Source: a virus. From it: a DNA stretch of 64,000 bases. Positions 1 to 64,000 of this stretch are shown here, piece by piece. Numbering within the stretch: position 1 is the stretch's first letter; every line of letters starts with the position of its first letter. The position numbers and the translations under genes are program-made. The stretch lies in IMG/VR virus record IMGVR_UViG_3300027759_006101, positions 294,270 through 358,269 of that record. One strand, 5' to 3'. The notes under the pieces were generated by a model, which saw nothing but the letters and a program-made list of their open reading frames with translations, searched no databases and was not told the origin of the DNA.

Positions 1-1
1 T

Positions 2-3000
2 ATCTATACTGTTTCTGCAATAGGAAATTCTCAAAAACAAATTTTTAATTACGAAAATGCTTTGTCTAGCTGGACATTTGATATCTTTGAATCTGTTCTT
101 TCTGAAGGACCTGCGGGAAGTCACAATGTATCACCAAACTTTAAGAAACAAATCAAAGGTATCTATCAAATAGCATCAATTGCATCAACTGAAACTGGTC
201 AAATATTTGTACCTGAAATTTCATTCCCATCTTTTCAAAATTATGAAAATTTCTTTGGGTCAGAGGGTAAAGGCAGTTCTTTATTACAAGATCTAGATAT
301 TGATTGGTATAAACAAGATTTTCAAAAATACTCTGTCAAAGCAGTTTTAAATGTTGCTGATGTATCATTAATACCTACTACATCAGGCACAGCTATATCG
401 AGTTTGGTACGCTCTCATTCTGGATTAGGCAATACTATCTTACAATCAAATGATAGTGTTCTGATTTTTGTAGGCTCAGGCTCAAGTTCGTCATCAGCCT
501 TAAATGGTATCTACAGACCTTCATTTACAGGCATAGGTAGTGTCTATTTTACCCAACACGAAGATTTTTATTTTGATACTAAATTTGAATCAACAACCGA
601 CAAAAAATCTCTTGCTTCACCTTATGAAAGGCCATCAGTCGTATCAGTAGAGCAAGGTTATATGGGCGTTGGTACAACATTCCAGAGCAAATATGTCTAT
701 ATGCAAGGTGAAGTAGCAATTCGAGCTAATACATTTAGCTCTGATTACTCTACAGAGGACCTTGAAAAATATTTACACACAGGAACTGAAACTTTTAAGA
801 TTGGTTCTGAAATAAGATTAAATACAAATACACAAGATTTAGATAAATTTCCAAGATTAGCTCCAATTCAACATACTCTTTTAGCAGACTTAGCTCTAGA
901 CACTGTATCTAATGACATCTTGATAGTCAAAAGAAATGGCAATCAATTATATAGCTTAGTAAGTGGAGATCCGTCACTATTTTACTTCCAAATAAATGAT
1001 AGAGTGTTCTATTACGCTACTGATGAGGATATTTATAATTCAAGCATTAGAAAATCGACTAGCGGCATTTATCAAATAATTTATATTGACACTAATTTTA
1101 ATTACTACTTAAGAAAAGTCAAAAATAATTCAGTAAATGGGCATCTTGATTATTCAAAAAGATTAGTTGCTCAATCTTCAATTGGTGGAACAATTTTTTA
1201 TCTTGCACGTCCAGAAACTTCTACGACAGTGTTCACTTGGACTAATTCAAATTATCCAGTTTCTTTATCTGACGTTTATTTAGTTTCAACTGGTAACACA
1301 GTTATTCCAAAAACTTACTCAACTGATTACACAATAAACCCAAGTAATGGTCAAATCAGTGTTGTAGGTTCTGGCTGGACTGGGACATTGTATGTACATC
1401 TTTATGCAGATAATACAGTCCCTTCTTATGACGCAGAACCGAAACAAATACTAAATAGATATTATTACATCCCACGAGTAACCAAAGACAGATTTATTTT
1501 TACTTCCGGAGTTGCTTTAGGTTCATCTACTTGGCAAATTGATTCTGAGCATTTTCAAGTAGTAAACAGCATTGGAACTGCTACTACTACTGAAATTAAA
1601 TTTAATAGAGATAGAAGTTCTTGGCTTGCAGATTATGACACAAGCAAGAATTATAGCTCAGTAGCTCAACACATTTTAAGTAGCGACTCAGTATCAAATT
1701 ATTTCTTCACAGACAGATTGTCATCAGATGGGTATTATTTTAAAACTGGATTAGGGAATTCGAGTGTTTTCAACGACACAAATCTTATTGATCCAATTAC
1801 TCTTAATAAAATTGGCTTATTCACTGGTGATTTCTATTTAGAAAAGTTAATAAATTCAGGAATTGGAGCTACTCTTACAGACTGGTACGCTGGTTTGGGA
1901 TTGACTGTTGATGCTAATGTACTAATTTTAACTAATAAAACCACACCAGATTATAGCGACAAAATAATAGATTCTTCATATCAATCTTCTTATTATGATG
2001 ATTTGAATAGATTAATTCTGCAAGATAAAACTGGTAAACGATACCAGAAAGTTTACACATTCAAAAGAAATGAATATCAAACTGTCAACTTAGATTATCA
2101 TTCAGCTTTCGGAGTTACATTATCACCGATTCAAGCAATTTTGACTAATTCTGCCGGAAGTGGAACATTTGTTTTATATTACGATCCCGCTAATACAAAC
2201 AGAAACACAAGCAATCGTTCTTGGATTGATGTTGCTACAAGATCTAGCTTCTTGTGTGCAACAGGTAACACAGGTAGTGTTCCAGATTTCAATGATATAA
2301 CTTATGTTCCTGTGATAGGGCCTTTGAGTTCACCATCTGGGTCAGGTAACACAGCGCAGTTCGATGGTTACGTAGTTGGCACTGGCGATACTATTATGAT
2401 TAGAAATCAATCAGATAGTACTAAAAATGGCATCTATACTTCAGTTGTTAGAAACAAATACACTTTAGTGAGAGCTACTGATTTAAATGCAACTTCAGAA
2501 TTATATGAGTTAGGTAGAGTTTCATTTGGTAATAGAATTTTTGAATTAAATCTGCCAGATGATAATTCTTCATATAACTTAGGAGCGTCAGCGTTAAATA
2601 CTCCGCTTATATGGAAAAATTTGGGTTCTGAGTATGTCATCGATGTTGTCGGTTTAGGACATACTAATTTTTCAAATCTAAACGCACTTCCTGATTATAT
2701 CAATGGAAGAGAAATTAGTGAAGGAAATAAAGTTTTCTTTTTTGGACAAACTACAAATTCTGAAAAAATAGTTGCAAGATTTAGAAAAAAAGTAATGCCT
2801 AATCTAACAAGAGTAGGTAATGGATCAAGTACAACTCAATTCCAAATTTCAAGTTTGTACGTAAATGATGCAAATAGAAATATAAACTATGAATTGTATT
2901 ATGATCCCTCATTGACTTCAGTTGGAACACATCCCGTACAATGGTTTAGACAAAATTTTATATCAAATTTTTCACCAGTTTCTTTTGGAAGCACTATCCC

Positions 3001-3892
3001 GTTAAGTGTCAATAATTTTATTATATTAAATGCACAAAAAGGAGATAGAATTTTACTTTTCAATCAAACAAATGAAACTGAAAATGGCATCTATTATTAC
3101 GACATTGTGAGAAACTTCTATCTGTCAAGAGATGAATTTTTAGATTCTGATGATGAAATTTCTGTTGACAAAAAAGTATATGTTTCATCTGGTTTTGCAA
3201 ACACAGGATATTACGGCTTAAGCTTTGATGAAGACGTAGTAAGTCCAGGAATTGGTATTACTCCAATATATTGGACAAAAATTAGAGAAAACACAACATT
3301 GACTGACGCTAGAGTTGCATCAATTGCAAATATAAATCTAACAAATCCTCCATCGAAAGTTGATGAAATTACTTTAAGAAAATTTGATAGAATTTTACTT
3401 AAAAATCAAACATCACAAACTGAAAATGGAGTCTATATAGTTTCAAGCATAGGTAATTCAAATGTTTGGACCAGAGCCACAGATTTAGATTCAAGTTCAG
3501 AACTAATACCTCAACTTTCTGTCAATGTTGGATACGGCACTACTAATTCTAATAAAAACTTTAGAATTAAATTGCCAGTTCCAAGAACAATCACTAATAC
3601 ACAAACAACTGCTTACATATTAAACACCGATAACATTAATTGGATTGACACATCTTCATCTGAGTTATATGAATCAAGCCCTGAATTATGGCAAAACTTA
3701 AAAGCAGGGTATGAAAATGCTGTTTTTCTTGGGACAGCAAAAATGGGTGTAGAGTCAACAGCTTCTAGTCGTAGTTTTGGAATTGCAGTAAGAACACCAA
3801 ATTCTACTATTTTATCAGGTTTTGGAATCACACAAAATGGTAAAGTAAGAGGATTAAATTTCAAAGTAGAATATAAAATTACAAAGGACTAA
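2..3892 (+). CDS. Giant virion structural protein, probably tail or fibre (5' truncated)
   Basis: The frame is open from the left window edge, so the real start lies upstream; 1296 residues are visible and a TTG at 62 is only an internal codon. The protein is rich in Ser, Thr, Asn and Tyr and has no long helices, which suits a beta-rich virion protein. Its clearest feature is a repeated module of the form D-R-I-L-L-K-N-Q-(x)n-N-G-I-Y followed by a W/R-A-T-D-L-stretch: about 2366-2545, 3033-3195 and 3379-3545, with weaker forms near 448-565 and 990-1180. The same module occurs in the minus-strand giant tail proteins, which ties this gene to the tail or adhesion apparatus. The C-terminus is an unrelated short beta-like tail. 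No enzymatic motif was seen. Phage structural role is inferred from composition, module and context. Confidence 0.75.
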   Translation: MYTVSAIGNSQKQIFNYENALSSWTFDIFESVLSEGPAGSHNVSPNFKKQIKGIYQIASIASTETGQIFVPEISFPSFQNYENFFGSEGKGSSLLQDLDIDWYKQDFQKYSVKAVLNVADVSLIPTTSGTAISSLVRSHSGLGNTILQSNDSVLIFVGSGSSSSSALNGIYRPSFTGIGSVYFTQHEDFYFDTKFESTTDKKSLASPYERPSVVSVEQGYMGVGTTFQSKYVYMQGEVAIRANTFSSDYSTEDLEKYLHTGTETFKIGSEIRLNTNTQDLDKFPRLAPIQHTLLADLALDTVSNDILIVKRNGNQLYSLVSGDPSLFYFQINDRVFYYATDEDIYNSSIRKSTSGIYQIIYIDTNFNYYLRKVKNNSVNGHLDYSKRLVAQSSIGGTIFYLARPETSTTVFTWTNSNYPVSLSDVYLVSTGNTVIPKTYSTDYTINPSNGQISVVGSGWTGTLYVHLYADNTVPSYDAEPKQILNRYYYIPRVTKDRFIFTSGVALGSSTWQIDSEHFQVVNSIGTATTTEIKFNRDRSSWLADYDTSKNYSSVAQHILSSDSVSNYFFTDRLSSDGYYFKTGLGNSSVFNDTNLIDPITLNKIGLFTGDFYLEKLINSGIGATLTDWYAGLGLTVDANVLILTNKTTPDYSDKIIDSSYQSSYYDDLNRLILQDKTGKRYQKVYTFKRNEYQTVNLDYHSAFGVTLSPIQAILTNSAGSGTFVLYYDPANTNRNTSNRSWIDVATRSSFLCATGNTGSVPDFNDITYVPVIGPLSSPSGSGNTAQFDGYVVGTGDTIMIRNQSDSTKNGIYTSVVRNKYTLVRATDLNATSELYELGRVSFGNRIFELNLPDDNSSYNLGASALNTPLIWKNLGSEYVIDVVGLGHTNFSNLNALPDYINGREISEGNKVFFFGQTTNSEKIVARFRKKVMPNLTRVGNGSSTTQFQISSLYVNDANRNINYELYYDPSLTSVGTHPVQWFRQNFISNFSPVSFGSTIPLSVNNFIILNAQKGDRILLFNQTNETENGIYYYDIVRNFYLSRDEFLDSDDEISVDKKVYVSSGFANTGYYGLSFDEDVVSPGIGITPIYWTKIRENTTLTDARVASIANINLTNPPSKVDEITLRKFDRILLKNQTSQTENGVYIVSSIGNSNVWTRATDLDSSSELIPQLSVNVGYGTTNSNKNFRIKLPVPRTITNTQTTAYILNTDNINWIDTSSSELYESSPELWQNLKAGYENAVFLGTAKMGVESTASSRSFGIAVRTPNSTILSGFGITQNGKVRGLNFKVEYKITKD

Positions 3893-3952
3893 AGGTATTG
3901 TTACTCCCCATAAAAAAATATAGTAATAACAATTTATCAAGAGAGATAAAAT

Positions 3953-4432
3953 ATGCATAATTTAGAATCAGGCCTTCACATTATTTTAGATGATATAGCT
4001 CCCAATATTCACTCCTTAGAAGAGCAAGCTAAAATTATCGCTTTAGCTTCGTCAATCATAAATAAAAAATTCAATTCTGTAAGATTATCTAAAACAGATT
4101 CTAAAACTGTAGAAGCTAAAATGACCGAAGCCATTCTGATTTCTATGAGTTCACTCAGCAATTGGGATGATGAAGATGATGAAAATGATTACATTGACGG
4201 ACGTGGATTGTCTGCTAATCAATTAGTCAGAAAAGTAGCTAATACTAAACCTTCCTGGGGCAAGATGGACATTATTGATCCTGATGTTTTAGATGATGTA
4301 TTTTCTTTTGAAGAAGAAGACGTAAAAGATGAAGAAAATTTCTTTGAAAATGGACAACAGACTACAGAAGTCTTTGACACCAAAGGCAGAGGAAGACATC
4401 GTTCAGATTTTAATTTTATGCCAGTAAAATAA
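3953..4432 (+). CDS. Small acidic protein of unknown function
   Basis: Encodes 159 residues. A purine-rich GAGAG stretch sits 7 bases upstream of the ATG and serves as a plausible ribosome binding site. The first 75 residues look helical; the middle and C-terminal parts are strongly acidic (runs of D and E around residues 67-77 and 116-130). It lies between a giant structural gene and another small gene that begins 2 bases after its stop, so the three are probably co-transcribed up to the hairpin near 5,060. I do not recognise the family. An assembly, chaperone-like or head/tail accessory role is possible but unsupported by any motif. Confidence 0.75.
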   Translation: MHNLESGLHIILDDIAPNIHSLEEQAKIIALASSIINKKFNSVRLSKTDSKTVEAKMTEAILISMSSLSNWDDEDDENDYIDGRGLSANQLVRKVANTKPSWGKMDIIDPDVLDDVFSFEEEDVKDEENFFENGQQTTEVFDTKGRGRHRSDFNFMPVK

Positions 4433-4433
4433 T

Positions 4434-5015
4434 ATGAAAAAAACAATTTTATCTCAAATGATGCCACCAATGGGAGATCCAATGGCTGCTATGGGTATGC
4501 CACCACCAGTAGCTCCTGCAGCTGGTCCGGGTATGGCTGGGGGTAATGCTGAAAAAATTATCAGAATTCCACTTTCAAATTTAGGTTTAATTTTAGCAGA
4601 TGTTGAAGTTGAAAAAAAATTGATGGAAGATTTTGAAGACAACGAACTTGAACTTGCCAATGAAATTTGGATTATGTATGGTGGCACAGAAGATGGTGGA
4701 GTTGTTCAGTCAAGAGTTGGCAAAAGAATGGAAAATCAAGATGTTAGTGATGAAGAAATTGAAAATACTAACAAATCTCGTTGGGAAAGACTTCCTGATG
4801 GAGAAAATTTGGATGATTTAGAAATTGAACTTTCTGATTTTGCTAATGCTATAAAATATCTTTCATTCGGCTTTTCTAAGAATAAAGCAAAAGAACAGCC
4901 AGCTCCTGGCGGAGGAATGCCAGGTATGGCATCAAGAAAGCTTGAAAATATGGTAAAATTAGCACGAAATTTGGATAAATTTGGCCTTTATCGTATAGCT
5001 GATCGATTAATGTAA
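4434..5015 (+). CDS. Unknown phage protein with Met/Pro/Gly-rich N-terminus
   Basis: Encodes 193 residues starting 2 bases after the previous stop, so translational coupling is likely. Residues 9-37 are a low-complexity Met/Pro/Gly/Ala stretch; a second Pro/Gly/Met-rich linker sits near residues 150-163. Between them is an acidic, mainly helical segment. The last 20 residues end in L-A-R-N-L-D-K-F-G-L-Y-R-I-A-D-R-L, a helical 'LDK-G--x-AD' tail that I have the impression recurs at the ends of unrelated phage proteins, though I cannot check this. It is the last gene before the terminator at 5,043-5,080. Function unknown. Confidence 0.72.
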   Translation: MKKTILSQMMPPMGDPMAAMGMPPPVAPAAGPGMAGGNAEKIIRIPLSNLGLILADVEVEKKLMEDFEDNELELANEIWIMYGGTEDGGVVQSRVGKRMENQDVSDEEIENTNKSRWERLPDGENLDDLEIELSDFANAIKYLSFGFSKNKAKEQPAPGGGMPGMASRKLENMVKLARNLDKFGLYRIADRLM

Positions 5016-5042
5016 TTATTTCAAATTTGGCTTGTTTTTCGT

Positions 5043-5080
5043 ATAATGCTATGGTATAAAAATCATAGCATTATTTTTTT
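5043..5080 (+). terminator. Rho-independent terminator before gyrB
   Basis: A perfect 11-bp inverted repeat (ATAATGCTATG at 5043-5053 and CATAGCATTAT at 5064-5074) with a 10-base loop runs directly into a T tract ending at 5080. It separates the upstream structural genes from gyrB. The stem is AT-rich, so it may be weak. A TATAAT sequence at 5042-5047 lies in the left arm but has no convincing -35 partner. Confidence 0.75.
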
Positions 5081-5095
5081 GCTCAAGGAAAACAA

Positions 5096-7222
5096 ATGGC
5101 AAGTCAATACAATGAAAATTCCATACAGATCTTGGAAAGCCAAGAAGCTGTAAGGACACGACCAGCAATGTACATCGGTGACACTGGTAAGAGAGGTCTT
5201 CATCATTTAGTCTGGGAAATTTTGGATAACTCAGTTGACGAGCATATGGCTGGTCACTGTACTAAAATTGATGTCATTGTTTCTAAAGACAACCGTTCAG
5301 TTACAGTTATTGATAATGGAAGAGGCATTCCTGTAGCCGTAAAGCAAGAAGATCCAAAGAAACGATCTACTCTTGAGATTGTACTTACTGAACTTCACGC
5401 TGGTGGTAAGTTCGGCGATGATGGCTCTGGCTATGAAGCATCAGGTGGACTTCACGGTGTAGGAGCTTCTTGTGTAAACTTTCTTTCATTAAGGTTAGAT
5501 GTAGAAGTTTGCAGAGACAAGAAGAAGTATCAACTTAGCTTTGATCGTGGAATTCCTGCGTCTCAAGTGACCGAAATTGGAAATTCATCCTCTACTGGTA
5601 CAAAAATTACTTTCTCTCCTGACTATAATATTTTTGGTCAATTTGCAGTAGAAGATGCTTTTCGTGAAGTTCTCTTGGATGATTTTGACATTGATGAGAA
5701 ATTTGCAGAATGTTCTGGCAAATGGCGCAAAGCACTAATCAATGGCCCTGTTAATCTTGAAGTATTCAACCAATGTTTTGGATATATGAACTATGCAGAG
5801 GAAATATTAACAAAAGCCTTTGATTCTTGGTTCAACCATTCTTGGAAAAATATTCATTTTGATGAGTCAGTTATAATCCGCAGATTGCGTGAAACTGCTT
5901 ATCTTAACGGCGGACTGAAGATTGTTTACAAAAATGAGCACACTGGTACCAAAGAAGAATTTTTCTTTGAAGGCGGAATTGCTGATTACGTAAGTTATCT
6001 TGCGTTTTCTCGGACAGGGGTGTATCCACTCAAGCCATTCTTCTTTGATAACAAAAGTGGCAAAGTCAATGTTCAAGTTGCATTTCAATACAGTGAAGAT
6101 GATGAAGAAACAATTTATACCTATGCAAATAATATTTTTACCACTGACGGTGGCACTCATCTTAGTGGCTTCAAAACATCTATCACAAGAGTAGTAAATC
6201 AATTTGCACGTTCTTCAGGTGTTCTTAAGGAAAAAGAGCCAAACCTTTCCGGAGAAGATATCCGAGAAGGCATTATTGCCATAGTTTCTGTCCGCCTACC
6301 ACAACCTCAATTTGAAGGACAAACTAAAGGCAAACTTGGTTCTCAAGAAGTTGAAGGTGTTGTAAATAGGCTCTTTTCAGAGGCAATCACAGAATATTTT
6401 GAAAAAAATCCTTCTGTAGTCAAGAATATTGCAGAAAAAGCTTTGAGAGCAGCAAAGGCACGAGCAGCAGCAAAGAGAGCATCTGAAAATATCAAGAGGC
6501 AAGGTTTTCTTGGTCGTTCAGGTTCTCTTCCTGGAAAGTTATCTGATTGTAATTCGGAAGATGCAATGTCTACTGAACTTTACATTGTTGAAGGTGACTC
6601 TGCAGCTGGAAGTTGCAAGGGTGGTCGTGACCCAGAATATCAAGCAGTTATGCCTATTCGTGGAAAGATTATCAATCCAGAGAAGAACGATTATGCCAAA
6701 CTTATGCAAAATGAAGAAGTTGGTGCAATCATTTCAGCTGTTGGTACTGGAATAAAAGATGATTTCAATATTAAGGATCTTCGATATGGCAAGATTGTAA
6801 TTATGACTGACGCTGATGATGATGGTGCTCATATTGCAACTCTTTTGATGACATTCTTTTATAGATTTATGCGCCCTCTCATAACAGAAGGTCATTTATT
6901 TATTGCTAAGCCACCACTTTATCGAGTCAATTACAAGAATGATAAATTTTACATTCATACTGAAGCTGAACTTGATGGGTACAGAAAGAAGTATGGTGAT
7001 AAAATAGAAGTCACAAGATTCAAAGGTTTGGGTGAAATGGATGCTGATGAACTTGGCACAACTACTATGGAAATTGGCAAACGTCAAATTATCAAAGTAA
7101 ATGTCGAAGATGTTGAAGAAGCATCAAGAATCCTAAATGTTCTGATGGGCAGTAATGTTGCTCCTCGCAAAGAACATATCATCGAAAAGTCTGCTGCAAG
7201 GATATTAGAAAACAATGGCTAG
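5096..7222 (+). CDS. gyrB: DNA gyrase subunit B (type IIA topoisomerase ATPase)
   Basis: Encodes 708 residues. The GHKL ATPase domain is complete: catalytic E41 in E-I-L-D-N-S-V-D-E, D73 in D-N-G-R-G-I-P, G-G-K-F at 103-106 and the ATP-lid motif G-G-L-H-G-V-G-A-S around 117-125. The TOPRIM domain has E489-G-D-S-A and T-D-A-D-D-D-G-A-H near 561-569, and the C-terminus has the R-F-K-G-L-G-E-M motif. With GyrA it forms an A2B2 enzyme that changes DNA supercoiling using ATP. Compared with the short bacterial GyrB (about 640 residues), it carries roughly 65-70 extra residues around 172-250, between the N-I-F strand and the R-L-R-E-T-A-Y-L-N motif. It overlaps gyrA by 8 bases (ATGGCTAG). A bacterial-type gyrase pair, rather than a split T4-type topoisomerase, is the best reading; topoisomerase IV is less likely because the partner has a GyrA box. 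Confidence 0.95.
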   Translation: MASQYNENSIQILESQEAVRTRPAMYIGDTGKRGLHHLVWEILDNSVDEHMAGHCTKIDVIVSKDNRSVTVIDNGRGIPVAVKQEDPKKRSTLEIVLTELHAGGKFGDDGSGYEASGGLHGVGASCVNFLSLRLDVEVCRDKKKYQLSFDRGIPASQVTEIGNSSSTGTKITFSPDYNIFGQFAVEDAFREVLLDDFDIDEKFAECSGKWRKALINGPVNLEVFNQCFGYMNYAEEILTKAFDSWFNHSWKNIHFDESVIIRRLRETAYLNGGLKIVYKNEHTGTKEEFFFEGGIADYVSYLAFSRTGVYPLKPFFFDNKSGKVNVQVAFQYSEDDEETIYTYANNIFTTDGGTHLSGFKTSITRVVNQFARSSGVLKEKEPNLSGEDIREGIIAIVSVRLPQPQFEGQTKGKLGSQEVEGVVNRLFSEAITEYFEKNPSVVKNIAEKALRAAKARAAAKRASENIKRQGFLGRSGSLPGKLSDCNSEDAMSTELYIVEGDSAAGSCKGGRDPEYQAVMPIRGKIINPEKNDYAKLMQNEEVGAIISAVGTGIKDDFNIKDLRYGKIVIMTDADDDGAHIATLLMTFFYRFMRPLITEGHLFIAKPPLYRVNYKNDKFYIHTEAELDGYRKKYGDKIEVTRFKGLGEMDADELGTTTMEIGKRQIIKVNVEDVEEASRILNVLMGSNVAPRKEHIIEKSAARILENNG

Positions 7223-9734
7223 AAGACCAAAGGTTGAAGATACAACAACAATTATTGATAAAGAAGACCACATTATCAACAAAGAGTTCATCGAACTCTT
7301 AGATGATCGGTTTACCAATTACGCTTTTGCAGTAATGGAAGATCGTGCTCTGCCTGATGCAAGGGATGGTTTAAAGCCATCCCAACGCAGAACTCTTGTC
7401 GCAATGAATGACTTGAATTTGCGTTCATCTGGTAAGACTAAAAAATGTGCAAAGATCTGTGGTGATGTTTCAGGTAACTACCATCCTCACGGAGAAGCGG
7501 TTGTCTATCCAACACTTGTTCGTATGGCACAAGTTTGGTCTTTGCGCTACCCATTGATTTCCCCTCAAGGAAACTTTGGCTCACCAGCACCAGAAGACAA
7601 GCCTGCTGCTATGCGTTACACCGAAGCGAAATTTTCTGCTTTTGGTGATCAAATGGTTGCTGAGCTTTCAAATCAAGTTGTAGATTATGTATCTAACTAC
7701 AATGATGAGTTGATGGAACCAACTGTTATGCCTTCCCTGATTCCAAACCTATTAATCAATGGGTGTTCTGGAATTGCTGTTGGCTGGGCGACAAATATGG
7801 CACCTCATAACTTGCGTGAAGTGGCTAATTTGATTGACGCTTATATCAAAAATCCTGAAATTACAGTAGATGAAATTTTAGAGATTGTTCCAGGCCCAGA
7901 TTTCCCTCTACCTTGTAAGATTCTCGGAACTAATGGAGTGAAGAGTTACTTTACAACTGGAAGGGGCTCTATTCAATTGGAAGGCTACCATACAATTGAA
8001 TCTGAGAAGAACGGTCAGCTTTACATTAAGGTCACTGCACTTCCATACGGTGGTTCTGCTGAAGGCTTTTGTCGTGAAATCAAAGAACTTGTTGAATCTA
8101 AGAAAATTGAAGGCATCACAAACCTCAAGAATCTTACAAACAAGAAGGGTATGGATGTCAGGATTTGGATCCATAAATCAGCAAATTCAAATGTTGTTTT
8201 AAATCTAATTCTCAAGCATACTTCTTTGCGAACAAATTTCTCTGTTAACTCAACAGTACTTATGGGTGGCAAGAAAGTTGTTGAAAATGTTCCTATTATC
8301 AAACTTGTAGAAACATTTGTAGAACACCGCAAAGATGTTTTAACTAGAAAATTTAATGCAGAACTTGATAAAAATAATCGAAGACTCCATATCCTTGATG
8401 GTCTCATTGGCATTACCGCTAAAATTGATTCGGTTATTAAGCTCATCCGTCAAGCTGATGATAGGAATGTGGCACAACAAGAACTCATTGCCCAAGGATT
8501 TGTAAAGTCTCCTGAGCAGGCTGATGCAGTTTTGAAGATTACTTTGGGAAATCTTACTAAACTTGATGTCAACTCTATGACTGATGAGTTCTCAAAGCTC
8601 ACACACCGAAATGAGTGGCTTGTTGAACAGCTTTCTTCAGAAAAGAAAATGCTCAGGCTAATTTCTAAAGAGCAACTTGATCTTGCTGCAAAGATTGGCG
8701 ATGATAGACGGTCAGAAATTGTACCTTCCATAGAAGATTTCAATTATGAAGACTTGATTAAAGAAGAGCAAATCATCGTATCTCTTACAAAAGATGGCTA
8801 CATCAAGCGTGTTCCATTGGATACTTTCAAGACACAAAATCGTGGTGGAAAAGGTGTCATTGGCGTAAAGTCTCGTGAAGAAGATGAGGCTTCAGACTTC
8901 TTTTCAGGCACGACTCACGATTTGTTCTTGTTCTTTACAAATCAAGGTAATTTGCTGAAGAAAAAGGGCTATGAAATTCCATTAGCAACAAGAACTTCCA
9001 AGGGTGTTCATCTTAACAATCTTTTGAACTTGACTGAAGCAGAATCAGTATCATCAACAATTACACTCAAAAGTTTAGATGTTGATGGCAACTTTGTTAT
9101 GGTCACTAAGAAAGGTCTCATCAAGAGGTCTGAGATTAGAGACTACAACACCAGTCTTCGTAAAAGAGGACTAAAGGCCATCTCATTAACTGAAAATGAT
9201 GAGTTAGCATTTGTAATGCAAACAGATGGTACTCAAGATGTTATGATTGTCACAGCAATGGGAATGGCTGTAAGGTATTCAGAAAATCTTGTACGGTGTA
9301 TTGGCAAAAATGGGCAAGGTAGTCGCTCAATGCTTCTAAAAGCAGAAGATACAATTGCTGCAGTTCTAGCAATTGATGCTGATGCTGATCCTTCAATTCT
9401 GGTAATTACTGAATTTGGTAAGGGTAAGAAGACTTTTGCTTCTGAATACCGTTCTACTGCTGGTAGAGCAGTCAAAGGCCAAAGAACAATCAACACTCTT
9501 AAGAGAGAAGCTTCTGGAAAAATTGTAAGTGCAGTGGCATTATCAGATAATGATGAAATATTAGTGCTTACAAACAAGGGCAAAATGATGAGATGTAATC
9601 TTGACTCTCTTCGAAATAAATCCAAAGTCACACAAGCAAATAACATTGTGTCCCTTGATGACGGAGACACTGTGCAAACTGTTAGTGTAGTTCCAACTTC
9701 AAATAAGGACTTTGAAGAGGAGTTTACAGAATAA
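7215..9734 (+). CDS. gyrA: DNA gyrase subunit A (DNA cleavage and wrapping subunit)
   Basis: Encodes 839 residues starting inside the last 8 bases of gyrB. The breakage-reunion domain has the R-A-L-P-D-A-R-D-G-L-K-P motif near 44-55 and the catalytic tyrosine Y135 in A-A-M-R-Y-T-E-A-K (codon at 7617-7619). A coiled-coil arm follows, then a C-terminal beta-pinwheel with a recognisable GyrA box, Q-N-R-G-G-K-G at 541-547. That box is what lets gyrase wrap DNA and introduce negative supercoils, so the phage enzyme probably keeps true gyrase activity (inferred). The length matches bacterial GyrA (about 800-875). The C-terminal tail is acidic. It is co-transcribed with gyrB and a small virion gene that begins 7 bases after its stop. 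Confidence 0.95.
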   Translation: MARRPKVEDTTTIIDKEDHIINKEFIELLDDRFTNYAFAVMEDRALPDARDGLKPSQRRTLVAMNDLNLRSSGKTKKCAKICGDVSGNYHPHGEAVVYPTLVRMAQVWSLRYPLISPQGNFGSPAPEDKPAAMRYTEAKFSAFGDQMVAELSNQVVDYVSNYNDELMEPTVMPSLIPNLLINGCSGIAVGWATNMAPHNLREVANLIDAYIKNPEITVDEILEIVPGPDFPLPCKILGTNGVKSYFTTGRGSIQLEGYHTIESEKNGQLYIKVTALPYGGSAEGFCREIKELVESKKIEGITNLKNLTNKKGMDVRIWIHKSANSNVVLNLILKHTSLRTNFSVNSTVLMGGKKVVENVPIIKLVETFVEHRKDVLTRKFNAELDKNNRRLHILDGLIGITAKIDSVIKLIRQADDRNVAQQELIAQGFVKSPEQADAVLKITLGNLTKLDVNSMTDEFSKLTHRNEWLVEQLSSEKKMLRLISKEQLDLAAKIGDDRRSEIVPSIEDFNYEDLIKEEQIIVSLTKDGYIKRVPLDTFKTQNRGGKGVIGVKSREEDEASDFFSGTTHDLFLFFTNQGNLLKKKGYEIPLATRTSKGVHLNNLLNLTEAESVSSTITLKSLDVDGNFVMVTKKGLIKRSEIRDYNTSLRKRGLKAISLTENDELAFVMQTDGTQDVMIVTAMGMAVRYSENLVRCIGKNGQGSRSMLLKAEDTIAAVLAIDADADPSILVITEFGKGKKTFASEYRSTAGRAVKGQRTINTLKREASGKIVSAVALSDNDEILVLTNKGKMMRCNLDSLRNKSKVTQANNIVSLDDGDTVQTVSVVPTSNKDFEEEFTE

Positions 9735-9741
9735 AATAATT

Positions 9742-10128
9742 ATGGCTAATTCGTTGTATGACAGTGGTAGAGATGGATTCCTCAAGGGTGAATTCAACTG
9801 GAGTTCTGATACTTTCAAAGTAATTTTACTTTCGTCAGCATATTCAGTAAATCTATCAAGTCATACAACGACAGCAAATATTGGTGGAACAGTTGCTATC
9901 TCAGGTGGTTTATCAACATTAGTCCCTGGTGCTGGTGTAGCAGATGCTAATGACATTACATTATCAAGCGTAGCTGGAACAACTGTAACGCAATTTGTAA
10001 TTTTCCATGATTCTTCAAAAAAACTTGTAGCTCACATTAATGACTCAACAAACTTACCTTTTACGCCTAGTGGAGGAAATGTAACTTTGCAATGGGATAA
10101 TGGAGTAAATAAAATTTTCAAGCTGTAG
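9742..10128 (+). CDS. Small virion structural protein of the 'MANxLYxxGRxxFLxG' type
   Basis: Encodes 128 residues. I chose the ATG at 9742 over an upstream in-frame TTG at 9712 because the TTG lies inside gyrA and because the N-terminus M-A-N-S-L-Y-D-S-G-R-D-G-F-L-K-G matches the start I recall for a widespread family of short phage virion proteins. A GAGGAG sequence at 9717-9722 is rather far from this ATG. The rest is beta-rich, Ser/Thr/Val-heavy, ending in a V-T-L-Q-W-D-N-G strand typical of the family. No enzyme motif. Its position directly after gyrA, in the same transcription unit, is unusual. Family recognition rests on memory of the N-terminal motif. Confidence 0.78.
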   Translation: MANSLYDSGRDGFLKGEFNWSSDTFKVILLSSAYSVNLSSHTTTANIGGTVAISGGLSTLVPGAGVADANDITLSSVAGTTVTQFVIFHDSSKKLVAHINDSTNLPFTPSGGNVTLQWDNGVNKIFKL

Positions 10129-10150
10129 AACTCAATCTACAGCTTTTTTT
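10120..10150 (+). terminator. Rho-independent terminator overlapping a stop codon
   Basis: Inverted repeat AAGCTGTAG (10120-10128) and CTACAGCTT (10137-10145), a 9-bp perfect stem with an 8-base loop, followed by seven T residues (10144-10150). The left arm contains the last codons and the TAG stop of the preceding gene, so the terminator is partly coding. It ends the gyrB-gyrA-virion protein unit. Confidence 0.88.
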
Positions 10151-10157
10151 ATAGGTA

Positions 10158-10185
10158 TTGCAGGTGTTTATTGGAAAAATATAAT
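10158..10185 (+). promoter_or_regulatory. Sigma70-like promoter upstream of the LamG-type gene
   Basis: TTGCAG at 10158-10163 and TATAAT at 10180-10185 are separated by 16 bases. It lies directly behind the terminator at 10,120-10,150, where a new promoter is expected. Predicted transcription would begin about 5 bases before the ATG at 10197, which would leave most of the AGGA motif (10187-10190) outside the transcript. Confidence 0.5.
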
Positions 10186-10196
10186 TAGGACTTGCA

Positions 10197-11027
10197 ATGG
10201 AAAACTATACAATAGAATCTTGGATACATAAAAAGTATTATTTTGACTCTTCAAAAAATGGAGTTGTCATCCCACCAGCTTATGATTCTGGGGGGACTGG
10301 TGGCACAGATGGCGGTGGTGGAGGCGGTGGTGGTGAGTCTGGTTCAGGTTCAACCACTTTCTTAAGCACCACCGACTTGATACTTAATTTAAGAGCTTCA
10401 GATACTGATTCATATCCTGGCACTGGATTATACTGGTACGACTTAACATCGTATGGAAATAACGGTATTTTTTACAATGGGGCGGCTGTAACAGGCACAG
10501 GTAATTCAAAAGCATTTATATTTGATGGTACTGACACATACTTTGGAATTGGAAGAAATATTACTCAAAACACAACTAATGTAAGTATGTCTGCCTGGGT
10601 TAAGACTTCTAACAACCTAATAGCTGGTCAGATGATTGTATACAACGGTAGTGAAGCTAGACTAAATGGTTATGGCTTTTCCATAAATAGAGATGGTATT
10701 ACATCTGGAAATATTTACGTAAGATATGGAGATAGCCAATGGTTTAACACAGGAATTGCCATTACAAGCAATCATTGGCATTATATTACTTTGAACATTT
10801 TATCAGACAGAAGACCTCAAGTATTTGTTAATGGTGCTATAGGATACACAGGTTCAGCTGCAAGAATCAACACTCCAACAAACTACACTGAAGTTGGACG
10901 AAGTGATTATCCTGTTTCAAGATACTTCTACGGATACATTGCTCAAGTTCACGCTTATAAAAAGGCACTTACATCTACTGAAATTCAAGGAAATTTCAAC
11001 AGCACTAAAACACCTTATGGGTATTGA
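10197..11027 (+). CDS. Virion protein with Gly-rich linker and LamG/concanavalin A-like lectin domain
   Basis: Encodes 276 residues. A short N-terminal anchor segment (1-30) is followed by a Gly/Ser linker at about 31-53 and then a jelly-roll domain of the concanavalin A-like LamG_3 type from about 58 to 270. Recognisable parts are L-R-A-S-D-T-x-S-Y-P-G-x-G-x-x-W-Y-D-L-T near the domain start, A-F-I-F-D-G, S-A-W-V-K-T, W-H-Y-I-T-L, V-F-V-N-G and the closing Y-x-G-Y-I-A-Q-V-H-A-Y-x-x-A-L-T-x-x-E-I. In phages such domains bind glycans or decorate virions. An AGGA motif precedes the ATG by 6 bases. It heads a short structural operon. No glycosidase catalytic residues are evident, so binding rather than cleavage is inferred. 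Confidence 0.85.
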   Translation: MENYTIESWIHKKYYFDSSKNGVVIPPAYDSGGTGGTDGGGGGGGGESGSGSTTFLSTTDLILNLRASDTDSYPGTGLYWYDLTSYGNNGIFYNGAAVTGTGNSKAFIFDGTDTYFGIGRNITQNTTNVSMSAWVKTSNNLIAGQMIVYNGSEARLNGYGFSINRDGITSGNIYVRYGDSQWFNTGIAITSNHWHYITLNILSDRRPQVFVNGAIGYTGSAARINTPTNYTEVGRSDYPVSRYFYGYIAQVHAYKKALTSTEIQGNFNSTKTPYGY

Positions 11028-11041
11028 TAAGGAATTAAAAT

Positions 11042-11359
11042 ATGCTTAATAACGAATTCTTAACAGGTACAACTCTTAATATTTATGCTGAATTAAAAGA
11101 TGAAAGTGGATATGGAGTTACAACTACTGGTTTAACCTTTTATATGACTGAACCAGGGGGAATTGGCTATACTTATTATTTTGGGTCAGGTTCAGGTAGC
11201 GGAAACTCAGAGCCTGTTCAAGCTGGTATTGCGACTGGCATATATTATAAACAATGGACTCCAAGCAGAACAGGTGTACATAAATATTCCTGGAAGGCAT
11301 CAGGAAGTATTCAAGCTACATTCAAGAGCTTTTTTGATGTCAAGAGTGGTGAGTGGTAA
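11042..11359 (+). CDS. Small beta-rich phage structural protein
   Basis: Encodes 105 residues starting 14 bases after the previous stop with an AAGGA site close to the ATG. It alternates short hydrophobic strands with Gly/Ser turns (a G-S-G-S-G-S-G run near residues 48-54) and ends with W-x-A-S-G-S-x-x-A-T-F-x-S-F-F-D-V, an immunoglobulin-like strand pattern. Its stop overlaps the next ATG by one base. I do not recognise the family; a tail-tip, collar or decoration role is inferred from the operon only. Confidence 0.72.
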   Translation: MLNNEFLTGTTLNIYAELKDESGYGVTTTGLTFYMTEPGGIGYTYYFGSGSGSGNSEPVQAGIATGIYYKQWTPSRTGVHKYSWKASGSIQATFKSFFDVKSGEW

Positions 11360-12315
11360 TGGCTTTTCCTGGAATTCTTTCAAGAGCTGAGCTTTCTTCT
11401 GGTCTTAACACAAAAAGTATATGTGTTAATGGAAATTACCTTATTGTCGAGCAATGCAACATCAATCAAGAACAAGAGCATAATGTAAATAATTACATTC
11501 AAGGTGGTCCTGCCTATGCTATCTACAATCTAGGTGCTAGAAAGCATGTGGGTAATTTTTCATTTCCTTTACGTGTAGATCAAAATGGTAATTTAGAAGA
11601 AGCAGCAAAAGTAATTTTACGTCACGCAGCAAAGCCTATGACTTCCTTGAGAATAGACACTCACAACGTTCTTTCTTCATTTTCAACCACTGTAGTTAAT
11701 CCAGGCACAGATGATAACAAAAATTTATCTCTAGATTCTTGTGTTATAAGTAATCTTAAAATTACTGTCAGTGAAGGTGGAGACGTTAATGCAAGTGTTG
11801 ATTTTATAGGAATGCTTGACATAGAAACGGAATCTACATTTGATTTTTCGTCTGATTATCTTATGGGAAGAAGGCTAAATTTTGCTGATTGTAATGCATT
11901 TAGAAAAGAATCATCAATGAGAGGCACATCTTCAATAACAATCAATATTGAAAATGAAGTGGTAACACCAGTATTTCTTATGCCTTATTATTCAAATAAA
12001 TTTGTTGGTTCTGGAGTTACTGAACAAAAAGATCAGATTGAGCTTCTAGCAGTTCAATCTACTAAGTGGTCTGGAGAATTTACAGAAGTTATCAGAAACG
12101 GTCTTGATTTATATACTTTCATCCACGGTGGTTTGATGCATGATGAAAACTTAACTTTAGACATTGGAAACTTAAGAACCACTTTTTATAACCCAGTTTT
12201 CAAAATTGCTCAATCTCCATTAACAACACAAGTAATAAGGAGAACTACAGAGTGGGTTGGAATTAATAAACCAGATGATTCTATGTTGGATGATCGACTG
12301 TTTACTTTTTTATAA
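11359..12315 (+). CDS. Tail tube-like structural protein
   Basis: Encodes 318 residues from the ATG at 11359, which shares one base with the preceding TAA (TAATG), a classic translational coupling; a GTG six bases earlier is less likely. The N-terminal third has I-Y-N-L-G-A-R-K-H-V-G-N-F-S-F-P-L, and the middle has V-S-E-G-G-D-V-N-A-S-V-D-F-I-G, a pattern like the beta-barrel of phage tail tube proteins where extended strands are followed by a 'sxdfxG' edge. The next gene encodes a similar-sized protein with an analogous N-terminal segment, suggesting a tube or tube-terminator pair. The assignment is by pattern only. Confidence 0.55.
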   Translation: MAFPGILSRAELSSGLNTKSICVNGNYLIVEQCNINQEQEHNVNNYIQGGPAYAIYNLGARKHVGNFSFPLRVDQNGNLEEAAKVILRHAAKPMTSLRIDTHNVLSSFSTTVVNPGTDDNKNLSLDSCVISNLKITVSEGGDVNASVDFIGMLDIETESTFDFSSDYLMGRRLNFADCNAFRKESSMRGTSSITINIENEVVTPVFLMPYYSNKFVGSGVTEQKDQIELLAVQSTKWSGEFTEVIRNGLDLYTFIHGGLMHDENLTLDIGNLRTTFYNPVFKIAQSPLTTQVIRRTTEWVGINKPDDSMLDDRLFTFL

Positions 12316-12403
12316 AGGTAAACCAAATTAATTATAAGAATAAATTGAATAGCCTAAAAAAACAAAAGAATTAAAGAAATCTTTTGAAAGTGAGTTGAAA
12401 AAA

Positions 12404-13423
12404 ATGCCTATTAATAACGACATTCTTGGTATTTATAAGCAAGTATACGTATTAACATCTGGTACAGCAATTTCATACATTGTTGAAAGTGCTAACAGAA
12501 ATGTTTCAATCGATGCGCAGCCAAAAGTTCTGATTGCTGGTAGCCCTAAGACAAGAATTATGGATATCGGTGGTGTAACAGAAACTATTTCTATTACTGC
12601 GCCTATGCTTATTGGTGGTGGTGCGGCCTATGACGGTAGAGCTCTTGTTGGTAATAAAATTACTGAAATTTTGAATCCAGCTACAGCAACTCTACCAATT
12701 TTAAAATCAGCATCATATTCGATTAGTGAAGGTGGTGGATCTGTTTCTGTCACATTAGAGTCAGATGGTAACGCAGCTTCAGGTAACTCTGGTTTCTATC
12801 TTGTAAACTCAACAACACCTCACCCATCATTAAATCCAGTTGGTACTGGTGGTTCTGGTACTACAGCTTTTGGCCCTACAAGAGTTGCAAGATTCTATGA
12901 CTTCCGTGCTAAAATCGGCGGAAGACAATATTTCATTCAAGAAGCTAATGTAGACGTAAACGTCGAAACTTCAAAAGCTTACTTTATCAACCCATACGAC
13001 TTTACTAATCCTAACGATGGTTACAGATATTCTGGTGGCGGTGGTACTGTAATCCCATCAGTTCTTGGTGGATTTGGTATTTCTTGGGCATATGGTAGCC
13101 AGTTCCCACATATCGGTGTTAATGGAATTACCATTTCTGGTAAGGGCAAAGGCGCTGTTGTTGTAGGTTCAACCTATGCTTCTGAAACTACTGCTGGAAT
13201 TACTACTCAAACAGCTGGTAAGACAATCTTAGCATCTACAGAAGATGTTACTTTTGCTCTTGAGATTGCTGGTGGCACTGGAGGAAATCCTGGTGTAGTA
13301 GCAACATGGCAAGATCTTATTGCTGGTATTGGTCTTTCAAAATCAATTATCAATGCAACAGCGTTCTCAGTCAGCACAGGTATCTTGACAGTTGAATTTG
13401 ACTTTATGTGTTATGTCGTCTAA
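12404..13423 (+). CDS. Tail tube-like or major tail structural protein
   Basis: Encodes 339 residues from the ATG at 12404 (M-P-I-N-N-D-I-L-G-I-Y); an in-frame TTG at 12395 is a poorer choice. Like its upstream neighbour it has an early segment P-K-x-R-I-M-D-I-G-G-V-T-E-T-I-S-I-T-A-P-M-L that pairs with the neighbour's Y-N-L-G-A-R-K-H-V-G-N-F-S-F-P-L, so the two may be distant paralogues. The codon choice looks less AT-biased and Gly/Thr/Ala content is higher than in neighbours, as expected of an abundant virion protein. Its own 88-base leader suggests independent or boosted expression. The stop directly abuts the stop of the convergent minus-strand gene. Confidence 0.58.
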   Translation: MPINNDILGIYKQVYVLTSGTAISYIVESANRNVSIDAQPKVLIAGSPKTRIMDIGGVTETISITAPMLIGGGAAYDGRALVGNKITEILNPATATLPILKSASYSISEGGGSVSVTLESDGNAASGNSGFYLVNSTTPHPSLNPVGTGGSGTTAFGPTRVARFYDFRAKIGGRQYFIQEANVDVNVETSKAYFINPYDFTNPNDGYRYSGGGGTVIPSVLGGFGISWAYGSQFPHIGVNGITISGKGKGAVVVGSTYASETTAGITTQTAGKTILASTEDVTFALEIAGGTGGNPGVVATWQDLIAGIGLSKSIINATAFSVSTGILTVEFDFMCYVV

Positions 13424-13915
13424 TCAGTCGGTATCGTCAGACATATAAGTTTCAAAATCCCAGTCTTCATCCAACTCATCCATATTGTCCCATACATTTC
13501 GTAAAACAAATAAATTTGTATGGGATAATATGGATAAAATTAAACTATCAACAAGAGAACAAACAGAAAAATAATTATTTTTCTTATAATCAGTGAATTT
13601 TACAGATGCATATATGACATCTCCTACTCTGTTCTCTATACAAATACTTTCAACACTTGAATTATAATGATTCAGTAAACGCAAAAACATTTGATGTATG
13701 ATCATAACGTGAGCGTTTAAGTGATAATCCTTAATAACAAAATTCAACAAACTAGCTTCGTACGGAGCAATCTCACAGGCCACTTTTTTCAACCCATCAC
13801 TCAGTAATATAAAAACTCTGGTTTCAGAGTCTACTATTACTTTTTCTAAAAGGATAGGAATAGTTTCATAACGATCATCATTGTGAATATTATTTCTATC
13901 TATTTTTTTTGGCAT
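13424..13915 (-). CDS. Divergent bifunctional nuclease (BFN/DUF151) domain protein
   Basis: Encodes 163 residues. From about residue 27 to 145 it follows the DUF151 layout: a strand V-I-V-D-x-E-T-R-V-F-I-L-L, then I-A-P-Y-E-A-S-L-L in place of the usual 'I-x-I-G-x-x-E-A-x-x-I', I-H-Q-M-F-L-R-L-L in place of 'T-H-D-L', then I-x-I-E-N-x-x-G-D-V-I-Y-A-S-V, and finally S-L-V-D-S-L-I-L-S-I in place of 'R-P-S-D-A-I-A-L-A'. The order and spacing fit, but the conserved Arg and Thr-His are changed, so nuclease activity is doubtful. The C-terminus is acidic. The start overlaps the end of the MerC-like gene by 16 bases, so it belongs to the dnaK-merC operon. Known members are nucleases or regulatory proteins in bacteria and plants; its phage role is unknown. 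Confidence 0.58.
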   Translation of the reverse strand: MPKKIDRNNIHNDDRYETIPILLEKVIVDSETRVFILLSDGLKKVACEIAPYEASLLNFVIKDYHLNAHVMIIHQMFLRLLNHYNSSVESICIENRVGDVIYASVKFTDYKKNNYFSVCSLVDSLILSILSHTNLFVLRNVWDNMDELDEDWDFETYMSDDTD

Positions 13916-14301
13916 TTTGAATTTCCTGTATTACACACTCTGCAAAGTTTGCAAATTTTATTGTTTAATATATTTGAAAATATAAGCATCAATGAACCAA
14001 TAATCATTAAGTAATTTATTTCTTTATGATCGGAATGCTTGTGTTCATTTAAAAAATAACCTGCAAATGTTATGATAATTCCTAAAGAGAAAAACCATAA
14101 TATATTGTAATTTTTGTGAGTTTTGATTCCAAAGCAAACATTATAAATATTTATTGCGCAAGATATAAATAATAAAATAAATTCTATTTTTGAATCAAGC
14201 ATCAAGTAAAGAGCTGAAGTAGGCAAAAATATCATAAATAAAGGTAATATCGTGCAGTGCAAAACACAAACAATACTAGCTATATTTGCGAATTTTATCA
14301 T
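13900..14301 (-). CDS. MerC-family membrane protein
   Basis: Encodes 133 residues with four predicted membrane segments (about 5-25, 38-55, 66-83, 95-113). The first segment carries C12-V-L-H15-C16 followed by a Pro-Leu-rich stretch, the signature of MerC-domain proteins (S-x-x-C-x-x-H-C-x-x-x-P-L). A His-rich loop (H-K-H-S-D-H-K near residues 87-93) and a cysteine cluster C-K-L-C-R-V-C after the last helix also match the family's C-terminal pattern. MerC proteins carry or bind Hg(II) or other soft metals at the inner membrane. The start overlaps the dnaK stop by 4 bases (ATGA) and the end overlaps the next gene. A metal-related role in a phage is unexpected; redox or membrane function is an alternative. 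Confidence 0.75.
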   Translation of the reverse strand: MIKFANIASIVCVLHCTILPLFMIFLPTSALYLMLDSKIEFILLFISCAINIYNVCFGIKTHKNYNILWFFSLGIIITFAGYFLNEHKHSDHKEINYLMIIGSLMLIFSNILNNKICKLCRVCNTGNSKCQKK

Positions 14302-15992
14302 AGATTGACTTTCTTTTTTGCTATGTCATGAACTTTTAGAGAGATTTCTTTAATAGTTTCTTTTGCACTTTCTAAGAGACTTGAAAGTAACTCAATATTG
14401 TGACTTTTGCCATCTTGTTCTATTGATTTCTTGAGATCTAGTAATTCATTAACATCAAGTTTATCTAAAACATTAGTTCTAAGTAATTCTTCAATTTGAA
14501 TTTCACAATCATAAAGAAGATCGTGCATATTTGTAATCTTTCTAAAGTGCTCATCTTCGTCTTTGTGTTGTTGTGCTTCATCAATAATTTTTGATATTTC
14601 TTGACTTGATAACGACGATCTGCCTGTAATCTCAATGTCTTTTTCTATTCCATTATCCAAACTTGTGGCTTTGACTGAAAGAATTCCATTTGGATCAATT
14701 TGAAACGTGACTTCAAGTTTTGGCAATCCTCTTGGTTTTTCTTCTACCCCATCAAGTTTAAATTCCCCAAGCAACAAATTATCTACTGTTTTGGGTCTCT
14801 CTCCTTGATAAATCTTTACATCAACTTCTGTTTGATTATCATATGCAGTTGTAAAGATTTCCTTAACAACTGAGGGTACTTGAGTATTTCTGGGAATTAA
14901 GATACTCATAATCCCACCTTGTGTCTCTATACCTAAAGAAAGTGGTGTAACATCAAGCAAATAAACTTCTCTGCTTGATTTTCCTGTCAAAACTGATGCT
15001 TGAATAGCTGCACCGACAGAAACAGCTTCGTCAGGATTAATTGACTTATTGGGCTTTTTTCCGAACTTTTCTTCTATTACTCTTTCTATTAGTGGAATTC
15101 TTGTACTGCCACCAACAAAAACAATTTCATCAATTTTGTCAGTTTTTAAATTAGCGTCTCGTAATGCATCATTGACACAGAGCATTGTTTTATCAATGTA
15201 TGTCTTGATAGATTCTTCAAATTCTTCACGATTAATCTTGAGTGGCTCTTTTCCAACCATTACATTAGCCACAGTCATATGAGAAAGCATCTTTTTAGTC
15301 TTCTCAGAGATATTTCTTAAATCAATCTGATCTAAAGTAACATTAGTTTTGCTAAGAATTACTTTTCCAAGTGCTTCATCAAAATCAACACCACCAAGAG
15401 ATGTATTACCAGATGTAGATTGAACGTGGAAGTCAACACCGTCCATAAGCTTAAGCAAGGTGACATCAAATGTTCCTCCGCCTAAGTCATATACTAAAAT
15501 CGTTGCATCATTTTTCTTATCTAGACCATATGCCAAAGATGCTGCAGTAGGTTCATTGATGATACGTAATACTTTAAGACCAGCTAATTCTCCAGCTGTT
15601 TTAGTAGATTGCCTTTGGTCGTTGTTGAAATATGCAGGGACAGTAATTACAGCTTCAGTTACTTCTTTGCCCAAATGCCTCTCTGCGCAATTTTTAAGAT
15701 ACTTTAGGATGTATGATGAAACTTCTTCTGGGCTGTAGGATTTGCTATTTATTTCAAATCTCTTATTAGTCCCCATTTGCCTCTTTACAACACGTATAGT
15801 ATGAGAAAAGGGCAAATGCTGCTCCATATCAACAGCATATTGCCCTACATAAATCTCATCACCAAAACTGACTACGCTGGGAGTAATTCTTTCACCTAAA
15901 TCATTTGGGATAACTTCTGGCTGATCTTTGTCATTTACATAAGAAACTACACTAAAAGTACTTCCTAAATCAATTCCAATTGCGTAACTCAT
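14298..15992 (-). CDS. dnaK: Compact Hsp70 chaperone (DnaK-like)
   Basis: Encodes 564 residues versus about 638 in E. coli DnaK. The nucleotide-binding domain has I-G-I-D-L-G-S-T at 5-12, catalytic K70, V-P-A-Y-F-N-N-D-Q-R near 118-127, N-E-P-T-A-A near 146-151, D169-L-G-G-G-T-F-D, and V-G-G-S-T-R-I-P near 293-300. The interdomain linker region V-Y-L-L-D-V-T-P-L-S-L-G starts at about 343, some 45 residues earlier than in E. coli, because lobe IIB (between residues 205 and 260) is shortened. The beta substrate-binding domain is present (to about 458) and the helical lid is short. The size resembles HscC-type Hsp70s. It heads the minus-strand dnaK-merC-BFN cluster; a DnaJ gene lies 4 kb away. 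No GrpE is seen. No Shine-Dalgarno is evident; a TATAAT lies 8 bases before the ATG. Confidence 0.93.
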   Translation of the reverse strand: MSYAIGIDLGSTFSVVSYVNDKDQPEVIPNDLGERITPSVVSFGDEIYVGQYAVDMEQHLPFSHTIRVVKRQMGTNKRFEINSKSYSPEEVSSYILKYLKNCAERHLGKEVTEAVITVPAYFNNDQRQSTKTAGELAGLKVLRIINEPTAASLAYGLDKKNDATILVYDLGGGTFDVTLLKLMDGVDFHVQSTSGNTSLGGVDFDEALGKVILSKTNVTLDQIDLRNISEKTKKMLSHMTVANVMVGKEPLKINREEFEESIKTYIDKTMLCVNDALRDANLKTDKIDEIVFVGGSTRIPLIERVIEEKFGKKPNKSINPDEAVSVGAAIQASVLTGKSSREVYLLDVTPLSLGIETQGGIMSILIPRNTQVPSVVKEIFTTAYDNQTEVDVKIYQGERPKTVDNLLLGEFKLDGVEEKPRGLPKLEVTFQIDPNGILSVKATSLDNGIEKDIEITGRSSLSSQEISKIIDEAQQHKDEDEHFRKITNMHDLLYDCEIQIEELLRTNVLDKLDVNELLDLKKSIEQDGKSHNIELLSSLLESAKETIKEISLKVHDIAKKKVNL

Positions 15993-16008
15993 AATAAAGG
16001 ATTATACA

Positions 16009-16362
16009 TTATTCAGGTTCTTCTGGTAATACAGTTCCTCCAGGCACATATCCTTCCATCAATTCTTTGAGAGCATCTTTATTTTCAAGCTTTTTTCTAA
16101 ACTCAAGACTTTCATTTTTTGTTATTGGCCCTATCGCTATATTTTTATCTTTGTCTTTTGGTAAATTGTCTTTATACTCGTGAGCCATTGACATTAATTG
16201 TATTATTGCAAAAGTATCTTTACATTTTGAACAACGCATAATAGCGTAAACTTCTACTTCTGACTTAGGCAACCAACCCAAGTGAGATAATTTTGTAAAT
16301 TGAGTTTTACAATTTCTATTAAGACAACACTTCGGTTTGCCGATGATAGTTTGATGGAACAT
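16009..16362 (-). CDS. Small zinc-ribbon-like protein of unknown function
   Basis: Encodes 117 residues from the ATG at 16362. The start is decided by a strong GGAGG 8 bases upstream; a TTG six codons earlier lies before that site and is rejected. Cysteines at the N-terminal side (C-C-L-N-R-N-C) and in the middle (C-S-K-C) form two candidate metal-binding pairs separated by about 25-30 residues, as in zinc ribbons. The C-terminal half is charged and helical, ending E-E-P-E. It sits 16 bases before dnaK and is probably co-transcribed with it. A transcription-related or DNA-binding role is possible for zinc ribbons, but no specific family is recognised. Confidence 0.7.
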   Translation of the reverse strand: MFHQTIIGKPKCCLNRNCKTQFTKLSHLGWLPKSEVEVYAIMRCSKCKDTFAIIQLMSMAHEYKDNLPKDKDKNIAIGPITKNESLEFRKKLENKDALKELMEGYVPGGTVLPEEPE

Positions 16363-16440
16363 AGCACACCTCCAATGCACAAATGAGCAATTTAATATTC
16401 CTGTTAGAACAAAGCTTGACTTTTATTAAGAACCATTAAT

Positions 16441-16469
16441 AGGACAAAATAAACTTGATATTGTATACT
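16441..16469 (+). promoter_or_regulatory. Candidate promoter of a small plus-strand transcription unit
   Basis: AGGACA at 16441-16446 (four matches to the -35 consensus) and TATACT at 16464-16469 (five matches to the -10) with the ideal 17-base spacer. The predicted start near 16476 falls one base before a perfect hairpin. It points to the plus strand within a minus-strand gene block. Confidence 0.5.
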
Positions 16470-16476
16470 ATTATAG

Positions 16477-16506
16477 TCCACTGGCGGATAAATTGAGGCC
16501 AGTGGA
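16477..16506 (+). promoter_or_regulatory. 5'-end hairpin (inverted repeat) of the small transcript
   Basis: TCCACTGGC (16477-16485) and GCCAGTGGA (16498-16506) form a perfect 9-bp, GC-rich stem with a 12-base loop, striking in this AT-rich region. It begins where transcription is predicted to start, so it could protect the 5' end of the RNA. It could also be a protein-binding palindrome. A T-rich stretch follows, so weak attenuation cannot be excluded. Confidence 0.65.
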
Positions 16507-16533
16507 TATTTTTATGTAAGGAGGAAAATGATT

Positions 16534-16605
16534 ATGAAGATTTTTGAACAACTTGAAGAAATGATGAATCAAGTAATTTCAGCATTATTCAACGTAGAAT
16601 TGTAA
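16534..16605 (+). CDS. Short peptide gene (23 residues) in a mini transcription unit
   Basis: A full Shine-Dalgarno AAGGAGG (16518-16524) precedes two in-frame ATGs. The ATG at 16534 has a 9-base spacing and gives a 23-residue peptide; the ATG at 16528 (spacing 3) would add two residues. The peptide (M-K-I-F-E-Q-L-E-E-M-M-N-Q then V-I-S-A-L-F-N-V-E-L) can form an amphipathic helix. A promoter and hairpin precede it, and an intrinsic terminator follows 9 bases after the stop. It is opposite in strand to the flanking helicase and zinc-ribbon genes. Function unknown; a membrane-active or regulatory peptide, or a structured RNA with incidental ORF, are all possible. Confidence 0.52.
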   Translation: MKIFEQLEEMMNQVISALFNVEL

Positions 16606-16613
16606 GGTAACTT

Positions 16614-16640
16614 ATAATCTACAGCGTCGTAGATTATTTT
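16614..16640 (+). terminator. Rho-independent terminator of the small plus-strand unit
   Basis: ATAATCTAC (16614-16622) and GTAGATTAT (16629-16637) form a 9-bp perfect stem with a 6-base loop followed by TTT (four T residues from 16637). On the plus strand it lies just after the short peptide's stop. Its right part overlaps the last codon and stop of the minus-strand helicase gene; the minus-strand side lacks a T run. Confidence 0.68.
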
Positions 16641-18400
16641 AATTCAAACATTTTCCAAGCTCGTTCATTCTTATAAACTTTCTTTCTCATATTTACGTGA
16701 GATCTCAAATTCTTATGACTTGAGGCAAAATCAATAATAATAGCTTCAGGTTTTCCATTCTTTATAGAATCTTCAACATCTTTGCCTACACATCTTAAGA
16801 CTCTTCCAACTTGCTGATAAGTTGTGACTGGTGATGAACTAGTCCCAGCAAGAATTAGACAAGAGATTTTAGGAGCATCAACACCAACATTTGCCCACTG
16901 TGTTGCAATCAAGACTATTTCATTATTCTCAACTGCATTAAGCATTCTTCGACGATAATTCTTTTCCTCATCGCTTGGGTCTATTTCGCCTTTATCGCCA
17001 CCAGGTACAAATACTGCGTCCTCTATCATTCCTTCAAGAATATTGCCGTGTTCCATCCTTTCAACAAGAATAAGAGTAGGAGTACCCTTTTTTTTCATAG
17101 CTTCGGCAAATTGTTTTATTCTAAAATTTCTTTCCCAGCAATTAACAATATTTAAATTGTAAACTTCATGATAAGTTTGGCCAGGTTCTACAGTATCTAT
17201 ATTTACTACAAAGATTTTGGGTGGAACTAAGTACCCTCTCTCCACGAGATCACTGGCACTTACTTCGCATACTTTACCGCCCAAAGTACCTTCTATCCTG
17301 ATTTCTTGATTATCGGTACGAAAGGGAGTTGCAGATAAACCCAATCTGTAATATGCATTCTTTGCTTGATTACCAATTTCTTCAGTAACAACAGCTGCTA
17401 AATGTGCTTCGTCTATAATCAAAGCATTACAGTTCTTGATTACATCTCTGACTTGAGATTTTTGAAATAATATATTCTGCCTATTGTCCCAAGCTGATTG
17501 AGCTTTCTTATAATCTGACAATTCTTTTTTTACTAAGATTGACAATTCACGATCATACTGTTTTCGTAATTGAATTAAGTTTTTTGCAGAACTTTCTTCA
17601 GCTTTTTCAACTTTCTCATACAAGTCTGAAAGTTTTCCTGAAGCCACATGAGTTGCTTTTTTGTAGTTTGATAGAGCTACTTCTAATTCTTTTTGAAGAA
17701 AAGCAGTTGGTTTACTTCCTTCCCCATTATCGTCAACAATTTTGCTGTTTGTTTCAACATATTTTCTATCAAAAGCTATCAAAGCTGTCTGATATGTAAT
17801 GACGTTGATGCCTTCCATATTTAAGTCGCATAATCCGCCACCGGCAATTCCAACTTTGACTTGATTGCCATTGAACCTTAAATACTTTTCAAATTCTTTT
17901 TGCGTCTGTTTTAATAATTCAATTGCTGGGACTATAAATACAACTGGCTTGACTTTCAATTTTTGAAAGATATAACATGAAGTCATAGTTTTACCAGCAC
18001 CAGTAGCTAAAGCAAGCATTCCTCGTTGATTTTTCAAGGCTAAATCGCCTGAAAAAACTTGATAATCTCTAAGTTCTTTACCCATAAAATCACAAGTCAG
18101 CTCGTAATCTCTTGTAGGCTTGACTCTTTTGTCAATAAATTTATAATTTATTTTCAATTCATCAAAAAGTTTAGCTACACGCATAGTAAGGCCAGTAGGA
18201 AAAGATTGATTCCGCTTTACATAAAGAGAAATTTTCCCATCCCATTGTCCAGTCTTAAACTTTGCAGACCATTCTGAATCAGGAACTTTGTAGGACAACT
18301 CATTCCTCAAAGCTTCTTGAATTGGGTATGATAATTTACCAAAACTATCGTCAGTGTTAATTAGCACACTACGGTCATTGTAAACTTCAATCTCAACCAT
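16634..18400 (-). CDS. uvsW: SF2 helicase, UvsW-like
   Basis: Encodes 588 residues. After an N-terminal domain of about 100 residues resembling the T4 UvsW cap, the helicase core has Q-x-x-G-M-L-A-L-A-T-G-A-G-K-T (Walker A, K137), D330-E-A-H, G-L-S-A-T-P-F (S356-A-T), an A-T-Q-W-A-N-V-G-V-D-A-P motif near 499-510 and Q-Q-V-G-R-V-L-R at 529-536. UvsW unwinds branched DNA and promotes recombination-dependent replication. Between the first core strands and the DEAH box lies an 80-residue charged coiled-coil insertion (about 232-310) not usual in UvsW. There is no Shine-Dalgarno; an extended -10 (TGGTATACT) ends 7 bases before the ATG, hinting at a leaderless mRNA. It follows a strong terminator, so it starts a new transcript. 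Confidence 0.88.
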   Translation of the reverse strand: MVEIEVYNDRSVLINTDDSFGKLSYPIQEALRNELSYKVPDSEWSAKFKTGQWDGKISLYVKRNQSFPTGLTMRVAKLFDELKINYKFIDKRVKPTRDYELTCDFMGKELRDYQVFSGDLALKNQRGMLALATGAGKTMTSCYIFQKLKVKPVVFIVPAIELLKQTQKEFEKYLRFNGNQVKVGIAGGGLCDLNMEGINVITYQTALIAFDRKYVETNSKIVDDNGEGSKPTAFLQKELEVALSNYKKATHVASGKLSDLYEKVEKAEESSAKNLIQLRKQYDRELSILVKKELSDYKKAQSAWDNRQNILFQKSQVRDVIKNCNALIIDEAHLAAVVTEEIGNQAKNAYYRLGLSATPFRTDNQEIRIEGTLGGKVCEVSASDLVERGYLVPPKIFVVNIDTVEPGQTYHEVYNLNIVNCWERNFRIKQFAEAMKKKGTPTLILVERMEHGNILEGMIEDAVFVPGGDKGEIDPSDEEKNYRRRMLNAVENNEIVLIATQWANVGVDAPKISCLILAGTSSSPVTTYQQVGRVLRCVGKDVEDSIKNGKPEAIIIDFASSHKNLRSHVNMRKKVYKNERAWKMFELK

Positions 18401-18407
18401 AATTATT

Positions 18408-18416
18408 AGTATACCA
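18408..18416 (-). promoter_or_regulatory. Extended -10 promoter element of the helicase gene
   Basis: On the minus strand the sequence reads TGGTATACT, the extended -10 form (TGn before TATACT). It lies between the terminator at 18,422-18,457 and the helicase ATG at 18,400. No good -35 is seen; the expected -35 would fall inside the terminator stem. Transcription would start at or within a base or two of the start codon. Confidence 0.5.
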
Positions 18417-18421
18417 CAAAG

Positions 18422-18457
18422 AAAACAACCATTTTGTTGCTGCCAACAAAATGGTTG
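18422..18457 (-). terminator. Strong Rho-independent terminator ending the tail/protease/dnaJ operon
   Basis: A perfect 14-bp inverted repeat, CAACCATTTTGTTG (18426-18439) and CAACAAAATGGTTG (18444-18457), with a 4-base loop. On the minus strand it is followed by TTTTC. It lies 20 bases after the stop of the membrane-anchored small protein gene, and a new promoter follows. Confidence 0.88.
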
Positions 18458-18477
18458 AGTACTTAAATTAAATTTAT

Positions 18478-18903
18478 TTACTTGTTATTCATTGCATTGA
18501 ATTTATTTACTGCAATATTAATTTGTTTTGGTTTCTTGGAGACAAATTTTTCAAGAGTTGTAAGAACCAGCAATTCAATCTTTTCAGTATCTTCTTCACT
18601 TAGCTCAACGCCTTTTTGAACAGCACCAAGCTTAATAAATCTTACAAATTGATCAACTGCGTCTTCACTTGAAAATTCACCATCTTCAATCTTTTTCAAG
18701 CCTTCGATCCAAATGTCAAGGATTGCTTCGCCTTTCTGTCCAAGTGCATTTGAAAGAAAAACCTTAACCAGCTCGAGTGATGATATAGTGTCTGATATAG
18801 GTGCTTTAGTTCTGGCATAAAAAAATAATACTGCAGAACCAAAAACAAAACAAATTATTAATAAAATAATATCATTTTGAACTGCACTTAAAATTTTGTC
18901 CAT
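18478..18903 (-). CDS. Small single-span membrane protein, possible holin-like
   Basis: Encodes 141 residues. Residues 12-29 form one hydrophobic segment (I-I-L-L-I-I-C-F-V-F-G-S-A-V-L-F-F-Y) followed by a positive residue, then a soluble helical domain with a V-E-L-S-E-E-D-T-E-K-I-E-L-L-V pattern near 98-112. One N-terminal span plus a short helical tail of this kind recalls phage holins of the LL-H superfamily, but the match is by shape only and no lysin gene lies nearby. An AAGGA site 9 bases before the ATG supports the start, and the upstream gene's stop is one base away. Last gene before the terminator. Confidence 0.68.
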   Translation of the reverse strand: MDKILSAVQNDIILLIICFVFGSAVLFFYARTKAPISDTISSLELVKVFLSNALGQKGEAILDIWIEGLKKIEDGEFSSEDAVDQFVRFIKLGAVQKGVELSEEDTEKIELLVLTTLEKFVSKKPKQINIAVNKFNAMNNK

Positions 18904-18904
18904 A

Positions 18905-19126
18905 TTAGCAATCCTTTGCTATTACCGAATCATCTTCATTTGATGAATTTGGATCTAAATCCATATCTGTAGTCAAAGGAATTACCAATTCGTCCTTGAT
19001 AGCTACTACTTCATCTTTATTTTCTTTTTCATCCGCCCAGACTACCGAATTATCAACTTCTACTTCTTCGCCTTCTGCATTAGTAAAGTTTTCGATTTTG
19101 CCTGTTGCTCTCTTAATCATACTCAT
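18905..19126 (-). CDS. Small acidic hypothetical protein
   Basis: Encodes 73 residues. The start overlaps the dnaJ stop by 4 bases (ATGA) and the stop is one base from the next start, so it is translationally coupled in the operon. It is acidic after residue 18 (many E and D) with no hydrophobic core or cysteines apart from the last residue, suggesting a disordered protein. No family recognised. Its reality rests on gene packing and the absence of a better ORF. Confidence 0.6.
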
Positions 19127-20103
19127 AACATTTTTCTTCCTTTTCTTGATTCAATATAAGACTTCAAAGCGTCAGTTTCAACTTCATTTAAGTCGTTAGG
19201 TATATTATACTTGAATTTTATATGCAAATCAGAATAATTATTTTCGTCTACTGGTATTCCTTTATTCTTGATGATGTGAACATAATCATTTCTAATAGAT
19301 TTAGAAAATTTGAAATTTAAAATATTTCCATTAATATGTTTGTATTTGAAATTTGGTTCTACTATGCATAGGATAGGATCTATTTCAAACTCGTGTAACA
19401 TATTTAGGTTACTATCAAAATCAAACGAATCTTGCTTTTTCACATTAATTTCTATCATCAAAGGGCCTGGAGCTTGATGTTTATCACCGAAGTTGCCACG
19501 ATTAGGTAACATAACACTCTTGAAGCATTGACCTTTCTTGATTGTAAGATCAAACATTTCTTTTGCAATCACGTAGCCTTTACCCGAACACTTGTTGCAA
19601 AGTGATTCTGGTCTTTCTCCTCGACCTTGACAAGTTTGACAGGGGCCAGCATAATTTCTTATATGGAAGAAACCAACGTTTTGAACAACATAATGTTCTC
19701 CACTTCCCATACAATCAGTGCACAAATTGATTTTGCCAAAACCACCATCACCACTACAATCACGACAAGGCATCATTCTCTCATAAAATATCGGTTTTAT
19801 CGCATCACTGAAACATTCTTTAATCGAAAGTTCTATCTTTAACAAAACAGGGACATTGAGATTGCGGCGAAAAGCATTTAAGTGAGTTTTCCTAAATGGA
19901 TTATCAGGAAAAGGCATGTGATTCTGAGGCTTGGGGTTTAAGACATCCTCATAGGCCTGAGAAATTTCCTTAAACTTTTCCTCAGCATCAGATTGTTTAT
20001 TTACGTCTGGATGATATTCTTTGGCTAACTTTCTGTAAGCTTTTTTAGCATCATCTACGCTAGAATTCTCTGGTATTCCTAAAACTTCATAGGGACTAGG
20101 CAT
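19123..20103 (-). CDS. dnaJ: DnaJ-type Hsp40 co-chaperone
   Basis: Encodes 326 residues. The N-terminal J domain (1-60) keeps H31-P-D33, which triggers Hsp70 ATP hydrolysis. The Gly/Phe-rich segment of bacterial DnaJ is almost missing (60-85). The zinc-binding domain is complete with four C-x-x-C-x-G-x-G repeats: C113/C116, C128/C131, C155/C158 and C169/C172. A C-terminal substrate-binding region follows, shorter than in bacterial DnaJ (about 375). It is encoded in the operon of the three proteases and likely works with the phage DnaK encoded 4 kb away, though in a different transcript. A TATAAT overlapping the upstream stop lies 6 bases before the ATG; TGAG may act as a weak Shine-Dalgarno. 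Confidence 0.94.
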
Positions 20104-20110
20104 AAACTCA

Positions 20111-20782
20111 TTATACTAATTTAGATAGCATATTCTGTATTTTATTAGACGGGCAGACAGAACTTTCACCAACACCAATATCTGCGTGTTGTCCAGTTAC
20201 TCCCATAATAGTTCCGTATATCAAATTATCAACACCAATTACCATTCCACCAGATGAACCTTCTAATATGTCAGCATCAATAAAAATTATGTCATTCCAA
20301 GCTGGCATATTTGAATCTGCGATGCTTTGATGAATATTTGACACTCTACCAACAGTTGCAGTGTCGTGAAATCCCTCAGGAGCACTTATAACTGCTATAA
20401 TATCTCCAACTTCTAAAGCATCACTATTGCCAAATCTCAAGGGAGCAACATTAGGATCAAACTCTAATCTTACTGCTCCCGAGTCAATAGAGGGATCGGA
20501 AACTAAAAATGATGCAGCAATGTATTTTTTGCCATCAAATGTACACATAATTTCAGTAAGTGTTTGATCATTAGGAACTACGTGGCCAGCAGTGACAACA
20601 ATATTATTTCCAATATAAAAGCCACTACCTGACCAGTTTTTTTTACCAGATCTTACATAAATAGTACAGGAAGAGCCTAATCCTGTTTGTATTGTTTTTT
20701 TCACAGGATCATTGACTAAATCTGTTGTTTGCGAAGTCTTTACTAATGACTCCAATAAATTACAGTCTATCTTAAAATTCAT
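20111..20782 (-). CDS. Trypsin-like serine protease (chymotrypsin fold)
   Basis: Encodes 223 residues. The catalytic triad is visible: H67 in V-V-T-A-G-H-V-V, D100 in S-I-D-S-G-A-V, and S157 in E-G-S-S-G-G-M. G-S-G-F-Y-I-G near 52-58 and the G-T-I-M-G-V segment after the serine match bacterial trypsin-like/HtrA-like proteases. There is no PDZ domain, signal peptide or membrane span, so it probably acts in the cytoplasm or on the virion. The start overlaps the signal peptidase gene by 4 bases. Beside two other proteases and DnaJ, a role in processing virion proteins or degrading host targets is inferred. Confidence 0.85.
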
Positions 20783-21243
20783 TTTATAACTTTGTAGATA
20801 ATTTCATCTTTTTTTATAGGACCGAATCTTCTACTGTCGTCAGAGTTATTCAAGTTATCTCCAACAACAAAATAAGAATCTTCACCTAACTTATACTCTT
20901 GAACTGCATCTCCGTAGTTTGCTTTAGCTTCAAGAATAGATCTGAAAGAGTTATCAAGTAAAAAAACCATTTGAAACTTTTGGGAATCTAATATGTAGTA
21001 ATAATAATCCCCAGGAGTAAAAATAATTCTTTTTACTATAATAGCATCTTCACTAGTATCATTTATTACTACAATATCTCCTCTATTGTATTTGTTTTCT
21101 CTCTTGGCTAAAACAATTTGTCCATTACGTAATGTTGGCATCATAGATTGTCCAACAATTACTATCAACTTATAAGGTTGTAAATAAAAAGATAGACATA
21201 TCAATAAACTAACAAAGCAAGAAACTATAAATTTCTTATCCAT
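20779..21243 (-). CDS. Type I signal peptidase (S26 family)
   Basis: Encodes 154 residues from the ATG at 21243, supported by a GAGGTGGAG stretch directly upstream; an ATG at 21279 would add 12 residues but lacks a good site. One N-terminal membrane segment (5-21) is followed by V-G-Q-S33-M-M-P-T-L with the catalytic serine, K71-R-I-I-F-x-P-G-D with the general-base lysine, and the box E motif V-G-D-N-x-x-x-S-x-D-S-R-R-F-G at 127-141. The length matches short leader peptidases. It would cleave signal peptides on the outer face of the inner membrane. No obvious signal peptide-bearing substrate is encoded nearby, which makes its target unclear. TraF- or LexA-like peptidases are less likely given box E. 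Confidence 0.9.
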   Translation of the reverse strand: MDKKFIVSCFVSLLICLSFYLQPYKLIVIVGQSMMPTLRNGQIVLAKRENKYNRGDIVVINDTSEDAIIVKRIIFTPGDYYYYILDSQKFQMVFLLDNSFRSILEAKANYGDAVQEYKLGEDSYFVVGDNLNNSDDSRRFGPIKKDEIIYKVIK

Positions 21244-21307
21244 ACTCCACCTCACTGGTATGTTATGAGTTAGAGTCATTTTTGTTTTTTTGCTTGCTCT
21301 TTTAGAA

Positions 21308-22309
21308 TTACTTTTTAATTAAAATAGTGTTCCAGTCAACATTTGCTAATTTAGGAACACCAGGACCCCAATTTTTTTCTTCTCCCGAATCAACAACAGT
21401 ATTTTCCATAGAACAGATATTATGTAATGCAACCATCATATCTGCTTGGCAAAATTGGTTTCCAAACTCCTGCAATAAATTTAATTTTTTCAATGCAGAC
21501 TTTATCAATGCACAAATTCCAGCAACAAATGGTGATGCTTGACTTGTACCTGACATTTTACAATATTCATTTCTTAAGAAAGTTGAATATATATCTACTC
21601 CTGGAGCAACAATATCTACAGTTTCATCTTTTGATGTAAATGTTGCAAGTCTTCCGCCTGAATCTAATGCAGCAACAGCAATTACTTCATCATATCTAGC
21701 CGGGTAATTAACACTTTTGGAATCATTGCCAGCAGCTGCAATAACAACAATACCTTTTGACACTGCTTCTAAAATCAAATCATGAATAAACTTTGGTGGC
21801 TCAGAAGATGAACCTAAAGACATATTGATTATGTCAACATTTAATTCAATAGCTTTTTTTAATCCAGCGGCAATAGTTTCAAAACTACCAGAGCCATCAT
21901 CATTTAAAACTTTTATTGGAATAACTTTGCAATTTGGAGCAACTCCTACAACACCAAAGTCATTATCACTTCCAGCTATAATTCCGGCAACGTGTGTCCC
22001 GTGTCCAGAAGACTTATCTTCCCAGGAATCACTATCCGAACAATTAAAGACAGATTCTTTTGTCCAGCATTCTGATAAGTCAACGTGTTCTGCAATTCCA
22101 GTATCTAAAATTGCTACAACAACATCTTCTCCTTTAGTTAATTGCCAAACATTTTGTATTGAAGATAGTCCCAAACCCCAGTTTTGAGTTTGAGAAAGAG
22201 CACTGAAAGGTACAGGTGTAACTTCTAAATCTTCAATTGGAATGAATTGAATATTTTCAGACAATTCTTCCACAACTTCGACAGAGATTTCATTATTATT
22301 TTCGGACAT
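21308..22309 (-). CDS. Subtilisin-like serine protease (S8)
   Basis: Encodes 333 residues with a complete triad: D69 in V-A-I-L-D-T-G, H103 in S-G-H-G-T-H-V-A-G, S256 in S-G-T-S-Q-A-S-P, and the oxyanion N195 in A-A-A-G-N-D. There is no signal peptide and only a short acidic N-terminal extension of about 45 residues, so it is an intracellular-type subtilase. A GAGG site precedes the ATG. It is the first non-structural gene after the tail block and is transcribed in the same direction, so its substrates may be the giant tail proteins (inferred). Other phage subtilases exist, but their roles are poorly defined. Confidence 0.94.
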   Translation of the reverse strand: MSENNNEISVEVVEELSENIQFIPIEDLEVTPVPFSALSQTQNWGLGLSSIQNVWQLTKGEDVVVAILDTGIAEHVDLSECWTKESVFNCSDSDSWEDKSSGHGTHVAGIIAGSDNDFGVVGVAPNCKVIPIKVLNDDGSGSFETIAAGLKKAIELNVDIINMSLGSSSEPPKFIHDLILEAVSKGIVVIAAAGNDSKSVNYPARYDEVIAVAALDSGGRLATFTSKDETVDIVAPGVDIYSTFLRNEYCKMSGTSQASPFVAGICALIKSALKKLNLLQEFGNQFCQADMMVALHNICSMENTVVDSGEEKNWGPGVPKLANVDWNTILIKK

Positions 22310-22358
22310 TTTTTTACCTCAAATATAATATTATAATTATATTTTCTGGATCTCCTCT

Positions 22359-25300
22359 TTAAATAATGTGTACTATTTGACTATCTTGTGGGACTCCATA
22401 AAACTGTCCGTCATATGGCGTAACTGTGAAAGAGATTGCTTTATTTTTAAGAACCAGTGAAGAATTTAAGACACTTCCTTCTGCAATTTTAAAACTTACA
22501 CCATTAGTCCACTCAAACCATTCAACTCTGGATAAATCATTTGTTGTGCTAAAATAATAATATGCTTGTAAATCATTATTTGATTGAATATTATTATTTG
22601 TAATTTCAACAACTGACTTAATTTTTACATCAGATACATAAGGAGCTGTTTGACTCTTGAGTATTACAGGGCTTGAAGTATAAGATATTCCATAATCAAA
22701 GTTATCGTAAGGTTCAACAACTACATACACTTGATCGTTTTCTATAAAGTAATTATTTGCAGAATTCAAATCTGATTTATTTTGTAATAATTTATTTCTG
22801 TAATTAGGTGATGAATCAAGCTCAGATACAGTAGTTCCACCACCAGATGTTCTAACTCTATACCATTTAGACTTGGGCCTATATTCTTCATTATCAGAGA
22901 TATATTCATAAGATGTGAAAAACCTTTCACTTAATGAAACTTCTGAAGTAGAACCAGCTGAAACTTTAAAGGCTCTAGAATCTATTTGCAAAGACTCTGA
23001 TGTTAATGATGGAATTGGAGTATTTACATATCGAGAGTAGACATCTTTATTTGGGACAGTATTATTAGTAAATTCAAAATTAATTGTTTCGCTTGCGTTT
23101 GAATTAAATTTTTCTAACTTTAATCCAATTCTATACGAAGTATTACCAGCTATAAATAGAGTAACAATGTCGGATGAACTTCTTCTTACGTTAAAAATAA
23201 TTCTGCCATTTACTCTATCTAATTTATATCCGCCTCTAACTATTTCATTGTTCACTAAAACAACGATTTTACTATCTCCGGGCCATCTACCATTTACAGC
23301 GTAATAACTTACATAATCTGCAGATATCGTTCCTTCACCTAAAGCTTCATATCTTTCGTTTCCAGTGACAATTGTTGCTCTTACATTATTGACATCTACA
23401 ATATCAGAGGTAAAAGTAATTGTGCCGTTTACATTATTCGAGGTGTAAAGAGTTGTATCGACAAGAGTATCATTTATGAAGACTGAAATAGAGTCTGATA
23501 AATTCCAAGTGTATCTAGTGCCATTTTCATAAACAAAGAAAGTTCTGCTATTGTTTGGGGATTTCAAGCAAATTAATTTTTCTTTTATTACTTGTTGTGT
23601 AAATTTATAAGATTTTTGTCTTGATGCAAAAACACCATTTTTACCAGATAAGATTTCTTCAAAGTCTTCCCAATTAGTACTATTTCCCTTGCAAACACCC
23701 CAGGTTAATTTGGCGAGAGAAGTGTCTGAATAGTTTGTTGAAAGAATATACTCAAAAATATCTTCAGCAGTTGTCAAAACATCACTAAACAAATAATCTA
23801 CACTTGGGGCAACTTCTGTGTAGTAAAGAGTTTGCACATATGGAGTAACCTTTGATTGAGTTGCGTTATTCCAACCCTCTGTCAATGTAATCTTAAAATC
23901 AATATTTGTAATTTCTTTATTTATAGGAGTAGTTGACGCAAAAGAAGCCCAACTGCTAAAGTTTTTTCTATCTTTAGAATATCTATACTCAACTAAACAA
24001 GAACTATCTACGCTTTGCCCTGTAGAAGCTACATAAGAAGTAGTAATCGATTTTATATATTTTGGGTCTGAAAATTCTAAGTTTTTTGACCAAGTGCCAG
24101 AGAATAAATTGTTACTTCCGCCGTGAATTAAATCATTGCTTAGATTTGTCCAATAAGTATCTGAACTTGCATCAAAAACCAAACCTTGAGTTTCTTGATT
24201 TACCTTTCTGATAAAACCAGTATTAGCATTTTCATCAATGTCAAAAGATAAAACTTTAGTTCCTTGATTATTCCAAGAGTAATTTATTCTTTCAATCAAT
24301 TTAGTTTGATTTATAGTTTCATCACTATCGAAATCACTTACAATATTGACTAAAGGAATAAATGATTTGCCCCATCTTTCCATCATATATTCAGAAACTG
24401 TTGTGTTAGAAGGTATAGATGTATGTGTGCCGTCCCAATCTTTTCTGAAATATATCTCTATTTCATCAGTTGAAACAATCGGAGTACTAAAAGTTATTTG
24501 ACCTGTGCTTGGGCTAGTTGTAAATCCCGAACTAAGAATTGAGGAATTTTTTACTATTTCAACATATGGATATTCTGAAATACTCCAAGTAAAAGTATTA
24601 GTTCCATCTGAAGAAATTGTTATTGTGGTTCCTATGCTACCAGTCACAGGAATAATATTAAGTTGTTTTTGACTCTCGTTTTTATATCTGGTCTTTAAGT
24701 CAACAATCCTAAGAAGATTATTACTATATAAATAATCTCTTACGGCAGTTATTTCTGTTGTATTTGAAATGCCTGATATAGCGCTTGGTTGCTGTCCAAT
24801 TAAAGCGTATTCTAAACACTCGTACAAATTGCTGCTATCACCGTCAAAAGCTAAGTCAGAAATTATATTTGTAATTGCTGTGCCAGAATTTGTAAAACCA
24901 GCAGAACTTCTGTGCTTGATTTCTGAACCTAAAGTCCAAAGATCTTGGTAAGTCCTTCCTGCTGTTCTAGTGAAAAGTGAAGTAAGGTATGAATTAAATT
25001 TACTTTTTGGATTATAAGCTCTATTTACAGAATTAGAACTATCAAAAACATTGGAAACTAAAAACTTTGAATCTAAAACTAAATGACCACTATCATTAGC
25101 TAGAACACCTTTGAAAACACCAGTTTCCCAATTTACTTCAGAATTATCATAATTTCCAACAGATACAATAGTGTCTGTGGGTGATGAGTTAATATCATAA
25201 TGAACTTTATAGAAAAAATCTTGATTTAGTTGTTCGTACCAAGTAGAACCATTCACACTTGTAAATGCAGCGCCGGAAACGGGATTTACTTGAGTTGATT

Positions 25301-28300
25301 TTCTCCAATTGAACAAAGGAACTGAACTTGATGTTTCCTTAATAACAATTGCCAAGGTAGTGACACCAGAACCAGGAATGTCTAAGTCTGAAGTTAAGTC
25401 AAAAGTAGTAAATCCATCTCGCCTTACACTTAAGGAAGTTATGGACGTAGACGAAGCTAATTGTGTTTGAGGCTTACTATTCGAGTCAACTGAATAAACA
25501 TATGCGATCAATGATGAATTCGTAACACTATCATTATAAGATGCATTTGAAAGACTATCTTGGTCTCTTACAGTCACATATGCAGACACCTTAGTAATTG
25601 TGTTAGCCGTTGAAGCTGTAGTAAATGTTTGTGCCAGGTATCCCACAGTGTTTGAATCATTAGCGACAAACTTTATCTGACTTGCTGGTTTAGACTCAAA
25701 TAATACTGGAGAATATCCTTCACTAGTATTTTCTCCAGTCCTGTACCAATTGTCTCCATCATCTAAAGTATACCAAAGACCATTATTGGTTGCAGCTAAT
25801 AAAACATTTTGAGTTAATGAATTGAAAGAAGATAAAAATATTTTCAAATCAAATACTGAAGATGGATTTGTTCCCATAAATTCAGTTTTATGAAAAGAAT
25901 TGCCCTCATCAAACGATCTATAAACACCCTTGTTTGTCCCAATAAATATTTTAGATTTTCCTGGAGTTGACCCAATAGCAGTGTCAGTATCGATAGCGTA
26001 ACAGAGACATTCAATATTACGTAAATATCTCTGGTCAACTACATAATCTGAAGAACCAAGATTATCAGGATAAGAATACTTCCAGTTTTTTACTTTGATT
26101 AACCCATCATTGGTAAGAATAAATAATGGATTTGCATAAAGACTATTTGCAGAAGATGTTGGAACAGAATATGCTTGAAAGGAATTATAGAATCTTGTAA
26201 CTCCATCTGGATTTCCTGATGCAAACATTTTTCTTGGATTTATAAATTGACCAAAAGATGAATTATTTGCTTGATAGCCTAAAACATAATATCCATCATC
26301 TCCTGAAGCGTGTAAAGATTCATAAATTTGAGTAGTGCCAGAACCAATCTTGATGTACTGCCCCTTGAAGAAACCGTTTATATTAGAGCTTGTTAATTTC
26401 AAGAAATCAGATGTAAAAGTTCCATTTTCATAAATCTTGATTGATAAGCCGTCTGATTTACCAAAAGCTTCAAACAAAAGACCGTTCCAAAAACCTTTCA
26501 GATAGCAATTTTGTTTTTTATCATCAACTTTTGTCCAAGTAGTATTGTATTTCCATAAGCCATTTGTTGCTCCGACTAAAATGTCTAACTCAGGATTTTG
26601 AACAATATATGCAGTGTCTGAAGCATTATCAAGAATAGAGTCTAAAGCCCATTTATTATTGACACATTTCCAAACACCTAAATCAGTAGCAATTTTAGTA
26701 TTTTCACCAGTTTTTTCAGGACTTAAGATTGCTCTAATCATAACAGGATCACTTTCTGGATCTGTTATAGAGGGGACTAATTCTGTTCTTTTCTTGTATG
26801 AAGAGTTGTCAGGGTCTAAAGTACTGGAAGATAGGAAATTACTTACTAAAAGGGTATTTTTAAGGCCTCTTGTATCAGTTTGTGATACTACTGGAGCTAC
26901 AAAGTCAAATACTGTAGATATGCCAGCTTTAAGACTTCTGGCTAATTCTTGGATGTTTTGATTATTAGAAGAATCTAAATAATATTTTTGTTTTGATTTC
27001 AGGACATAAATATCATCTTCTAATCCAGATACAACATCATCAGCAACTCCATAGACTTCAGTGTTTTTCAAAAATGAAATTCCACTTGATGATCTTGCAG
27101 ATATTAGCACAACCTCTATAGGAAATACTGTATTGTCTATTGACTTGACTATAACAAGTTCTGAAGTTGTTTCGTTTTTTAACAGTAACAAATCATAAGA
27201 CGAAATTCTTTGATTAAGTAGAAGAGTTGTATCTGAGTTGATATTGTCCTTCCAAAGTTTTGCTATTGGTAAACTTGTTCTTGATATAGGTACGAATGTT
27301 GAGCTGTGAGGTTTAGTACCGGAATTTGTAATTGCTGGATTTTCACTCACAACAGAAAGTGTTATATTTTCTAAATCATCTTTTGAAACTGACTGCAAGA
27401 AAGTAACTGTACCTTCTAGAGAATTTGTAAAAAATGGTATTGAACTTGGCTTATTATTTATATAAACCATATTTCGAGTTTGTGTATTTGAATGTACACT
27501 CCAAGGATCCGTATTAAAAGTAGTGAAATTGTTTTCGTAATAAAGCTGCTCGCCTGAAACGTAAGACGTACCTGTTGAAACTAGTTGATAATTATAAATT
27601 AAGCTTAAATCGTTTATAGCTTGATAGTCTGAATTGTAAACTACAAAATTAGGTTCTATTGCTCCAAAAGTATCATTTGGTCTTTTCCATTTATATCCAG
27701 AAAGAATAAAAGAATAATTGCTCGTATCATCTTCCCAAAGTAAATCAGAGCTTATGAATATACCATTTGTAGTGCCAGCGTATAATTTGCCACTATTAGT
27801 TCCATCATCATAACTAAATAGAGTATTTACACTTCCTTGAAACAATGGTTCCCAATACAATTCTGATGCTGAAATTGTTGTATTGTCTACAGAAAAATCT
27901 TTTATTCTTGCAACACCATTTGAATGTCCAATAAAATATTCATTAAAAAATCTAAAGCTTTTTCTTTCTGTTGCACAAGTAATGATGGATCTTGCACTTG
28001 CGCCAGAGGGAGTGTTAGTAGAATAAACTTTTAACTTATAAACATCCCATTCTAAATTTGACGTTCCTAAATTAAAAGAGTCATTAGGTTTCAAAAACCA
28101 AACGCTTGATCCAAAAACAGTGCCATTAGTAACATTAATTTTTTTATAGCTTACAAATTCTGAAGAAACATCCAAATCTGTAGCTCTTGACCAGCCACCA
28201 GAAGCAGCAAGATAAATTCCATTAGTTCTCTTGTCGGTTTGGTCTTTTACTAAAACTCTATCTAATGCAGAAAGAGTATATCCATCAATGGTTTGCAATC

Positions 28301-30929
28301 CAGATAGGTTAATGTTTGATGATGTGGCAACGGCAGCAGAAGTGTAAGAAGCAGAAGAATCATTGAAAGGCAAAATCCAATATTTTCCAGTTGCATCTTC
28401 TATATATCTTGCAGCGTGTGTAAGATATAAATCGTAATCATTCCACCAAAGCATATTGTTTTTGTAATCATTATTTTGGATTACATAAATACCATTTACT
28501 TTCTCAGAATAAATTTGAGATATTTGACTTTGATCGCCTACGTAAATACCTTTATCAGTATTATCATTATTAGCAACATAAATAAAATGATCGTAAGTTA
28601 TTTCATCAGGCTTGTTTTCAACATATGTAATTCTTTTAGGATTTATCTCTTTAATATCAGAGATACCGTTCAATGTTGTTATAGCAGTCCCAGAAGAATC
28701 GTAGTAATTTGAAATTTCTATCCAATCCCAATTTTGTACAGCTTCATTTTCAGGAATGACTGCATAAAATATTTTATCAGAAGTAGTTGAATAGTAATAA
28801 GTTTGATAACTTTCGTCCACTAGTTTGTCGCTAGAAACGATAAATTTATTAATAGAATAACTTTGAAAAGTACTATTCTTAGGATATTTTATTTCAGTCC
28901 ATTTATCAGTAACATCTTTGTAAAAAACTCTATTATTTGATGTGACTGCATAAAGATTATTGAAGTAATTTTCATCAGGCAAAATATTATCTTGTAAAGA
29001 AACTATTTTTCCATAATCATTTTTCCAAGATGTAAAATCAGATGCTAAATTACTATTTATGTTGAAAGAAAACAGTCCTCTAGAAGAAGCTGCAAAAAAT
29101 TGTGGGATATTACTAATAATATTTTGGCTTTCAAGAAAAACTGTAATATCATCATAATATTGAATTTTTGAATTAGTATTGTGAGGATAAAAATAACTTT
29201 TGCCAATACCAGTAACTAAAAATTTATTTGGAGTGAAAGTTAAGTTTACTTTGTGTAAATTATCTGAATAGTGATTGAGAATTAAATTTTTGATACTCAC
29301 TTTACCAGACAGTACAGAATTTGCTGATATATTACTTATTCTTTCATTCGGCAAAGAATTAGTAACTTCTTCAACATTTTCGCTTACAGTAATTGACAAA
29401 TCTTCAAATGTGTAATCATCATAATTTGGAAATGATTTATTGAGATAAATTGTTCCAGAAGTAGGATTTATTCTATAATGAATAGGATCAATTGTAACAT
29501 TGTTTATTTTTACAATTGAATCTCTGTAATCAAAATTTGACCAAGAAAATAATTCATATATATCAGTAATTGAACCATCATCATTTACTTGCTGTGTAAT
29601 TATTCCATTACTTAATTTTTTATATGATTGCAAAACTAAAGCTGATGTAAGTAGTTGTTGACTTGAATCAACTACATACAATTTTAAAGATTTAGCTATT
29701 GGTAAATACACTTTGAGAGCTGAAGTTTGTTTTATAGAATATGTTAAGAATAGTTTATACGAATTGCCAGATTTGTATATATTGTAATCTTGTGCAGCTA
29801 ATGTTTGTCCATCAAGTTTTACTATAGCTTCGCCATATCCAGCAATATCATCAGAGAATATTTCACCGCTTGTTCTTCTTAGAAGGAAAATATTTGTATT
29901 ACTGTATGTATTAGACTCATCGTAATTGCTTGCATTTAGTACTAGGTAATTTCTTAAATTAATTTTGGATGCAGAATTTTTATCACCCAAATGTTTGTGC
30001 TTCAGATAAGACAAGTTTAGATTAGTTTGAAAATCGCCTAGTGTCTCGTTAAATTGTTTTCTTTTAGTGGAATATTTTATTTCTGAAACGATATTGTAGT
30101 TAGCATAGGTTGTATCTGATTCAACTACTATTTCTGCTAAATATAAAGCGCTAGAATATGAATCGTAATTTTTATCTGGATTTTGAGGAGATACTATTTC
30201 GCAAAATTCATCTTGCAAAGTTGATATTCCAGGTTCAGCCCAAACATAAAATGTATTATTTACGGTGTATCTGAAATAATAAGATTTTTCTGTTATAGCA
30301 GCATATTTATCTAGTATGCCTCTTCCTGAACTTACTTTGACGCATTGTTTGAAAGCATTATCAAAATATAGATTAGTTGAACCTAATGCAAAATTTGTTG
30401 CTGAAACTGCTCCTAGCCAAAGTGTTTGTTCGTTGTCGTCACCACTTTCAACGTAGACAACATAATTACTTGTATAGTCTGAAGATGAATTTAATGATGA
30501 GTGTCTGGACCAAGCGCCTGAAGCAACAGTATAAACACCATTTTGTGATGCAGTGGATTGGTTTTTTACAAGAACAATATTTCCAGCAACAACAGATATA
30601 CCATCTATTGTTTGAGCACCAGTAAGAGTAATATTTGAAGTTGTTGCAGTTTTTGCAGTTACAGAAAATGCTAAATCTAATAAATCTAATTTGTATCCAT
30701 ATTCTGAAGTTGTGCTTTCTACATATCCATCTAAAAGCAACAGTTGATCTGCTCTATTGTCAGTTAGTTTTTCTACTTGCCAGCCAGAAATTATACTAGG
30801 TGCAAAGAATGAATATACACCTTGAAATTGAGATTCAACACTAAGCATATTCTCGTAGTCATAACCTGGATACCAAATATCACCAAATTGAGAATATAAA
30901 AACTTATAAATAGAAGTTCGACTTGACAT
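22359..30929 (-). CDS. Giant tail/adhesion protein with propeller repeats and NGIY modules
   Basis: Encodes 2856 residues. The N-terminal region has two copies of the I-V-L-V-K-N-Q...N-G-V-Y module (about residues 95-185 and 870-967; DNA about 30,375-30,645 and 28,030-28,325). An L-K-H-K-H-L-G segment near 305-315 is the 'HKHxG' motif of tail fibres. The middle (roughly 600-1800) has many short repeats of the form 'x-x-A-x-T-N-x-G-V/L-x-x-S/Y' ending in Asp-boxes such as Y-R-S-F-D-E-G-N-S-F and Y-T-L-D-D-G-D-N-W, typical of sialidase-like beta-propeller blades. The C-terminal third is beta-rich with Y-x-x-N-x-x-N-G-x-I-x-F strands. No catalytic residues are clear. AGGG lies near the ATG. Likely a tail fibre, tail-tip or adhesin that contacts the host. 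Confidence 0.8.
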   Translation of the reverse strand: MSSRTSIYKFLYSQFGDIWYPGYDYENMLSVESQFQGVYSFFAPSIISGWQVEKLTDNRADQLLLLDGYVESTTSEYGYKLDLLDLAFSVTAKTATTSNITLTGAQTIDGISVVAGNIVLVKNQSTASQNGVYTVASGAWSRHSSLNSSSDYTSNYVVYVESGDDNEQTLWLGAVSATNFALGSTNLYFDNAFKQCVKVSSGRGILDKYAAITEKSYYFRYTVNNTFYVWAEPGISTLQDEFCEIVSPQNPDKNYDSYSSALYLAEIVVESDTTYANYNIVSEIKYSTKRKQFNETLGDFQTNLNLSYLKHKHLGDKNSASKINLRNYLVLNASNYDESNTYSNTNIFLLRRTSGEIFSDDIAGYGEAIVKLDGQTLAAQDYNIYKSGNSYKLFLTYSIKQTSALKVYLPIAKSLKLYVVDSSQQLLTSALVLQSYKKLSNGIITQQVNDDGSITDIYELFSWSNFDYRDSIVKINNVTIDPIHYRINPTSGTIYLNKSFPNYDDYTFEDLSITVSENVEEVTNSLPNERISNISANSVLSGKVSIKNLILNHYSDNLHKVNLTFTPNKFLVTGIGKSYFYPHNTNSKIQYYDDITVFLESQNIISNIPQFFAASSRGLFSFNINSNLASDFTSWKNDYGKIVSLQDNILPDENYFNNLYAVTSNNRVFYKDVTDKWTEIKYPKNSTFQSYSINKFIVSSDKLVDESYQTYYYSTTSDKIFYAVIPENEAVQNWDWIEISNYYDSSGTAITTLNGISDIKEINPKRITYVENKPDEITYDHFIYVANNDNTDKGIYVGDQSQISQIYSEKVNGIYVIQNNDYKNNMLWWNDYDLYLTHAARYIEDATGKYWILPFNDSSASYTSAAVATSSNINLSGLQTIDGYTLSALDRVLVKDQTDKRTNGIYLAASGGWSRATDLDVSSEFVSYKKINVTNGTVFGSSVWFLKPNDSFNLGTSNLEWDVYKLKVYSTNTPSGASARSIITCATERKSFRFFNEYFIGHSNGVARIKDFSVDNTTISASELYWEPLFQGSVNTLFSYDDGTNSGKLYAGTTNGIFISSDLLWEDDTSNYSFILSGYKWKRPNDTFGAIEPNFVVYNSDYQAINDLSLIYNYQLVSTGTSYVSGEQLYYENNFTTFNTDPWSVHSNTQTRNMVYINNKPSSIPFFTNSLEGTVTFLQSVSKDDLENITLSVVSENPAITNSGTKPHSSTFVPISRTSLPIAKLWKDNINSDTTLLLNQRISSYDLLLLKNETTSELVIVKSIDNTVFPIEVVLISARSSSGISFLKNTEVYGVADDVVSGLEDDIYVLKSKQKYYLDSSNNQNIQELARSLKAGISTVFDFVAPVVSQTDTRGLKNTLLVSNFLSSSTLDPDNSSYKKRTELVPSITDPESDPVMIRAILSPEKTGENTKIATDLGVWKCVNNKWALDSILDNASDTAYIVQNPELDILVGATNGLWKYNTTWTKVDDKKQNCYLKGFWNGLLFEAFGKSDGLSIKIYENGTFTSDFLKLTSSNINGFFKGQYIKIGSGTTQIYESLHASGDDGYYVLGYQANNSSFGQFINPRKMFASGNPDGVTRFYNSFQAYSVPTSSANSLYANPLFILTNDGLIKVKNWKYSYPDNLGSSDYVVDQRYLRNIECLCYAIDTDTAIGSTPGKSKIFIGTNKGVYRSFDEGNSFHKTEFMGTNPSSVFDLKIFLSSFNSLTQNVLLAATNNGLWYTLDDGDNWYRTGENTSEGYSPVLFESKPASQIKFVANDSNTVGYLAQTFTTASTANTITKVSAYVTVRDQDSLSNASYNDSVTNSSLIAYVYSVDSNSKPQTQLASSTSITSLSVRRDGFTTFDLTSDLDIPGSGVTTLAIVIKETSSSVPLFNWRKSTQVNPVSGAAFTSVNGSTWYEQLNQDFFYKVHYDINSSPTDTIVSVGNYDNSEVNWETGVFKGVLANDSGHLVLDSKFLVSNVFDSSNSVNRAYNPKSKFNSYLTSLFTRTAGRTYQDLWTLGSEIKHRSSAGFTNSGTAITNIISDLAFDGDSSNLYECLEYALIGQQPSAISGISNTTEITAVRDYLYSNNLLRIVDLKTRYKNESQKQLNIIPVTGSIGTTITISSDGTNTFTWSISEYPYVEIVKNSSILSSGFTTSPSTGQITFSTPIVSTDEIEIYFRKDWDGTHTSIPSNTTVSEYMMERWGKSFIPLVNIVSDFDSDETINQTKLIERINYSWNNQGTKVLSFDIDENANTGFIRKVNQETQGLVFDASSDTYWTNLSNDLIHGGSNNLFSGTWSKNLEFSDPKYIKSITTSYVASTGQSVDSSCLVEYRYSKDRKNFSSWASFASTTPINKEITNIDFKITLTEGWNNATQSKVTPYVQTLYYTEVAPSVDYLFSDVLTTAEDIFEYILSTNYSDTSLAKLTWGVCKGNSTNWEDFEEILSGKNGVFASRQKSYKFTQQVIKEKLICLKSPNNSRTFFVYENGTRYTWNLSDSISVFINDTLVDTTLYTSNNVNGTITFTSDIVDVNNVRATIVTGNERYEALGEGTISADYVSYYAVNGRWPGDSKIVVLVNNEIVRGGYKLDRVNGRIIFNVRRSSSDIVTLFIAGNTSYRIGLKLEKFNSNASETINFEFTNNTVPNKDVYSRYVNTPIPSLTSESLQIDSRAFKVSAGSTSEVSLSERFFTSYEYISDNEEYRPKSKWYRVRTSGGGTTVSELDSSPNYRNKLLQNKSDLNSANNYFIENDQVYVVVEPYDNFDYGISYTSSPVILKSQTAPYVSDVKIKSVVEITNNNIQSNNDLQAYYYFSTTNDLSRVEWFEWTNGVSFKIAEGSVLNSSLVLKNKAISFTVTPYDGQFYGVPQDSQIVHII
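28030..28325 (-). repeat. KDQ-NGIY module copy inside the 2856-residue protein
   Basis: Encodes G-L-Q-T-I-D-G-Y then R-V-L-V-K-D-Q, N-G-I-Y and W-S-R-A-T-D-L. It is closely similar to the copy at 30,375-30,645 of the same gene (G-A-Q-T-I-D-G then I-V-L-V-K-N-Q, N-G-V-Y, W-S-R) and to modules in three other large proteins of the window. Confidence 0.75.
30375..30645 (-). repeat. KDQ-NGIY module copy near the N-terminus of the 2856-residue protein
   Basis: Encodes G-A-Q-T-I-D-G-I, I-V-L-V-K-N-Q, N-G-V-Y-T-V and W-S-R-H-S-S-L, ending in a T-L-W-L-G-A / L-G-S-T-N-L strand pair. Same order of strands as the copy at 28,030-28,325. Confidence 0.75.
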
Positions 30930-30935
30930 TTTACC

Positions 30936-33900
30936 CTATGGAGCAGGATTGAATTTTATTGAAGCATCTCCTATATCGAGTTGTACGGCAAAATCATAGA
31001 CCATTGCAGGCACAACCCCAGTAGAAGTAAGGAATATTCCAAATCTTATAGTTTTAGACGCTTCTGGTAATTCGAATGTGGTATTTGGTGTAATAATATT
31101 GAAATTTTCAAAATTATATGTTTCGTTTGAATCTTCAGAAATTGTATATCCGTAAACTATGCTTCCATTATTTTTTAACTCATTTGATGTAAGCAATCCT
31201 CTTTTAATCAATGGAGCATCAGAATCATAATCTGTTGTGTCAAACATCTTTGTGAAGAAATAACTTCCAGATGACGATGTGTATGTAAGAGTTAATGAAA
31301 GTAACTCTGGAGTCACATTAGGGGTAGCAGAAACTAATTCTATTTTATATTGTATCCATTTACCAGAATAAGGCGATAAGTCTACAGTTAAGGATTGAGT
31401 AGTAGTAATTGCTGTAGGCTCATTGATCGATGAAAGTGTAGTAGCATCACTGTAATTTGATGCCAAACACTCAGATCTAGTGTTGCCTGTCTTGATATAT
31501 ATATTTACTTCAGTTCCAAAATCTAAACTTGAATCTGTTGTTGTTGGATATTTATTTAAAATTAAAGCAACTAATTCAGTCCAAGTAATTAAGGTTGGTA
31601 CGTAAATTGGCTGAGGTTCATAAAGACCATATTCTCTAACTTTTCTGTCTGGTGCAAAAATTGAATATTCTCTTGAATTTGGAACATAAATACCTTTTCT
31701 TGTTAAACTGTTATCTGCATTTTTCTGAATTTGATATATAACACCAGAATTATTTGTTGTAGATAGATTTTGATTATTTGTATTGTTTACTATAGTATTT
31801 GTAGGTGTTGTGTTTGCATCAGTTTGATTTTGAGTGGGATTATTTGTTTGATTATTTTGAGTATTTCCAGTGACAGGATTGATAGTAGTATTTGTATTGC
31901 TTACTACTGTGGTGGATGAATACTGAATGAAAGAATTAGGATTGTTTCCAACATTAGAAGTTTGAACCATCTTATCATTTATAATTTCAAATCCTGAAGA
32001 ATTGGCTGGAAGAGCTACTCCTTGAATATTGCCAGCTTCATCCTTTAGTCTTACATATATTTTTCTTTCATTGTTCTCATAAGGTGTTTGAGTAAATTGA
32101 TATATGCTGCCATCAACACCTGCTCCATAAAAAGTGTTGCCTATGCTTGTAACAGATTTTATTCTTGACACACCTAAGAACTGTTCTGCTGGGACAATTT
32201 CAAACGATTCGTCTGTAGATCTTTGCCAATACAGCTTGAGTGTAGTCCCTGTCCCAACATTATTTGTAGTCTGTAACTTAAGCTTTAAGATATCTCCCTC
32301 TGTGACAGTAAATGCATTAGTAGAATATTTTGTTGTTACTGCCGCTGAAGTATTGTAGTTGCTAATTTGCAAAGAATCATTAATAAATAAATTATAACCT
32401 ACACTGGAATCTATTCTAAAGGAAAGATTGCCTGTTTTAGAAGACAGCAATGCTCCTTCATAAGTTAAAGAAGAATTTGTAAAGCCTGCCGGAACAGAAA
32501 CTGAAGTTGCAAAACCACCATTGTAATTTATGGTAGAAGTTTGATTATTGAATGCTATAAAATTATAACTTTCAATATCACCAATATCAGTCCAAGTTAT
32601 TCCAGCGCCTGTATACGATCTCCAAATAACATTTAAATGTTCCGTAAGATAATTGTGTGAAACAATTTTTTTGAAGCCATTAACAGATTTGAAATATCCA
32701 TAAATACCATTGTCTGCAGATATATAGATGTACGAACCATTTGGATCATCGTAAGTAAAGTAAACGTGATCTGCATAAGTATCGAAAATTTTTGACCAAG
32801 TTTTGGGTGTTGAACCAATGTAAGACAATTCCCAAACTTGACCGCCCCTAAAAACTGCAATTAAAGAATTTCTTGTTACGCTTTTTGTAAGTGTTTCAAC
32901 ATTGTCAAAATTTGAAGAAAGTGTTTGAGTCCAAGTAGAGTTGTAATAGCTGTAAACTGCTGAAAGTTTGCTTCCATAGTCTCCACCCAAAGCTGCAAAC
33001 AAAGTAAATTCTTTAGCAGCTAATGCGCTTACTTTATCAAATGCAGAAAAGGTTTTAATTTCTGATAGTTTCTTGCCATCGTATTTGTAAATTGAGCATT
33101 CAGTAGTTGTGCCCTTTGATGTACCTACAAACAAGTCATTACCAAGAGATGTCAAACACAATATTGGTTTTATCAACTTGTAATTTGTCAAGCTTAATGG
33201 ATCTTTTGCATTAACAACTGACCAAAATTCACCGTTAAAAGATGCGAATAATAAGCCATAGTTTGTCCCAGCGTAAGCTTTTCCATTATGAACGTGCAAA
33301 CAAGTTATCTGGTATTTCTCTGTCACTAGAGACTCGTTTAATATTTCGTAAACTTCGCCATTGAAATACACAAACATTTTATTATTTGATGCAATTAAAA
33401 TCTTTTCATTGAATGATGTTATTGCTGTAATTTCAGATGTTGCATTCCCAGTTTTTTTGCTCCATAGATATGCAGCATTTGTCAAGTCTACATTTTGGAA
33501 AGTTGTTTCTCCAGCTGAAAAATCAATAAAGCCTTTTGAGTCAGCATTTGGAAAATTAGTTGCATCTCTAAAATCTTCAAATCTTGAAATTTGAGCAGAA
33601 ACAACATCGGAAAATTCATCATAAGCAGCTATGGTTACTTCAGCTCTTTGATCGATAGTAAAATAATCACCGTGATAAGCTAATCTTGCAGCATATAAAG
33701 AAGTGGGCGTGTCAAAAGTAAAATTTAAATAATCTAATGTTTCTTGATCTGCAATATTTTCAAACAAATCTACCCAATCAGAAGTTCTTGTTGTTTTTAT
33801 TTGACATTTGTAGATTTTTGTATTTTTTGCAGTTGCACCCACAACCAAGTTTGTTATTGTTGGATAAATATTATTTGAACTATTAGACTCATCAACTACT

Positions 33901-36311
33901 ACAGGATCGAATTTTTTATAAATATAATTTGATTGTTCATTTCCTATAACTTCAAACTTAGATAAATCAGAACTTCCGCCATATACGTCCACACTTTTGA
34001 TAGGAGATTCAAAGATATCAAGTAAATAGTCAGTTGATGGTAATTCAGACGAAGCAGTGTTAAATGCAGTTAGCTTGTTATATGCAGTCTTGTCAGCCAG
34101 TCTTACCCAAGACAGCTCGGTATCATCATAATAAGCAATTTCATTATCTGTAGATGTAAATGTAGCTAAATCTATTTTTACTGTACCCGTTACTGCAATT
34201 GGAAGATTGTCTAATGTAATATCTATCCAATATTCTGTATCTTCTGAAAGAGAGATTCCGGTGTTTGAAAAAGTATATTCTTCATACGATGTTGTAAGAT
34301 CATTGAATTGTATACTAGAAAAAGTACCTAATAATGTTGACGGAGAGTCGGTAACAGAATCATTGGTGTATAGGGCAACATTTACTTTGTCACCAAGGTT
34401 CAGAATTGTTCCAGACTTTTTAAGTTTTAGATAGATAGTTGATATGTTCTGATTTCTTGGTGAGGTAATTTTCACTGCTGTTCTGAGACTAGTAAATGAA
34501 AAATCAGATAATGTGTTACTTTGTGTTTCAGTTATAGAAGAATATCCAAGCCCTGAAAAATAGTGGACTTTAATGCCAGGATCAACATCATCTGCATTTC
34601 TATTTAATATAACTATTCCTTTAGGAGGATGAGTATCATAAATTACACTTGCTGTAGGATAAAAATCAGATTTTACAAAGATGTCAACATTTTGATCTTC
34701 AATTTTAAAATCAAATGTTTGGACATTATTTAATGCATCATTCCAATATCTTGTATCGAAAAAACCATTCAAATCATAAGATGAATTATTTTGAATTAAA
34801 ACTGGTTCAAAGTTTCTAACAGTACCGTATCCTGAACCACCATAAAGTTGAAGATTTCCATTTTGAAGAGAAATTTCAACAGAACTTCCAAAAGCAACTT
34901 TGTTATATAAAGTCAACTTTACATTGTGGTCTGAACCTGTTGAACCTGATGATGCAGTCTTGACGGGAGAATATTGGCCATCAATAAAAACTTGAAAGCC
35001 ACTTATTCCTGTGCCTGGAAGTGCTGGGTAAGACTTATTTAAATTAAAATCTAAAAATATTTCCGAACCATTTGTTGATACATAACTTGTAGTAGCTGCT
35101 GTTGCACTATATGTACCACTTGGAGAAAGTGGTAGAACACCTCTCCTTCTGTTAATAATTGCTCTGTTTGAAAAATTTGCAAGTTCATTTAAGTTTGTAC
35201 TTTGGTCAGTTATAAAGTTGGAACTTTGCTTTGAATAACTTAATGTTATTATATCTGTAGGACTGATTCCAGCTGTTATTAATAAATCATATTGCGTAAC
35301 ATCTAAGCCATTATAGGTAGTTGGAAAATCAGTAACAGATGCTATAGGCTTGTATTGCCCCAAAACAACATCGTAAACACTGAAACCTGTTGCTGATGAG
35401 CCAGGTTGTGTTAGTTCAGACATTACAACCTGAACAAAAGCTAAACCGCCTACACTAGTTTGAGTATTGACTACGACAGGTCTAGTTGTTTCTGACGAAA
35501 GATTTGTAACTGCCACTCCAGATAATGCTGAAGCATATGTCAATCCAGTTCCTGTGCTATCTCTAATTTTGAAAACATCAGATGATGGAGGATTGTATGT
35601 CAATGTGACTGGATTTGTACCGTCGTTTAGGGAAATTTTTGATTGAAGTTGGAGTACAACAATTTTCCCTAAAGTTGCACTTGTCGGATCTAAAACATAG
35701 GCATTAGTAATTGCTATGCCTGCGTTATTTTGTGATACTGCAAAACCAGCTATAGATGAAACTGGAAGAATTGGTGGTGTAGCTTCTGTGTAATACACAA
35801 ATACTTTTGAACCATCTGTACTTGTGGTTGAATAATTATAAAGCGGTGGTCTTGCTTCCTTTGTAAGGTTTGTAATACCAACACCAATGAAAGATGATAC
35901 AAATGACTTTTGCGTATCATTATCTGATAGTTTTGGAACTGTAGTTCCAAAAGATGAAGCATTATAAGAAACAAAAACAGTTTGAGCTGTTAGAGCAATC
36001 CCAGAGCCATCATACGAACTATCTACTAATCTGTCAGAACTTGAAAGTATAAGCTCAAGTGTTTTTGGAGTTCTTGAATCAATAAATGTTGCAGTTGGAG
36101 TTACTGTACCTGCTATAGAGCTTCCAAATTTTTTAGTAACTGAAAATCTTAATTGAAGTCCAGAAGATGGTTCAAGACCAGAGCTATCTATGTCATCAAA
36201 GTTTAAATAAATTCTTTGACCGTCATATGAAGTATAAGACAAGTTTGTCAAACTTGTAGATATTCCAGGACTTGCCCCGCTAAAAGCAATAAAATTGTTG
36301 TTTATTTCCAT
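30936..36311 (-). CDS. Giant tail/adhesion protein: SWM-like repeats, propeller, PA14-like domain
   Basis: Encodes 1791 residues. Residues 20-510 hold about four 110-135-residue repeats resembling the SWM repeat first described in the swimming Synechococcus protein SwmB (strands with F-V-x-Y-x-E, L-x-L-Q-S, V-T-L-T-Y and a closing A-L-S-G-V-A-V-T-N-L-S). About 958-1224 is beta-propeller-like (I-A-S-N-N-K, A-G-T-N-Y-G-L, V-G-T-S-K-G). About 1231-1380 looks like a PA14 domain (F-R-I-D-S-S-V-G-Y-N-L-F-I-N-D, L-Y-W-Q-R, I-V-P-A-E-Q-F). A low-complexity Asn/Thr/Gln linker follows (about 1463-1524). The C-terminal part has carbohydrate-binding-like beta strands. PA14 and these repeats suggest glycan or surface binding. 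Spaced 6 bases from both neighbours. No Shine-Dalgarno is clear. Confidence 0.8.
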   Translation of the reverse strand: MEINNNFIAFSGASPGISTSLTNLSYTSYDGQRIYLNFDDIDSSGLEPSSGLQLRFSVTKKFGSSIAGTVTPTATFIDSRTPKTLELILSSSDRLVDSSYDGSGIALTAQTVFVSYNASSFGTTVPKLSDNDTQKSFVSSFIGVGITNLTKEARPPLYNYSTTSTDGSKVFVYYTEATPPILPVSSIAGFAVSQNNAGIAITNAYVLDPTSATLGKIVVLQLQSKISLNDGTNPVTLTYNPPSSDVFKIRDSTGTGLTYASALSGVAVTNLSSETTRPVVVNTQTSVGGLAFVQVVMSELTQPGSSATGFSVYDVVLGQYKPIASVTDFPTTYNGLDVTQYDLLITAGISPTDIITLSYSKQSSNFITDQSTNLNELANFSNRAIINRRRGVLPLSPSGTYSATAATTSYVSTNGSEIFLDFNLNKSYPALPGTGISGFQVFIDGQYSPVKTASSGSTGSDHNVKLTLYNKVAFGSSVEISLQNGNLQLYGGSGYGTVRNFEPVLIQNNSSYDLNGFFDTRYWNDALNNVQTFDFKIEDQNVDIFVKSDFYPTASVIYDTHPPKGIVILNRNADDVDPGIKVHYFSGLGYSSITETQSNTLSDFSFTSLRTAVKITSPRNQNISTIYLKLKKSGTILNLGDKVNVALYTNDSVTDSPSTLLGTFSSIQFNDLTTSYEEYTFSNTGISLSEDTEYWIDITLDNLPIAVTGTVKIDLATFTSTDNEIAYYDDTELSWVRLADKTAYNKLTAFNTASSELPSTDYLLDIFESPIKSVDVYGGSSDLSKFEVIGNEQSNYIYKKFDPVVVDESNSSNNIYPTITNLVVGATAKNTKIYKCQIKTTRTSDWVDLFENIADQETLDYLNFTFDTPTSLYAARLAYHGDYFTIDQRAEVTIAAYDEFSDVVSAQISRFEDFRDATNFPNADSKGFIDFSAGETTFQNVDLTNAAYLWSKKTGNATSEITAITSFNEKILIASNNKMFVYFNGEVYEILNESLVTEKYQITCLHVHNGKAYAGTNYGLLFASFNGEFWSVVNAKDPLSLTNYKLIKPILCLTSLGNDLFVGTSKGTTTECSIYKYDGKKLSEIKTFSAFDKVSALAAKEFTLFAALGGDYGSKLSAVYSYYNSTWTQTLSSNFDNVETLTKSVTRNSLIAVFRGGQVWELSYIGSTPKTWSKIFDTYADHVYFTYDDPNGSYIYISADNGIYGYFKSVNGFKKIVSHNYLTEHLNVIWRSYTGAGITWTDIGDIESYNFIAFNNQTSTINYNGGFATSVSVPAGFTNSSLTYEGALLSSKTGNLSFRIDSSVGYNLFINDSLQISNYNTSAAVTTKYSTNAFTVTEGDILKLKLQTTNNVGTGTTLKLYWQRSTDESFEIVPAEQFLGVSRIKSVTSIGNTFYGAGVDGSIYQFTQTPYENNERKIYVRLKDEAGNIQGVALPANSSGFEIINDKMVQTSNVGNNPNSFIQYSSTTVVSNTNTTINPVTGNTQNNQTNNPTQNQTDANTTPTNTIVNNTNNQNLSTTNNSGVIYQIQKNADNSLTRKGIYVPNSREYSIFAPDRKVREYGLYEPQPIYVPTLITWTELVALILNKYPTTTDSSLDFGTEVNIYIKTGNTRSECLASNYSDATTLSSINEPTAITTTQSLTVDLSPYSGKWIQYKIELVSATPNVTPELLSLTLTYTSSSGSYFFTKMFDTTDYDSDAPLIKRGLLTSNELKNNGSIVYGYTISEDSNETYNFENFNIITPNTTFELPEASKTIRFGIFLTSTGVVPAMVYDFAVQLDIGDASIKFNPAP
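31740..31925 (-). repeat. Asn/Thr/Gln-rich low-complexity linker coding region
   Basis: Within the 1791-residue gene, a stretch of about 62 codons is made almost wholly of Asn, Thr and Gln (for example N-T-Q-N-N-Q-T-N-N-P-T-Q-N-Q-T). It separates the PA14-like and C-terminal regions and is probably a flexible spacer. Confidence 0.85.
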
Positions 36312-36317
36312 ATTTTA

Positions 36318-39287
36318 TTATTTTATACTTCCATAATGACCACTTAAGAATAAATTTCCTTTATATGAAATAGATGTCAATGGTCTAACTATGCCTAGTA
36401 GATCGTAGTTGCCAGATGAATCAAATATTTTTTTTCTTTCAAAAGCAACTTCTTCATTAAACCAAGATTCAGCATCAGATTTGTAATAAAATAACTTTGA
36501 TTGTCTATCGTTTGGATTATCAGAAATTTTGTCACTTACATATCCATCAGTGGCACAATATAGTGTTCCATCGTGGTAGGTAAATAACCTGATGCCTCCT
36601 GTAGATGGGAGAACGGCAGATAAGTTAAAATCAATTATTTTATTATCAACAGGAGCGTACTTTTGCCCAATTATGAATGAAATTTTTGAAAATCCAACCA
36701 AAGAATCACTCGCATCATTTCTTAATTTACCAAACTGAATGAATGGATGGTCGTGATCCCAAGAATTAGCTTCGGAATCAATATATTTAGGATTGTAAGT
36801 GTCAAGTTTGATAAAATTTTTCTTTTCTAAAAAAGGATCATTTTGTAGGCCAAGATAAATTTTAATATCTCTATCTTCTACTATGACTCTTATTTTTGAA
36901 AGTGAATTATTTATATCAAAAACATTTTCATCACTAATTATTTGTATCAAATCAATACAAATAATTTCAGGTCTTTGATTGTTCTCAGGCAATCCTACAA
37001 ATTCAATTGAAAGCTTACCAACTTTTCCTTGCCATATTGGCTTGATCGTGTAGTCAATATACTCATCAGATGTATGTATATTTGTTTCTGCATATTTATT
37101 GAATCCACCAGCGTTGAATGCCCAATAAGCTCTGATTTTGCCCAAATCTAATGACTGAGATTTGTTCTTTATCTTAATTCTAAGTTTTATTACTGTATTT
37201 AAGTCAACATTTAGATTTAAATTATCTATATCAATTGATGGATTTCCAGTAAGTGAAGGTGTAACTTTTAATATATATTTGTCATAAGCATTATTAAAAA
37301 TGTCATAATTTGTCTCTGTTTCAGCATCAAGTGATTCAATGAAATTTCTTGCAGTCCAAGATTGGGTATCAGCAGAAGCTATGCCTGAAGAAACAGCATA
37401 AAATTGCCAATTTTTTATAAGTCCTGTAGTAGTAAGATTTTTTGATACAGAATTATTACCAGAACTTAACACAAGTGTGTCTGTATTAAATTCAATAGAA
37501 TATTGACCATAAACATCAGCTATCTTAAACCCTTGATATCCTGAATGTGAATTGACTAAAATTTGTTCAGCACTATTCAGTCCTGGTTCATTTTTTAAAT
37601 CAGTAGAATCGTAAACTTCACTTTTTGAAAGATTGATAACTTCAGATTCGAAAGTGTATGATGGCTTGTAAAAATTATAATATCCTGTTGAAAGGAGATC
37701 GGTGTAATTGAGCAAATATCGATTGCCTAAGTTGACATAACCATTCTGGATATAAAAACCAATCTTTTCACTTCCAGAAAGAACATATCTATTTATGTTT
37801 ATGAGTGTTGGATCGTTATTAGCCCCATTGTAAACATAAATGCCATTTTGTATGCCATTTGTACCAGCACTTGTTTGGTCTTTCAACATAAATAAATCAT
37901 TCAAGACAAAGTCATATCCGTCTAATGATTCAAAATTATTCCAACTTGTAATTGCCTCAAAACTTGCTGCTTGAACATCAATGAAATCTTGGTCAGGCAA
38001 AATCTCTGCTAAGAGTTGCTCCCAATCTGATCCTTCTGAAATTTCAAAAAGTCTTGAGCCATATGCTGTTGATCCCGTACTAGTTTGTGTTGTGCCTTTT
38101 ATAACTAAGAAATCATCAAAACCCTTAGCATTGAGAAAATTAGGGAATCTTGCTATTGCTAAATTGTCATCATTTCTACTCAATGTATTATTATCATATG
38201 AATAGAATTGGGCAGGGGCTGGATCGTTTAAGAAAACTTCATCAAAATAAAAAGTTGTCCAATTTTCATTTAATGTAGGATTTGAAATTGGTATTTCAGA
38301 GTAAGACCAAACTTCAGATTTTTTATCGATACCAGCAAAGACTTGATTTTTTCCTACAGACAAACATCTAATTCCAAAATTAACAGGTTCGTAATCAGAA
38401 ATATTATTTGATATCAGATTTGTTGTTGACAATGATTCTACTTCAGTTTCCTTAACTATAACTTCTTCAGTAATCAAGTTAGTAGGTTGTGATAATGAAA
38501 CTGTTTTGGTTCTGCTGTACTTGTGAATTTTTTTGTCTAAACAACCTAAGAATAATTTATTGTATGCAGAAACCATAGACAAGATTCCACCTGAAGAAGA
38601 GGCTAATTCTCCTTGCGGGTAGACTTGCTCCCATTCTGATCCATTATAAGCAGTTGATAATTTAGCTCTAAATAATCTAGGTTTTGTATCTGATGCAACA
38701 TAAATATACTCTTCAGATTCGTGTTCAAACTTGTGTGAAACCATACAAGATGAACTTATATCGCTCGAATTATCTTGCAAAATAAAAATAGGGCCTCTTA
38801 CATATTCACCATCATAAAACCAAATTTTTCCTGAAATTCCAGCCAAATAAATTCCGTCGGTAGTTGAAACCATAGAAGTTATTGCTCTTTCATTTAGTTT
38901 TTCTAAATCAATAAGCTTATTAAATGAAATTAAGTTTGATGTATGGACACTTGCATAATACTTTTCAATTGTGACTGAAACATTTGTATTAGTTATTGCT
39001 GTATCAAAGACGAGATAACCATTATAATCATCAACACCATAAGATACATCTGAAGAGACATTTATTGTTATTTCATCCTGAGTTGATAATTTGTAAACTC
39101 TTCCTAAATCGTCCGAATTTGTACCAACAAGTTTAAATGCTGTTCCAGTAGCATATGATGAATCAAGACTGTCAACCAAAGAAACATTTGTAAATTTCTT
39201 TTTTGAAACACCAGAAAAATAAATTTTTTCTTCGGAATCATTTGGGCCTTTCCACAGACAGCTTGCAGTAAATAATGTTGCTATCAT
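36318..39287 (-). CDS. Large tail/adhesion protein with propeller-like and ConA-like regions
   Basis: Encodes 989 residues. The N-terminal 350 residues show propeller-type repeats (I-T-S-M-V-S-T-T-D-G-I-Y-L-A-G, Y-I-Y-V-A-S-D-T-K-P-R-L-F, K-L-F-L-G-C-L-D-K-K-I). A KDQ-type module, F-M-L-K-D-Q-T-S-A-G-T-N-G with a second N-G-I-Y, lies near DNA 37,800-37,925. Residues about 780-925 have a concanavalin A-like look (I-R-V-I-V-E-D-R-D-I-K-I-Y-L-G, I-Q-F-G-K-L, K-I-S-F-I-I-G), and the end repeats propeller strands (G-G-I-R-L-F-T-Y-H-D-G-T-L-Y-C-A). The start overlaps the next gene upstream by 4 bases (ATGA). No catalytic motif; a tail-fibre-like role is inferred. Confidence 0.78.
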   Translation of the reverse strand: MIATLFTASCLWKGPNDSEEKIYFSGVSKKKFTNVSLVDSLDSSYATGTAFKLVGTNSDDLGRVYKLSTQDEITINVSSDVSYGVDDYNGYLVFDTAITNTNVSVTIEKYYASVHTSNLISFNKLIDLEKLNERAITSMVSTTDGIYLAGISGKIWFYDGEYVRGPIFILQDNSSDISSSCMVSHKFEHESEEYIYVASDTKPRLFRAKLSTAYNGSEWEQVYPQGELASSSGGILSMVSAYNKLFLGCLDKKIHKYSRTKTVSLSQPTNLITEEVIVKETEVESLSTTNLISNNISDYEPVNFGIRCLSVGKNQVFAGIDKKSEVWSYSEIPISNPTLNENWTTFYFDEVFLNDPAPAQFYSYDNNTLSRNDDNLAIARFPNFLNAKGFDDFLVIKGTTQTSTGSTAYGSRLFEISEGSDWEQLLAEILPDQDFIDVQAASFEAITSWNNFESLDGYDFVLNDLFMLKDQTSAGTNGIQNGIYVYNGANNDPTLININRYVLSGSEKIGFYIQNGYVNLGNRYLLNYTDLLSTGYYNFYKPSYTFESEVINLSKSEVYDSTDLKNEPGLNSAEQILVNSHSGYQGFKIADVYGQYSIEFNTDTLVLSSGNNSVSKNLTTTGLIKNWQFYAVSSGIASADTQSWTARNFIESLDAETETNYDIFNNAYDKYILKVTPSLTGNPSIDIDNLNLNVDLNTVIKLRIKIKNKSQSLDLGKIRAYWAFNAGGFNKYAETNIHTSDEYIDYTIKPIWQGKVGKLSIEFVGLPENNQRPEIICIDLIQIISDENVFDINNSLSKIRVIVEDRDIKIYLGLQNDPFLEKKNFIKLDTYNPKYIDSEANSWDHDHPFIQFGKLRNDASDSLVGFSKISFIIGQKYAPVDNKIIDFNLSAVLPSTGGIRLFTYHDGTLYCATDGYVSDKISDNPNDRQSKLFYYKSDAESWFNEEVAFERKKIFDSSGNYDLLGIVRPLTSISYKGNLFLSGHYGSIK

Positions 39288-42200
39288 ACTTTAGGTCTCC
39301 TAATAACATCCCATTTATTTTCAGGCTGAGTAATATTATTTCCGAAATCTCTAAATTTTATTTCTATTTTTTTCACACCATCTGATTCACCTTCAAAAAT
39401 TACTGAAGCATAAGGAGTATAAGGTGTCCATTCTGACCATTCACCAGGTCCAGAGTCTAAAAGTCTTCTCACTGAAAAATCTTTGATTCCACTTACCAAA
39501 TCATAGCAATTCATTTTCAACCAAGCTTCTGGCAGATTGGTTATATTAGTTAATTGATTAGTTTTTGGATCATAAAAATCAGCGCCTCCAATTGGTGGCT
39601 GCGTGTCTACTAAAGCTTGAGAAGTTGCTACAAATGTTAATGGATTTGATTCACTGATATTACCCATATAATCCATAAGCTGTATCCAAACTTTTCTTTG
39701 TCCAGAATATCCAGATGTTTGTTTGATAAATGAAGTATGTTCAGGACCTAGAGGATAATAATTCAAATGTCCGTACAAATAAATAAAATATTTATTTTCT
39801 TCAGCAACAATAAATTTAGACCAAGGAAGCCAAGGAGTATAATTTATGAATGAATTATCAATTTCTTTTCCAACTCTAAAAGCTAAAATTCCACTTCCCA
39901 AATCTGTTGCTTGAATTGATATTTGAACCATTCTTAGCGTTGACTCTGTAGCGACTAAAGCTGTTGGATCAGAATTGCTATCTTGCGGTGCAGTAATATC
40001 TACTATTGCAACATCAGAATTTTTTGTTGCAAAGCTTGATATGTCATTATGTGATACAGAACGCACTCTGAAGTGCTGTGCATTTTTATCAGTTTGGTTT
40101 AGTTCTTTTTCTACATATCTACAATGAAGCTTGTGCCATAAATTTTTAGCCAATCTATGGCCTGATAAATCTCCATTGGTAATAAAATCATTCTCTTCAG
40201 TTTGTATACCGAAAGCTTTGCCTAATGAAGTACTGAATGGAAGTGTTATCCCAACCCAAATCTCATCACCTTGAGATAAAGAGCTCGACCAAGAATTTTC
40301 TGAAAGTTTTACTTGTACTAATTCGTTGTTGGTATTTATGTCAAATCCAGCAACATATGGATTGTAATTTACTGACAGCCAATCAGTGAGTGGATTGTCA
40401 TAATCTGCAACATCGCCATTGTTCTCAAAAAATCTCAAACGTACTTCATCATACTTGAAAGGCTTTTGATAATCTTTCCAATGCATTTTAAATTCAAACA
40501 GTTGGGGCTTAATTGATGAAACGAAACTAGAAATTTGTCCAACAGTTAATTTAGTAAAAAAAGTTGTCGAAAGAAATTTTTGAACTATTTCATCACCATC
40601 AGCAATATTAATCTTATGCCAATTTGTATTTTCGTTTATAGTTCCGCTTGAGCATCTAAATGGTACTCCCACGTCATAAGATTGCAGTGACCATCCAGAT
40701 ACAGATTTTTTGTAAACTCCATTTTCTTCTGCATTATATTGGTCTTTGACAAGCACAAGACTATTAATAGACAAATCTGGCAAACTAATTCCATCAATTG
40801 ACGATGTTGCAATATTTTCTATATCTAAATTTGCACCAGTTGTAACTGCTGATAAAACTGTAGGTGTAACACTAGTCTTACTAAAAGTTATTCCTGTAGA
40901 ACCTAAAATCATTGGGTCTGGCGTAATTAAATTCCAAGAAGTGCTAGCATTAGAACTACCCAGTGCAACTCTTACCAAGCTTCCATTATATAAATCTGCG
41001 CTTGAATCCATCTCTGAAACTCTCGCAAGTCTCCAAGATGTGGTAGCAGTTCCAACTCTGGAAAGTTGATACACACCATTTTGGATTGGATTTAATTGAT
41101 CTTTTACTAAAATATAATCTGACAATGATGTTATAGAACTACCATCTACGAACAATGTTGTTGCAGAACCGCTTGTTAAAACATTTGATGAATAACTAGG
41201 ACTATTAGGTAAAGTTGTCCCTGTTCCATAAGAAGCATCCAAAGTTAATTTTGGAATGTTCAACAAAGATGAATAGCTAAAAGATTCAAAATCTGTTGAA
41301 CCACTCAAGAGTTTTTGTCCAAGATAATGTTTATTGTTAGCAATGGCTTCATCTGATAACAAAAATGTTTTTACTGAAGAATCATTGTCAAATTGCTCTT
41401 TATAAAAATTTGGAATACCAGAATATTTAATAGAATAAATTTTGTTTGAAATATTTGTAAAAGAACTCTCTCTAACACCAACAGATGCAAAGTAACCTAA
41501 ACCTGAAGAATTCTGATCCATTGACAAATAAAGATTAGAAACACCTACAACATTTATTCCAGAGCCTGAAAGTTCCTTGACAACTAAATATGTAGCGTTA
41601 TTAGTTTGTTGCTTATATCTTCCAGCAAAAGAAGATGGTACTTGATCTGTAATTTCTATAAGATATTTAACTTTAGAGCTTGTTGGTTGATATGACCTAA
41701 GTATTTGCTTTCTTAGTTTATTATCAGAAGTTCTGTAGTAAACAGATATTTCTTTTTTATCACCACTAAAATTAACCAATACTGTAGGTGCATCAATAGG
41801 AGCATCTGTATAAATTGAACCTTCTTCACATCTACAAGCTAAAGGTCTGTCCCATAAAACAGTGAGATTATTTTCATTGTGTGAACGATAAGAAGACACT
41901 GTGCTGAATGCAACATAAAAATCATCAGAACCGTGCACAAAAGAAACTTCTAAGGCTGTTCTATTACTGAAGGATGGCTTATACATTTGAAGCTCATAAG
42001 TTGCCGGTATTGTGTAAGCGCTAGTCGCATCTAATTTTTGAATTTCAATATATTCAGTGTAGGCTGTTTTGCTTACAGTCAAACCATTTTGAGCATCAGT
42101 AAGGTAAATAAACTCTTCATTTTCATAATCTGTCCACGAGTAATTTATGTCAACTACTGGGGCATTGACCACAGACACATCATCAAAAGTACAATCACCC

Positions 42201-43636
42201 AAATCAACAGATAACTTTGATTTTCCTTGAGCTAAAAATAATTCATCTAAAATTATTCCACCATTATATGTACTGCCTGTAGCTTGAGATATCTGATATC
42301 CAAAAGCGCTTCCTACAGATGAACTGCCAAAAGAAGTTAAGAGTGAATTACCCAGCAAGTAACTTTTTCTAGATTCTTGTGATTGGTCTGTGTTTGGCGT
42401 GTAATAAGCTTCGACAAAACATAAATTTGTACTTCCCAAAGAAGAATAGTACATTTCCATCACACCACCAGACTGTAATAGTGGAAGTAAACTATGAGGA
42501 AGATTCGTTATTTGTTTAGAAGCGCTATCACTTCCATTTTGCCTTGTATATAAATATGAGATTGGACGAGAATTATTAGGTATATCAATTCGGCAAACTA
42601 TTTCATTTCCGTTTGCGCTAGTATCAGGTGCTGCATAAAGTTTTAGATAAGCTTGGGATGTAACAGCTATTCCACTTGTAGTAAATGAAAATCCAGCTTG
42701 AGTGTAAAAATCTGTTTTGCCCGAAGAAGGAATCAATTTAGTTTTTGAATATGCTATAATTCCTCTGCTATACTCAAACCCTGTTAAACCAACACTGGCT
42801 CCAAGAGTTATGGAGAAAGCACTGTAATTTCCATCGTACTGCTTATAGGTTGTAAGAGAAGTAGAAGCAATTGAGGCTGTTGGTATTAAATTTCTTCTTA
42901 CGGTTGAATTTGCAGTGTAGGCATCAGAAGTCCCACCTGTATTAGAAATTTCATAAATTGAGCCTAAATATCGAGCAATTCCTGGTTTTTCAGTTTGCGT
43001 AGATACTTGATTACCAGATACAAATGTAAGTAATGTATTTTTGCCAGTATATCCAATTTTACCACTAGTTATCTCTGGAAAATCTGGATTTACAGGTAGT
43101 TGTCCTTCCCATAAAATTTGATCAAAGATTCCATAACCCATAGGATATTCAATGTCACTTCCATTTGGGCCCTCTAGAATAGCTTTCATATACACAGTAG
43201 AAAGACCACCATTGGCACTTAACGGCCAATTGTAAATCTTAAATAAGCCTGTGCCTCCAGCAGTTGGATTTGACATTGTGCCTTGTGTCAGGGTGTTGTC
43301 AAAGAAAAAAAGCGGATTGAAAGTATATTCATAATCATATTCTGGATCAAACACATATGATGATGAAGGAAAATTATTGATAGCAATTGTTGTGGCTGGA
43401 TCAAATTCTTTATCATTTGACAGATAGAGAATTTTGATTCTTCTTGGGAACACGATTTGCCTTGAAGCACTATCACGCACTTCAAATCCAAATACCAATG
43501 TGTTTTTATTGTTATCTAGATTTGGGTCTTTAGAAAAGGAGTTATTGGTGTAAGTTTGACCAGAATTAATGAATTCAGATTGTAAATATCCGCTTGTTAA
43601 ATTGTCAGGTAAAATTACTGATACGTTATATGGCAC
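39284..43636 (-). CDS. Giant tail/adhesion protein with two KDQ-NGVY modules
   Basis: Encodes 1450 residues. The start is a GTG at 43636; an in-frame TGA lies six codons earlier (43654-43652) and no ATG intervenes. Residues roughly 240-480 form a lectin-like beta-sandwich (tyrosine- and serine-rich, with I-L-D-E-L-F-L-A-Q-G). Two modules with L-V-K-D-Q and N-G-V-Y occur near DNA 40,960-41,130 and 40,600-40,790. The C-terminal 250 residues have Ig-like strands (D-L-G-S-G-I-L-A-F-R-V, D-Y-M-G-N-I-S-E-S-N-P, D-L-V-S-G-I-K-D-F-S-V) typical of bacterial Ig/cadherin-like repeats. A probable fibre or baseplate-periphery protein. The upstream 60 bases hold no obvious promoter. Confidence 0.78.
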   Translation of the reverse strand: MPYNVSVILPDNLTSGYLQSEFINSGQTYTNNSFSKDPNLDNNKNTLVFGFEVRDSASRQIVFPRRIKILYLSNDKEFDPATTIAINNFPSSSYVFDPEYDYEYTFNPLFFFDNTLTQGTMSNPTAGGTGLFKIYNWPLSANGGLSTVYMKAILEGPNGSDIEYPMGYGIFDQILWEGQLPVNPDFPEITSGKIGYTGKNTLLTFVSGNQVSTQTEKPGIARYLGSIYEISNTGGTSDAYTANSTVRRNLIPTASIASTSLTTYKQYDGNYSAFSITLGASVGLTGFEYSRGIIAYSKTKLIPSSGKTDFYTQAGFSFTTSGIAVTSQAYLKLYAAPDTSANGNEIVCRIDIPNNSRPISYLYTRQNGSDSASKQITNLPHSLLPLLQSGGVMEMYYSSLGSTNLCFVEAYYTPNTDQSQESRKSYLLGNSLLTSFGSSSVGSAFGYQISQATGSTYNGGIILDELFLAQGKSKLSVDLGDCTFDDVSVVNAPVVDINYSWTDYENEEFIYLTDAQNGLTVSKTAYTEYIEIQKLDATSAYTIPATYELQMYKPSFSNRTALEVSFVHGSDDFYVAFSTVSSYRSHNENNLTVLWDRPLACRCEEGSIYTDAPIDAPTVLVNFSGDKKEISVYYRTSDNKLRKQILRSYQPTSSKVKYLIEITDQVPSSFAGRYKQQTNNATYLVVKELSGSGINVVGVSNLYLSMDQNSSGLGYFASVGVRESSFTNISNKIYSIKYSGIPNFYKEQFDNDSSVKTFLLSDEAIANNKHYLGQKLLSGSTDFESFSYSSLLNIPKLTLDASYGTGTTLPNSPSYSSNVLTSGSATTLFVDGSSITSLSDYILVKDQLNPIQNGVYQLSRVGTATTSWRLARVSEMDSSADLYNGSLVRVALGSSNASTSWNLITPDPMILGSTGITFSKTSVTPTVLSAVTTGANLDIENIATSSIDGISLPDLSINSLVLVKDQYNAEENGVYKKSVSGWSLQSYDVGVPFRCSSGTINENTNWHKINIADGDEIVQKFLSTTFFTKLTVGQISSFVSSIKPQLFEFKMHWKDYQKPFKYDEVRLRFFENNGDVADYDNPLTDWLSVNYNPYVAGFDINTNNELVQVKLSENSWSSSLSQGDEIWVGITLPFSTSLGKAFGIQTEENDFITNGDLSGHRLAKNLWHKLHCRYVEKELNQTDKNAQHFRVRSVSHNDISSFATKNSDVAIVDITAPQDSNSDPTALVATESTLRMVQISIQATDLGSGILAFRVGKEIDNSFINYTPWLPWSKFIVAEENKYFIYLYGHLNYYPLGPEHTSFIKQTSGYSGQRKVWIQLMDYMGNISESNPLTFVATSQALVDTQPPIGGADFYDPKTNQLTNITNLPEAWLKMNCYDLVSGIKDFSVRRLLDSGPGEWSEWTPYTPYASVIFEGESDGVKKIEIKFRDFGNNITQPENKWDVIRRPKV

Positions 43637-43696
43637 CTTGATCCACCACTGTCAGAGATTACTTAAAATATTCTTATCCAGCAGCTCAATAACCTA

Positions 43697-44659
43697 TTAT
43701 ATTGAAAAATCAAACTGGAAAGGTAATGATTTTTGTACAGTTAATGGACAATGAATGTCAAAGTACATAAAACCATCAACATAATCAATGTTATTGTAAG
43801 TGCCTTGTCTATAAAAAGTATACGAGCCTGAGTAGACAGATATGTTATTAGTCGTGTCTTTTGACACAAAATATATATCTTCATAAGAAGCAACTTTAAC
43901 TGTGTCTAAACCATTTGGCAAATAAACTTTCAATTGTAAATTAGTTGACAAATCACCTGAAGACAATGCGCTTTCAAGTATTTGATTGCAAATTATTTTG
44001 AAATAAATTGTTTTAGAATCTGGACCATTTCCTGAATTATAGTAGTCAATGTCATCTGCAGTAGAATTATCATTTACAACAGATGGCACAGTAGATATAA
44101 TAGGATTTCCCTGTCTAATTGGCCTCGGTGTAGAAAATTCTGCATCATCGAAAATACCGATTGAGAATTCTGGCATTTTTGAAGTTTCATCTATCAGAAA
44201 TGGATTTGTTATATTAAATGCTTCAAAGCTTTTAGATTTAAATTGTCTGTCAAAATTTTCATTCTTATATAATTTTATAGAATGATATCCTTCTGAAAGA
44301 GCAACTATAATTTTACTTGAAGAATCAAAGCTAAAACTTGTATTGATGAAATCAAGAACATAGATACCATCTCCAGCAGTGAAGCGTAAGTAATCTTTTT
44401 CAATATCAAAAATTGACTCTACTTTTAATTCAAAAGTAATAAATTGTAAATATTTAGCTGCTTTTGTAAAATTGATTTCAAGTTTATCTAATTGAGAATT
44501 TATTGAAACTTCTGCATTTTTAAATAATTTGAAAGCAACAGTTTCAGAATTTTCACTTATGAGAAAATTTTTATCTGATGAAAAAAATTCTAATGAAAAA
44601 ATATTTTCATTATCTTGGATTTTTACTTGAGCTTTATTTTCTACTACACTTATGTTCAT
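43697..44659 (-). CDS. Virion-associated protein of unknown function
   Basis: Encodes 320 residues starting 3 bases after the upstream stop. Composition is acidic and beta-rich with many aromatic residues (I-F-S-L-E-F-F-S, Y-L-Q-F-I-T-F-E-L, G-D-G-I-Y-V-L-D-F). The middle portion has a P-R-P-I-R-Q-G-N-P-I segment and the end a Y-F-D-I-H-C-P-L strand. No known domain recognised. Its place between two large tail genes suggests a baseplate or fibre-attachment component. No strong Shine-Dalgarno; GGAA lies upstream. Confidence 0.68.
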   Translation of the reverse strand: MNISVVENKAQVKIQDNENIFSLEFFSSDKNFLISENSETVAFKLFKNAEVSINSQLDKLEINFTKAAKYLQFITFELKVESIFDIEKDYLRFTAGDGIYVLDFINTSFSFDSSSKIIVALSEGYHSIKLYKNENFDRQFKSKSFEAFNITNPFLIDETSKMPEFSIGIFDDAEFSTPRPIRQGNPIISTVPSVVNDNSTADDIDYYNSGNGPDSKTIYFKIICNQILESALSSGDLSTNLQLKVYLPNGLDTVKVASYEDIYFVSKDTTNNISVYSGSYTFYRQGTYNNIDYVDGFMYFDIHCPLTVQKSLPFQFDFSI

Positions 44660-44662
44660 AAT

Positions 44663-47600
44663 TTATTCCGAAATCAAAATAGTATCATTTCCAGCAATTC
44701 TTAATCCTTTAGGGTGAAACAACTCATTGTTATCTCCCCAAGTTGCCAAAATTGTTCCAGATGTATTTACTAAATGCAGACGTGAATTTGCTCCAAAACT
44801 TATTACATCATCAGTCAATACATAAAAGTTTGAATAATCTGTTGAAGGACCAGGTAACGCCTTAACAACATCATTATTGAATGTCAACTTAGTTTCTATA
44901 AAGCCATTTGTAATATTATAAACTTGAAGCTTTCCTGTATCATTACTGTCAACTGCAGGACTGCCTAATAAAACTTTATTGCTACCCATTTGATAGGCAG
45001 AACCAACCTTATTATCATAGTACTTCACAATGTCTGAAGTAATAGCCCAATTTAAATCCAAATCATCATTGTCTACCAACGATAAAACTGAATCTGAATG
45101 AGGTTGTGATAAGACTATATGATTGTCATTTTCTACATACTGAACAGACAATGGATTATAAATATTCTTATAATAAATCGGTCCTTTTAGCAAATCAAGT
45201 TGAATATCATCTTCTTGATTATTTGGACCATACATCTTAGTAAGAGAAACTTCTCCGTCACCATTGTAGTCAGTTACTGAAGAAACTGTTTGAGAGGTTG
45301 AACTTATTCCTATCGCTGTAGTCACAGTCCCACTGAAAGATGTTGAAATTCCAGCATAAAATTGCTGAGTTCTGTTAATATCTGAAACTGTTGACTGAGG
45401 AATAGTTGCACTCAAAATATCTGTGGAATTTATAGACGGGCCAGAATTAGTAAAGCTTCCTCTGTCTAATCTAATTTTTCTTAAACTTGAATTAGCTAAA
45501 GCAGATGAAAGAGTTCTGCCTTCTACTGTATTCTGAATATTTATTACAAATGTAGAGCTATTTCCAGAAATAGGTTCTACATATTCAGTTGTCAATCTTG
45601 TATCATCGGCTCTTACAGTTATGTTGTCATAGACTATAAATATTTTTGTCAAATCTTCAAAAGATATATTTTGAGAAAAAGCAATAAATATTTTTCTAGT
45701 GACAGGATTGAAAGTTGCGGATAAAGCTACAAAATCTCTAGACTGTAATCGCAATCTAATATTTCCCTGAATGACTTTAGTAAAATTACCATTTATATCA
45801 GTAATTACAATTCTGTCATTAAGTGTGTCACAAATTACATTACCACCATTATTCAAGGCTTGATAGTCTTTAGGAGTATTGAAGCCGTAAGAAGTGGATT
45901 TATTGAATATTTGCACAGGAGTTAAATATCCAGCCAATGTAGAGTTATCAATTCCATCTTCTACTGTAGTTTCAACTCTAAGATTTGTGGCTGAAATAAG
46001 TGTATTATTTCTAAGATAAACCCAATTTCCAACCTTGCTTGTATCATAAATTGACAGATAATTTGTATTGTCAGGATTTGTAGTACCATATCCGATGTTT
46101 TTAACGCTATATGCATCAGATACCCAACCAAATTTATTTATGCTTGTGTCTGTTAAGTTTCTGTCATAAATTCTAGATGTTGCAGTACCTACAGCAGAAT
46201 AATTTACTCTTATATTACTAAAAGTTGGAGTAAGGTTTTGGTTTTCATTTGAATAAACTGAAAAAAGCAAATCAAAATATCTACCAACACTACTGTTGGT
46301 GTTAGGAGTAACTGTTATAACATCAGATTCATTGACTGTTCTGACATTATAAAATACTTCTGAACTTGTATTAGTTCTTGACTTTAAAGTATACTTTGTA
46401 CCTGAAGGAAGGTCTACTTCATAAGAAACTTGGTTATATTGTGTCGTGACATCACCTGAATCAAATCTAAATAAGAAATTTGCATTTTTATATGTATACA
46501 AATCATTCCAAGTAAATAAAGAAGAAGTTGTTCCAAGTGCAGAACGTCTTGACTCAATCAAGTTATCTAAATTATTGTCTGGATTTATTTGTGACTCGCT
46601 TGGAGTGAGCAATTCAAACTTAACTTGTTTATCAGCTGTCCAACCCTGATCAGTTGCAAAATAAAAACCATAACCTAAAACAGATTTTATTAAGCTATTA
46701 TCGCCGAAATCAGATAAATTAAAGCTTTGGTATGTTGCTGTTGAACCAGATGAACCATATGTCTCATCATCAAATATTTTCTTGTTTGTTACTGGAGAAA
46801 TGTATATTGATGTTGTTGCTGTTCCAGTGTTAGGGGCAAATTCAATTTTCTCATCTGTAGATAGATTTGGATCAGAAGCTCCAGTTCCTACAACCAAATA
46901 CATATAAATTTTTCCTAAAGCTGCTCCTGTTTCTCCAAGCCCAGCTGAAAACCCTATACCAATTTTTGAGTTGTATTCTAGTGAGACAGGACTATCAAAA
47001 AGCTTAAATGCATATAAGCCAGTATCTACTTTTAGTTTGTTGGAATCGTATGAGTTTGTAAATATCAAACCAGTACTCCAGCTATCGGTGGTGCTGAAAA
47101 TACTAGCTGAAGGGACAGCCAAAGTTCGATAATTTATGGGAGTGTCAATACTAAAACTACCAGTTGTAGCTGACCCAGCAATTGCCACATTATTATAGTA
47201 TGAATATAAAGTAGAACCTATAGAAGAGGCTATGATTCTAGCTTGATTGAGTTCTGTCAATGTTACATATGTTTTGTCAGACACAAAAGTGCTTGTAGAA
47301 ACACTGTTGCTTATTCCATTACCAGAAGCCCAAGGAGCATTATTGTATACAGTAGCAAGAGCATATTTACTAGGTGCGCCAGTTGTTATTGCAAAACCTG
47401 CGCTGTTACCAGTTGACGAATTGCCATTGTTATTTGGAAATATACCTGGTACATATACAATAGTATTGATTTGGGTTGAATCTATATGTGAATATCCCGT
47501 TCCAGACTGTTTCTTTAAAGCTATAAGCATTTGTAATCTATTTGCTATAGAAAGTTCTGACAGTGTGTTTGATGAACTGTCAGAAGTATAATTAAGCAAT

Positions 47601-48328
47601 AAAGATTCAATTTGTTCGTGAGATAAATTACCTTTTTGATTTAATGAGTTGTGATTTATATCAGGCAATCTGGCGGAATCTATTGTTCCAGTAGTGATTT
47701 TACTAGCATCAATATGCGAAATATTTTCAGAAGTTATTTGATTTTGAACTTCTGAAGAAAGATCGATAGGAGATGGATTGCCATTACCTCCTATGTGTTT
47801 ATGATTTTTTATAGAATACGACAAAGAAGAAAATAGAGTTATATCTTGTCGTGTAGATTCATCAAGAGATATAGAACCTAAGTTGATATCAATATCAAGA
47901 AATCCCAATAGTATATAATTTACAGAATCATTTATTTGCGTCAACGATGAAATAAAATCAACATCTCCCGATACAGCAGTTTGTTCATTTTCATATGCAT
48001 AAACAAAAATTCTAGTTGTTGAAGCATTTGTTGGGATAATAGGTAAACTTATATCTTTTGGGGATGTAGTTCTTGCAGCTTTATATGAGACAAAACCTTG
48101 ACCAGAGGTTATAGATAATTTTGAAAACTTAAAGTCATTAGAATAAGTTTGAATTCTCCAAGATGGAGTATTAGGATCTGATTCTATAATTCCATTTTTA
48201 AAAATTTGATACAGATTGTACATCTGATTTTCAATCGCTCTAAAACGCAATTCATCTAAATCAATGTTTTCTGACAGGTCTTGATTTGGTTCAATGTATC
48301 CAAATCCATATATTGGTGTATTTCCCAT
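44663..48328 (-). CDS. Large tail fibre/baseplate-like protein with NHL-type C-terminus
   Basis: Encodes 1221 residues. The N-terminal 200 residues include Y-S-I-K-N-H-K-H-I-G-G, the HKHxG motif of tail fibres, followed by I-D-A-S-K-I-T-T-G-T-I-D-S-A-R-L-P, a sequence very common in phage tail fibre and long-tail proteins. The C-terminal part shows NHL/propeller-like strands (G-A-N-S-R-L-H-L-V-N-T-S-G-T-I-L-A-T-W-G and H-P-K-G-L-R-I-A-G-N-D-T-I-L-I). The ATG shares one base with the upstream stop (TAATG). GAGAAAAAAG lies upstream as a possible site. A host-binding or fibre-network protein is the likely role. Confidence 0.82.
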   Translation of the reverse strand: MGNTPIYGFGYIEPNQDLSENIDLDELRFRAIENQMYNLYQIFKNGIIESDPNTPSWRIQTYSNDFKFSKLSITSGQGFVSYKAARTTSPKDISLPIIPTNASTTRIFVYAYENEQTAVSGDVDFISSLTQINDSVNYILLGFLDIDINLGSISLDESTRQDITLFSSLSYSIKNHKHIGGNGNPSPIDLSSEVQNQITSENISHIDASKITTGTIDSARLPDINHNSLNQKGNLSHEQIESLLLNYTSDSSSNTLSELSIANRLQMLIALKKQSGTGYSHIDSTQINTIVYVPGIFPNNNGNSSTGNSAGFAITTGAPSKYALATVYNNAPWASGNGISNSVSTSTFVSDKTYVTLTELNQARIIASSIGSTLYSYYNNVAIAGSATTGSFSIDTPINYRTLAVPSASIFSTTDSWSTGLIFTNSYDSNKLKVDTGLYAFKLFDSPVSLEYNSKIGIGFSAGLGETGAALGKIYMYLVVGTGASDPNLSTDEKIEFAPNTGTATTSIYISPVTNKKIFDDETYGSSGSTATYQSFNLSDFGDNSLIKSVLGYGFYFATDQGWTADKQVKFELLTPSESQINPDNNLDNLIESRRSALGTTSSLFTWNDLYTYKNANFLFRFDSGDVTTQYNQVSYEVDLPSGTKYTLKSRTNTSSEVFYNVRTVNESDVITVTPNTNSSVGRYFDLLFSVYSNENQNLTPTFSNIRVNYSAVGTATSRIYDRNLTDTSINKFGWVSDAYSVKNIGYGTTNPDNTNYLSIYDTSKVGNWVYLRNNTLISATNLRVETTVEDGIDNSTLAGYLTPVQIFNKSTSYGFNTPKDYQALNNGGNVICDTLNDRIVITDINGNFTKVIQGNIRLRLQSRDFVALSATFNPVTRKIFIAFSQNISFEDLTKIFIVYDNITVRADDTRLTTEYVEPISGNSSTFVINIQNTVEGRTLSSALANSSLRKIRLDRGSFTNSGPSINSTDILSATIPQSTVSDINRTQQFYAGISTSFSGTVTTAIGISSTSQTVSSVTDYNGDGEVSLTKMYGPNNQEDDIQLDLLKGPIYYKNIYNPLSVQYVENDNHIVLSQPHSDSVLSLVDNDDLDLNWAITSDIVKYYDNKVGSAYQMGSNKVLLGSPAVDSNDTGKLQVYNITNGFIETKLTFNNDVVKALPGPSTDYSNFYVLTDDVISFGANSRLHLVNTSGTILATWGDNNELFHPKGLRIAGNDTILISE

Positions 48329-48555
48329 TATCTTTTTTCTCTTGGTTTATATTCTGCTGTAACTTTTTGTAGTCCCCAGTTAGAATATCCCCATCGCAGT
48401 ACATCTTCAGTTTGTAAGGTGTCTGTATTTGTAAGATTGACCATTTGCATTTGTTGTGCGACAGGGCTTCTTAAAGAAACGTTGTTGCTCTCAACTGCGT
48501 CTTTGAATCTAATTTGCTCTGAAATAATAAAAGATAGGGAATTGAAAGATGCCAT
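48328..48555 (-). CDS. Small hypothetical protein next to the hub-like gene
   Basis: Encodes 75 residues from the ATG at 48555 (M-A-S-F-N-S-L-S-F); an ATG at 48570 would add five residues and overlap the upstream stop. The stop shares one base with the next ATG. The protein is charged at the C-terminus (Y-K-P-R-E-K-R) with no known motif. Gene packing, coupling and position among tail genes support it being real; a small baseplate or hub accessory is possible. Confidence 0.6.
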   Translation of the reverse strand: MASFNSLSFIISEQIRFKDAVESNNVSLRSPVAQQMQMVNLTNTDTLQTEDVLRWGYSNWGLQKVTAEYKPREKR

Positions 48556-48559
48556 AATA

Positions 48560-51484
48560 CTAAATATCATTTATAAGGAATGGGATGTTAATTCCTGTAA
48601 CATTTGCTGTAATAACATTTTGAGATTTATCAAAGACATAATTTATTCTCTCATAAATATATTTATCAGTATAATCGACTGTCTTGGGATCTACTACAAA
48701 CACTTGAATTACAAATGTTCCGTGAAATTTTAAAGGCTTTGTTACATAACAACTAAATGAGACTTCGCTTTGAGGAGTTGCAATAACTTTTTCTAATTCA
48801 TCAGTAATTCTCTCTAAAGTTCTTTGGTCTGGAATAGTATTTCTTTGTTCAGATGAAACTTTATATTTTCTAAATCCTATGTAAGGTTTTGCAAATGGAT
48901 TTTGTTCTACATTTAATAAATCTTTTTTAGCTGAGAGTTTATCAAGAAGTGTTTCACCCAAATAATCTCTTGGATCTGCAGGGTAAAATCCTGGGTTATA
49001 TCTTTCGTCTGCTAAAAAGCCAGTAATAGATGATGCAAAAGCTTTTACACCAGCAGCTAATGATTTCATATCAGTAGATATTGTAAATGAATCTGTTATA
49101 AGTCCGTGCCAACCTGGGTCACTTAAAGGAACATTCTGATTGACTAATGCATTCTGATTATAATTGATTATAGATACATTAGCTGCTGGATCTGAAACTA
49201 TACCAGTAAACCTCAAGTCGTTATCAATAGTGTCATCTCTGTATCTTCCGGATAAGACAAATCCAAAGTTTTCAGCCCACCTCATTACTGGAAGCCCACC
49301 AACTCTATTTAATCTTTCTAAAATAGATTTTATTTTTGGATAAATAGTCTGAGTAGGAGAACATTTTATTAAATCTTGGTTATTGACCGACTGCGAGTTT
49401 AATCTTAAATCAATGTCTCTTATGTTAGTATTGTCTCTATAGTAATATGACCAAAATCCAGAAGCAGCAATTAAACTATCAATTGCAAAATCGTGTCTCA
49501 TACCAGCAATAATCATATTTTTTTCAAAATAAATATTATCCAAAGTATATGACATAATGTCAACACAAGTAAGCGTAAATGTGCTGTCAGAACCTGTTCT
49601 TTGATATTCTACGTTTGTTATAAATCCTTGAAAATAACAATATCCAGGACCATTTAAGTAACCTGCATCTATAGTTATGCAAATCAAATTATTTTCTATA
49701 GCATTTATAACTTTATATCCTTTGAGGGAAGTATCTAGATTTTTTAAAGTTACAGTTGCTGTCTTCTTAATTATGCAGCTATTTCCACCATCATTTTGAC
49801 AACTTACATTCCAAGTAAGCAAAAACTCAGATATATCAGCTACTGGAATAAAAAGATCTTGAACTGGTGGATTTATAAAACCATACCCTGATTCAGCATT
49901 ACTTTTACCGCTTATATTCTTGAATGTAGTGCTACTTTCAGCACTGCGGTTAGGACTAGCTGCCAAAACTCCGGGATGTGGCATCTCTACCTGTAAAAAT
50001 GCTGGTCCTTCAATTGTTGTGTTATAAAATAGCTTAAATACATAATCATATCTCGGAAAATTTTTCTCTTTACTGTTTCTTTGTTTAGTTTCTATAAACT
50101 GAGAATTAAATTGAGCATTAGAGAGTCTATGGTCTGCATAGTAAGATATATTTTTATCTAAAGGATTTTTATCTTTATGAAATCCTGTATTTCCAGGGGT
50201 TGGGTTAATTCTGTAAGATGCAGCTTCAAAAGAAGTGACAATATCTTCTAGTGTGTCAATGTTTGCTAAATTTTGTGGCAATATAAATTGAGATATAATT
50301 TGATTATTAGTAAATTCATCCTGATCGTTATTAAAATTATTAAAAATAATTGCTGAATATCTAAACTTTAGGTTTAAGTTCGAAACTCCTAAAGATATTT
50401 TTGTACTAGGAGGACACCAACATTCTCTTGAGTCAGATGGAACTATTGAATTCCATTTTGTAATATCAGAAGTAAATCCTATGAGTACAACTGGGCCAAC
50501 AAAATGCACAAAAATATCATATGAATGCATATTATTTTTGTCAAATATTGGAGCTTCTGAAGTTGTTATTACTTTATAGTCTGAAATTGAAGGATCATAA
50601 AACTTAATTATTGGCTTTTTGTCTATTTTGAATTGTATTTCAAAGTCATTATAATATCTATCGTCTGGAACTACTGGAGCAAAATAAACTGAGAGTGCGG
50701 AATCACTTTGATTAACATTGCTTGCAGAAAAATTGATATGAAAACCATTGCCTCCATTATCTCCTCTAGCATTGATAGGATAATCATTTCCATCAGGATT
50801 AAATATTCTTGCTTCTTTTTGATATACAGCGTCAAAAGAAGTGGCAAATATTCTTTCGACATAGGTAATTTGATCGATAGAACTTATTTCAACTGATGAA
50901 CCACCATTAGGATCATTTATAGTTTTCAAAGTACCTGAGTTAGTATTTTGTTTGTAAGGGCCAATGTATTTTATAGCTTGGGTGCCACTATTTACAATAT
51001 TCCAAATATTGTATGTTGTTAACACATTGCCTTTGTCGCTAAAAGGAATCTGTGGAAGATGTAATGCTTTTGAAGAACTTATTTTTTTTGTTCTTTTTGT
51101 TGATGTTACTCTTGGATCATCAACAAACTCAACATTGTATGCGGGGCCTTTGAGTTTATTGAAATTTGGATGAACTTCATTTGGTACGATTCCACCAAAT
51201 GCAAAAGTACAGGATGAGGCACTTACGGATGTATTTACTTCAGGAATTCTAGCGCTTTGCAATGAGTTTAATTTCTGTAATCTAGAACTAAACTTTTTCT
51301 CCACAATACCGTCAGGATTTGTATACAAAGGCTCAAAATCGTAATTTAAGACATTGGTGTTTTCTGCAGGCTTAGCTTGAGACGTTGCAGAGTATTCGCC
51401 CGTGAAAAAACCACTTTCTGGAGCGTTTATAATCGAAAGTTTAATAGTAGAAACTAACTGTCTTGAGTCGGGAAGTAAATTCAT
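48560..51484 (-). CDS. Tail hub / baseplate-like protein
   Basis: Encodes 974 residues. The first 560 residues are beta-rich with repeated Ile/Val strands and two lectin-like stretches (H-S-Y-D-I-F-V-H-F-V-G-P-V-V-L-I-G). From about 560 to 800 the pattern resembles baseplate hub or late-control D/gp27-type proteins: A-T-V-T-L-K-N-L-D, I-T-I-D-A-G-Y-L-N-G, F-Q-G-F-I-T-N-V-E-Y, F-T-L-T-C-V-D-I-M-S, then a helical segment. The end repeats short strands (F-V-I-Q-V-F-V-V-D). Hub proteins form the tail's central ring and contact the tube. The assignment is from pattern, not a clear motif. No Shine-Dalgarno visible. Confidence 0.6.
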   Translation of the reverse strand: MNLLPDSRQLVSTIKLSIINAPESGFFTGEYSATSQAKPAENTNVLNYDFEPLYTNPDGIVEKKFSSRLQKLNSLQSARIPEVNTSVSASSCTFAFGGIVPNEVHPNFNKLKGPAYNVEFVDDPRVTSTKRTKKISSSKALHLPQIPFSDKGNVLTTYNIWNIVNSGTQAIKYIGPYKQNTNSGTLKTINDPNGGSSVEISSIDQITYVERIFATSFDAVYQKEARIFNPDGNDYPINARGDNGGNGFHINFSASNVNQSDSALSVYFAPVVPDDRYYNDFEIQFKIDKKPIIKFYDPSISDYKVITTSEAPIFDKNNMHSYDIFVHFVGPVVLIGFTSDITKWNSIVPSDSRECWCPPSTKISLGVSNLNLKFRYSAIIFNNFNNDQDEFTNNQIISQFILPQNLANIDTLEDIVTSFEAASYRINPTPGNTGFHKDKNPLDKNISYYADHRLSNAQFNSQFIETKQRNSKEKNFPRYDYVFKLFYNTTIEGPAFLQVEMPHPGVLAASPNRSAESSTTFKNISGKSNAESGYGFINPPVQDLFIPVADISEFLLTWNVSCQNDGGNSCIIKKTATVTLKNLDTSLKGYKVINAIENNLICITIDAGYLNGPGYCYFQGFITNVEYQRTGSDSTFTLTCVDIMSYTLDNIYFEKNMIIAGMRHDFAIDSLIAASGFWSYYYRDNTNIRDIDLRLNSQSVNNQDLIKCSPTQTIYPKIKSILERLNRVGGLPVMRWAENFGFVLSGRYRDDTIDNDLRFTGIVSDPAANVSIINYNQNALVNQNVPLSDPGWHGLITDSFTISTDMKSLAAGVKAFASSITGFLADERYNPGFYPADPRDYLGETLLDKLSAKKDLLNVEQNPFAKPYIGFRKYKVSSEQRNTIPDQRTLERITDELEKVIATPQSEVSFSCYVTKPLKFHGTFVIQVFVVDPKTVDYTDKYIYERINYVFDKSQNVITANVTGINIPFLINDI

Positions 51485-51521
51485 ATATTTTAATTATAAA
51501 TAAGTTAAAAAGTAATATCCT

Positions 51522-54500
51522 TTATTGTGCAGACTGCTCAGTTGGATACACTGTCAGAACGTCAGGATTTGGATACCCTCCAGTTCTGACAAATGTAAAA
51601 GTATTAGTTGATGGTTTAGCAGATGAAGCAATCAGCAATGAATGAAATCCTCCAGCAGAAATATCAGTTGGATTTGCAATATCGACAACCGAAGATATTT
51701 CACCGGGAAATCTTCCATTTTTTGAGTTTTCAGATAAAGTATCTTTATAACTTGATGCAAAGCCTAATTCACCATCTAAATTAACACCCCAAGGCCAATA
51801 ATAATTTTCTGACAAAGCCAAATATCCGAAGTTACTCACAGATATTTTTTGAAAAGTTTCTGCTTTAGGATCGCCTGGTAAAAAGTTTTGGTTTTCTGCT
51901 GCTGTCCCAGGACTTATCAAGAAAGCTGGAATTTCATTTGCGTTTGTGAATCCATAGAAGTATATTGCTCTGTTGAAATAAGGGTCAGTATCAGCCAATA
52001 ATACTCCAATCCTGTTCTCATATGTTGATATATCATACGCATAACCCCATCCTCTCAAATTAGTTTTTCCAGCAAACCAAACAATTTGGTTGTCCGGATC
52101 GAATGCGATACCAGTAACATAGCCTATAAAATCGTTTGGGCTAGTTGGATCGAAAAATCCTATTTCTATTTTGAACGGCATCATAGGAGTTGTCAAAAAT
52201 AAATCAGGGTTTTGTCGGACATCAATACCAATAAATCCAATTTCATTTACAAATCCAGTTGAAGAATAATTATGTTTTCCGGCAACCCATACTTTTTTAT
52301 TATCAGCAAAAGCAGTAATATGTTGGCAGGTTGAAACATCTAAAAGTGCATCATTGTTTGAAAAATTAAGAGGACTATTAGATAAATTTCTTTCTAGAAT
52401 TGATTTAAATCCATATATGTTACTCTTAGGTAATGCTTGCCCGAAAGTCCCCAAATTATTATCGCCACAAACTAGCAAGACTTTTTTATTCAATACAGTA
52501 TCTTCAACAATAATTGCTGAAGTTCTATCTCCTGCTGATACTTTGACTACCTTGAATTTAGAATTTAATGGAATTTTTGTCAAAACATTTACTTTGCTTA
52601 TATTGCTCGGCAAACCCAATTGTCCATAAGTATTGTCGCCACTTCCATATAGTGTGCCAAGATCATCAACTGCAAATGAATGTTTCAATCCTGATTCAAT
52701 TATGACGTACTTTTTAGTATCATCTACTAACTCGTAACCATATCTGTTAGGTTCATAAGCTCCACTTGCAATTGCTCCATTAATTGACTGTCCAGTAGTA
52801 AACAACTTGTTTGCATCAACTTTGGGAACTGGAGAAACATTTACTGGCACATTTAATCTTCTACCTAAATTTGTCAGCAATGAAGATTTTAAATTCTGAG
52901 TGTCTGCTACTACTAATGAAACAAGGAACAACCCTACTGTATTAAATGAGTAAGATAATTGTGAAGCAGTTCTAACTAAAACACCATCTAAATACCACTC
53001 AAAAGTGATGTTATTTAAGTCTTCTGGATCATAAGAAAGTAAGCCATCAAACGTATAAGTATCTCCTACTTTAAGCTCAATATTACCTGATAATTCTGGC
53101 TCATTGCTTATCACAGCAATAGGGTTTTTATTTGGTGGTGGAGGTGGAGGAGTTCTAACAACAAATATTGTTTTATTTACTGGAATACTTTCTAATCCAA
53201 AATTGTCAAACACACTTAATGTCACAGTATGATTGCCTGTACTTGTGAAAATAAAAGAAATTTCTGGTGTGTTTAAATTTTGATTAATTCCATCCACTAA
53301 CCATTTGTAACCACTTATGAATTGATTAATATCAGAATCGTTACTACCATCCGATGTAAATGTGACGCTTGTATTAATTTCAACTTGTGTAATACCTGGA
53401 GGTACTGTATTCAAGACTGCAATTGGCTGATTGTTTCTAACTATATAACTTAATGTTTCAGTGCTTGATCCATCTTGATTGTCTATGACTTTTAGTGAAA
53501 CATTGTAAGTACCAGGCTGTGTGTATCTTGTTACAGCAATTTGTTCAAAAGAAGTCTGTCCATTACCAAAATCCCAGTAATAAGCTAATGGACCACCTAT
53601 ATTGTCAGGATCATAACTGCCTGCTCCTGAAAAAGTAACATCTAATGGTGCAAAACTTGTATTTGACACAGGGTTAGCTGTTATTCGAGCAACTGGAGGC
53701 TGATTAGGAGGATTTACCTTGACAGCAACAGTTACAGTATTGCTCCAAAAACCATCATTATCCCTTACTCTATGAGAAACTGTGTATGGTACAAATCTTG
53801 GCGTATTAAACGTGTAAATGAAAGATTTTGTAGTTATTGGGGTAATTTGCAAACCAGATATTGTCCACTCATAATCAGATATACTTCCATCTAAATCAAA
53901 CGCTAGTGAATCGAAAATGACTGTGAATGGAGCAAATCCTGTAATTACTTTATTTACGTCTGTCGGATTTGTAGAAATAACTGCCACAGGTATTCTGTTG
54001 CTGACAAAAATGTTTTTTGTAATGGAATTTGATAAATTGAATTTATCATAAACTGTCAATGTAACTGAATAAGTTTTATTGCCGAAAGCATACTGGTGTT
54101 GTGGAGATTTTTTGTTAGCATCAGAAGTTACAAAACTATTTTGATCTCCAAAATTCCACTCCCATCTTACTAAATCATTTTCTGGATCAGTAGATGAATC
54201 TATAAAATTAATTGTTTGTAATGTTTGTGGATTTGTAGGGTTGAATGAAAAATTTGCGCTTGGAGGTTGATTTATAATTGTGATTTGCTGATTACTTGGT
54301 AAACTTCTTCCATTTCTATTATCAGTGACTACCAAACTTGCATTATAAATACCAACACTTTTGTAAATATGAGATATGTTTGCTGGATTCACAAATGAAG
54401 TTGTATTTCCATCTCCAAAATCTATTTCGTAAAAAGTGATAAACCCATCTGGATCTTTTGAACTTGCAACATCAAAATTAAACAAATCATTTACTAAGCC

Positions 54501-57500
54501 AGTGTTTTTATCAACCAATAAAATAGCATTTGGTAAAATATTGTCTGCAGGACTAACATTGACTACAACCTGTGTTGAATTACTATCACCAAAATCATCA
54601 GTAACAGTCAAAGTTACAGTATATGAACCTTCTGACGTAAATTGAAATGTTGGATTCTGTAAACTTGATACTTGCCCATTACTTACAACCCAAGCATAAG
54701 ATACTATATTTCCGTCTTCATCAAAAGAATTTTGTCCAGAGAATAATAAGGAACCTGGTGCCTTTACAATTAATGAAGTGTATGAAATTCTTGCAGTTGG
54801 TTTTCTATTATTTACTGTTAGTGTTTTTTGGCTAATGTTACTAGCACCAAAATTATCTATGACTTCAAGTGAAATTGTATATAAACCAGGCCTATTATAA
54901 ATATGACTTACATTAGGAGATGCATTATCTTGTCTTACAGTATCACCGAAATCCCAATTGTAACTTACTATAGTACCGTCAGAATCAAAAGATTTTGATC
55001 CATCAAAATTTGCTGATTCTTTAGAATTTATTGGATTAGGAGAAATTGTAAATATAGAATTAGGCAAAGAATTATTAACAATAATATCAAAAGTAGCAGT
55101 GTTGCTTAAGCCATTATTGTCAGTAACCGTAAGCTTTACTGTATATAATCCAGATTTTGTAAAAACATAACTTATTGTTTTTCTGTAATTTTGCAAGTTA
55201 AATTCTACGAAAGAATTATTTTCAAGTTCCCAAAGCCACTTTACAATAAATCCATCTGTATCTGTAGATGTATCAGTGAAATTTACTGCAAGCGGAGCAA
55301 AATTGTTATTATTATCAACAGTAAAAGAAGCTTGTGGAGGTTTGTTAGCTGGAGGAGCAAAAACTTCTATCTGTAAAGATTTCTGTGAAGATTTCTTATT
55401 TGTTCCATCAAAAAGTCCGTTATCTGTCACTGTCAAAGTTACATCATAAACTCCAGGCGAAACATACTGATGGGTTGGATTTTTGCTTAGGGATGATGTG
55501 GTTGAATAAATATCAGAACCATCTCCAAAATTCCATTCCCATTTAATAATATATCCATCAATATCTGAGGATTCTTCTGTGAACTTTACAATAATTGGTT
55601 CAAAACTTGTTTGGGTTGCATTAATAAGGTTTATTACTGGAGGTTGGTTGGTTATTTCAGATACAGTAATGGTCTTGACTTCAATATCTGTATTTCCGAA
55701 ACTATCTGTAACTTCAAGTGAAACTGTGTAACTACCAAATGTGGAGTAATTGAACACTGGGTTTTGAATATTAGAAGTCAATGACAAATTATTAGCATCA
55801 AATAACCACTTCCAATTTACTATTTGTCCTTCTGACGTATCAAGAAAATTAACAGTATATGTTTTATCAACTTGTGAATATGAAAAGTTTGCTATTGGAT
55901 TATTATTTCCTTGACCTGACACAGATACACTATAATTTATAGAATTAGTATCATTAGAACTATTAGTAACCGTAAGTTTAACATCGTATACACCTGGTAA
56001 ATCATAAAAATGTTCTGGATTTTGAGAGTATGAAGTTTGTCCATCACCAAAATCCCAAGCCCAAGACGTAACTATATTTGCTGGAGTAGATTTATCAGTG
56101 AACTTTACATTAAATACGGGACCAAAAGATGTTTGTTTCCAAGAAAAATCTGCTTTTGGTGTTAATGATACTACAATGTTAGGGCCTGTAAATAAATCAC
56201 TCTTTCTACTAAAATTATCTTCAACATAAAGTGTTGGTTTATAAGTACCAGAAATTGTGTAATCGTATATCAAGTCATCATTATTTGAAAAACTTGATAA
56301 CTGACCATTTCCTAAAAAATCCCAAACATAAGTAGCTATTACAGATCCATCTTTTACGGGAAAAGATTGGTTTGTGAAAAGGACACTAAGTGTTGCTGGT
56401 CCAGATGTAGGACTAGCGCTAAACTTTGCTGTGGGTTTTAAGTCAGTTACTTTTGGATAAACTGTAATTTTCAAAGTTGTTGGATTAGACTTTACTCCAT
56501 TACTGTTTGTAACTATCAATGTGACAGTAAATTCTTTATCAACATTTGTAGAGTTTACAAAAGTATGAGTTGGATTTGTTTCTATTGAACTAGTGCCATC
56601 ACCAAAGTCCCATTCATAAGTTAATTCACTTCCAGAAAAATCAAATGAATCATTAGAAAAAACTACAAATAAATCAGTAATTCCAGAAGTTGGATTTGCG
56701 GTAAATAAAGCTTGAGGTTTTATATTATTAGTGTCTGTTGTCACGTCAGCTGAAGAGACGCATTCTATTGGGTAATCAACATATGTACAAGCTATTCCAG
56801 TTATATTATCAAATGTGTTAGAATACGGGTTGAATTTAACAGCTCTTAGGTTACAATTACCAGTATCGTAAACAACAATTACATCACTAGAGTAATTCAT
56901 ATGTTTGCAGCTTATTATTGCAGGTTTATGTTTTGAAACTACACTTGAAAGTTCTGAGTTTGAATCATAGTAAGTAACCATACTTTCTCTTTGAATCAAA
57001 TTAACTGCGAAGTCAGAATTTACATTACCAGCTATCAAATGTAATTTTGGAATTACTGAAGTGCCAAAACTGCTCGAAGATACAGGGACTTCATAATAAA
57101 CTATTGAGCCACTACTAAAGAATACGTTTCTTTGAACATTTAAGCGATTATCGTAAACTGATGTCAACCCAAAAATATTACTTTCTTCCGATAAAGTTTG
57201 GCCAGAAATATCATCAAGATTTATTAATTCAAATTTATCAGAAAGCTCGTAATTAGAAATAAATTTACCATTGATTATTCGCAAATTTTCTTTTAGAACG
57301 TAAGAAACTAAATACTCCTGTGAGTTTATAATTGAAACAGTAGGGTGAACAGGAGCAGCTATGCCTTCGAGCATTAGTGTGTCTAGAAGTCTAAATTCAG
57401 ATATGTATGTTGGAGCTTTACCAGCTACTAGAATATTTTGGTCAGTAACTGGAGCAACAGTTCCGCTTGTATTAAGTGGAATTGTTCTAAAAATTACAGA

Positions 57501-60500
57501 ACCATCATCTGCATAGCCAATGTTAGCAAGTAATGGAGACTCATTTGATATAGCATAAGAATTAAATCTCATTTTATTGAAAGCTATAGAATTTGTAGAA
57601 AAATTTGCATCACTTTTTGATTCTCCAAATATGTGTGGGAACCAAGAAAACTTATTTCTCATATTAGTGTTTGAACTAATCAGAGAATTATAATTATTTG
57701 TGCTTTGAGATTTTAATAAACTTGTATGTTCTGTCAGTAAAAATGTATGGACATTTCTTGAATTTTTAATTAATTCTGACGAAAGTAAAAAGGGATATTC
57801 GCCTGGTAAAGAAACCCCATTCCCACTTTGAACATTAGGATACCCAACACAATAATTTTCATAAACTCCAGAGTAAAATGAGTCGGTCTGAATGATAGAT
57901 GTATATTTTATATCTTTTTCTTTAGTTGTTGGTACAGTGTAAGCAATCACAATAGAATTTTCAAAACCTGATTCACAAGCTGTTATATCAGTAGCTAATT
58001 CTTTTCCGCCCTTAAATGAAGCTCTTTCTCTTTTTGCTTGTGATAAGTTTCTAGTTGAACTCTTGAAAGATTCTGGATTTGCAAATTGTTTTGATTTCTC
58101 TAACTGAATAAAGTGATCAATTTTATTTTTACCAAATGGAGTTTCTGTTTGATAAAAGCCAAAATCATTAGATTCTGATGAACCTGCCGCTGCTCCAGTA
58201 GATGTTTCAATCAAATTAGCTTTTCTAATGTTATCGTCTGTACTCTTTTGCGGAGGTAAAATTAATCCATTAGCTAGTCCACGAGCTATAATTCCACCAC
58301 GTAAATGCAATACAGAAGTTTGCTGAGTGCCATCTGAATTTTTAAGCGAAGTGTTTCCGAAAAGATCAGGTAAACCTGGCGGAAAATTTCCATTTATTCT
58401 ATGAAATATTGTTTGCGCAAGAAGAGTCTTGAGTTCATTAAAGCTTATATCAATTGCTTTGACATATGAGGTACCACTACCGCTATTTTTTCCGCTTGGT
58501 AATGCTAAAATTCCACCGCCATAAACCCAAGTTGCGTAACCAGTGTCAGAATTTAAATATTCAGGATCTAAGTCTATTGTGTAAATCCTGTCTCCAGTAA
58601 TTGGATCTGTCGGATATGACTTTAATATTTTTTGAGCTAACCATCCAGGATGTCTTACTACTTTAGACGATGGATTATTAACGTTGAGCCACTGCGGGGC
58701 TACATATTCATCTATTTTGTTTATATCATCACAAAGTCCAGAAATTGATTTAGGAAATAACTGCCAATTGTTTAATCTTGAGGACTTTGTTAATTGCCAT
58801 TCAATATCTCCTTCTTCCTCGTCTCTGCTGTCAGTGTTCTGTTGCCAAAATCTTCTTGTGAAATATTGAGTTTCTGTAGGTATTTCAGTCGTATTTGCAT
58901 TTTCAGAAACTGTAAATTTTGTTTTAGATTCGAAAGTGTTATTATTTCCAGAGTAAACAAAATTAGAAAGAGAATTTATTCTTTGAAGCTTAACATTCTT
59001 AAGTTCTAATAAATCATTATCAACTTGAAGTTTAGTAATTCTACTCACTCCATAATAAGGTCCATTACTAGCTTCATCTTCTGGATAGTCATCAATTGCG
59101 TTAACTTCATTTTCTGATGGATCTTTTGAAAGTATATTTGTATTTAGTATTGTATTTTTTGGAAACGTAAATTCAACCAGCCTTGGATCCTTAACAGTTA
59201 TGATTGGAGCATTTGGGTTGAATACAGTTTCTATACCATTTATAGTTGGAGGTATGCCATCATAATTTGGTTCTGAATTTTTATCAAGCTTAGAATATTC
59301 AATATTCCCTCTATACTTATTTTCTTCTACCTTATCAATAGAAGAAAATTTTAAGACAATTGATGCAAATCTATCATCACTCCTTGAAAAAGTAAGTTTT
59401 ATTGAACTGCCTACTGGAAATTGTAAATTTGAGTTTGCATCATTTGGCACTTCTATTGAAAAATAAGAAGTTTCTTCTGCTTGTGAATTTACGTACTGAA
59501 TTATTTTGTATGTTTTTTTAATTTTTAACGTAGAATTTTCGATCTCCACTGAATCATAGGGATTGTTCAAGAATACAGCATTATGCTCAACTTTGATAAT
59601 TTGATTACCATCTACAAAAAGACCAGTTGTTTTTGATAAATTACCTGTAATGTCAGGAAAGCCTGGATTATAATCATAAATTTCAAATTCTTCGGGATAT
59701 TTGCCATCTTTGTCTTTGAGCAAAATACCATCAACAGTATTGTCTTTCGTTAAATCATTTTGAACTTTATAAAAATAAATCTCTTTGAAATAATCTGGAA
59801 TGATATTAATTCTTTTTCCTGTGTCGTCATATGTGTATCCATCAGCAGCAATAAATGGCTTAGCAAGTTTTATTTTTCCGTTAGCAATTCTGGGTCTTCC
59901 AAAAATGTAATTTGTTCCTACACCAGATTTTGGAAAAGCTGAAGTATTTACATCAAAATAATCTACATTTTTAGAAACGGGATCGGTAAGATAAATGACT
60001 CCTGAATCTTGAATTATTTTTTTAATTTCACCAGTAATCCAAATGTTAGATTCACTTCCATCAATAGGCCCAGTGAATAAAAAATTATCTTTCGGTTTGT
60101 TTTCAGCTGCCAATAAACCAAGAGGGCTTAAACTAACAGGTTTTGATGTTGTATATGCATTGAGTCTAGGATATGGTGAATCCTGATTATCAACATTGTC
60201 ATTTTTATTATCAGGATTGCACAAATCAACTATAATATTTTGAAATTTATTTGTACTTGATCTTATCTTCCAATACTTAGTATCTTCTGTCTGACTATTG
60301 TTTGATTTTGTAAAACCTTTTGACGTTTCCGTAATATTAATCAAACTGTTTTGCAAATCATTATTTAACGAACGAACTTCAAGGTTTAAATATCTATAAC
60401 CTGATAAATTTTGATCACCATAGTAATGAGGTTCACCCTGATCACCTACATAATTTCTCGTGTTTCCTTCACCAGGAATAATATATTCTTTATCCTGTTT

Positions 60501-61961
60501 TAAGGTCATTGCATTGAACTTCCATCCTCTTAAGGGAATAGGAATAGATGCACTCCCACTCGGCAGTTCATCTTCACCAATTGTAAGTTCTTGATTTAAA
60601 AAATTAATATTTTCACAACCATCAGCGCCACGAATATATTTATCAGGATAGTCCATATTATCTGTTGGACTTTCCAAATCATCAAAAATTTCATTAGAAT
60701 GAATACCATCAATCATTCCATAAATCCATCTTTGAGTATTATCAAATCTAAGGTTTTTTGAATCAGATTCGGCTTGAGGTAAATCTTGTATTGCATCTAA
60801 AAAACCAGAATATCTTTGATAATCTTGAGACGCACTAATGTTCCCGCTGTTAGTTTCAACAGTCAAGAATTGAGCTTGATTGTAAGTGATAGTTTTGTAT
60901 CTCTTTGGGATATAAATACTACCAAAACCAACTAAATAAGCTTTAAGTGGATTTGTGTGATTTTTGTTCCAATCATATACATTTGCATCAAATGTAACTG
61001 TCCTCGTTGGGTCCGTAATCAAATTTATTCTTGCTTCAGCTTTTCCTCTTATTTCCTTAACATACGTTGAGTTTGGATCTGTGTAACCTTTTATAGAAAA
61101 GTTTTCTGTATCTACTGTTACTAAAGAAGTTTTTGCTTGTGAATTTGATTTAAGATCAGGAGTAGTACCATAAATGCTTACATATCCACTATTACCTGAA
61201 TTAGCAGTATAGGCTGTGATTTTTTTTCCAGCACTATATGAAATTCTTCTGGCTAAAGTAAAGTTAAGTGTTTGAAATCTACTGAACTTATTGACTTTGC
61301 CTTTCGAATCAATTGCAGTAATTTCAATTCCAACTCTGCTTGAAGTATTAGGCTTGATCATTTCAAACCAATTTAATGTTGTGTATCTAGGAAACTGTCT
61401 GACAGTGTCTTTGTTTAAATCTTTAATTACAACAATTTCATCATCACCACAACCTGATGCTGAAGGTTTTGTTTTTATTTCAGATGGCAAAAATTCATCA
61501 ATTCCAACATATTCTTCAAGTGGTGTACCAAAATATACTGTGCCTTCAATAGAGCCTGAAAAAGATTTTAGAGTTTTTGTAGCTACATTTTTATCAAAAT
61601 CAACTAATTCCAAAACAAAACTATCAGAAATATTTACAGCATTTAGACCTTGGCTGATTCCAGCTATAAATTGAAAATTTAGCTTAATTTTGTATTTTTT
61701 GGAACTTTCTACATATTCGGGTTCCAAAAAAACTGTATCTCTTCCAAATGTATTTGATACTGTTAAGTTTGGTTCTCCTACCCTGCAAACAAAACTACAA
61801 TCAGTAGAACTAAAAACAACTTCAGCATTTGTAGGATACGACTTTACAAATATTGGAAATGAAAAATTCTTAATTGGATTGCCCAAAAGCACTTCATAGT
61901 TAAACTTGAATTTGCCAATAAAACTAGTTGTTCTTGATCTATTTGTTCGATAAATGGCCAT
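51522..61961 (-). CDS. Giant adhesin-like tail protein with 14 PKD domains and RCC1 repeats
   Basis: Encodes 3479 residues, the largest gene here. An N-terminal 1700-residue region is beta-rich with no recognised domain. From about residue 1744 to 3041 lie around 14 PKD-type Ig-like domains of about 90 residues, each with W-D-F-G-D-G or similar, a Y/F-x-x-P/S-G-x-Y-x-V-x-L-x-V-x-D/N core and N-x-P-P/N-Q-P-P linkers; several keep the W-D-F-G-D-G-T-S/Q-T-S-Y sequence. A poly-Pro linker (T-P-P-P-P-P-P-N) precedes the last PKD. The C-terminal 400 residues (about 3058-3458) have RCC1-type repeats (S-G-D-N-T-Y-G-Q-L-G, S-A-G-D-R-T-S, W-G-V-N-L-D-G-E-L-G, S-A-G-G-F-H-S). PKD arrays act as stalks; RCC1 propellers bind ligands. 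A long flexible host-binding fibre is inferred. Confidence 0.85.
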   Translation of the reverse strand: MAIYRTNRSRTTSFIGKFKFNYEVLLGNPIKNFSFPIFVKSYPTNAEVVFSSTDCSFVCRVGEPNLTVSNTFGRDTVFLEPEYVESSKKYKIKLNFQFIAGISQGLNAVNISDSFVLELVDFDKNVATKTLKSFSGSIEGTVYFGTPLEEYVGIDEFLPSEIKTKPSASGCGDDEIVVIKDLNKDTVRQFPRYTTLNWFEMIKPNTSSRVGIEITAIDSKGKVNKFSRFQTLNFTLARRISYSAGKKITAYTANSGNSGYVSIYGTTPDLKSNSQAKTSLVTVDTENFSIKGYTDPNSTYVKEIRGKAEARINLITDPTRTVTFDANVYDWNKNHTNPLKAYLVGFGSIYIPKRYKTITYNQAQFLTVETNSGNISASQDYQRYSGFLDAIQDLPQAESDSKNLRFDNTQRWIYGMIDGIHSNEIFDDLESPTDNMDYPDKYIRGADGCENINFLNQELTIGEDELPSGSASIPIPLRGWKFNAMTLKQDKEYIIPGEGNTRNYVGDQGEPHYYGDQNLSGYRYLNLEVRSLNNDLQNSLINITETSKGFTKSNNSQTEDTKYWKIRSSTNKFQNIIVDLCNPDNKNDNVDNQDSPYPRLNAYTTSKPVSLSPLGLLAAENKPKDNFLFTGPIDGSESNIWITGEIKKIIQDSGVIYLTDPVSKNVDYFDVNTSAFPKSGVGTNYIFGRPRIANGKIKLAKPFIAADGYTYDDTGKRINIIPDYFKEIYFYKVQNDLTKDNTVDGILLKDKDGKYPEEFEIYDYNPGFPDITGNLSKTTGLFVDGNQIIKVEHNAVFLNNPYDSVEIENSTLKIKKTYKIIQYVNSQAEETSYFSIEVPNDANSNLQFPVGSSIKLTFSRSDDRFASIVLKFSSIDKVEENKYRGNIEYSKLDKNSEPNYDGIPPTINGIETVFNPNAPIITVKDPRLVEFTFPKNTILNTNILSKDPSENEVNAIDDYPEDEASNGPYYGVSRITKLQVDNDLLELKNVKLQRINSLSNFVYSGNNNTFESKTKFTVSENANTTEIPTETQYFTRRFWQQNTDSRDEEEGDIEWQLTKSSRLNNWQLFPKSISGLCDDINKIDEYVAPQWLNVNNPSSKVVRHPGWLAQKILKSYPTDPITGDRIYTIDLDPEYLNSDTGYATWVYGGGILALPSGKNSGSGTSYVKAIDISFNELKTLLAQTIFHRINGNFPPGLPDLFGNTSLKNSDGTQQTSVLHLRGGIIARGLANGLILPPQKSTDDNIRKANLIETSTGAAAGSSESNDFGFYQTETPFGKNKIDHFIQLEKSKQFANPESFKSSTRNLSQAKRERASFKGGKELATDITACESGFENSIVIAYTVPTTKEKDIKYTSIIQTDSFYSGVYENYCVGYPNVQSGNGVSLPGEYPFLLSSELIKNSRNVHTFLLTEHTSLLKSQSTNNYNSLISSNTNMRNKFSWFPHIFGESKSDANFSTNSIAFNKMRFNSYAISNESPLLANIGYADDGSVIFRTIPLNTSGTVAPVTDQNILVAGKAPTYISEFRLLDTLMLEGIAAPVHPTVSIINSQEYLVSYVLKENLRIINGKFISNYELSDKFELINLDDISGQTLSEESNIFGLTSVYDNRLNVQRNVFFSSGSIVYYEVPVSSSSFGTSVIPKLHLIAGNVNSDFAVNLIQRESMVTYYDSNSELSSVVSKHKPAIISCKHMNYSSDVIVVYDTGNCNLRAVKFNPYSNTFDNITGIACTYVDYPIECVSSADVTTDTNNIKPQALFTANPTSGITDLFVVFSNDSFDFSGSELTYEWDFGDGTSSIETNPTHTFVNSTNVDKEFTVTLIVTNSNGVKSNPTTLKITVYPKVTDLKPTAKFSASPTSGPATLSVLFTNQSFPVKDGSVIATYVWDFLGNGQLSSFSNNDDLIYDYTISGTYKPTLYVEDNFSRKSDLFTGPNIVVSLTPKADFSWKQTSFGPVFNVKFTDKSTPANIVTSWAWDFGDGQTSYSQNPEHFYDLPGVYDVKLTVTNSSNDTNSINYSVSVSGQGNNNPIANFSYSQVDKTYTVNFLDTSEGQIVNWKWLFDANNLSLTSNIQNPVFNYSTFGSYTVSLEVTDSFGNTDIEVKTITVSEITNQPPVINLINATQTSFEPIIVKFTEESSDIDGYIIKWEWNFGDGSDIYSTTSSLSKNPTHQYVSPGVYDVTLTVTDNGLFDGTNKKSSQKSLQIEVFAPPANKPPQASFTVDNNNNFAPLAVNFTDTSTDTDGFIVKWLWELENNSFVEFNLQNYRKTISYVFTKSGLYTVKLTVTDNNGLSNTATFDIIVNNSLPNSIFTISPNPINSKESANFDGSKSFDSDGTIVSYNWDFGDTVRQDNASPNVSHIYNRPGLYTISLEVIDNFGASNISQKTLTVNNRKPTARISYTSLIVKAPGSLLFSGQNSFDEDGNIVSYAWVVSNGQVSSLQNPTFQFTSEGSYTVTLTVTDDFGDSNSTQVVVNVSPADNILPNAILLVDKNTGLVNDLFNFDVASSKDPDGFITFYEIDFGDGNTTSFVNPANISHIYKSVGIYNASLVVTDNRNGRSLPSNQQITIINQPPSANFSFNPTNPQTLQTINFIDSSTDPENDLVRWEWNFGDQNSFVTSDANKKSPQHQYAFGNKTYSVTLTVYDKFNLSNSITKNIFVSNRIPVAVISTNPTDVNKVITGFAPFTVIFDSLAFDLDGSISDYEWTISGLQITPITTKSFIYTFNTPRFVPYTVSHRVRDNDGFWSNTVTVAVKVNPPNQPPVARITANPVSNTSFAPLDVTFSGAGSYDPDNIGGPLAYYWDFGNGQTSFEQIAVTRYTQPGTYNVSLKVIDNQDGSSTETLSYIVRNNQPIAVLNTVPPGITQVEINTSVTFTSDGSNDSDINQFISGYKWLVDGINQNLNTPEISFIFTSTGNHTVTLSVFDNFGLESIPVNKTIFVVRTPPPPPPNKNPIAVISNEPELSGNIELKVGDTYTFDGLLSYDPEDLNNITFEWYLDGVLVRTASQLSYSFNTVGLFLVSLVVADTQNLKSSLLTNLGRRLNVPVNVSPVPKVDANKLFTTGQSINGAIASGAYEPNRYGYELVDDTKKYVIIESGLKHSFAVDDLGTLYGSGDNTYGQLGLPSNISKVNVLTKIPLNSKFKVVKVSAGDRTSAIIVEDTVLNKKVLLVCGDNNLGTFGQALPKSNIYGFKSILERNLSNSPLNFSNNDALLDVSTCQHITAFADNKKVWVAGKHNYSSTGFVNEIGFIGIDVRQNPDLFLTTPMMPFKIEIGFFDPTSPNDFIGYVTGIAFDPDNQIVWFAGKTNLRGWGYAYDISTYENRIGVLLADTDPYFNRAIYFYGFTNANEIPAFLISPGTAAENQNFLPGDPKAETFQKISVSNFGYLALSENYYWPWGVNLDGELGFASSYKDTLSENSKNGRFPGEISSVVDIANPTDISAGGFHSLLIASSAKPSTNTFTFVRTGGYPNPDVLTVYPTEQSAQ
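51590..52790 (-). repeat. RCC1-type propeller repeats at the C-terminus of the giant protein
   Basis: At least three clear blades with the RCC1 pattern V-x-x-G-x-x-H-S-F-A-V-D-x-x-G-T-L-Y-G-S-G-D-N-T-Y-G-Q-L-G and variants, including W-G-V-N-L-D-G-E-L-G and S-A-G-G-F-H-S-L-L. The number of blades seen is fewer than seven, so the rest may be divergent. Confidence 0.75.
52840..56730 (-). repeat. Array of about 14 PKD domains
   Basis: Consecutive units of about 90 codons whose core contains W-D/N/E-F-G-D-G or W-x-W-D-F-G near the middle and Y-x-V-x-L-x-V-x-D at the end. I counted 14 by eye; four or five are degenerate. The units are not near-identical at DNA level, so the array is old rather than freshly duplicated. 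Confidence 0.82.
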
Positions 61962-61964
61962 AGC

Positions 61965-64000
61965 TTAACTCTTAAGGAATTGACTTAACATATTTTGTAC
62001 TGTTTGTCTAGTCTCTTGTTTGATTGCTAAAATTTTCTGATCGTATTTTTCTTCTACCTTGAAAATTTCACGGATAATTTCTTGTTTAATATTGTTTATT
62101 TCTTGTTTTGTAATAACATTGTTTGTTATGTTATTAGTGACATTTTGAATCTTTTTTACAAGTAATTCTTCAACCTTATTTTCTATTACTTTTTCCTGAG
62201 CTTCCTTTTCCTGTTTTTCTTGATAATATGATTTTTTCTCAAACTTACTAATGTTCTCAACTTTGTAGTAGTTTTGATTTTTTTGTTTGTGGATATCTAT
62301 TTTTACTCTTTCATTATTTTGTGTAATTCTGTATGTGTCAGTATTTTTAGTAAGTTTTATTTTTTGCTTAATTTGTTCATTGTTTACTTTGACTAAATTT
62401 AAAGTTTGAAAGAAATTTTTAATTTCTTTTTTAGTGCTTGTTTTTTTCGTTCCAGAATAGTCGCTAAAATTCACTAAGTCAAAGAAAGATTGCTCAGCTT
62501 TAGATGCTTTACTATCAACTCTTTCACTCATTTTGTAAAGTCTATCTATTTGTTTATTTATGGATGAGAAAGTTTTTTCAGTCTTCTTCTCAGATTTTAT
62601 TAAAGAAGTTATATTTAATTCAGAAAATAAATTTGTAATGTTTTTCTTGTTTGAGTCAAAACTATATCTGTTGACAAAGTTCAAGTTTTTTTCATTTTTA
62701 ATAAGGTTTATATTTTCGAAAAATTCAGATACTTTTTTTATTTCACTGTATGAATTATTAATTCTAGTGATAGGTGCTACTTTTGATATGGATTCAACAA
62801 AGTCAAGTGTTTTTAAAGTTTCTTGAATTTTGACTTTTTCTGAATATGTCTTGATCTGTCTTTCAAGTTTAACAACATTTAAAATATCATTTTTAGTTAA
62901 ATTGATATTTGAAATTTCTGAAAGGTTTTTGATATTTGATGTTTTGTTTATTACATTTTGAAAATTTGTTACTCCTAAGTTATTTATGCTTTGAATAACT
63001 TTTTCAACTTGTTCTAAATTATTATATTTATTAACTGTCAATGGAGATATAGAATTTATTACATTAAGAACAGATGTAATATTTTTTTCTTCTAATTTTT
63101 TTAGCTCTGTAAAAGTTCTTGCATCAAGCTTAGTATTTTGCAATAACTCTATAAATTTATTAACTTGTGAGTTATTTGAAATCTTAAATACATTTTGGTT
63201 ATCTAACTTATTTTGATTTAAGATAGAGAAGTTTTCACTAAACTCATTAAAATTATCAATATTTTTTATCTGTCTAATTTTCTTGATATTTTGTTTTATT
63301 TTATTATCAGTAAATATATTAATCAAATCCAAGAAACTACTGTTTTCTATTTTTGAAAGTTTTATAATTTTTTGAATTTTTGTTTCATCAATTTTTATTT
63401 GAGCAACTTGTTTTATCGTGTTGCTTATTTGCTCAACACTTGAAAAATTTGAAGTTTTTAAGATACTTTGCGATATTAAATTAAAATTTTTAGACACTTG
63501 AGAAAAATTAGAGATTGCATAATTTTTTGATAATGATTCTGTCAAAGATAGCAAATTTTTTACATTAGAAATTTTTTCAGAGCTCAACTTTACTGATGAT
63601 ATATTATTATTTTTAGTTACATTAATAATTTCAGAAATTTGCTTGATGTTTGCAGTACTGGAGTTACTTTGACGTACTAGCGTTGTCAAAGAGTTTAAAG
63701 TTTCTTCATTGTTTACTACAGATAATAATTTTTTTATTTGAGTATTATTGGAAATGTTACTTATCTTATTTAAAACAATATTTGAATATTCATCAGACAA
63801 TTCTTTATTATTCAGAATATTTTTTATATCATTTGAAATCTTATTTTCAGTCTTGTAATTCAATACTGAAACTTTTTGGTTATCTAACTTATTTTGATTT
63901 AAGATAGAGAAGTTTTCACTAAACTCATTAAAATTATCAATATTTTTTATCTGTCTAATTTTCTTGATATTTTGTTTTATTTTATTATCAGTAAATATAT
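61965..64000 (-). CDS. Asn/Lys-rich helical protein, 5' truncated at the window edge
   Basis: The frame stays open from the right window edge to the stop at 61965; a TTG at 63863 looks like an internal codon, not a start, because 45 further codons upstream are in frame and repeat internal sequence. 677 residues are visible. It is highly helical, Asn/Lys/Ser/Ile-rich, built of loosely repeating helix pairs (patterns like S-N-I-x-Q-I-S-x-I-I and N-V-x-N-L-L-S-L). The last 80 residues are charged coiled coil (K-E-A-Q-E-K-V-I-E-N-K-V-E-E-L-L). A stretch of 42 residues occurs twice, 227 codons apart. It directly precedes the giant PKD protein gene by 3 bases. It could be a tape measure-like or coiled-coil tail protein; the function is not recognised. 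Confidence 0.75.
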   Translation of the reverse strand, partial: IFTDNKIKQNIKKIRQIKNIDNFNEFSENFSILNQNKLDNQKVSVLNYKTENKISNDIKNILNNKELSDEYSNIVLNKISNISNNTQIKKLLSVVNNEETLNSLTTLVRQSNSSTANIKQISEIINVTKNNNISSVKLSSEKISNVKNLLSLTESLSKNYAISNFSQVSKNFNLISQSILKTSNFSSVEQISNTIKQVAQIKIDETKIQKIIKLSKIENSSFLDLINIFTDNKIKQNIKKIRQIKNIDNFNEFSENFSILNQNKLDNQNVFKISNNSQVNKFIELLQNTKLDARTFTELKKLEEKNITSVLNVINSISPLTVNKYNNLEQVEKVIQSINNLGVTNFQNVINKTSNIKNLSEISNINLTKNDILNVVKLERQIKTYSEKVKIQETLKTLDFVESISKVAPITRINNSYSEIKKVSEFFENINLIKNEKNLNFVNRYSFDSNKKNITNLFSELNITSLIKSEKKTEKTFSSINKQIDRLYKMSERVDSKASKAEQSFFDLVNFSDYSGTKKTSTKKEIKNFFQTLNLVKVNNEQIKQKIKLTKNTDTYRITQNNERVKIDIHKQKNQNYYKVENISKFEKKSYYQEKQEKEAQEKVIENKVEELLVKKIQNVTNNITNNVITKQEINNIKQEIIREIFKVEEKYDQKILAIKQETRQTVQNMLSQFLKS
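63193..63319. repeat. Direct repeat copy A (127 bp)
   Basis: Compared base by base by eye, this segment is identical to 63874-64000. The flanking bases differ at the left end (A versus T immediately before), so the identity stops there; on the right it runs to the window end. Confidence 0.96.
63874..64000. repeat. Direct repeat copy B (127 bp), reaches the window end
   Basis: Identical to 63193-63319, offset 681 bases (227 codons), same strand and same reading frame within the last gene. It stops exactly at the window edge after 127 bases, so its true length is unknown. Confidence 0.96.

Follow-up and report, generated by a model that had tools for sequence, protein, structure and literature searches.

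A putative stand-alone micro-gene for a 23-residue amphipathic peptide with a terminator-like 5'-hairpin in a group of giant phages

We report a complete, stand-alone coding micro-gene with functional RNA hairpins in a giant phage genome, a reading to which we assign a probability of about 85%, excluding the inferred steps of its mechanism. Ten versions of the locus could be compared. The changes in the short open reading frame (ORF) are mainly synonymous, a single whole codon accounts for its only indel, and compensatory changes are found in both flanking hairpins; therefore, as judged from this comparison, the locus is a protein-coding micro-gene and not only a structured RNA. The product is most likely an acidic, amphipathic helical peptide, and the hairpin at the 5'-end most likely attenuates transcription, protects the mRNA, or does both. 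The initial annotation had proposed a hidden transcription unit with a small amphipathic peptide. To this proposal, the present analysis adds conservation, purifying selection, and covarying hairpins, and transcription and translation are predicted.

The window, i.e. the whole stretch of DNA that was analyzed, comprises the final 64 kb of a virus record of 358,269 bases. The record represents the genome of a giant phage and includes genes for DnaK and DnaJ, gyrase-like genes, and very long genes that look structural, and phages of this group are uncultured and known here from metagenomes alone. The micro-gene unit is located on the plus strand in a gap of 271 nt (16363-16633) between two minus-strand genes, which were used as syntenic markers. 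Convergent with the unit is the gene for a 588-aa UvsW-like DNA helicase (16634-18400; Pfam domains ResIII, Helicase_C, and UvsW_N). Divergent from it is the gene for a 117-aa putative zinc-ribbon protein with paired cysteines (16012-16362), which has its start codon ATG at 16362, preceded by GGAGGTG, and for which a Pfam search yielded no match. Two further features of the minus strand were recorded in passing. A 14-bp terminator-like hairpin with a T-tract (18426-18457) lies between the stop codon of the preceding gene and the start of the helicase gene, and another terminator-like stem was noted just before a start region. In addition, a MerC-like membrane protein (13900-14301; Pfam E 1.2e-18) is encoded directly downstream of a phage DnaK gene and is an unusual cargo gene.

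All elements that had been named for the unit are present at the stated positions. In the order of the plus strand, these are AGGACA (16441-16446), a 17-nt spacer, TATACT (16464-16469), a front hairpin with arms at 16477-16485 and 16498-16506 (9/9 pairs, 12-nt loop), AAGGAGG (16518-16524), ATG codons at 16528 and 16534, a stop codon (16603-16605), and a second hairpin with arms at 16614-16622 and 16629-16637 (9/9 pairs). Among 3,000 dinucleotide-shuffled versions of the gap, three contained two separate 9-bp hairpins and one contained an AAGGAGG-led ORF with an ATG start and 16 or more codons, and the combination of the hairpin pair with the AAGGAGG-led ORF was never found. The observed unit is far beyond chance, as had been supposed for this series of expression signals. 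No other AAGGAGG-led mini-ORF of this kind was found on either strand of the 64-kb window, and the one weaker mini-ORF, at 53706, is AGGAGG-led and has a TTG start.

IMG/VR searches with the helicase, the zinc-ribbon protein, and the peptide all returned one group of contigs, and the 12 related contigs matched by the zinc-ribbon protein all belong to it. Twelve IMG/VR contigs cover the gap and, together with the window, represent ten distinct versions; the helicases of these relatives are 67-86% identical to that of the window. In all ten versions, the unit is found in the same place and orientation between the helicase and zinc-ribbon genes, and the order of -10 box, 5'-hairpin with U-tract, Shine-Dalgarno (SD) motif, ORF of 23-24 codons, and 3'-hairpin is kept. 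Relatives lacking both hairpins and carrying a frame-shifted ORF had been named as evidence that would speak against the unit; all ten versions retain both hairpins and an open frame. At the nucleotide level, the region had no match in the phage collection, and no relatives were found in 50,697 phage records or in GTDB contigs. Because the GTDB genome contigs, searched with the zinc-ribbon or the helicase alignment, gave no relative, no host was assigned. Degenerate peptide patterns, one for each subfamily, gave no matches outside this group of contigs. Searches of the same 358-kb genome yielded no paralogue of the peptide or the front hairpin, and the weaker covariance-model matches in it turned out to be ordinary gene-end terminators or other hairpins. 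An exact 16-mer of the front hairpin was found in viral contigs beyond the relatives only in unrelated contexts devoid of an SD motif or ORF. The background for such leaders across the genome was derived from these pattern and model searches alone.

A separate group of hairpins was observed outside the window in the same record (G000:C1:154264-180816, partly in loci L071-L076). Seventeen palindromic hairpins of the type GGNNNGGT-N4-ACCNNNCC, counted with up to two mismatches to GGWATGGTNNNNACCATWCC, are clustered within 27 kb; none were found elsewhere in the record, and a reversed-pattern control yielded 1 rather than 17. Their arms vary with compensation (GGAATGGT/ACCATTCC, GGTACGGT/ACCGTACC, GGTCTGGT/ACCAGACC, and GGTGTGGT/ACCACACC), and possible tRNA-like sequences, judged by eye, lie nearby. 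The cluster resembles a repeated element of structured RNA or DNA.

The ORF of the micro-gene (MKIFEQLEEMMNQVISALFNVEL plus stop codon) extends from 16534 to 16605 and contains 23-24 codons in all ten versions. The SD motif is located 9 nt before the second ATG, and a G-rich SD motif is found in the same place in all versions. The first ATG, from which a peptide of 25 residues had been considered in the initial annotation, is only 3 nt away from the SD motif and is missing in 6 of the 10 versions, namely L005 and all five distant versions (L038, L039, L040, L042, and L045); therefore, the second ATG is the predicted start and the peptide has 23 residues. The peptide versions are M(K/R)IFEQ(L/I)EEMMNQVISALF(N/R)VEL, MKIFEQIEEMMNQVISALFKMQM, MRNLLQEFENMMTEMISLIFKVEL, MKSFFTQLENMMTEVINVIFKLEL, and MNILKDIEKLFDTIFVTLFKA(EF/DY). 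Pairwise pN/pS values, each calculated from only about 11 synonymous sites, range from 0.04 to 0.65. They are 0.04-0.4 in the close group and in most pairs, including values of 0.04-0.07 in several close pairs, and the highest value, that of the window and L040, is driven by the last four codons. For L042 and L045, pN/pS is 0.05 and 8 of the 10 differences are at third codon positions. The numbers of variable sites at the three codon positions are 2, 2, and 8 for five close sequences and 1, 1, and 8 for the L042/L045 pair. The sole length difference of the ORF is one whole codon (L038 and L039), which keeps the frame, and the lengths of the leaders vary freely. Taken together, a reading frame under purifying selection is combined with a ribosome-binding site, as is characteristic of a stand-alone gene for a small phage protein.

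The phage genome contains at least three sigma-like ORFs above the family cut-off, and an RNA polymerase beta domain was not detected in it; therefore, the unit is presumably transcribed by the host polymerase. The -10 box, TATACT in the window, reads TATAAT in most distant relatives and predicts a transcription start at about 16475-16477. TATA(C/A)T or TAAAAT is found 8-13 nt before the CC of the hairpin in all ten versions, and the G preceding the box is invariant. AGGACA had been assigned as the -35 box, but it is not conserved, being AGGATA in L006, AGGAGA in L008, and absent in L038-L045. By consensus, the promoter is weak, and the sigma-70-like match (9 of 12 bases) is unremarkable alone, with 6 matches in 1.2 kb versus 5.2 expected. 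Upstream of the -10 box, the plus strand carries an 18-bp dyad, TATTAAG-N4-CTTAATA (16424-16441), which is imperfect in the window, forms a perfect inverted repeat of 7-8 bp in the four close relatives, and is absent from the more distant relatives. In the close group, 20 of 23 columns across 16421-16443 are invariant, compared with 4 of 18 in the adjacent 18-nt spacer. The dyad is centered about 43 nt before the expected start, and a fair guess would be a regulator-binding site for a candidate activator or repressor, which could also serve the divergent zinc-ribbon gene. It occurs as a single copy in each of five records and was thus rejected as a regulon marker. Upstream of the zinc-ribbon gene, the minus strand also contains a GGAATAANAAATT-like motif (16380-16420) that is conserved in several relatives and is possibly a phage-specific promoter.

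The front hairpin, TCCACTGGC / GCCAGTGGA followed directly by UAUUUUU (16476-16513), is a candidate for a terminator-like attenuator and/or a 5'-protector of the mRNA. In all ten versions, only a few nucleotides separate its first base from the transcription start predicted by the -10 box. Its core of eight pairs is paired in 100% of the cells, and three of the pairs show compensatory changes (U-A/A-U, A-U/G-C, and G-C/A-U). The covariation score is 0.451 versus 0.220 after shuffling, and the signal is abolished when the partners are slid. Eleven cells are changed on both sides, versus 4.3 after shuffling and a value reached by none of 500 shuffles, in a set of ten sequences that are few and related, such that the counts contain shared ancestry. 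The loop keeps the pattern H-G-G-(A)-U-A in its 5'-half, whereas its remainder differs between versions in both length and sequence. Directly adjoining the stem, the U-tract reaches as many as seven U in distant versions. The stem itself is longer in L005 and L006, at 14 pairs, and even there the U-tract starts at its base. Hence, a stable stem directly followed by a U-tract, the geometry of a terminator, is present in all ten versions. Terminator strength was scored with the d'Aubenton-Carafa discriminant, using provisional coefficients and a threshold of 0. The discriminant is positive in eight versions and is -7.7 in L008 and in the window, which falls just below the threshold because an A interrupts its U-tract. 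For comparison, three terminators of this genome, located at gene ends or between genes, score 16-27, and the front hairpins above the threshold are in the range of the terminators of this phage. A strict scan for terminator-type sites on both strands of the 64-kb window retrieved only three sites, one of which was the front hairpin.

Promoter-proximal intrinsic terminators act as attenuators, e.g., at pyrG of B. subtilis, and have been suggested to do so in S. agalactiae (PMC4448216). The unit shares with the pyrG type a terminator-like hairpin near the transcription start and upstream of the coding region. Unlike the pyrG type, it lacks a G-run for reiterative transcription at the predicted start site, and its stem leaves no space on the 5'-side for a competing antiterminator. 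Indeed, a competing stem was not seen at the front hairpin, the 5'-arm of which begins at the predicted 5'-end of the transcript, and relief of termination would need a factor acting in trans. Alternatively, the peptide gene may be real and the hairpin may do nothing but protect the 5'-end of the mRNA, with the U-tract as a ribosome-friendly spacer and without any attenuation, an explanation to which we give somewhat less than even odds. The leader of T7 gene 10 combines a 5'-hairpin protector, a U-rich spacer, and a strong SD motif. The L040 leader (UUUUUUUACGUUAAGAAGG) resembles it, which we take to count in favor of protection alone. Like the ompA, papA, and aprE leaders, and the T7 leader, the unit has a U-rich spacer and a strong SD motif, and its hairpin is predicted to lie at the very 5'-end; the differences are that its U-tract directly adjoins the stem, an arrangement typical of intrinsic terminators, and that its loop is partly conserved. 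The predicted position of the hairpin at the transcription start also fits such a role, as 5'-terminal stem-loops, including those of the ompA, papA, and aprE leaders, are known to stabilize mRNAs in E. coli and B. subtilis (PMC3997798). However, a protector needs no U-tract, which is kept at the stem base in all versions, even below the 14-pair stems; the discriminant exceeds the threshold in eight versions; and the conserved loop GG(A)UA would be without obvious reason. The two roles are not mutually exclusive, and the placement of the U-tract makes us lean slightly toward attenuation.

The peptide is amphipathic as a helix, with at most 2% of shuffles reaching the observed moment in each of the seven sequences tested. 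Hydrophobic residues occupy positions 3, 4, 7, 10/11, 14/15, 18/19, 21, and 23. The peptide versions tested have a net charge of -1 to -3 and a mean hydrophobicity of 0.14-0.25. No significant match was found in Pfam and PHROGs, tblastn with E up to 10 retrieved nothing from the 50,697 phage records, and a PDB sequence search with the peptide gave nothing significant. Two variants of the peptide were weakly and locally similar to PHROGs of unknown function, phrog_38713 and phrog_6429 (E 0.067 and 0.094); these matches are not significant, involve different families for different variants, and concern profiles longer than the peptide. The unit resembles a combination of small phage proteins acting on host proteins, 5'-stabilizing hairpins, and promoter-proximal attenuators, but it matched no family tested (Pfam, PHROGs, and Rfam); it therefore adds a new family of peptides to a kind of gene that is already known. 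Small phage proteins of less than 100 aa that act on host proteins include lambda Orf73/TraR, Aqs1, and T7 Gp0.4 and Gp4.5 (PMC11323111). The peptide is similar to these in being a tiny phage-encoded product that probably acts by binding to a larger protein. In contrast, its length of 23-24 residues is far below that of the examples with stated length (73 and 69 aa), it matches no family searched, and it is encoded in a predicted, inverted transcription unit of its own.

Instead of binding a protein, the peptide could be membrane-active (holin-like, exclusion, or delta-lysin-like), and its strong amphipathicity and length of 23-24 residues would be consistent with this. We regard this as unlikely, as the peptide is acidic or near-neutral and has few basic residues for anionic lipids; the acidity in particular speaks against a lytic membrane peptide. 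Far less probable is a type I toxin gene, encoding a small toxic peptide from an mRNA controlled by an antisense RNA, although the size, the own promoter, and the structured mRNA fit loosely. A sigma-70-type scan of 16232-17036 gave no minus-strand promoter match for an antisense RNA over the unit. Moreover, the peptide, negatively charged and amphipathic rather than uniformly hydrophobic, differs from membrane toxins and is not the hydrophobic membrane-spanning peptide of type I toxin-antitoxin systems.

The rear hairpin (ATAATCTAC/GTAGATTAT; 16614-16637, plus strand) is located between the two convergent genes and is a conserved, covarying stem of 7-9 bp, with two compensatory pairs and 100% pairing. 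The initial annotation had taken it for the terminator. However, it is AT-rich, has a stability of about -7 kcal/mol or weaker, and is followed by a poor U-tract, and on the plus strand its discriminant is -11 to -40, below the threshold in all ten versions, in contrast to the front hairpin. Thus, it does not qualify as an intrinsic terminator of the plus strand, and the roles of the two hairpins look swapped relative to their first labels. On the minus strand, the discriminant is positive in L039 and L045. The rear hairpin probably marks the boundary between the two convergent transcripts. In the close group, the last codons of the ORF and the stop codon (GTAGAATTGTAAG) can form a 12-bp stem with its 5'-arm (16590-16637), which has a GNRA-type loop and competes with the rear hairpin; a similar stem is possible in L038. 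If real, it would couple translation to 3'-end formation. The pairing was not seen in L039, L040, L042, and L045, and no reading was built on it.

The initial annotation had left room for a structured RNA of about 165 nt as the product. In a wider form of this alternative, the RNA could be structured or a small regulator, and the ORF would be incidental. The strong folding (z = -4.5 for 16474-16650), the covariation of both hairpins, and the orientation of the unit against its neighbors would agree with this alternative. Selection, however, acts on codons, as indicated by the third-position bias, the low pN/pS, the codon-sized indel, and the conserved SD motif and stop codon, and this pattern largely refutes a purely structured RNA. 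Furthermore, no Rfam family was matched (best E 1.8, 11 bits versus 50 needed), and the predicted fold outside the two hairpins differs between relatives; a long-range pairing of the SD motif with the 3'-end, present in the first fold, was dropped as it is not kept in relatives. We consider this alternative very improbable, marginally more so than a toxin gene. A leader peptide that controls a downstream gene via attenuation would fit a short ORF beside hairpins, but it is refuted by the gene order, as no plus-strand gene follows and the next gene is convergent in all versions.

For the preferred reading, a stand-alone peptide gene with an attenuating and/or protective 5'-hairpin, the following course of events is proposed. 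Using a sigma factor of host or phage origin, the RNA polymerase of the host would start at about 16476, possibly under the influence of a dyad-binding regulator in the close group. The first approximately 30 nt would fold at once into the hairpin, followed by the U-tract. Part of the transcription would stop there and yield an RNA of about 39 nt, and the remainder would yield an mRNA of about 166 nt, the 5'-end of which would be sealed by the same hairpin. Efficient translation from AAGGAGG, with initiation at 16534, would produce a peptide that folds as an acidic amphipathic helix and most likely packs its hydrophobic face against a partner, which would be a protein of the host or the phage, with a membrane surface as the less likely option. 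The boundary between the convergent transcripts would be formed by the rear hairpin. Tentatively, and with a probability well below even odds, the front hairpin could be a brake at the start site: a terminator-like hairpin with H-G-G-(A)-U-A as a recognition loop, which a phage or host factor would have to overcome before the 23-residue effector is made, with the short RNA and the peptide mRNA as two products.

Genes of 23 codons fall below the length limit of most gene finders. The locus offers an unusually complete comparative case for a real micro-gene, one that the searched family libraries do not contain. It may serve as a test case for the minimum size of a phage gene that is conserved and expressed independently, and also for the question of whether termination at the transcription start can act as a switch. 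The peptide could be obtained by chemical synthesis for binding tests and is a candidate for a host-takeover factor.

Follow-up and report, generated by a model that had tools for sequence, protein, structure and literature searches.

A 127-base repeat at the end of a 358-kb phage record points to a probable in-frame tandem duplication in a long helical-protein gene

Introduction

The last 127 bases of a 64,000-nucleotide stretch of viral DNA (hereafter the window; positions 294,270 to 358,269 of IMG/VR record IMGVR_UViG_3300027759_006101) repeat an internal segment of the same gene without a mismatch and stop exactly at the last base. Is this an artefact of assembly, or the trace of a real repeat in the gene? 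An earlier note, made from the window alone, had offered these as two alternatives, namely an assembly graph looped back at a contig end or a long tandem repeat through which the assembler found no path, and had concluded that in either case the 5' part of the gene was unreliable or repetitive. Here, we examined the locus in the context of the whole record, of small assembly graphs built from its two ends, and of related viral contigs.

Results

The terminal repeat

Direct comparison bore out the basic observation: window positions 63193-63319 and 63874-64000 are identical at 127/127 bases, their starts are 681 bases (3 x 227) apart, and both copies lie in a single minus-strand frame (61965-63998) whose 5' end is open. 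The base flanking the two copies on the left differs, the right copy ends on the final base of the window, and a search of the record found the 127-base sequence exactly twice. Once the last 127 bases are removed, no exact direct repeat in the window is longer than 16 bases, and the longest chance repeats measured 15-17 bases in 10/10 first-order Markov simulations of 64 kb. The window corresponds to G000:C1:294270-358269 of 358269, so that its right edge is the end of the 358,269-base virus record, as had been suspected. An 8-base direct repeat, TTTTGGTT, is present at 63193-63200 and at the joint, 63874-63881, and again at record positions 538-545; a junction repeat of 8 bases or longer was found at 26 of 20,000 random junctions drawn in the same gene. 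A 37-base pattern taken from the repeat retrieved no record from viral_contigs, in a search that may omit near-identical records. The features of the locus are collected in Table 1.

Table 1. Features of the locus (positions are those of the window unless stated otherwise)
Feature	Position	Strand	Remark
Long helical-protein gene, 3' part	61965..64000	-	5' part at record 2009-1, outside the window
Downstream 3479-aa protein, ~10 PKD domains, RCC1 repeats near C-terminus	51522..61961	-	Synteny anchor
Inner 127-base copy, 3' end of right-hand 681-base unit	63193..63319	-	Exact repeat
Terminal 127-base copy	63874..64000	-	Probably the preceding unit's 3' end; rival reading: k-mer loop at contig end
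Right-hand version of 681-base (227-codon) unit	63193..63873	-	Repeat spacing
Stretch matching record left end (record 1-545)	63337..63881	-	529/545 identical
TTTTGGTT, inner breakpoint 8-base direct repeat	63193..63200	.	
TTTTGGTT, joint 8-base direct repeat	63874..63881	.	Also record 538-545

Elsewhere in the window, adjoining genes for GyrB-like and GyrA-like DNA gyrase subunits occupy 5096-9734 (+), genes for phage-encoded Hsp70 and DnaJ-like chaperones lie at 14298-15992 (-) and 19123-20103 (-), and a subtilase-family peptidase gene (21308-22309, -) adjoins the large structural genes. Relatives of the Hsp70, at 53-89% identity, were seen in nine other viral contigs.

The two ends of the record

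A self-search of the record showed that its first 200 bases match its own positions 357606-357805 (window 63337-63536) at 98%. The full match pairs record 1-545 with window 63337-63881, at 529 of 545 identical bases, and stops at TTTTGGTT, the start of the second 127-base copy. Past record base 545, the left end holds the 5' part of the gene, read on the minus strand from record 2009, where the protein opens with MSEINFIDYDK. In the closest relative, L003, the protein is uninterrupted through the breakpoint (...NVNQKVSYLQYKT), and the left end of the record reads ...YVNQKVSVLNYKT; at the right end of the record, unlike in L003 and at the left end, KVSVLNYKT is preceded by the repeat. In repeat phase, the two ends of the record are 17 bases apart. 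Record base 1 (L004:1, outside the window) precedes by 38 bases the first position at which the two versions differ.

Eleven relative records, 2 of them found through the gene itself and 9 through Hsp70, were searched for the gene, which was present in 5. In all four of the whole-gene relatives (G002, G005, G006 and G009), the gene is flanked on the same contig by homologues of the 738-aa protein upstream and the 3479-aa protein downstream, the latter queried by its first 1200 residues, and the left and right ends of the record therefore belong together. The 378,848-base record G010 (L016) carries an Hsp70 relative at 53% and no detectable homologue of the gene or of its two searched neighbours.

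Judged from overlap and gene order, the record amounts to a circular map with its opening in the helical-protein gene. From the coordinates, a single unit would give a circle of 357,605 bases and a gene, read across the joined ends, of 1126 codons; two units would give 358,286 bases and 1353 codons. An exact end-repeat test would miss such a circle, because the ends overlap at 97% identity rather than exactly and the overlap is shifted by the 127 bases. The earlier note was supported as to the contig end, the k value and, as the best reading, the tandem repeat, and missed the 5' part of the gene: this part, which it had called unreliable or repetitive, is not lost but lies at record 1-2009, together with another version of the segment that is 97% identical.

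Assembly graphs at k = 127

JGI assemblies make up most of IMG/VR. A data paper on one JGI-sequenced set gives assembly by metaSPAdes with -k 33,55,77,99,127 (PMC11584781), which agrees with the suggestion that 127 is a k-mer size of assemblers; the length of the terminal repeat equals an assembler k in use. A literature search for k-length loops at contig ends returned nothing relevant. When the record was tested against the expectation for a graph end at k = 127, the shared 127-mer was present at its right end and absent at the start of its left end. Small graphs at k = 127 were built from 3 kb of sequence at either end of the record. A two-unit locus left uncovered by reads across the 17 bases gives a right path that closes on the 127-mer and a left unitig beginning at record base 1, which is what the record shows at both ends. 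If those 17 bases are instead given the sequence of the other unit, a two-unit locus still accounts for the right end but predicts a left unitig that begins 89 bases earlier. With one unit and without the second version, no break arises.

The record thus resembles a k = 127 de Bruijn contig end of the metaSPAdes kind in that it ends in a terminal repeat of exactly 127 bases. It differs in having its matching copy inside the record and, at the joint, real sequence marked by an 8-base direct repeat; a graph loop therefore needs a duplicated or chimeric molecule behind it. As a control, the 20 ends of ten relative records were inspected, and a terminal repeat of at least 20 bases within the last 10 kb was found at none of them (0/20), so the pattern is not general among relative contigs.

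Tandem duplications in relatives of the gene

An alignment scan found the gene in 10 viral_contigs records, 8 with a full-length gene (1294, 1295, 1304, 1305, 1306, 1324, 1324 and 1548 codons) and 2 in which it is cut by the contig end. A single-sequence scan with the 5' part of the gene yielded no relative, the relatives being found by alignment only. Among phage records, no match was obtained to the 5' part of the gene (protein), to the 974-aa neighbour (protein) or to the gene region of a relative (DNA), and no relative was confirmed in a scan of genome_contigs. Two contigs, L003 and L061, end inside the gene; as a rough expectation is about one such end per ten contigs of these lengths, we drew no inference from them. 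In L054 and L055, contigs from differently numbered metagenomes, the gene is nucleotide-identical. These two were counted once, which left 9 distinct relative genes, all of which were tested for tandem duplication.

Two of the nine (L061 and L062) harbor in-frame tandem duplications in the central region, inside their contigs. L061 shows a self-match of 294 aligned bases at 71% (offset 369 to 342), and L062 shows two, of 217 bases at 65% (offset 375) and of 238 bases at 68% (offset 348 to 342). Their best self-matches scored 102 and 65.8 bits, respectively, against a codon-shuffled maximum of 38.1 (20 shuffles each). L055 was marginally above its shuffles (34.4 vs 32.5), while the other six relatives were at or below theirs. 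The duplications of L061 and L062 align with each other and may go back to one event. L062:6001-10644, the longest relative (1548 codons), also carries an array of short tandem units whose offsets are 60, 84 and 186 bases. The earlier note had proposed looking for 227-residue tandem units in homologous proteins: no 227-codon unit is present in the 9 distinct relative genes, and what 2 of them hold instead are older units of about 114-125 codons. These resemble the duplication of the record in affecting the same gene, in its central region and in frame; they differ in unit length (227 codons in the record) and in being older, 65-71% alike over longer alignments. The central region spans 387 residues in L003, 572, 572, 581 and 601 in the four long relatives, and 407 (one unit) or 634 (two units) in the record. 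It thus changes length in frame among relatives, which makes a real duplication in the record plausible.

The protein and its neighbours

The protein is rich in N, K, I and S. Structure prediction of its two parts gave helical models of very low confidence (mean pLDDT 34.6 and 34.8). Neither the window part nor the relatives L029 and L062 gave a PHROG family, no Pfam family scored above cut-off, and the family alignment had no sequence match in PDB. Its neighbours include the giant protein that carries PKD domains and RCC1 repeats, and another whose match to a baseplate hub is weak (E 0.0003); because of these neighbouring genes, and judged by them only, the helical protein is probably a virion component. 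The 3479-aa protein keeps its length in four relatives, whose open frames measure 3464-3475 codons.

We also searched the central region for helical repeats of about 33 residues. Out of 100 shuffles, those reaching the best observed value numbered 0 to 4 in the four long relatives, 0 and 7 in L003, and 3 and 11 in the one-unit protein of the window, values that weakly support such repeats. Gapped self-alignment exceeded all 12 shuffles in 3/3 proteins; it is inflated by composition and was for this reason not used.

Discussion

Overall, the most probable explanation of the locus is a real in-frame tandem duplication of 227 codons, in two or more units, which a k = 127 graph could not cross. 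The artefact and the tandem repeat, set against each other in the earlier note, are thus best combined rather than kept as separate alternatives. The phage genome would be circular or circularly permuted, and the long Asn/Lys-rich, probably helical protein gene would carry a 681-base (227-codon) in-frame tandem duplication of at least 2 units, a duplication that probably originated through slippage or recombination involving two TTTTGGTT sites at a distance of 681 bases. Since then, the units would have diverged to 97% in their comparable part, keeping an identical stretch of at least 127 bases. As a k = 127 de Bruijn graph cannot distinguish the copies of such a stretch, the contig would have opened there, its right end stopping at the shared 127-mer and its left end starting 17 bases on, in repeat phase. 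We infer, from the evidence set out here, that both units lie in one genome, and likewise the unit number, the assembler and k behind the record, and the cause of the duplication.

What the record itself contributes is the spacing of 681 in an open frame, with only 127 bases of the preceding unit at the right end of the contig and its other 545 at the opposite end. Several points speak for the duplication: (i) the joint is in frame, (ii) the right-hand version leads into the repeat, as is required of a second unit, (iii) the ends of a record that is otherwise one contig fall 17 bases apart in repeat phase, and (iv) two-unit k = 127 graphs reproduce the exact right end. Against it stand the single unit of the closest relative L003, the lack of a 227-codon unit in the 9 distinct relative genes, and the left end, which is not at the shared 127-mer and which the graph with the other unit's 17 bases would place 89 bases earlier. 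Moreover, at a divergence of 16/545 (2.9%), the chance of an identical run is 0.023 for 127 bases and 0.007 for 165 (127+38), so that two units with evenly spread divergence are a poor fit, except if such a run is what determines where the break falls.

The same data bear on the main rival reading, rather unlikely in our judgement though a serious one, in which the main genome has one unit, the ends of the record are two alleles from strains about 3% apart, and the joint 63873/63874 is a chimera or a minority duplication, the path having re-entered its own 127-mer and stopped. L003, with its one unit, agrees with this. The 16 differences between the versions (9 synonymous, 7 non-synonymous; 13/16 transitions) resemble strain variation, a pattern that fits duplicated units and alleles alike, and the 8 bases shared at the joint fit slippage or recombination in the phage as well as template switching in the library. 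Mixed strains are common, strain diversity is described as giving loops and bulges in de Bruijn graphs (PMC11443906), and alleles could also yield the graph that matches both observed ends. However, this would take two strains, a joint strong enough for assembly and the loss of the right-hand allele's own upstream sequence; the joint would be in frame only by chance (1 in 3), the left end would have to happen to start 17 bases past the repeat, and the record is one contig elsewhere.

Very unlikely, in turn, is a longer array in which several near-identical units follow one another and only the first and last versions appear in the record: a k = 127 graph cannot count units and in L062 short tandem units (60 and 84 bases) do form an array, but more than two of the longer units occur in no relative. 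That the terminal 127 bases belong to a genome end, for instance as the terminal repeat of a linear genome, or arose by chance is scarcely credible, for although the repeat stops at the record end, its other copy is internal, the last 15-30 bases are absent from the first 5 kb, the record begins and ends within a single gene, which relatives have in one piece, and simulated repeats reach only 15-17 bases.

If the 227-codon duplication is real, the added units would lengthen the helical middle part of the protein. A parallel is offered by phage tape measure proteins: in TP901-1, tape measure repeats are reported to be gained and lost, and extra repeats to lengthen the tail (PMC5099701). The likeness lies in a long helical phage protein with a repeat region able to change length in frame, and extra repeats could, by analogy with TP901-1, lengthen a tail here also. 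The protein of the record, however, is without a PHROG, Pfam (above cut-off) or PDB sequence match, and membership among tape measure proteins was accordingly rejected.

What had looked like an artefact thus turns a 358-kb phage record into what is in effect a complete circle, in which the broken gene can be placed whole across both ends. This is ordinary biology, of use for genome closure and annotation. It is tempting, though doubtful, to go further and to see a group of large phages with a helical virion protein whose central repeat region acts as a length dial, blocks of helix being gained and lost in frame by slippage; the record would then have been caught with a fresh gain of 227 codons, perhaps in a copy number that varies within its population. 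In this phage gene, the central region alters its length in frame through tandem duplication, and, if the protein is structural, the change in length would be testable as variation in virion dimensions.
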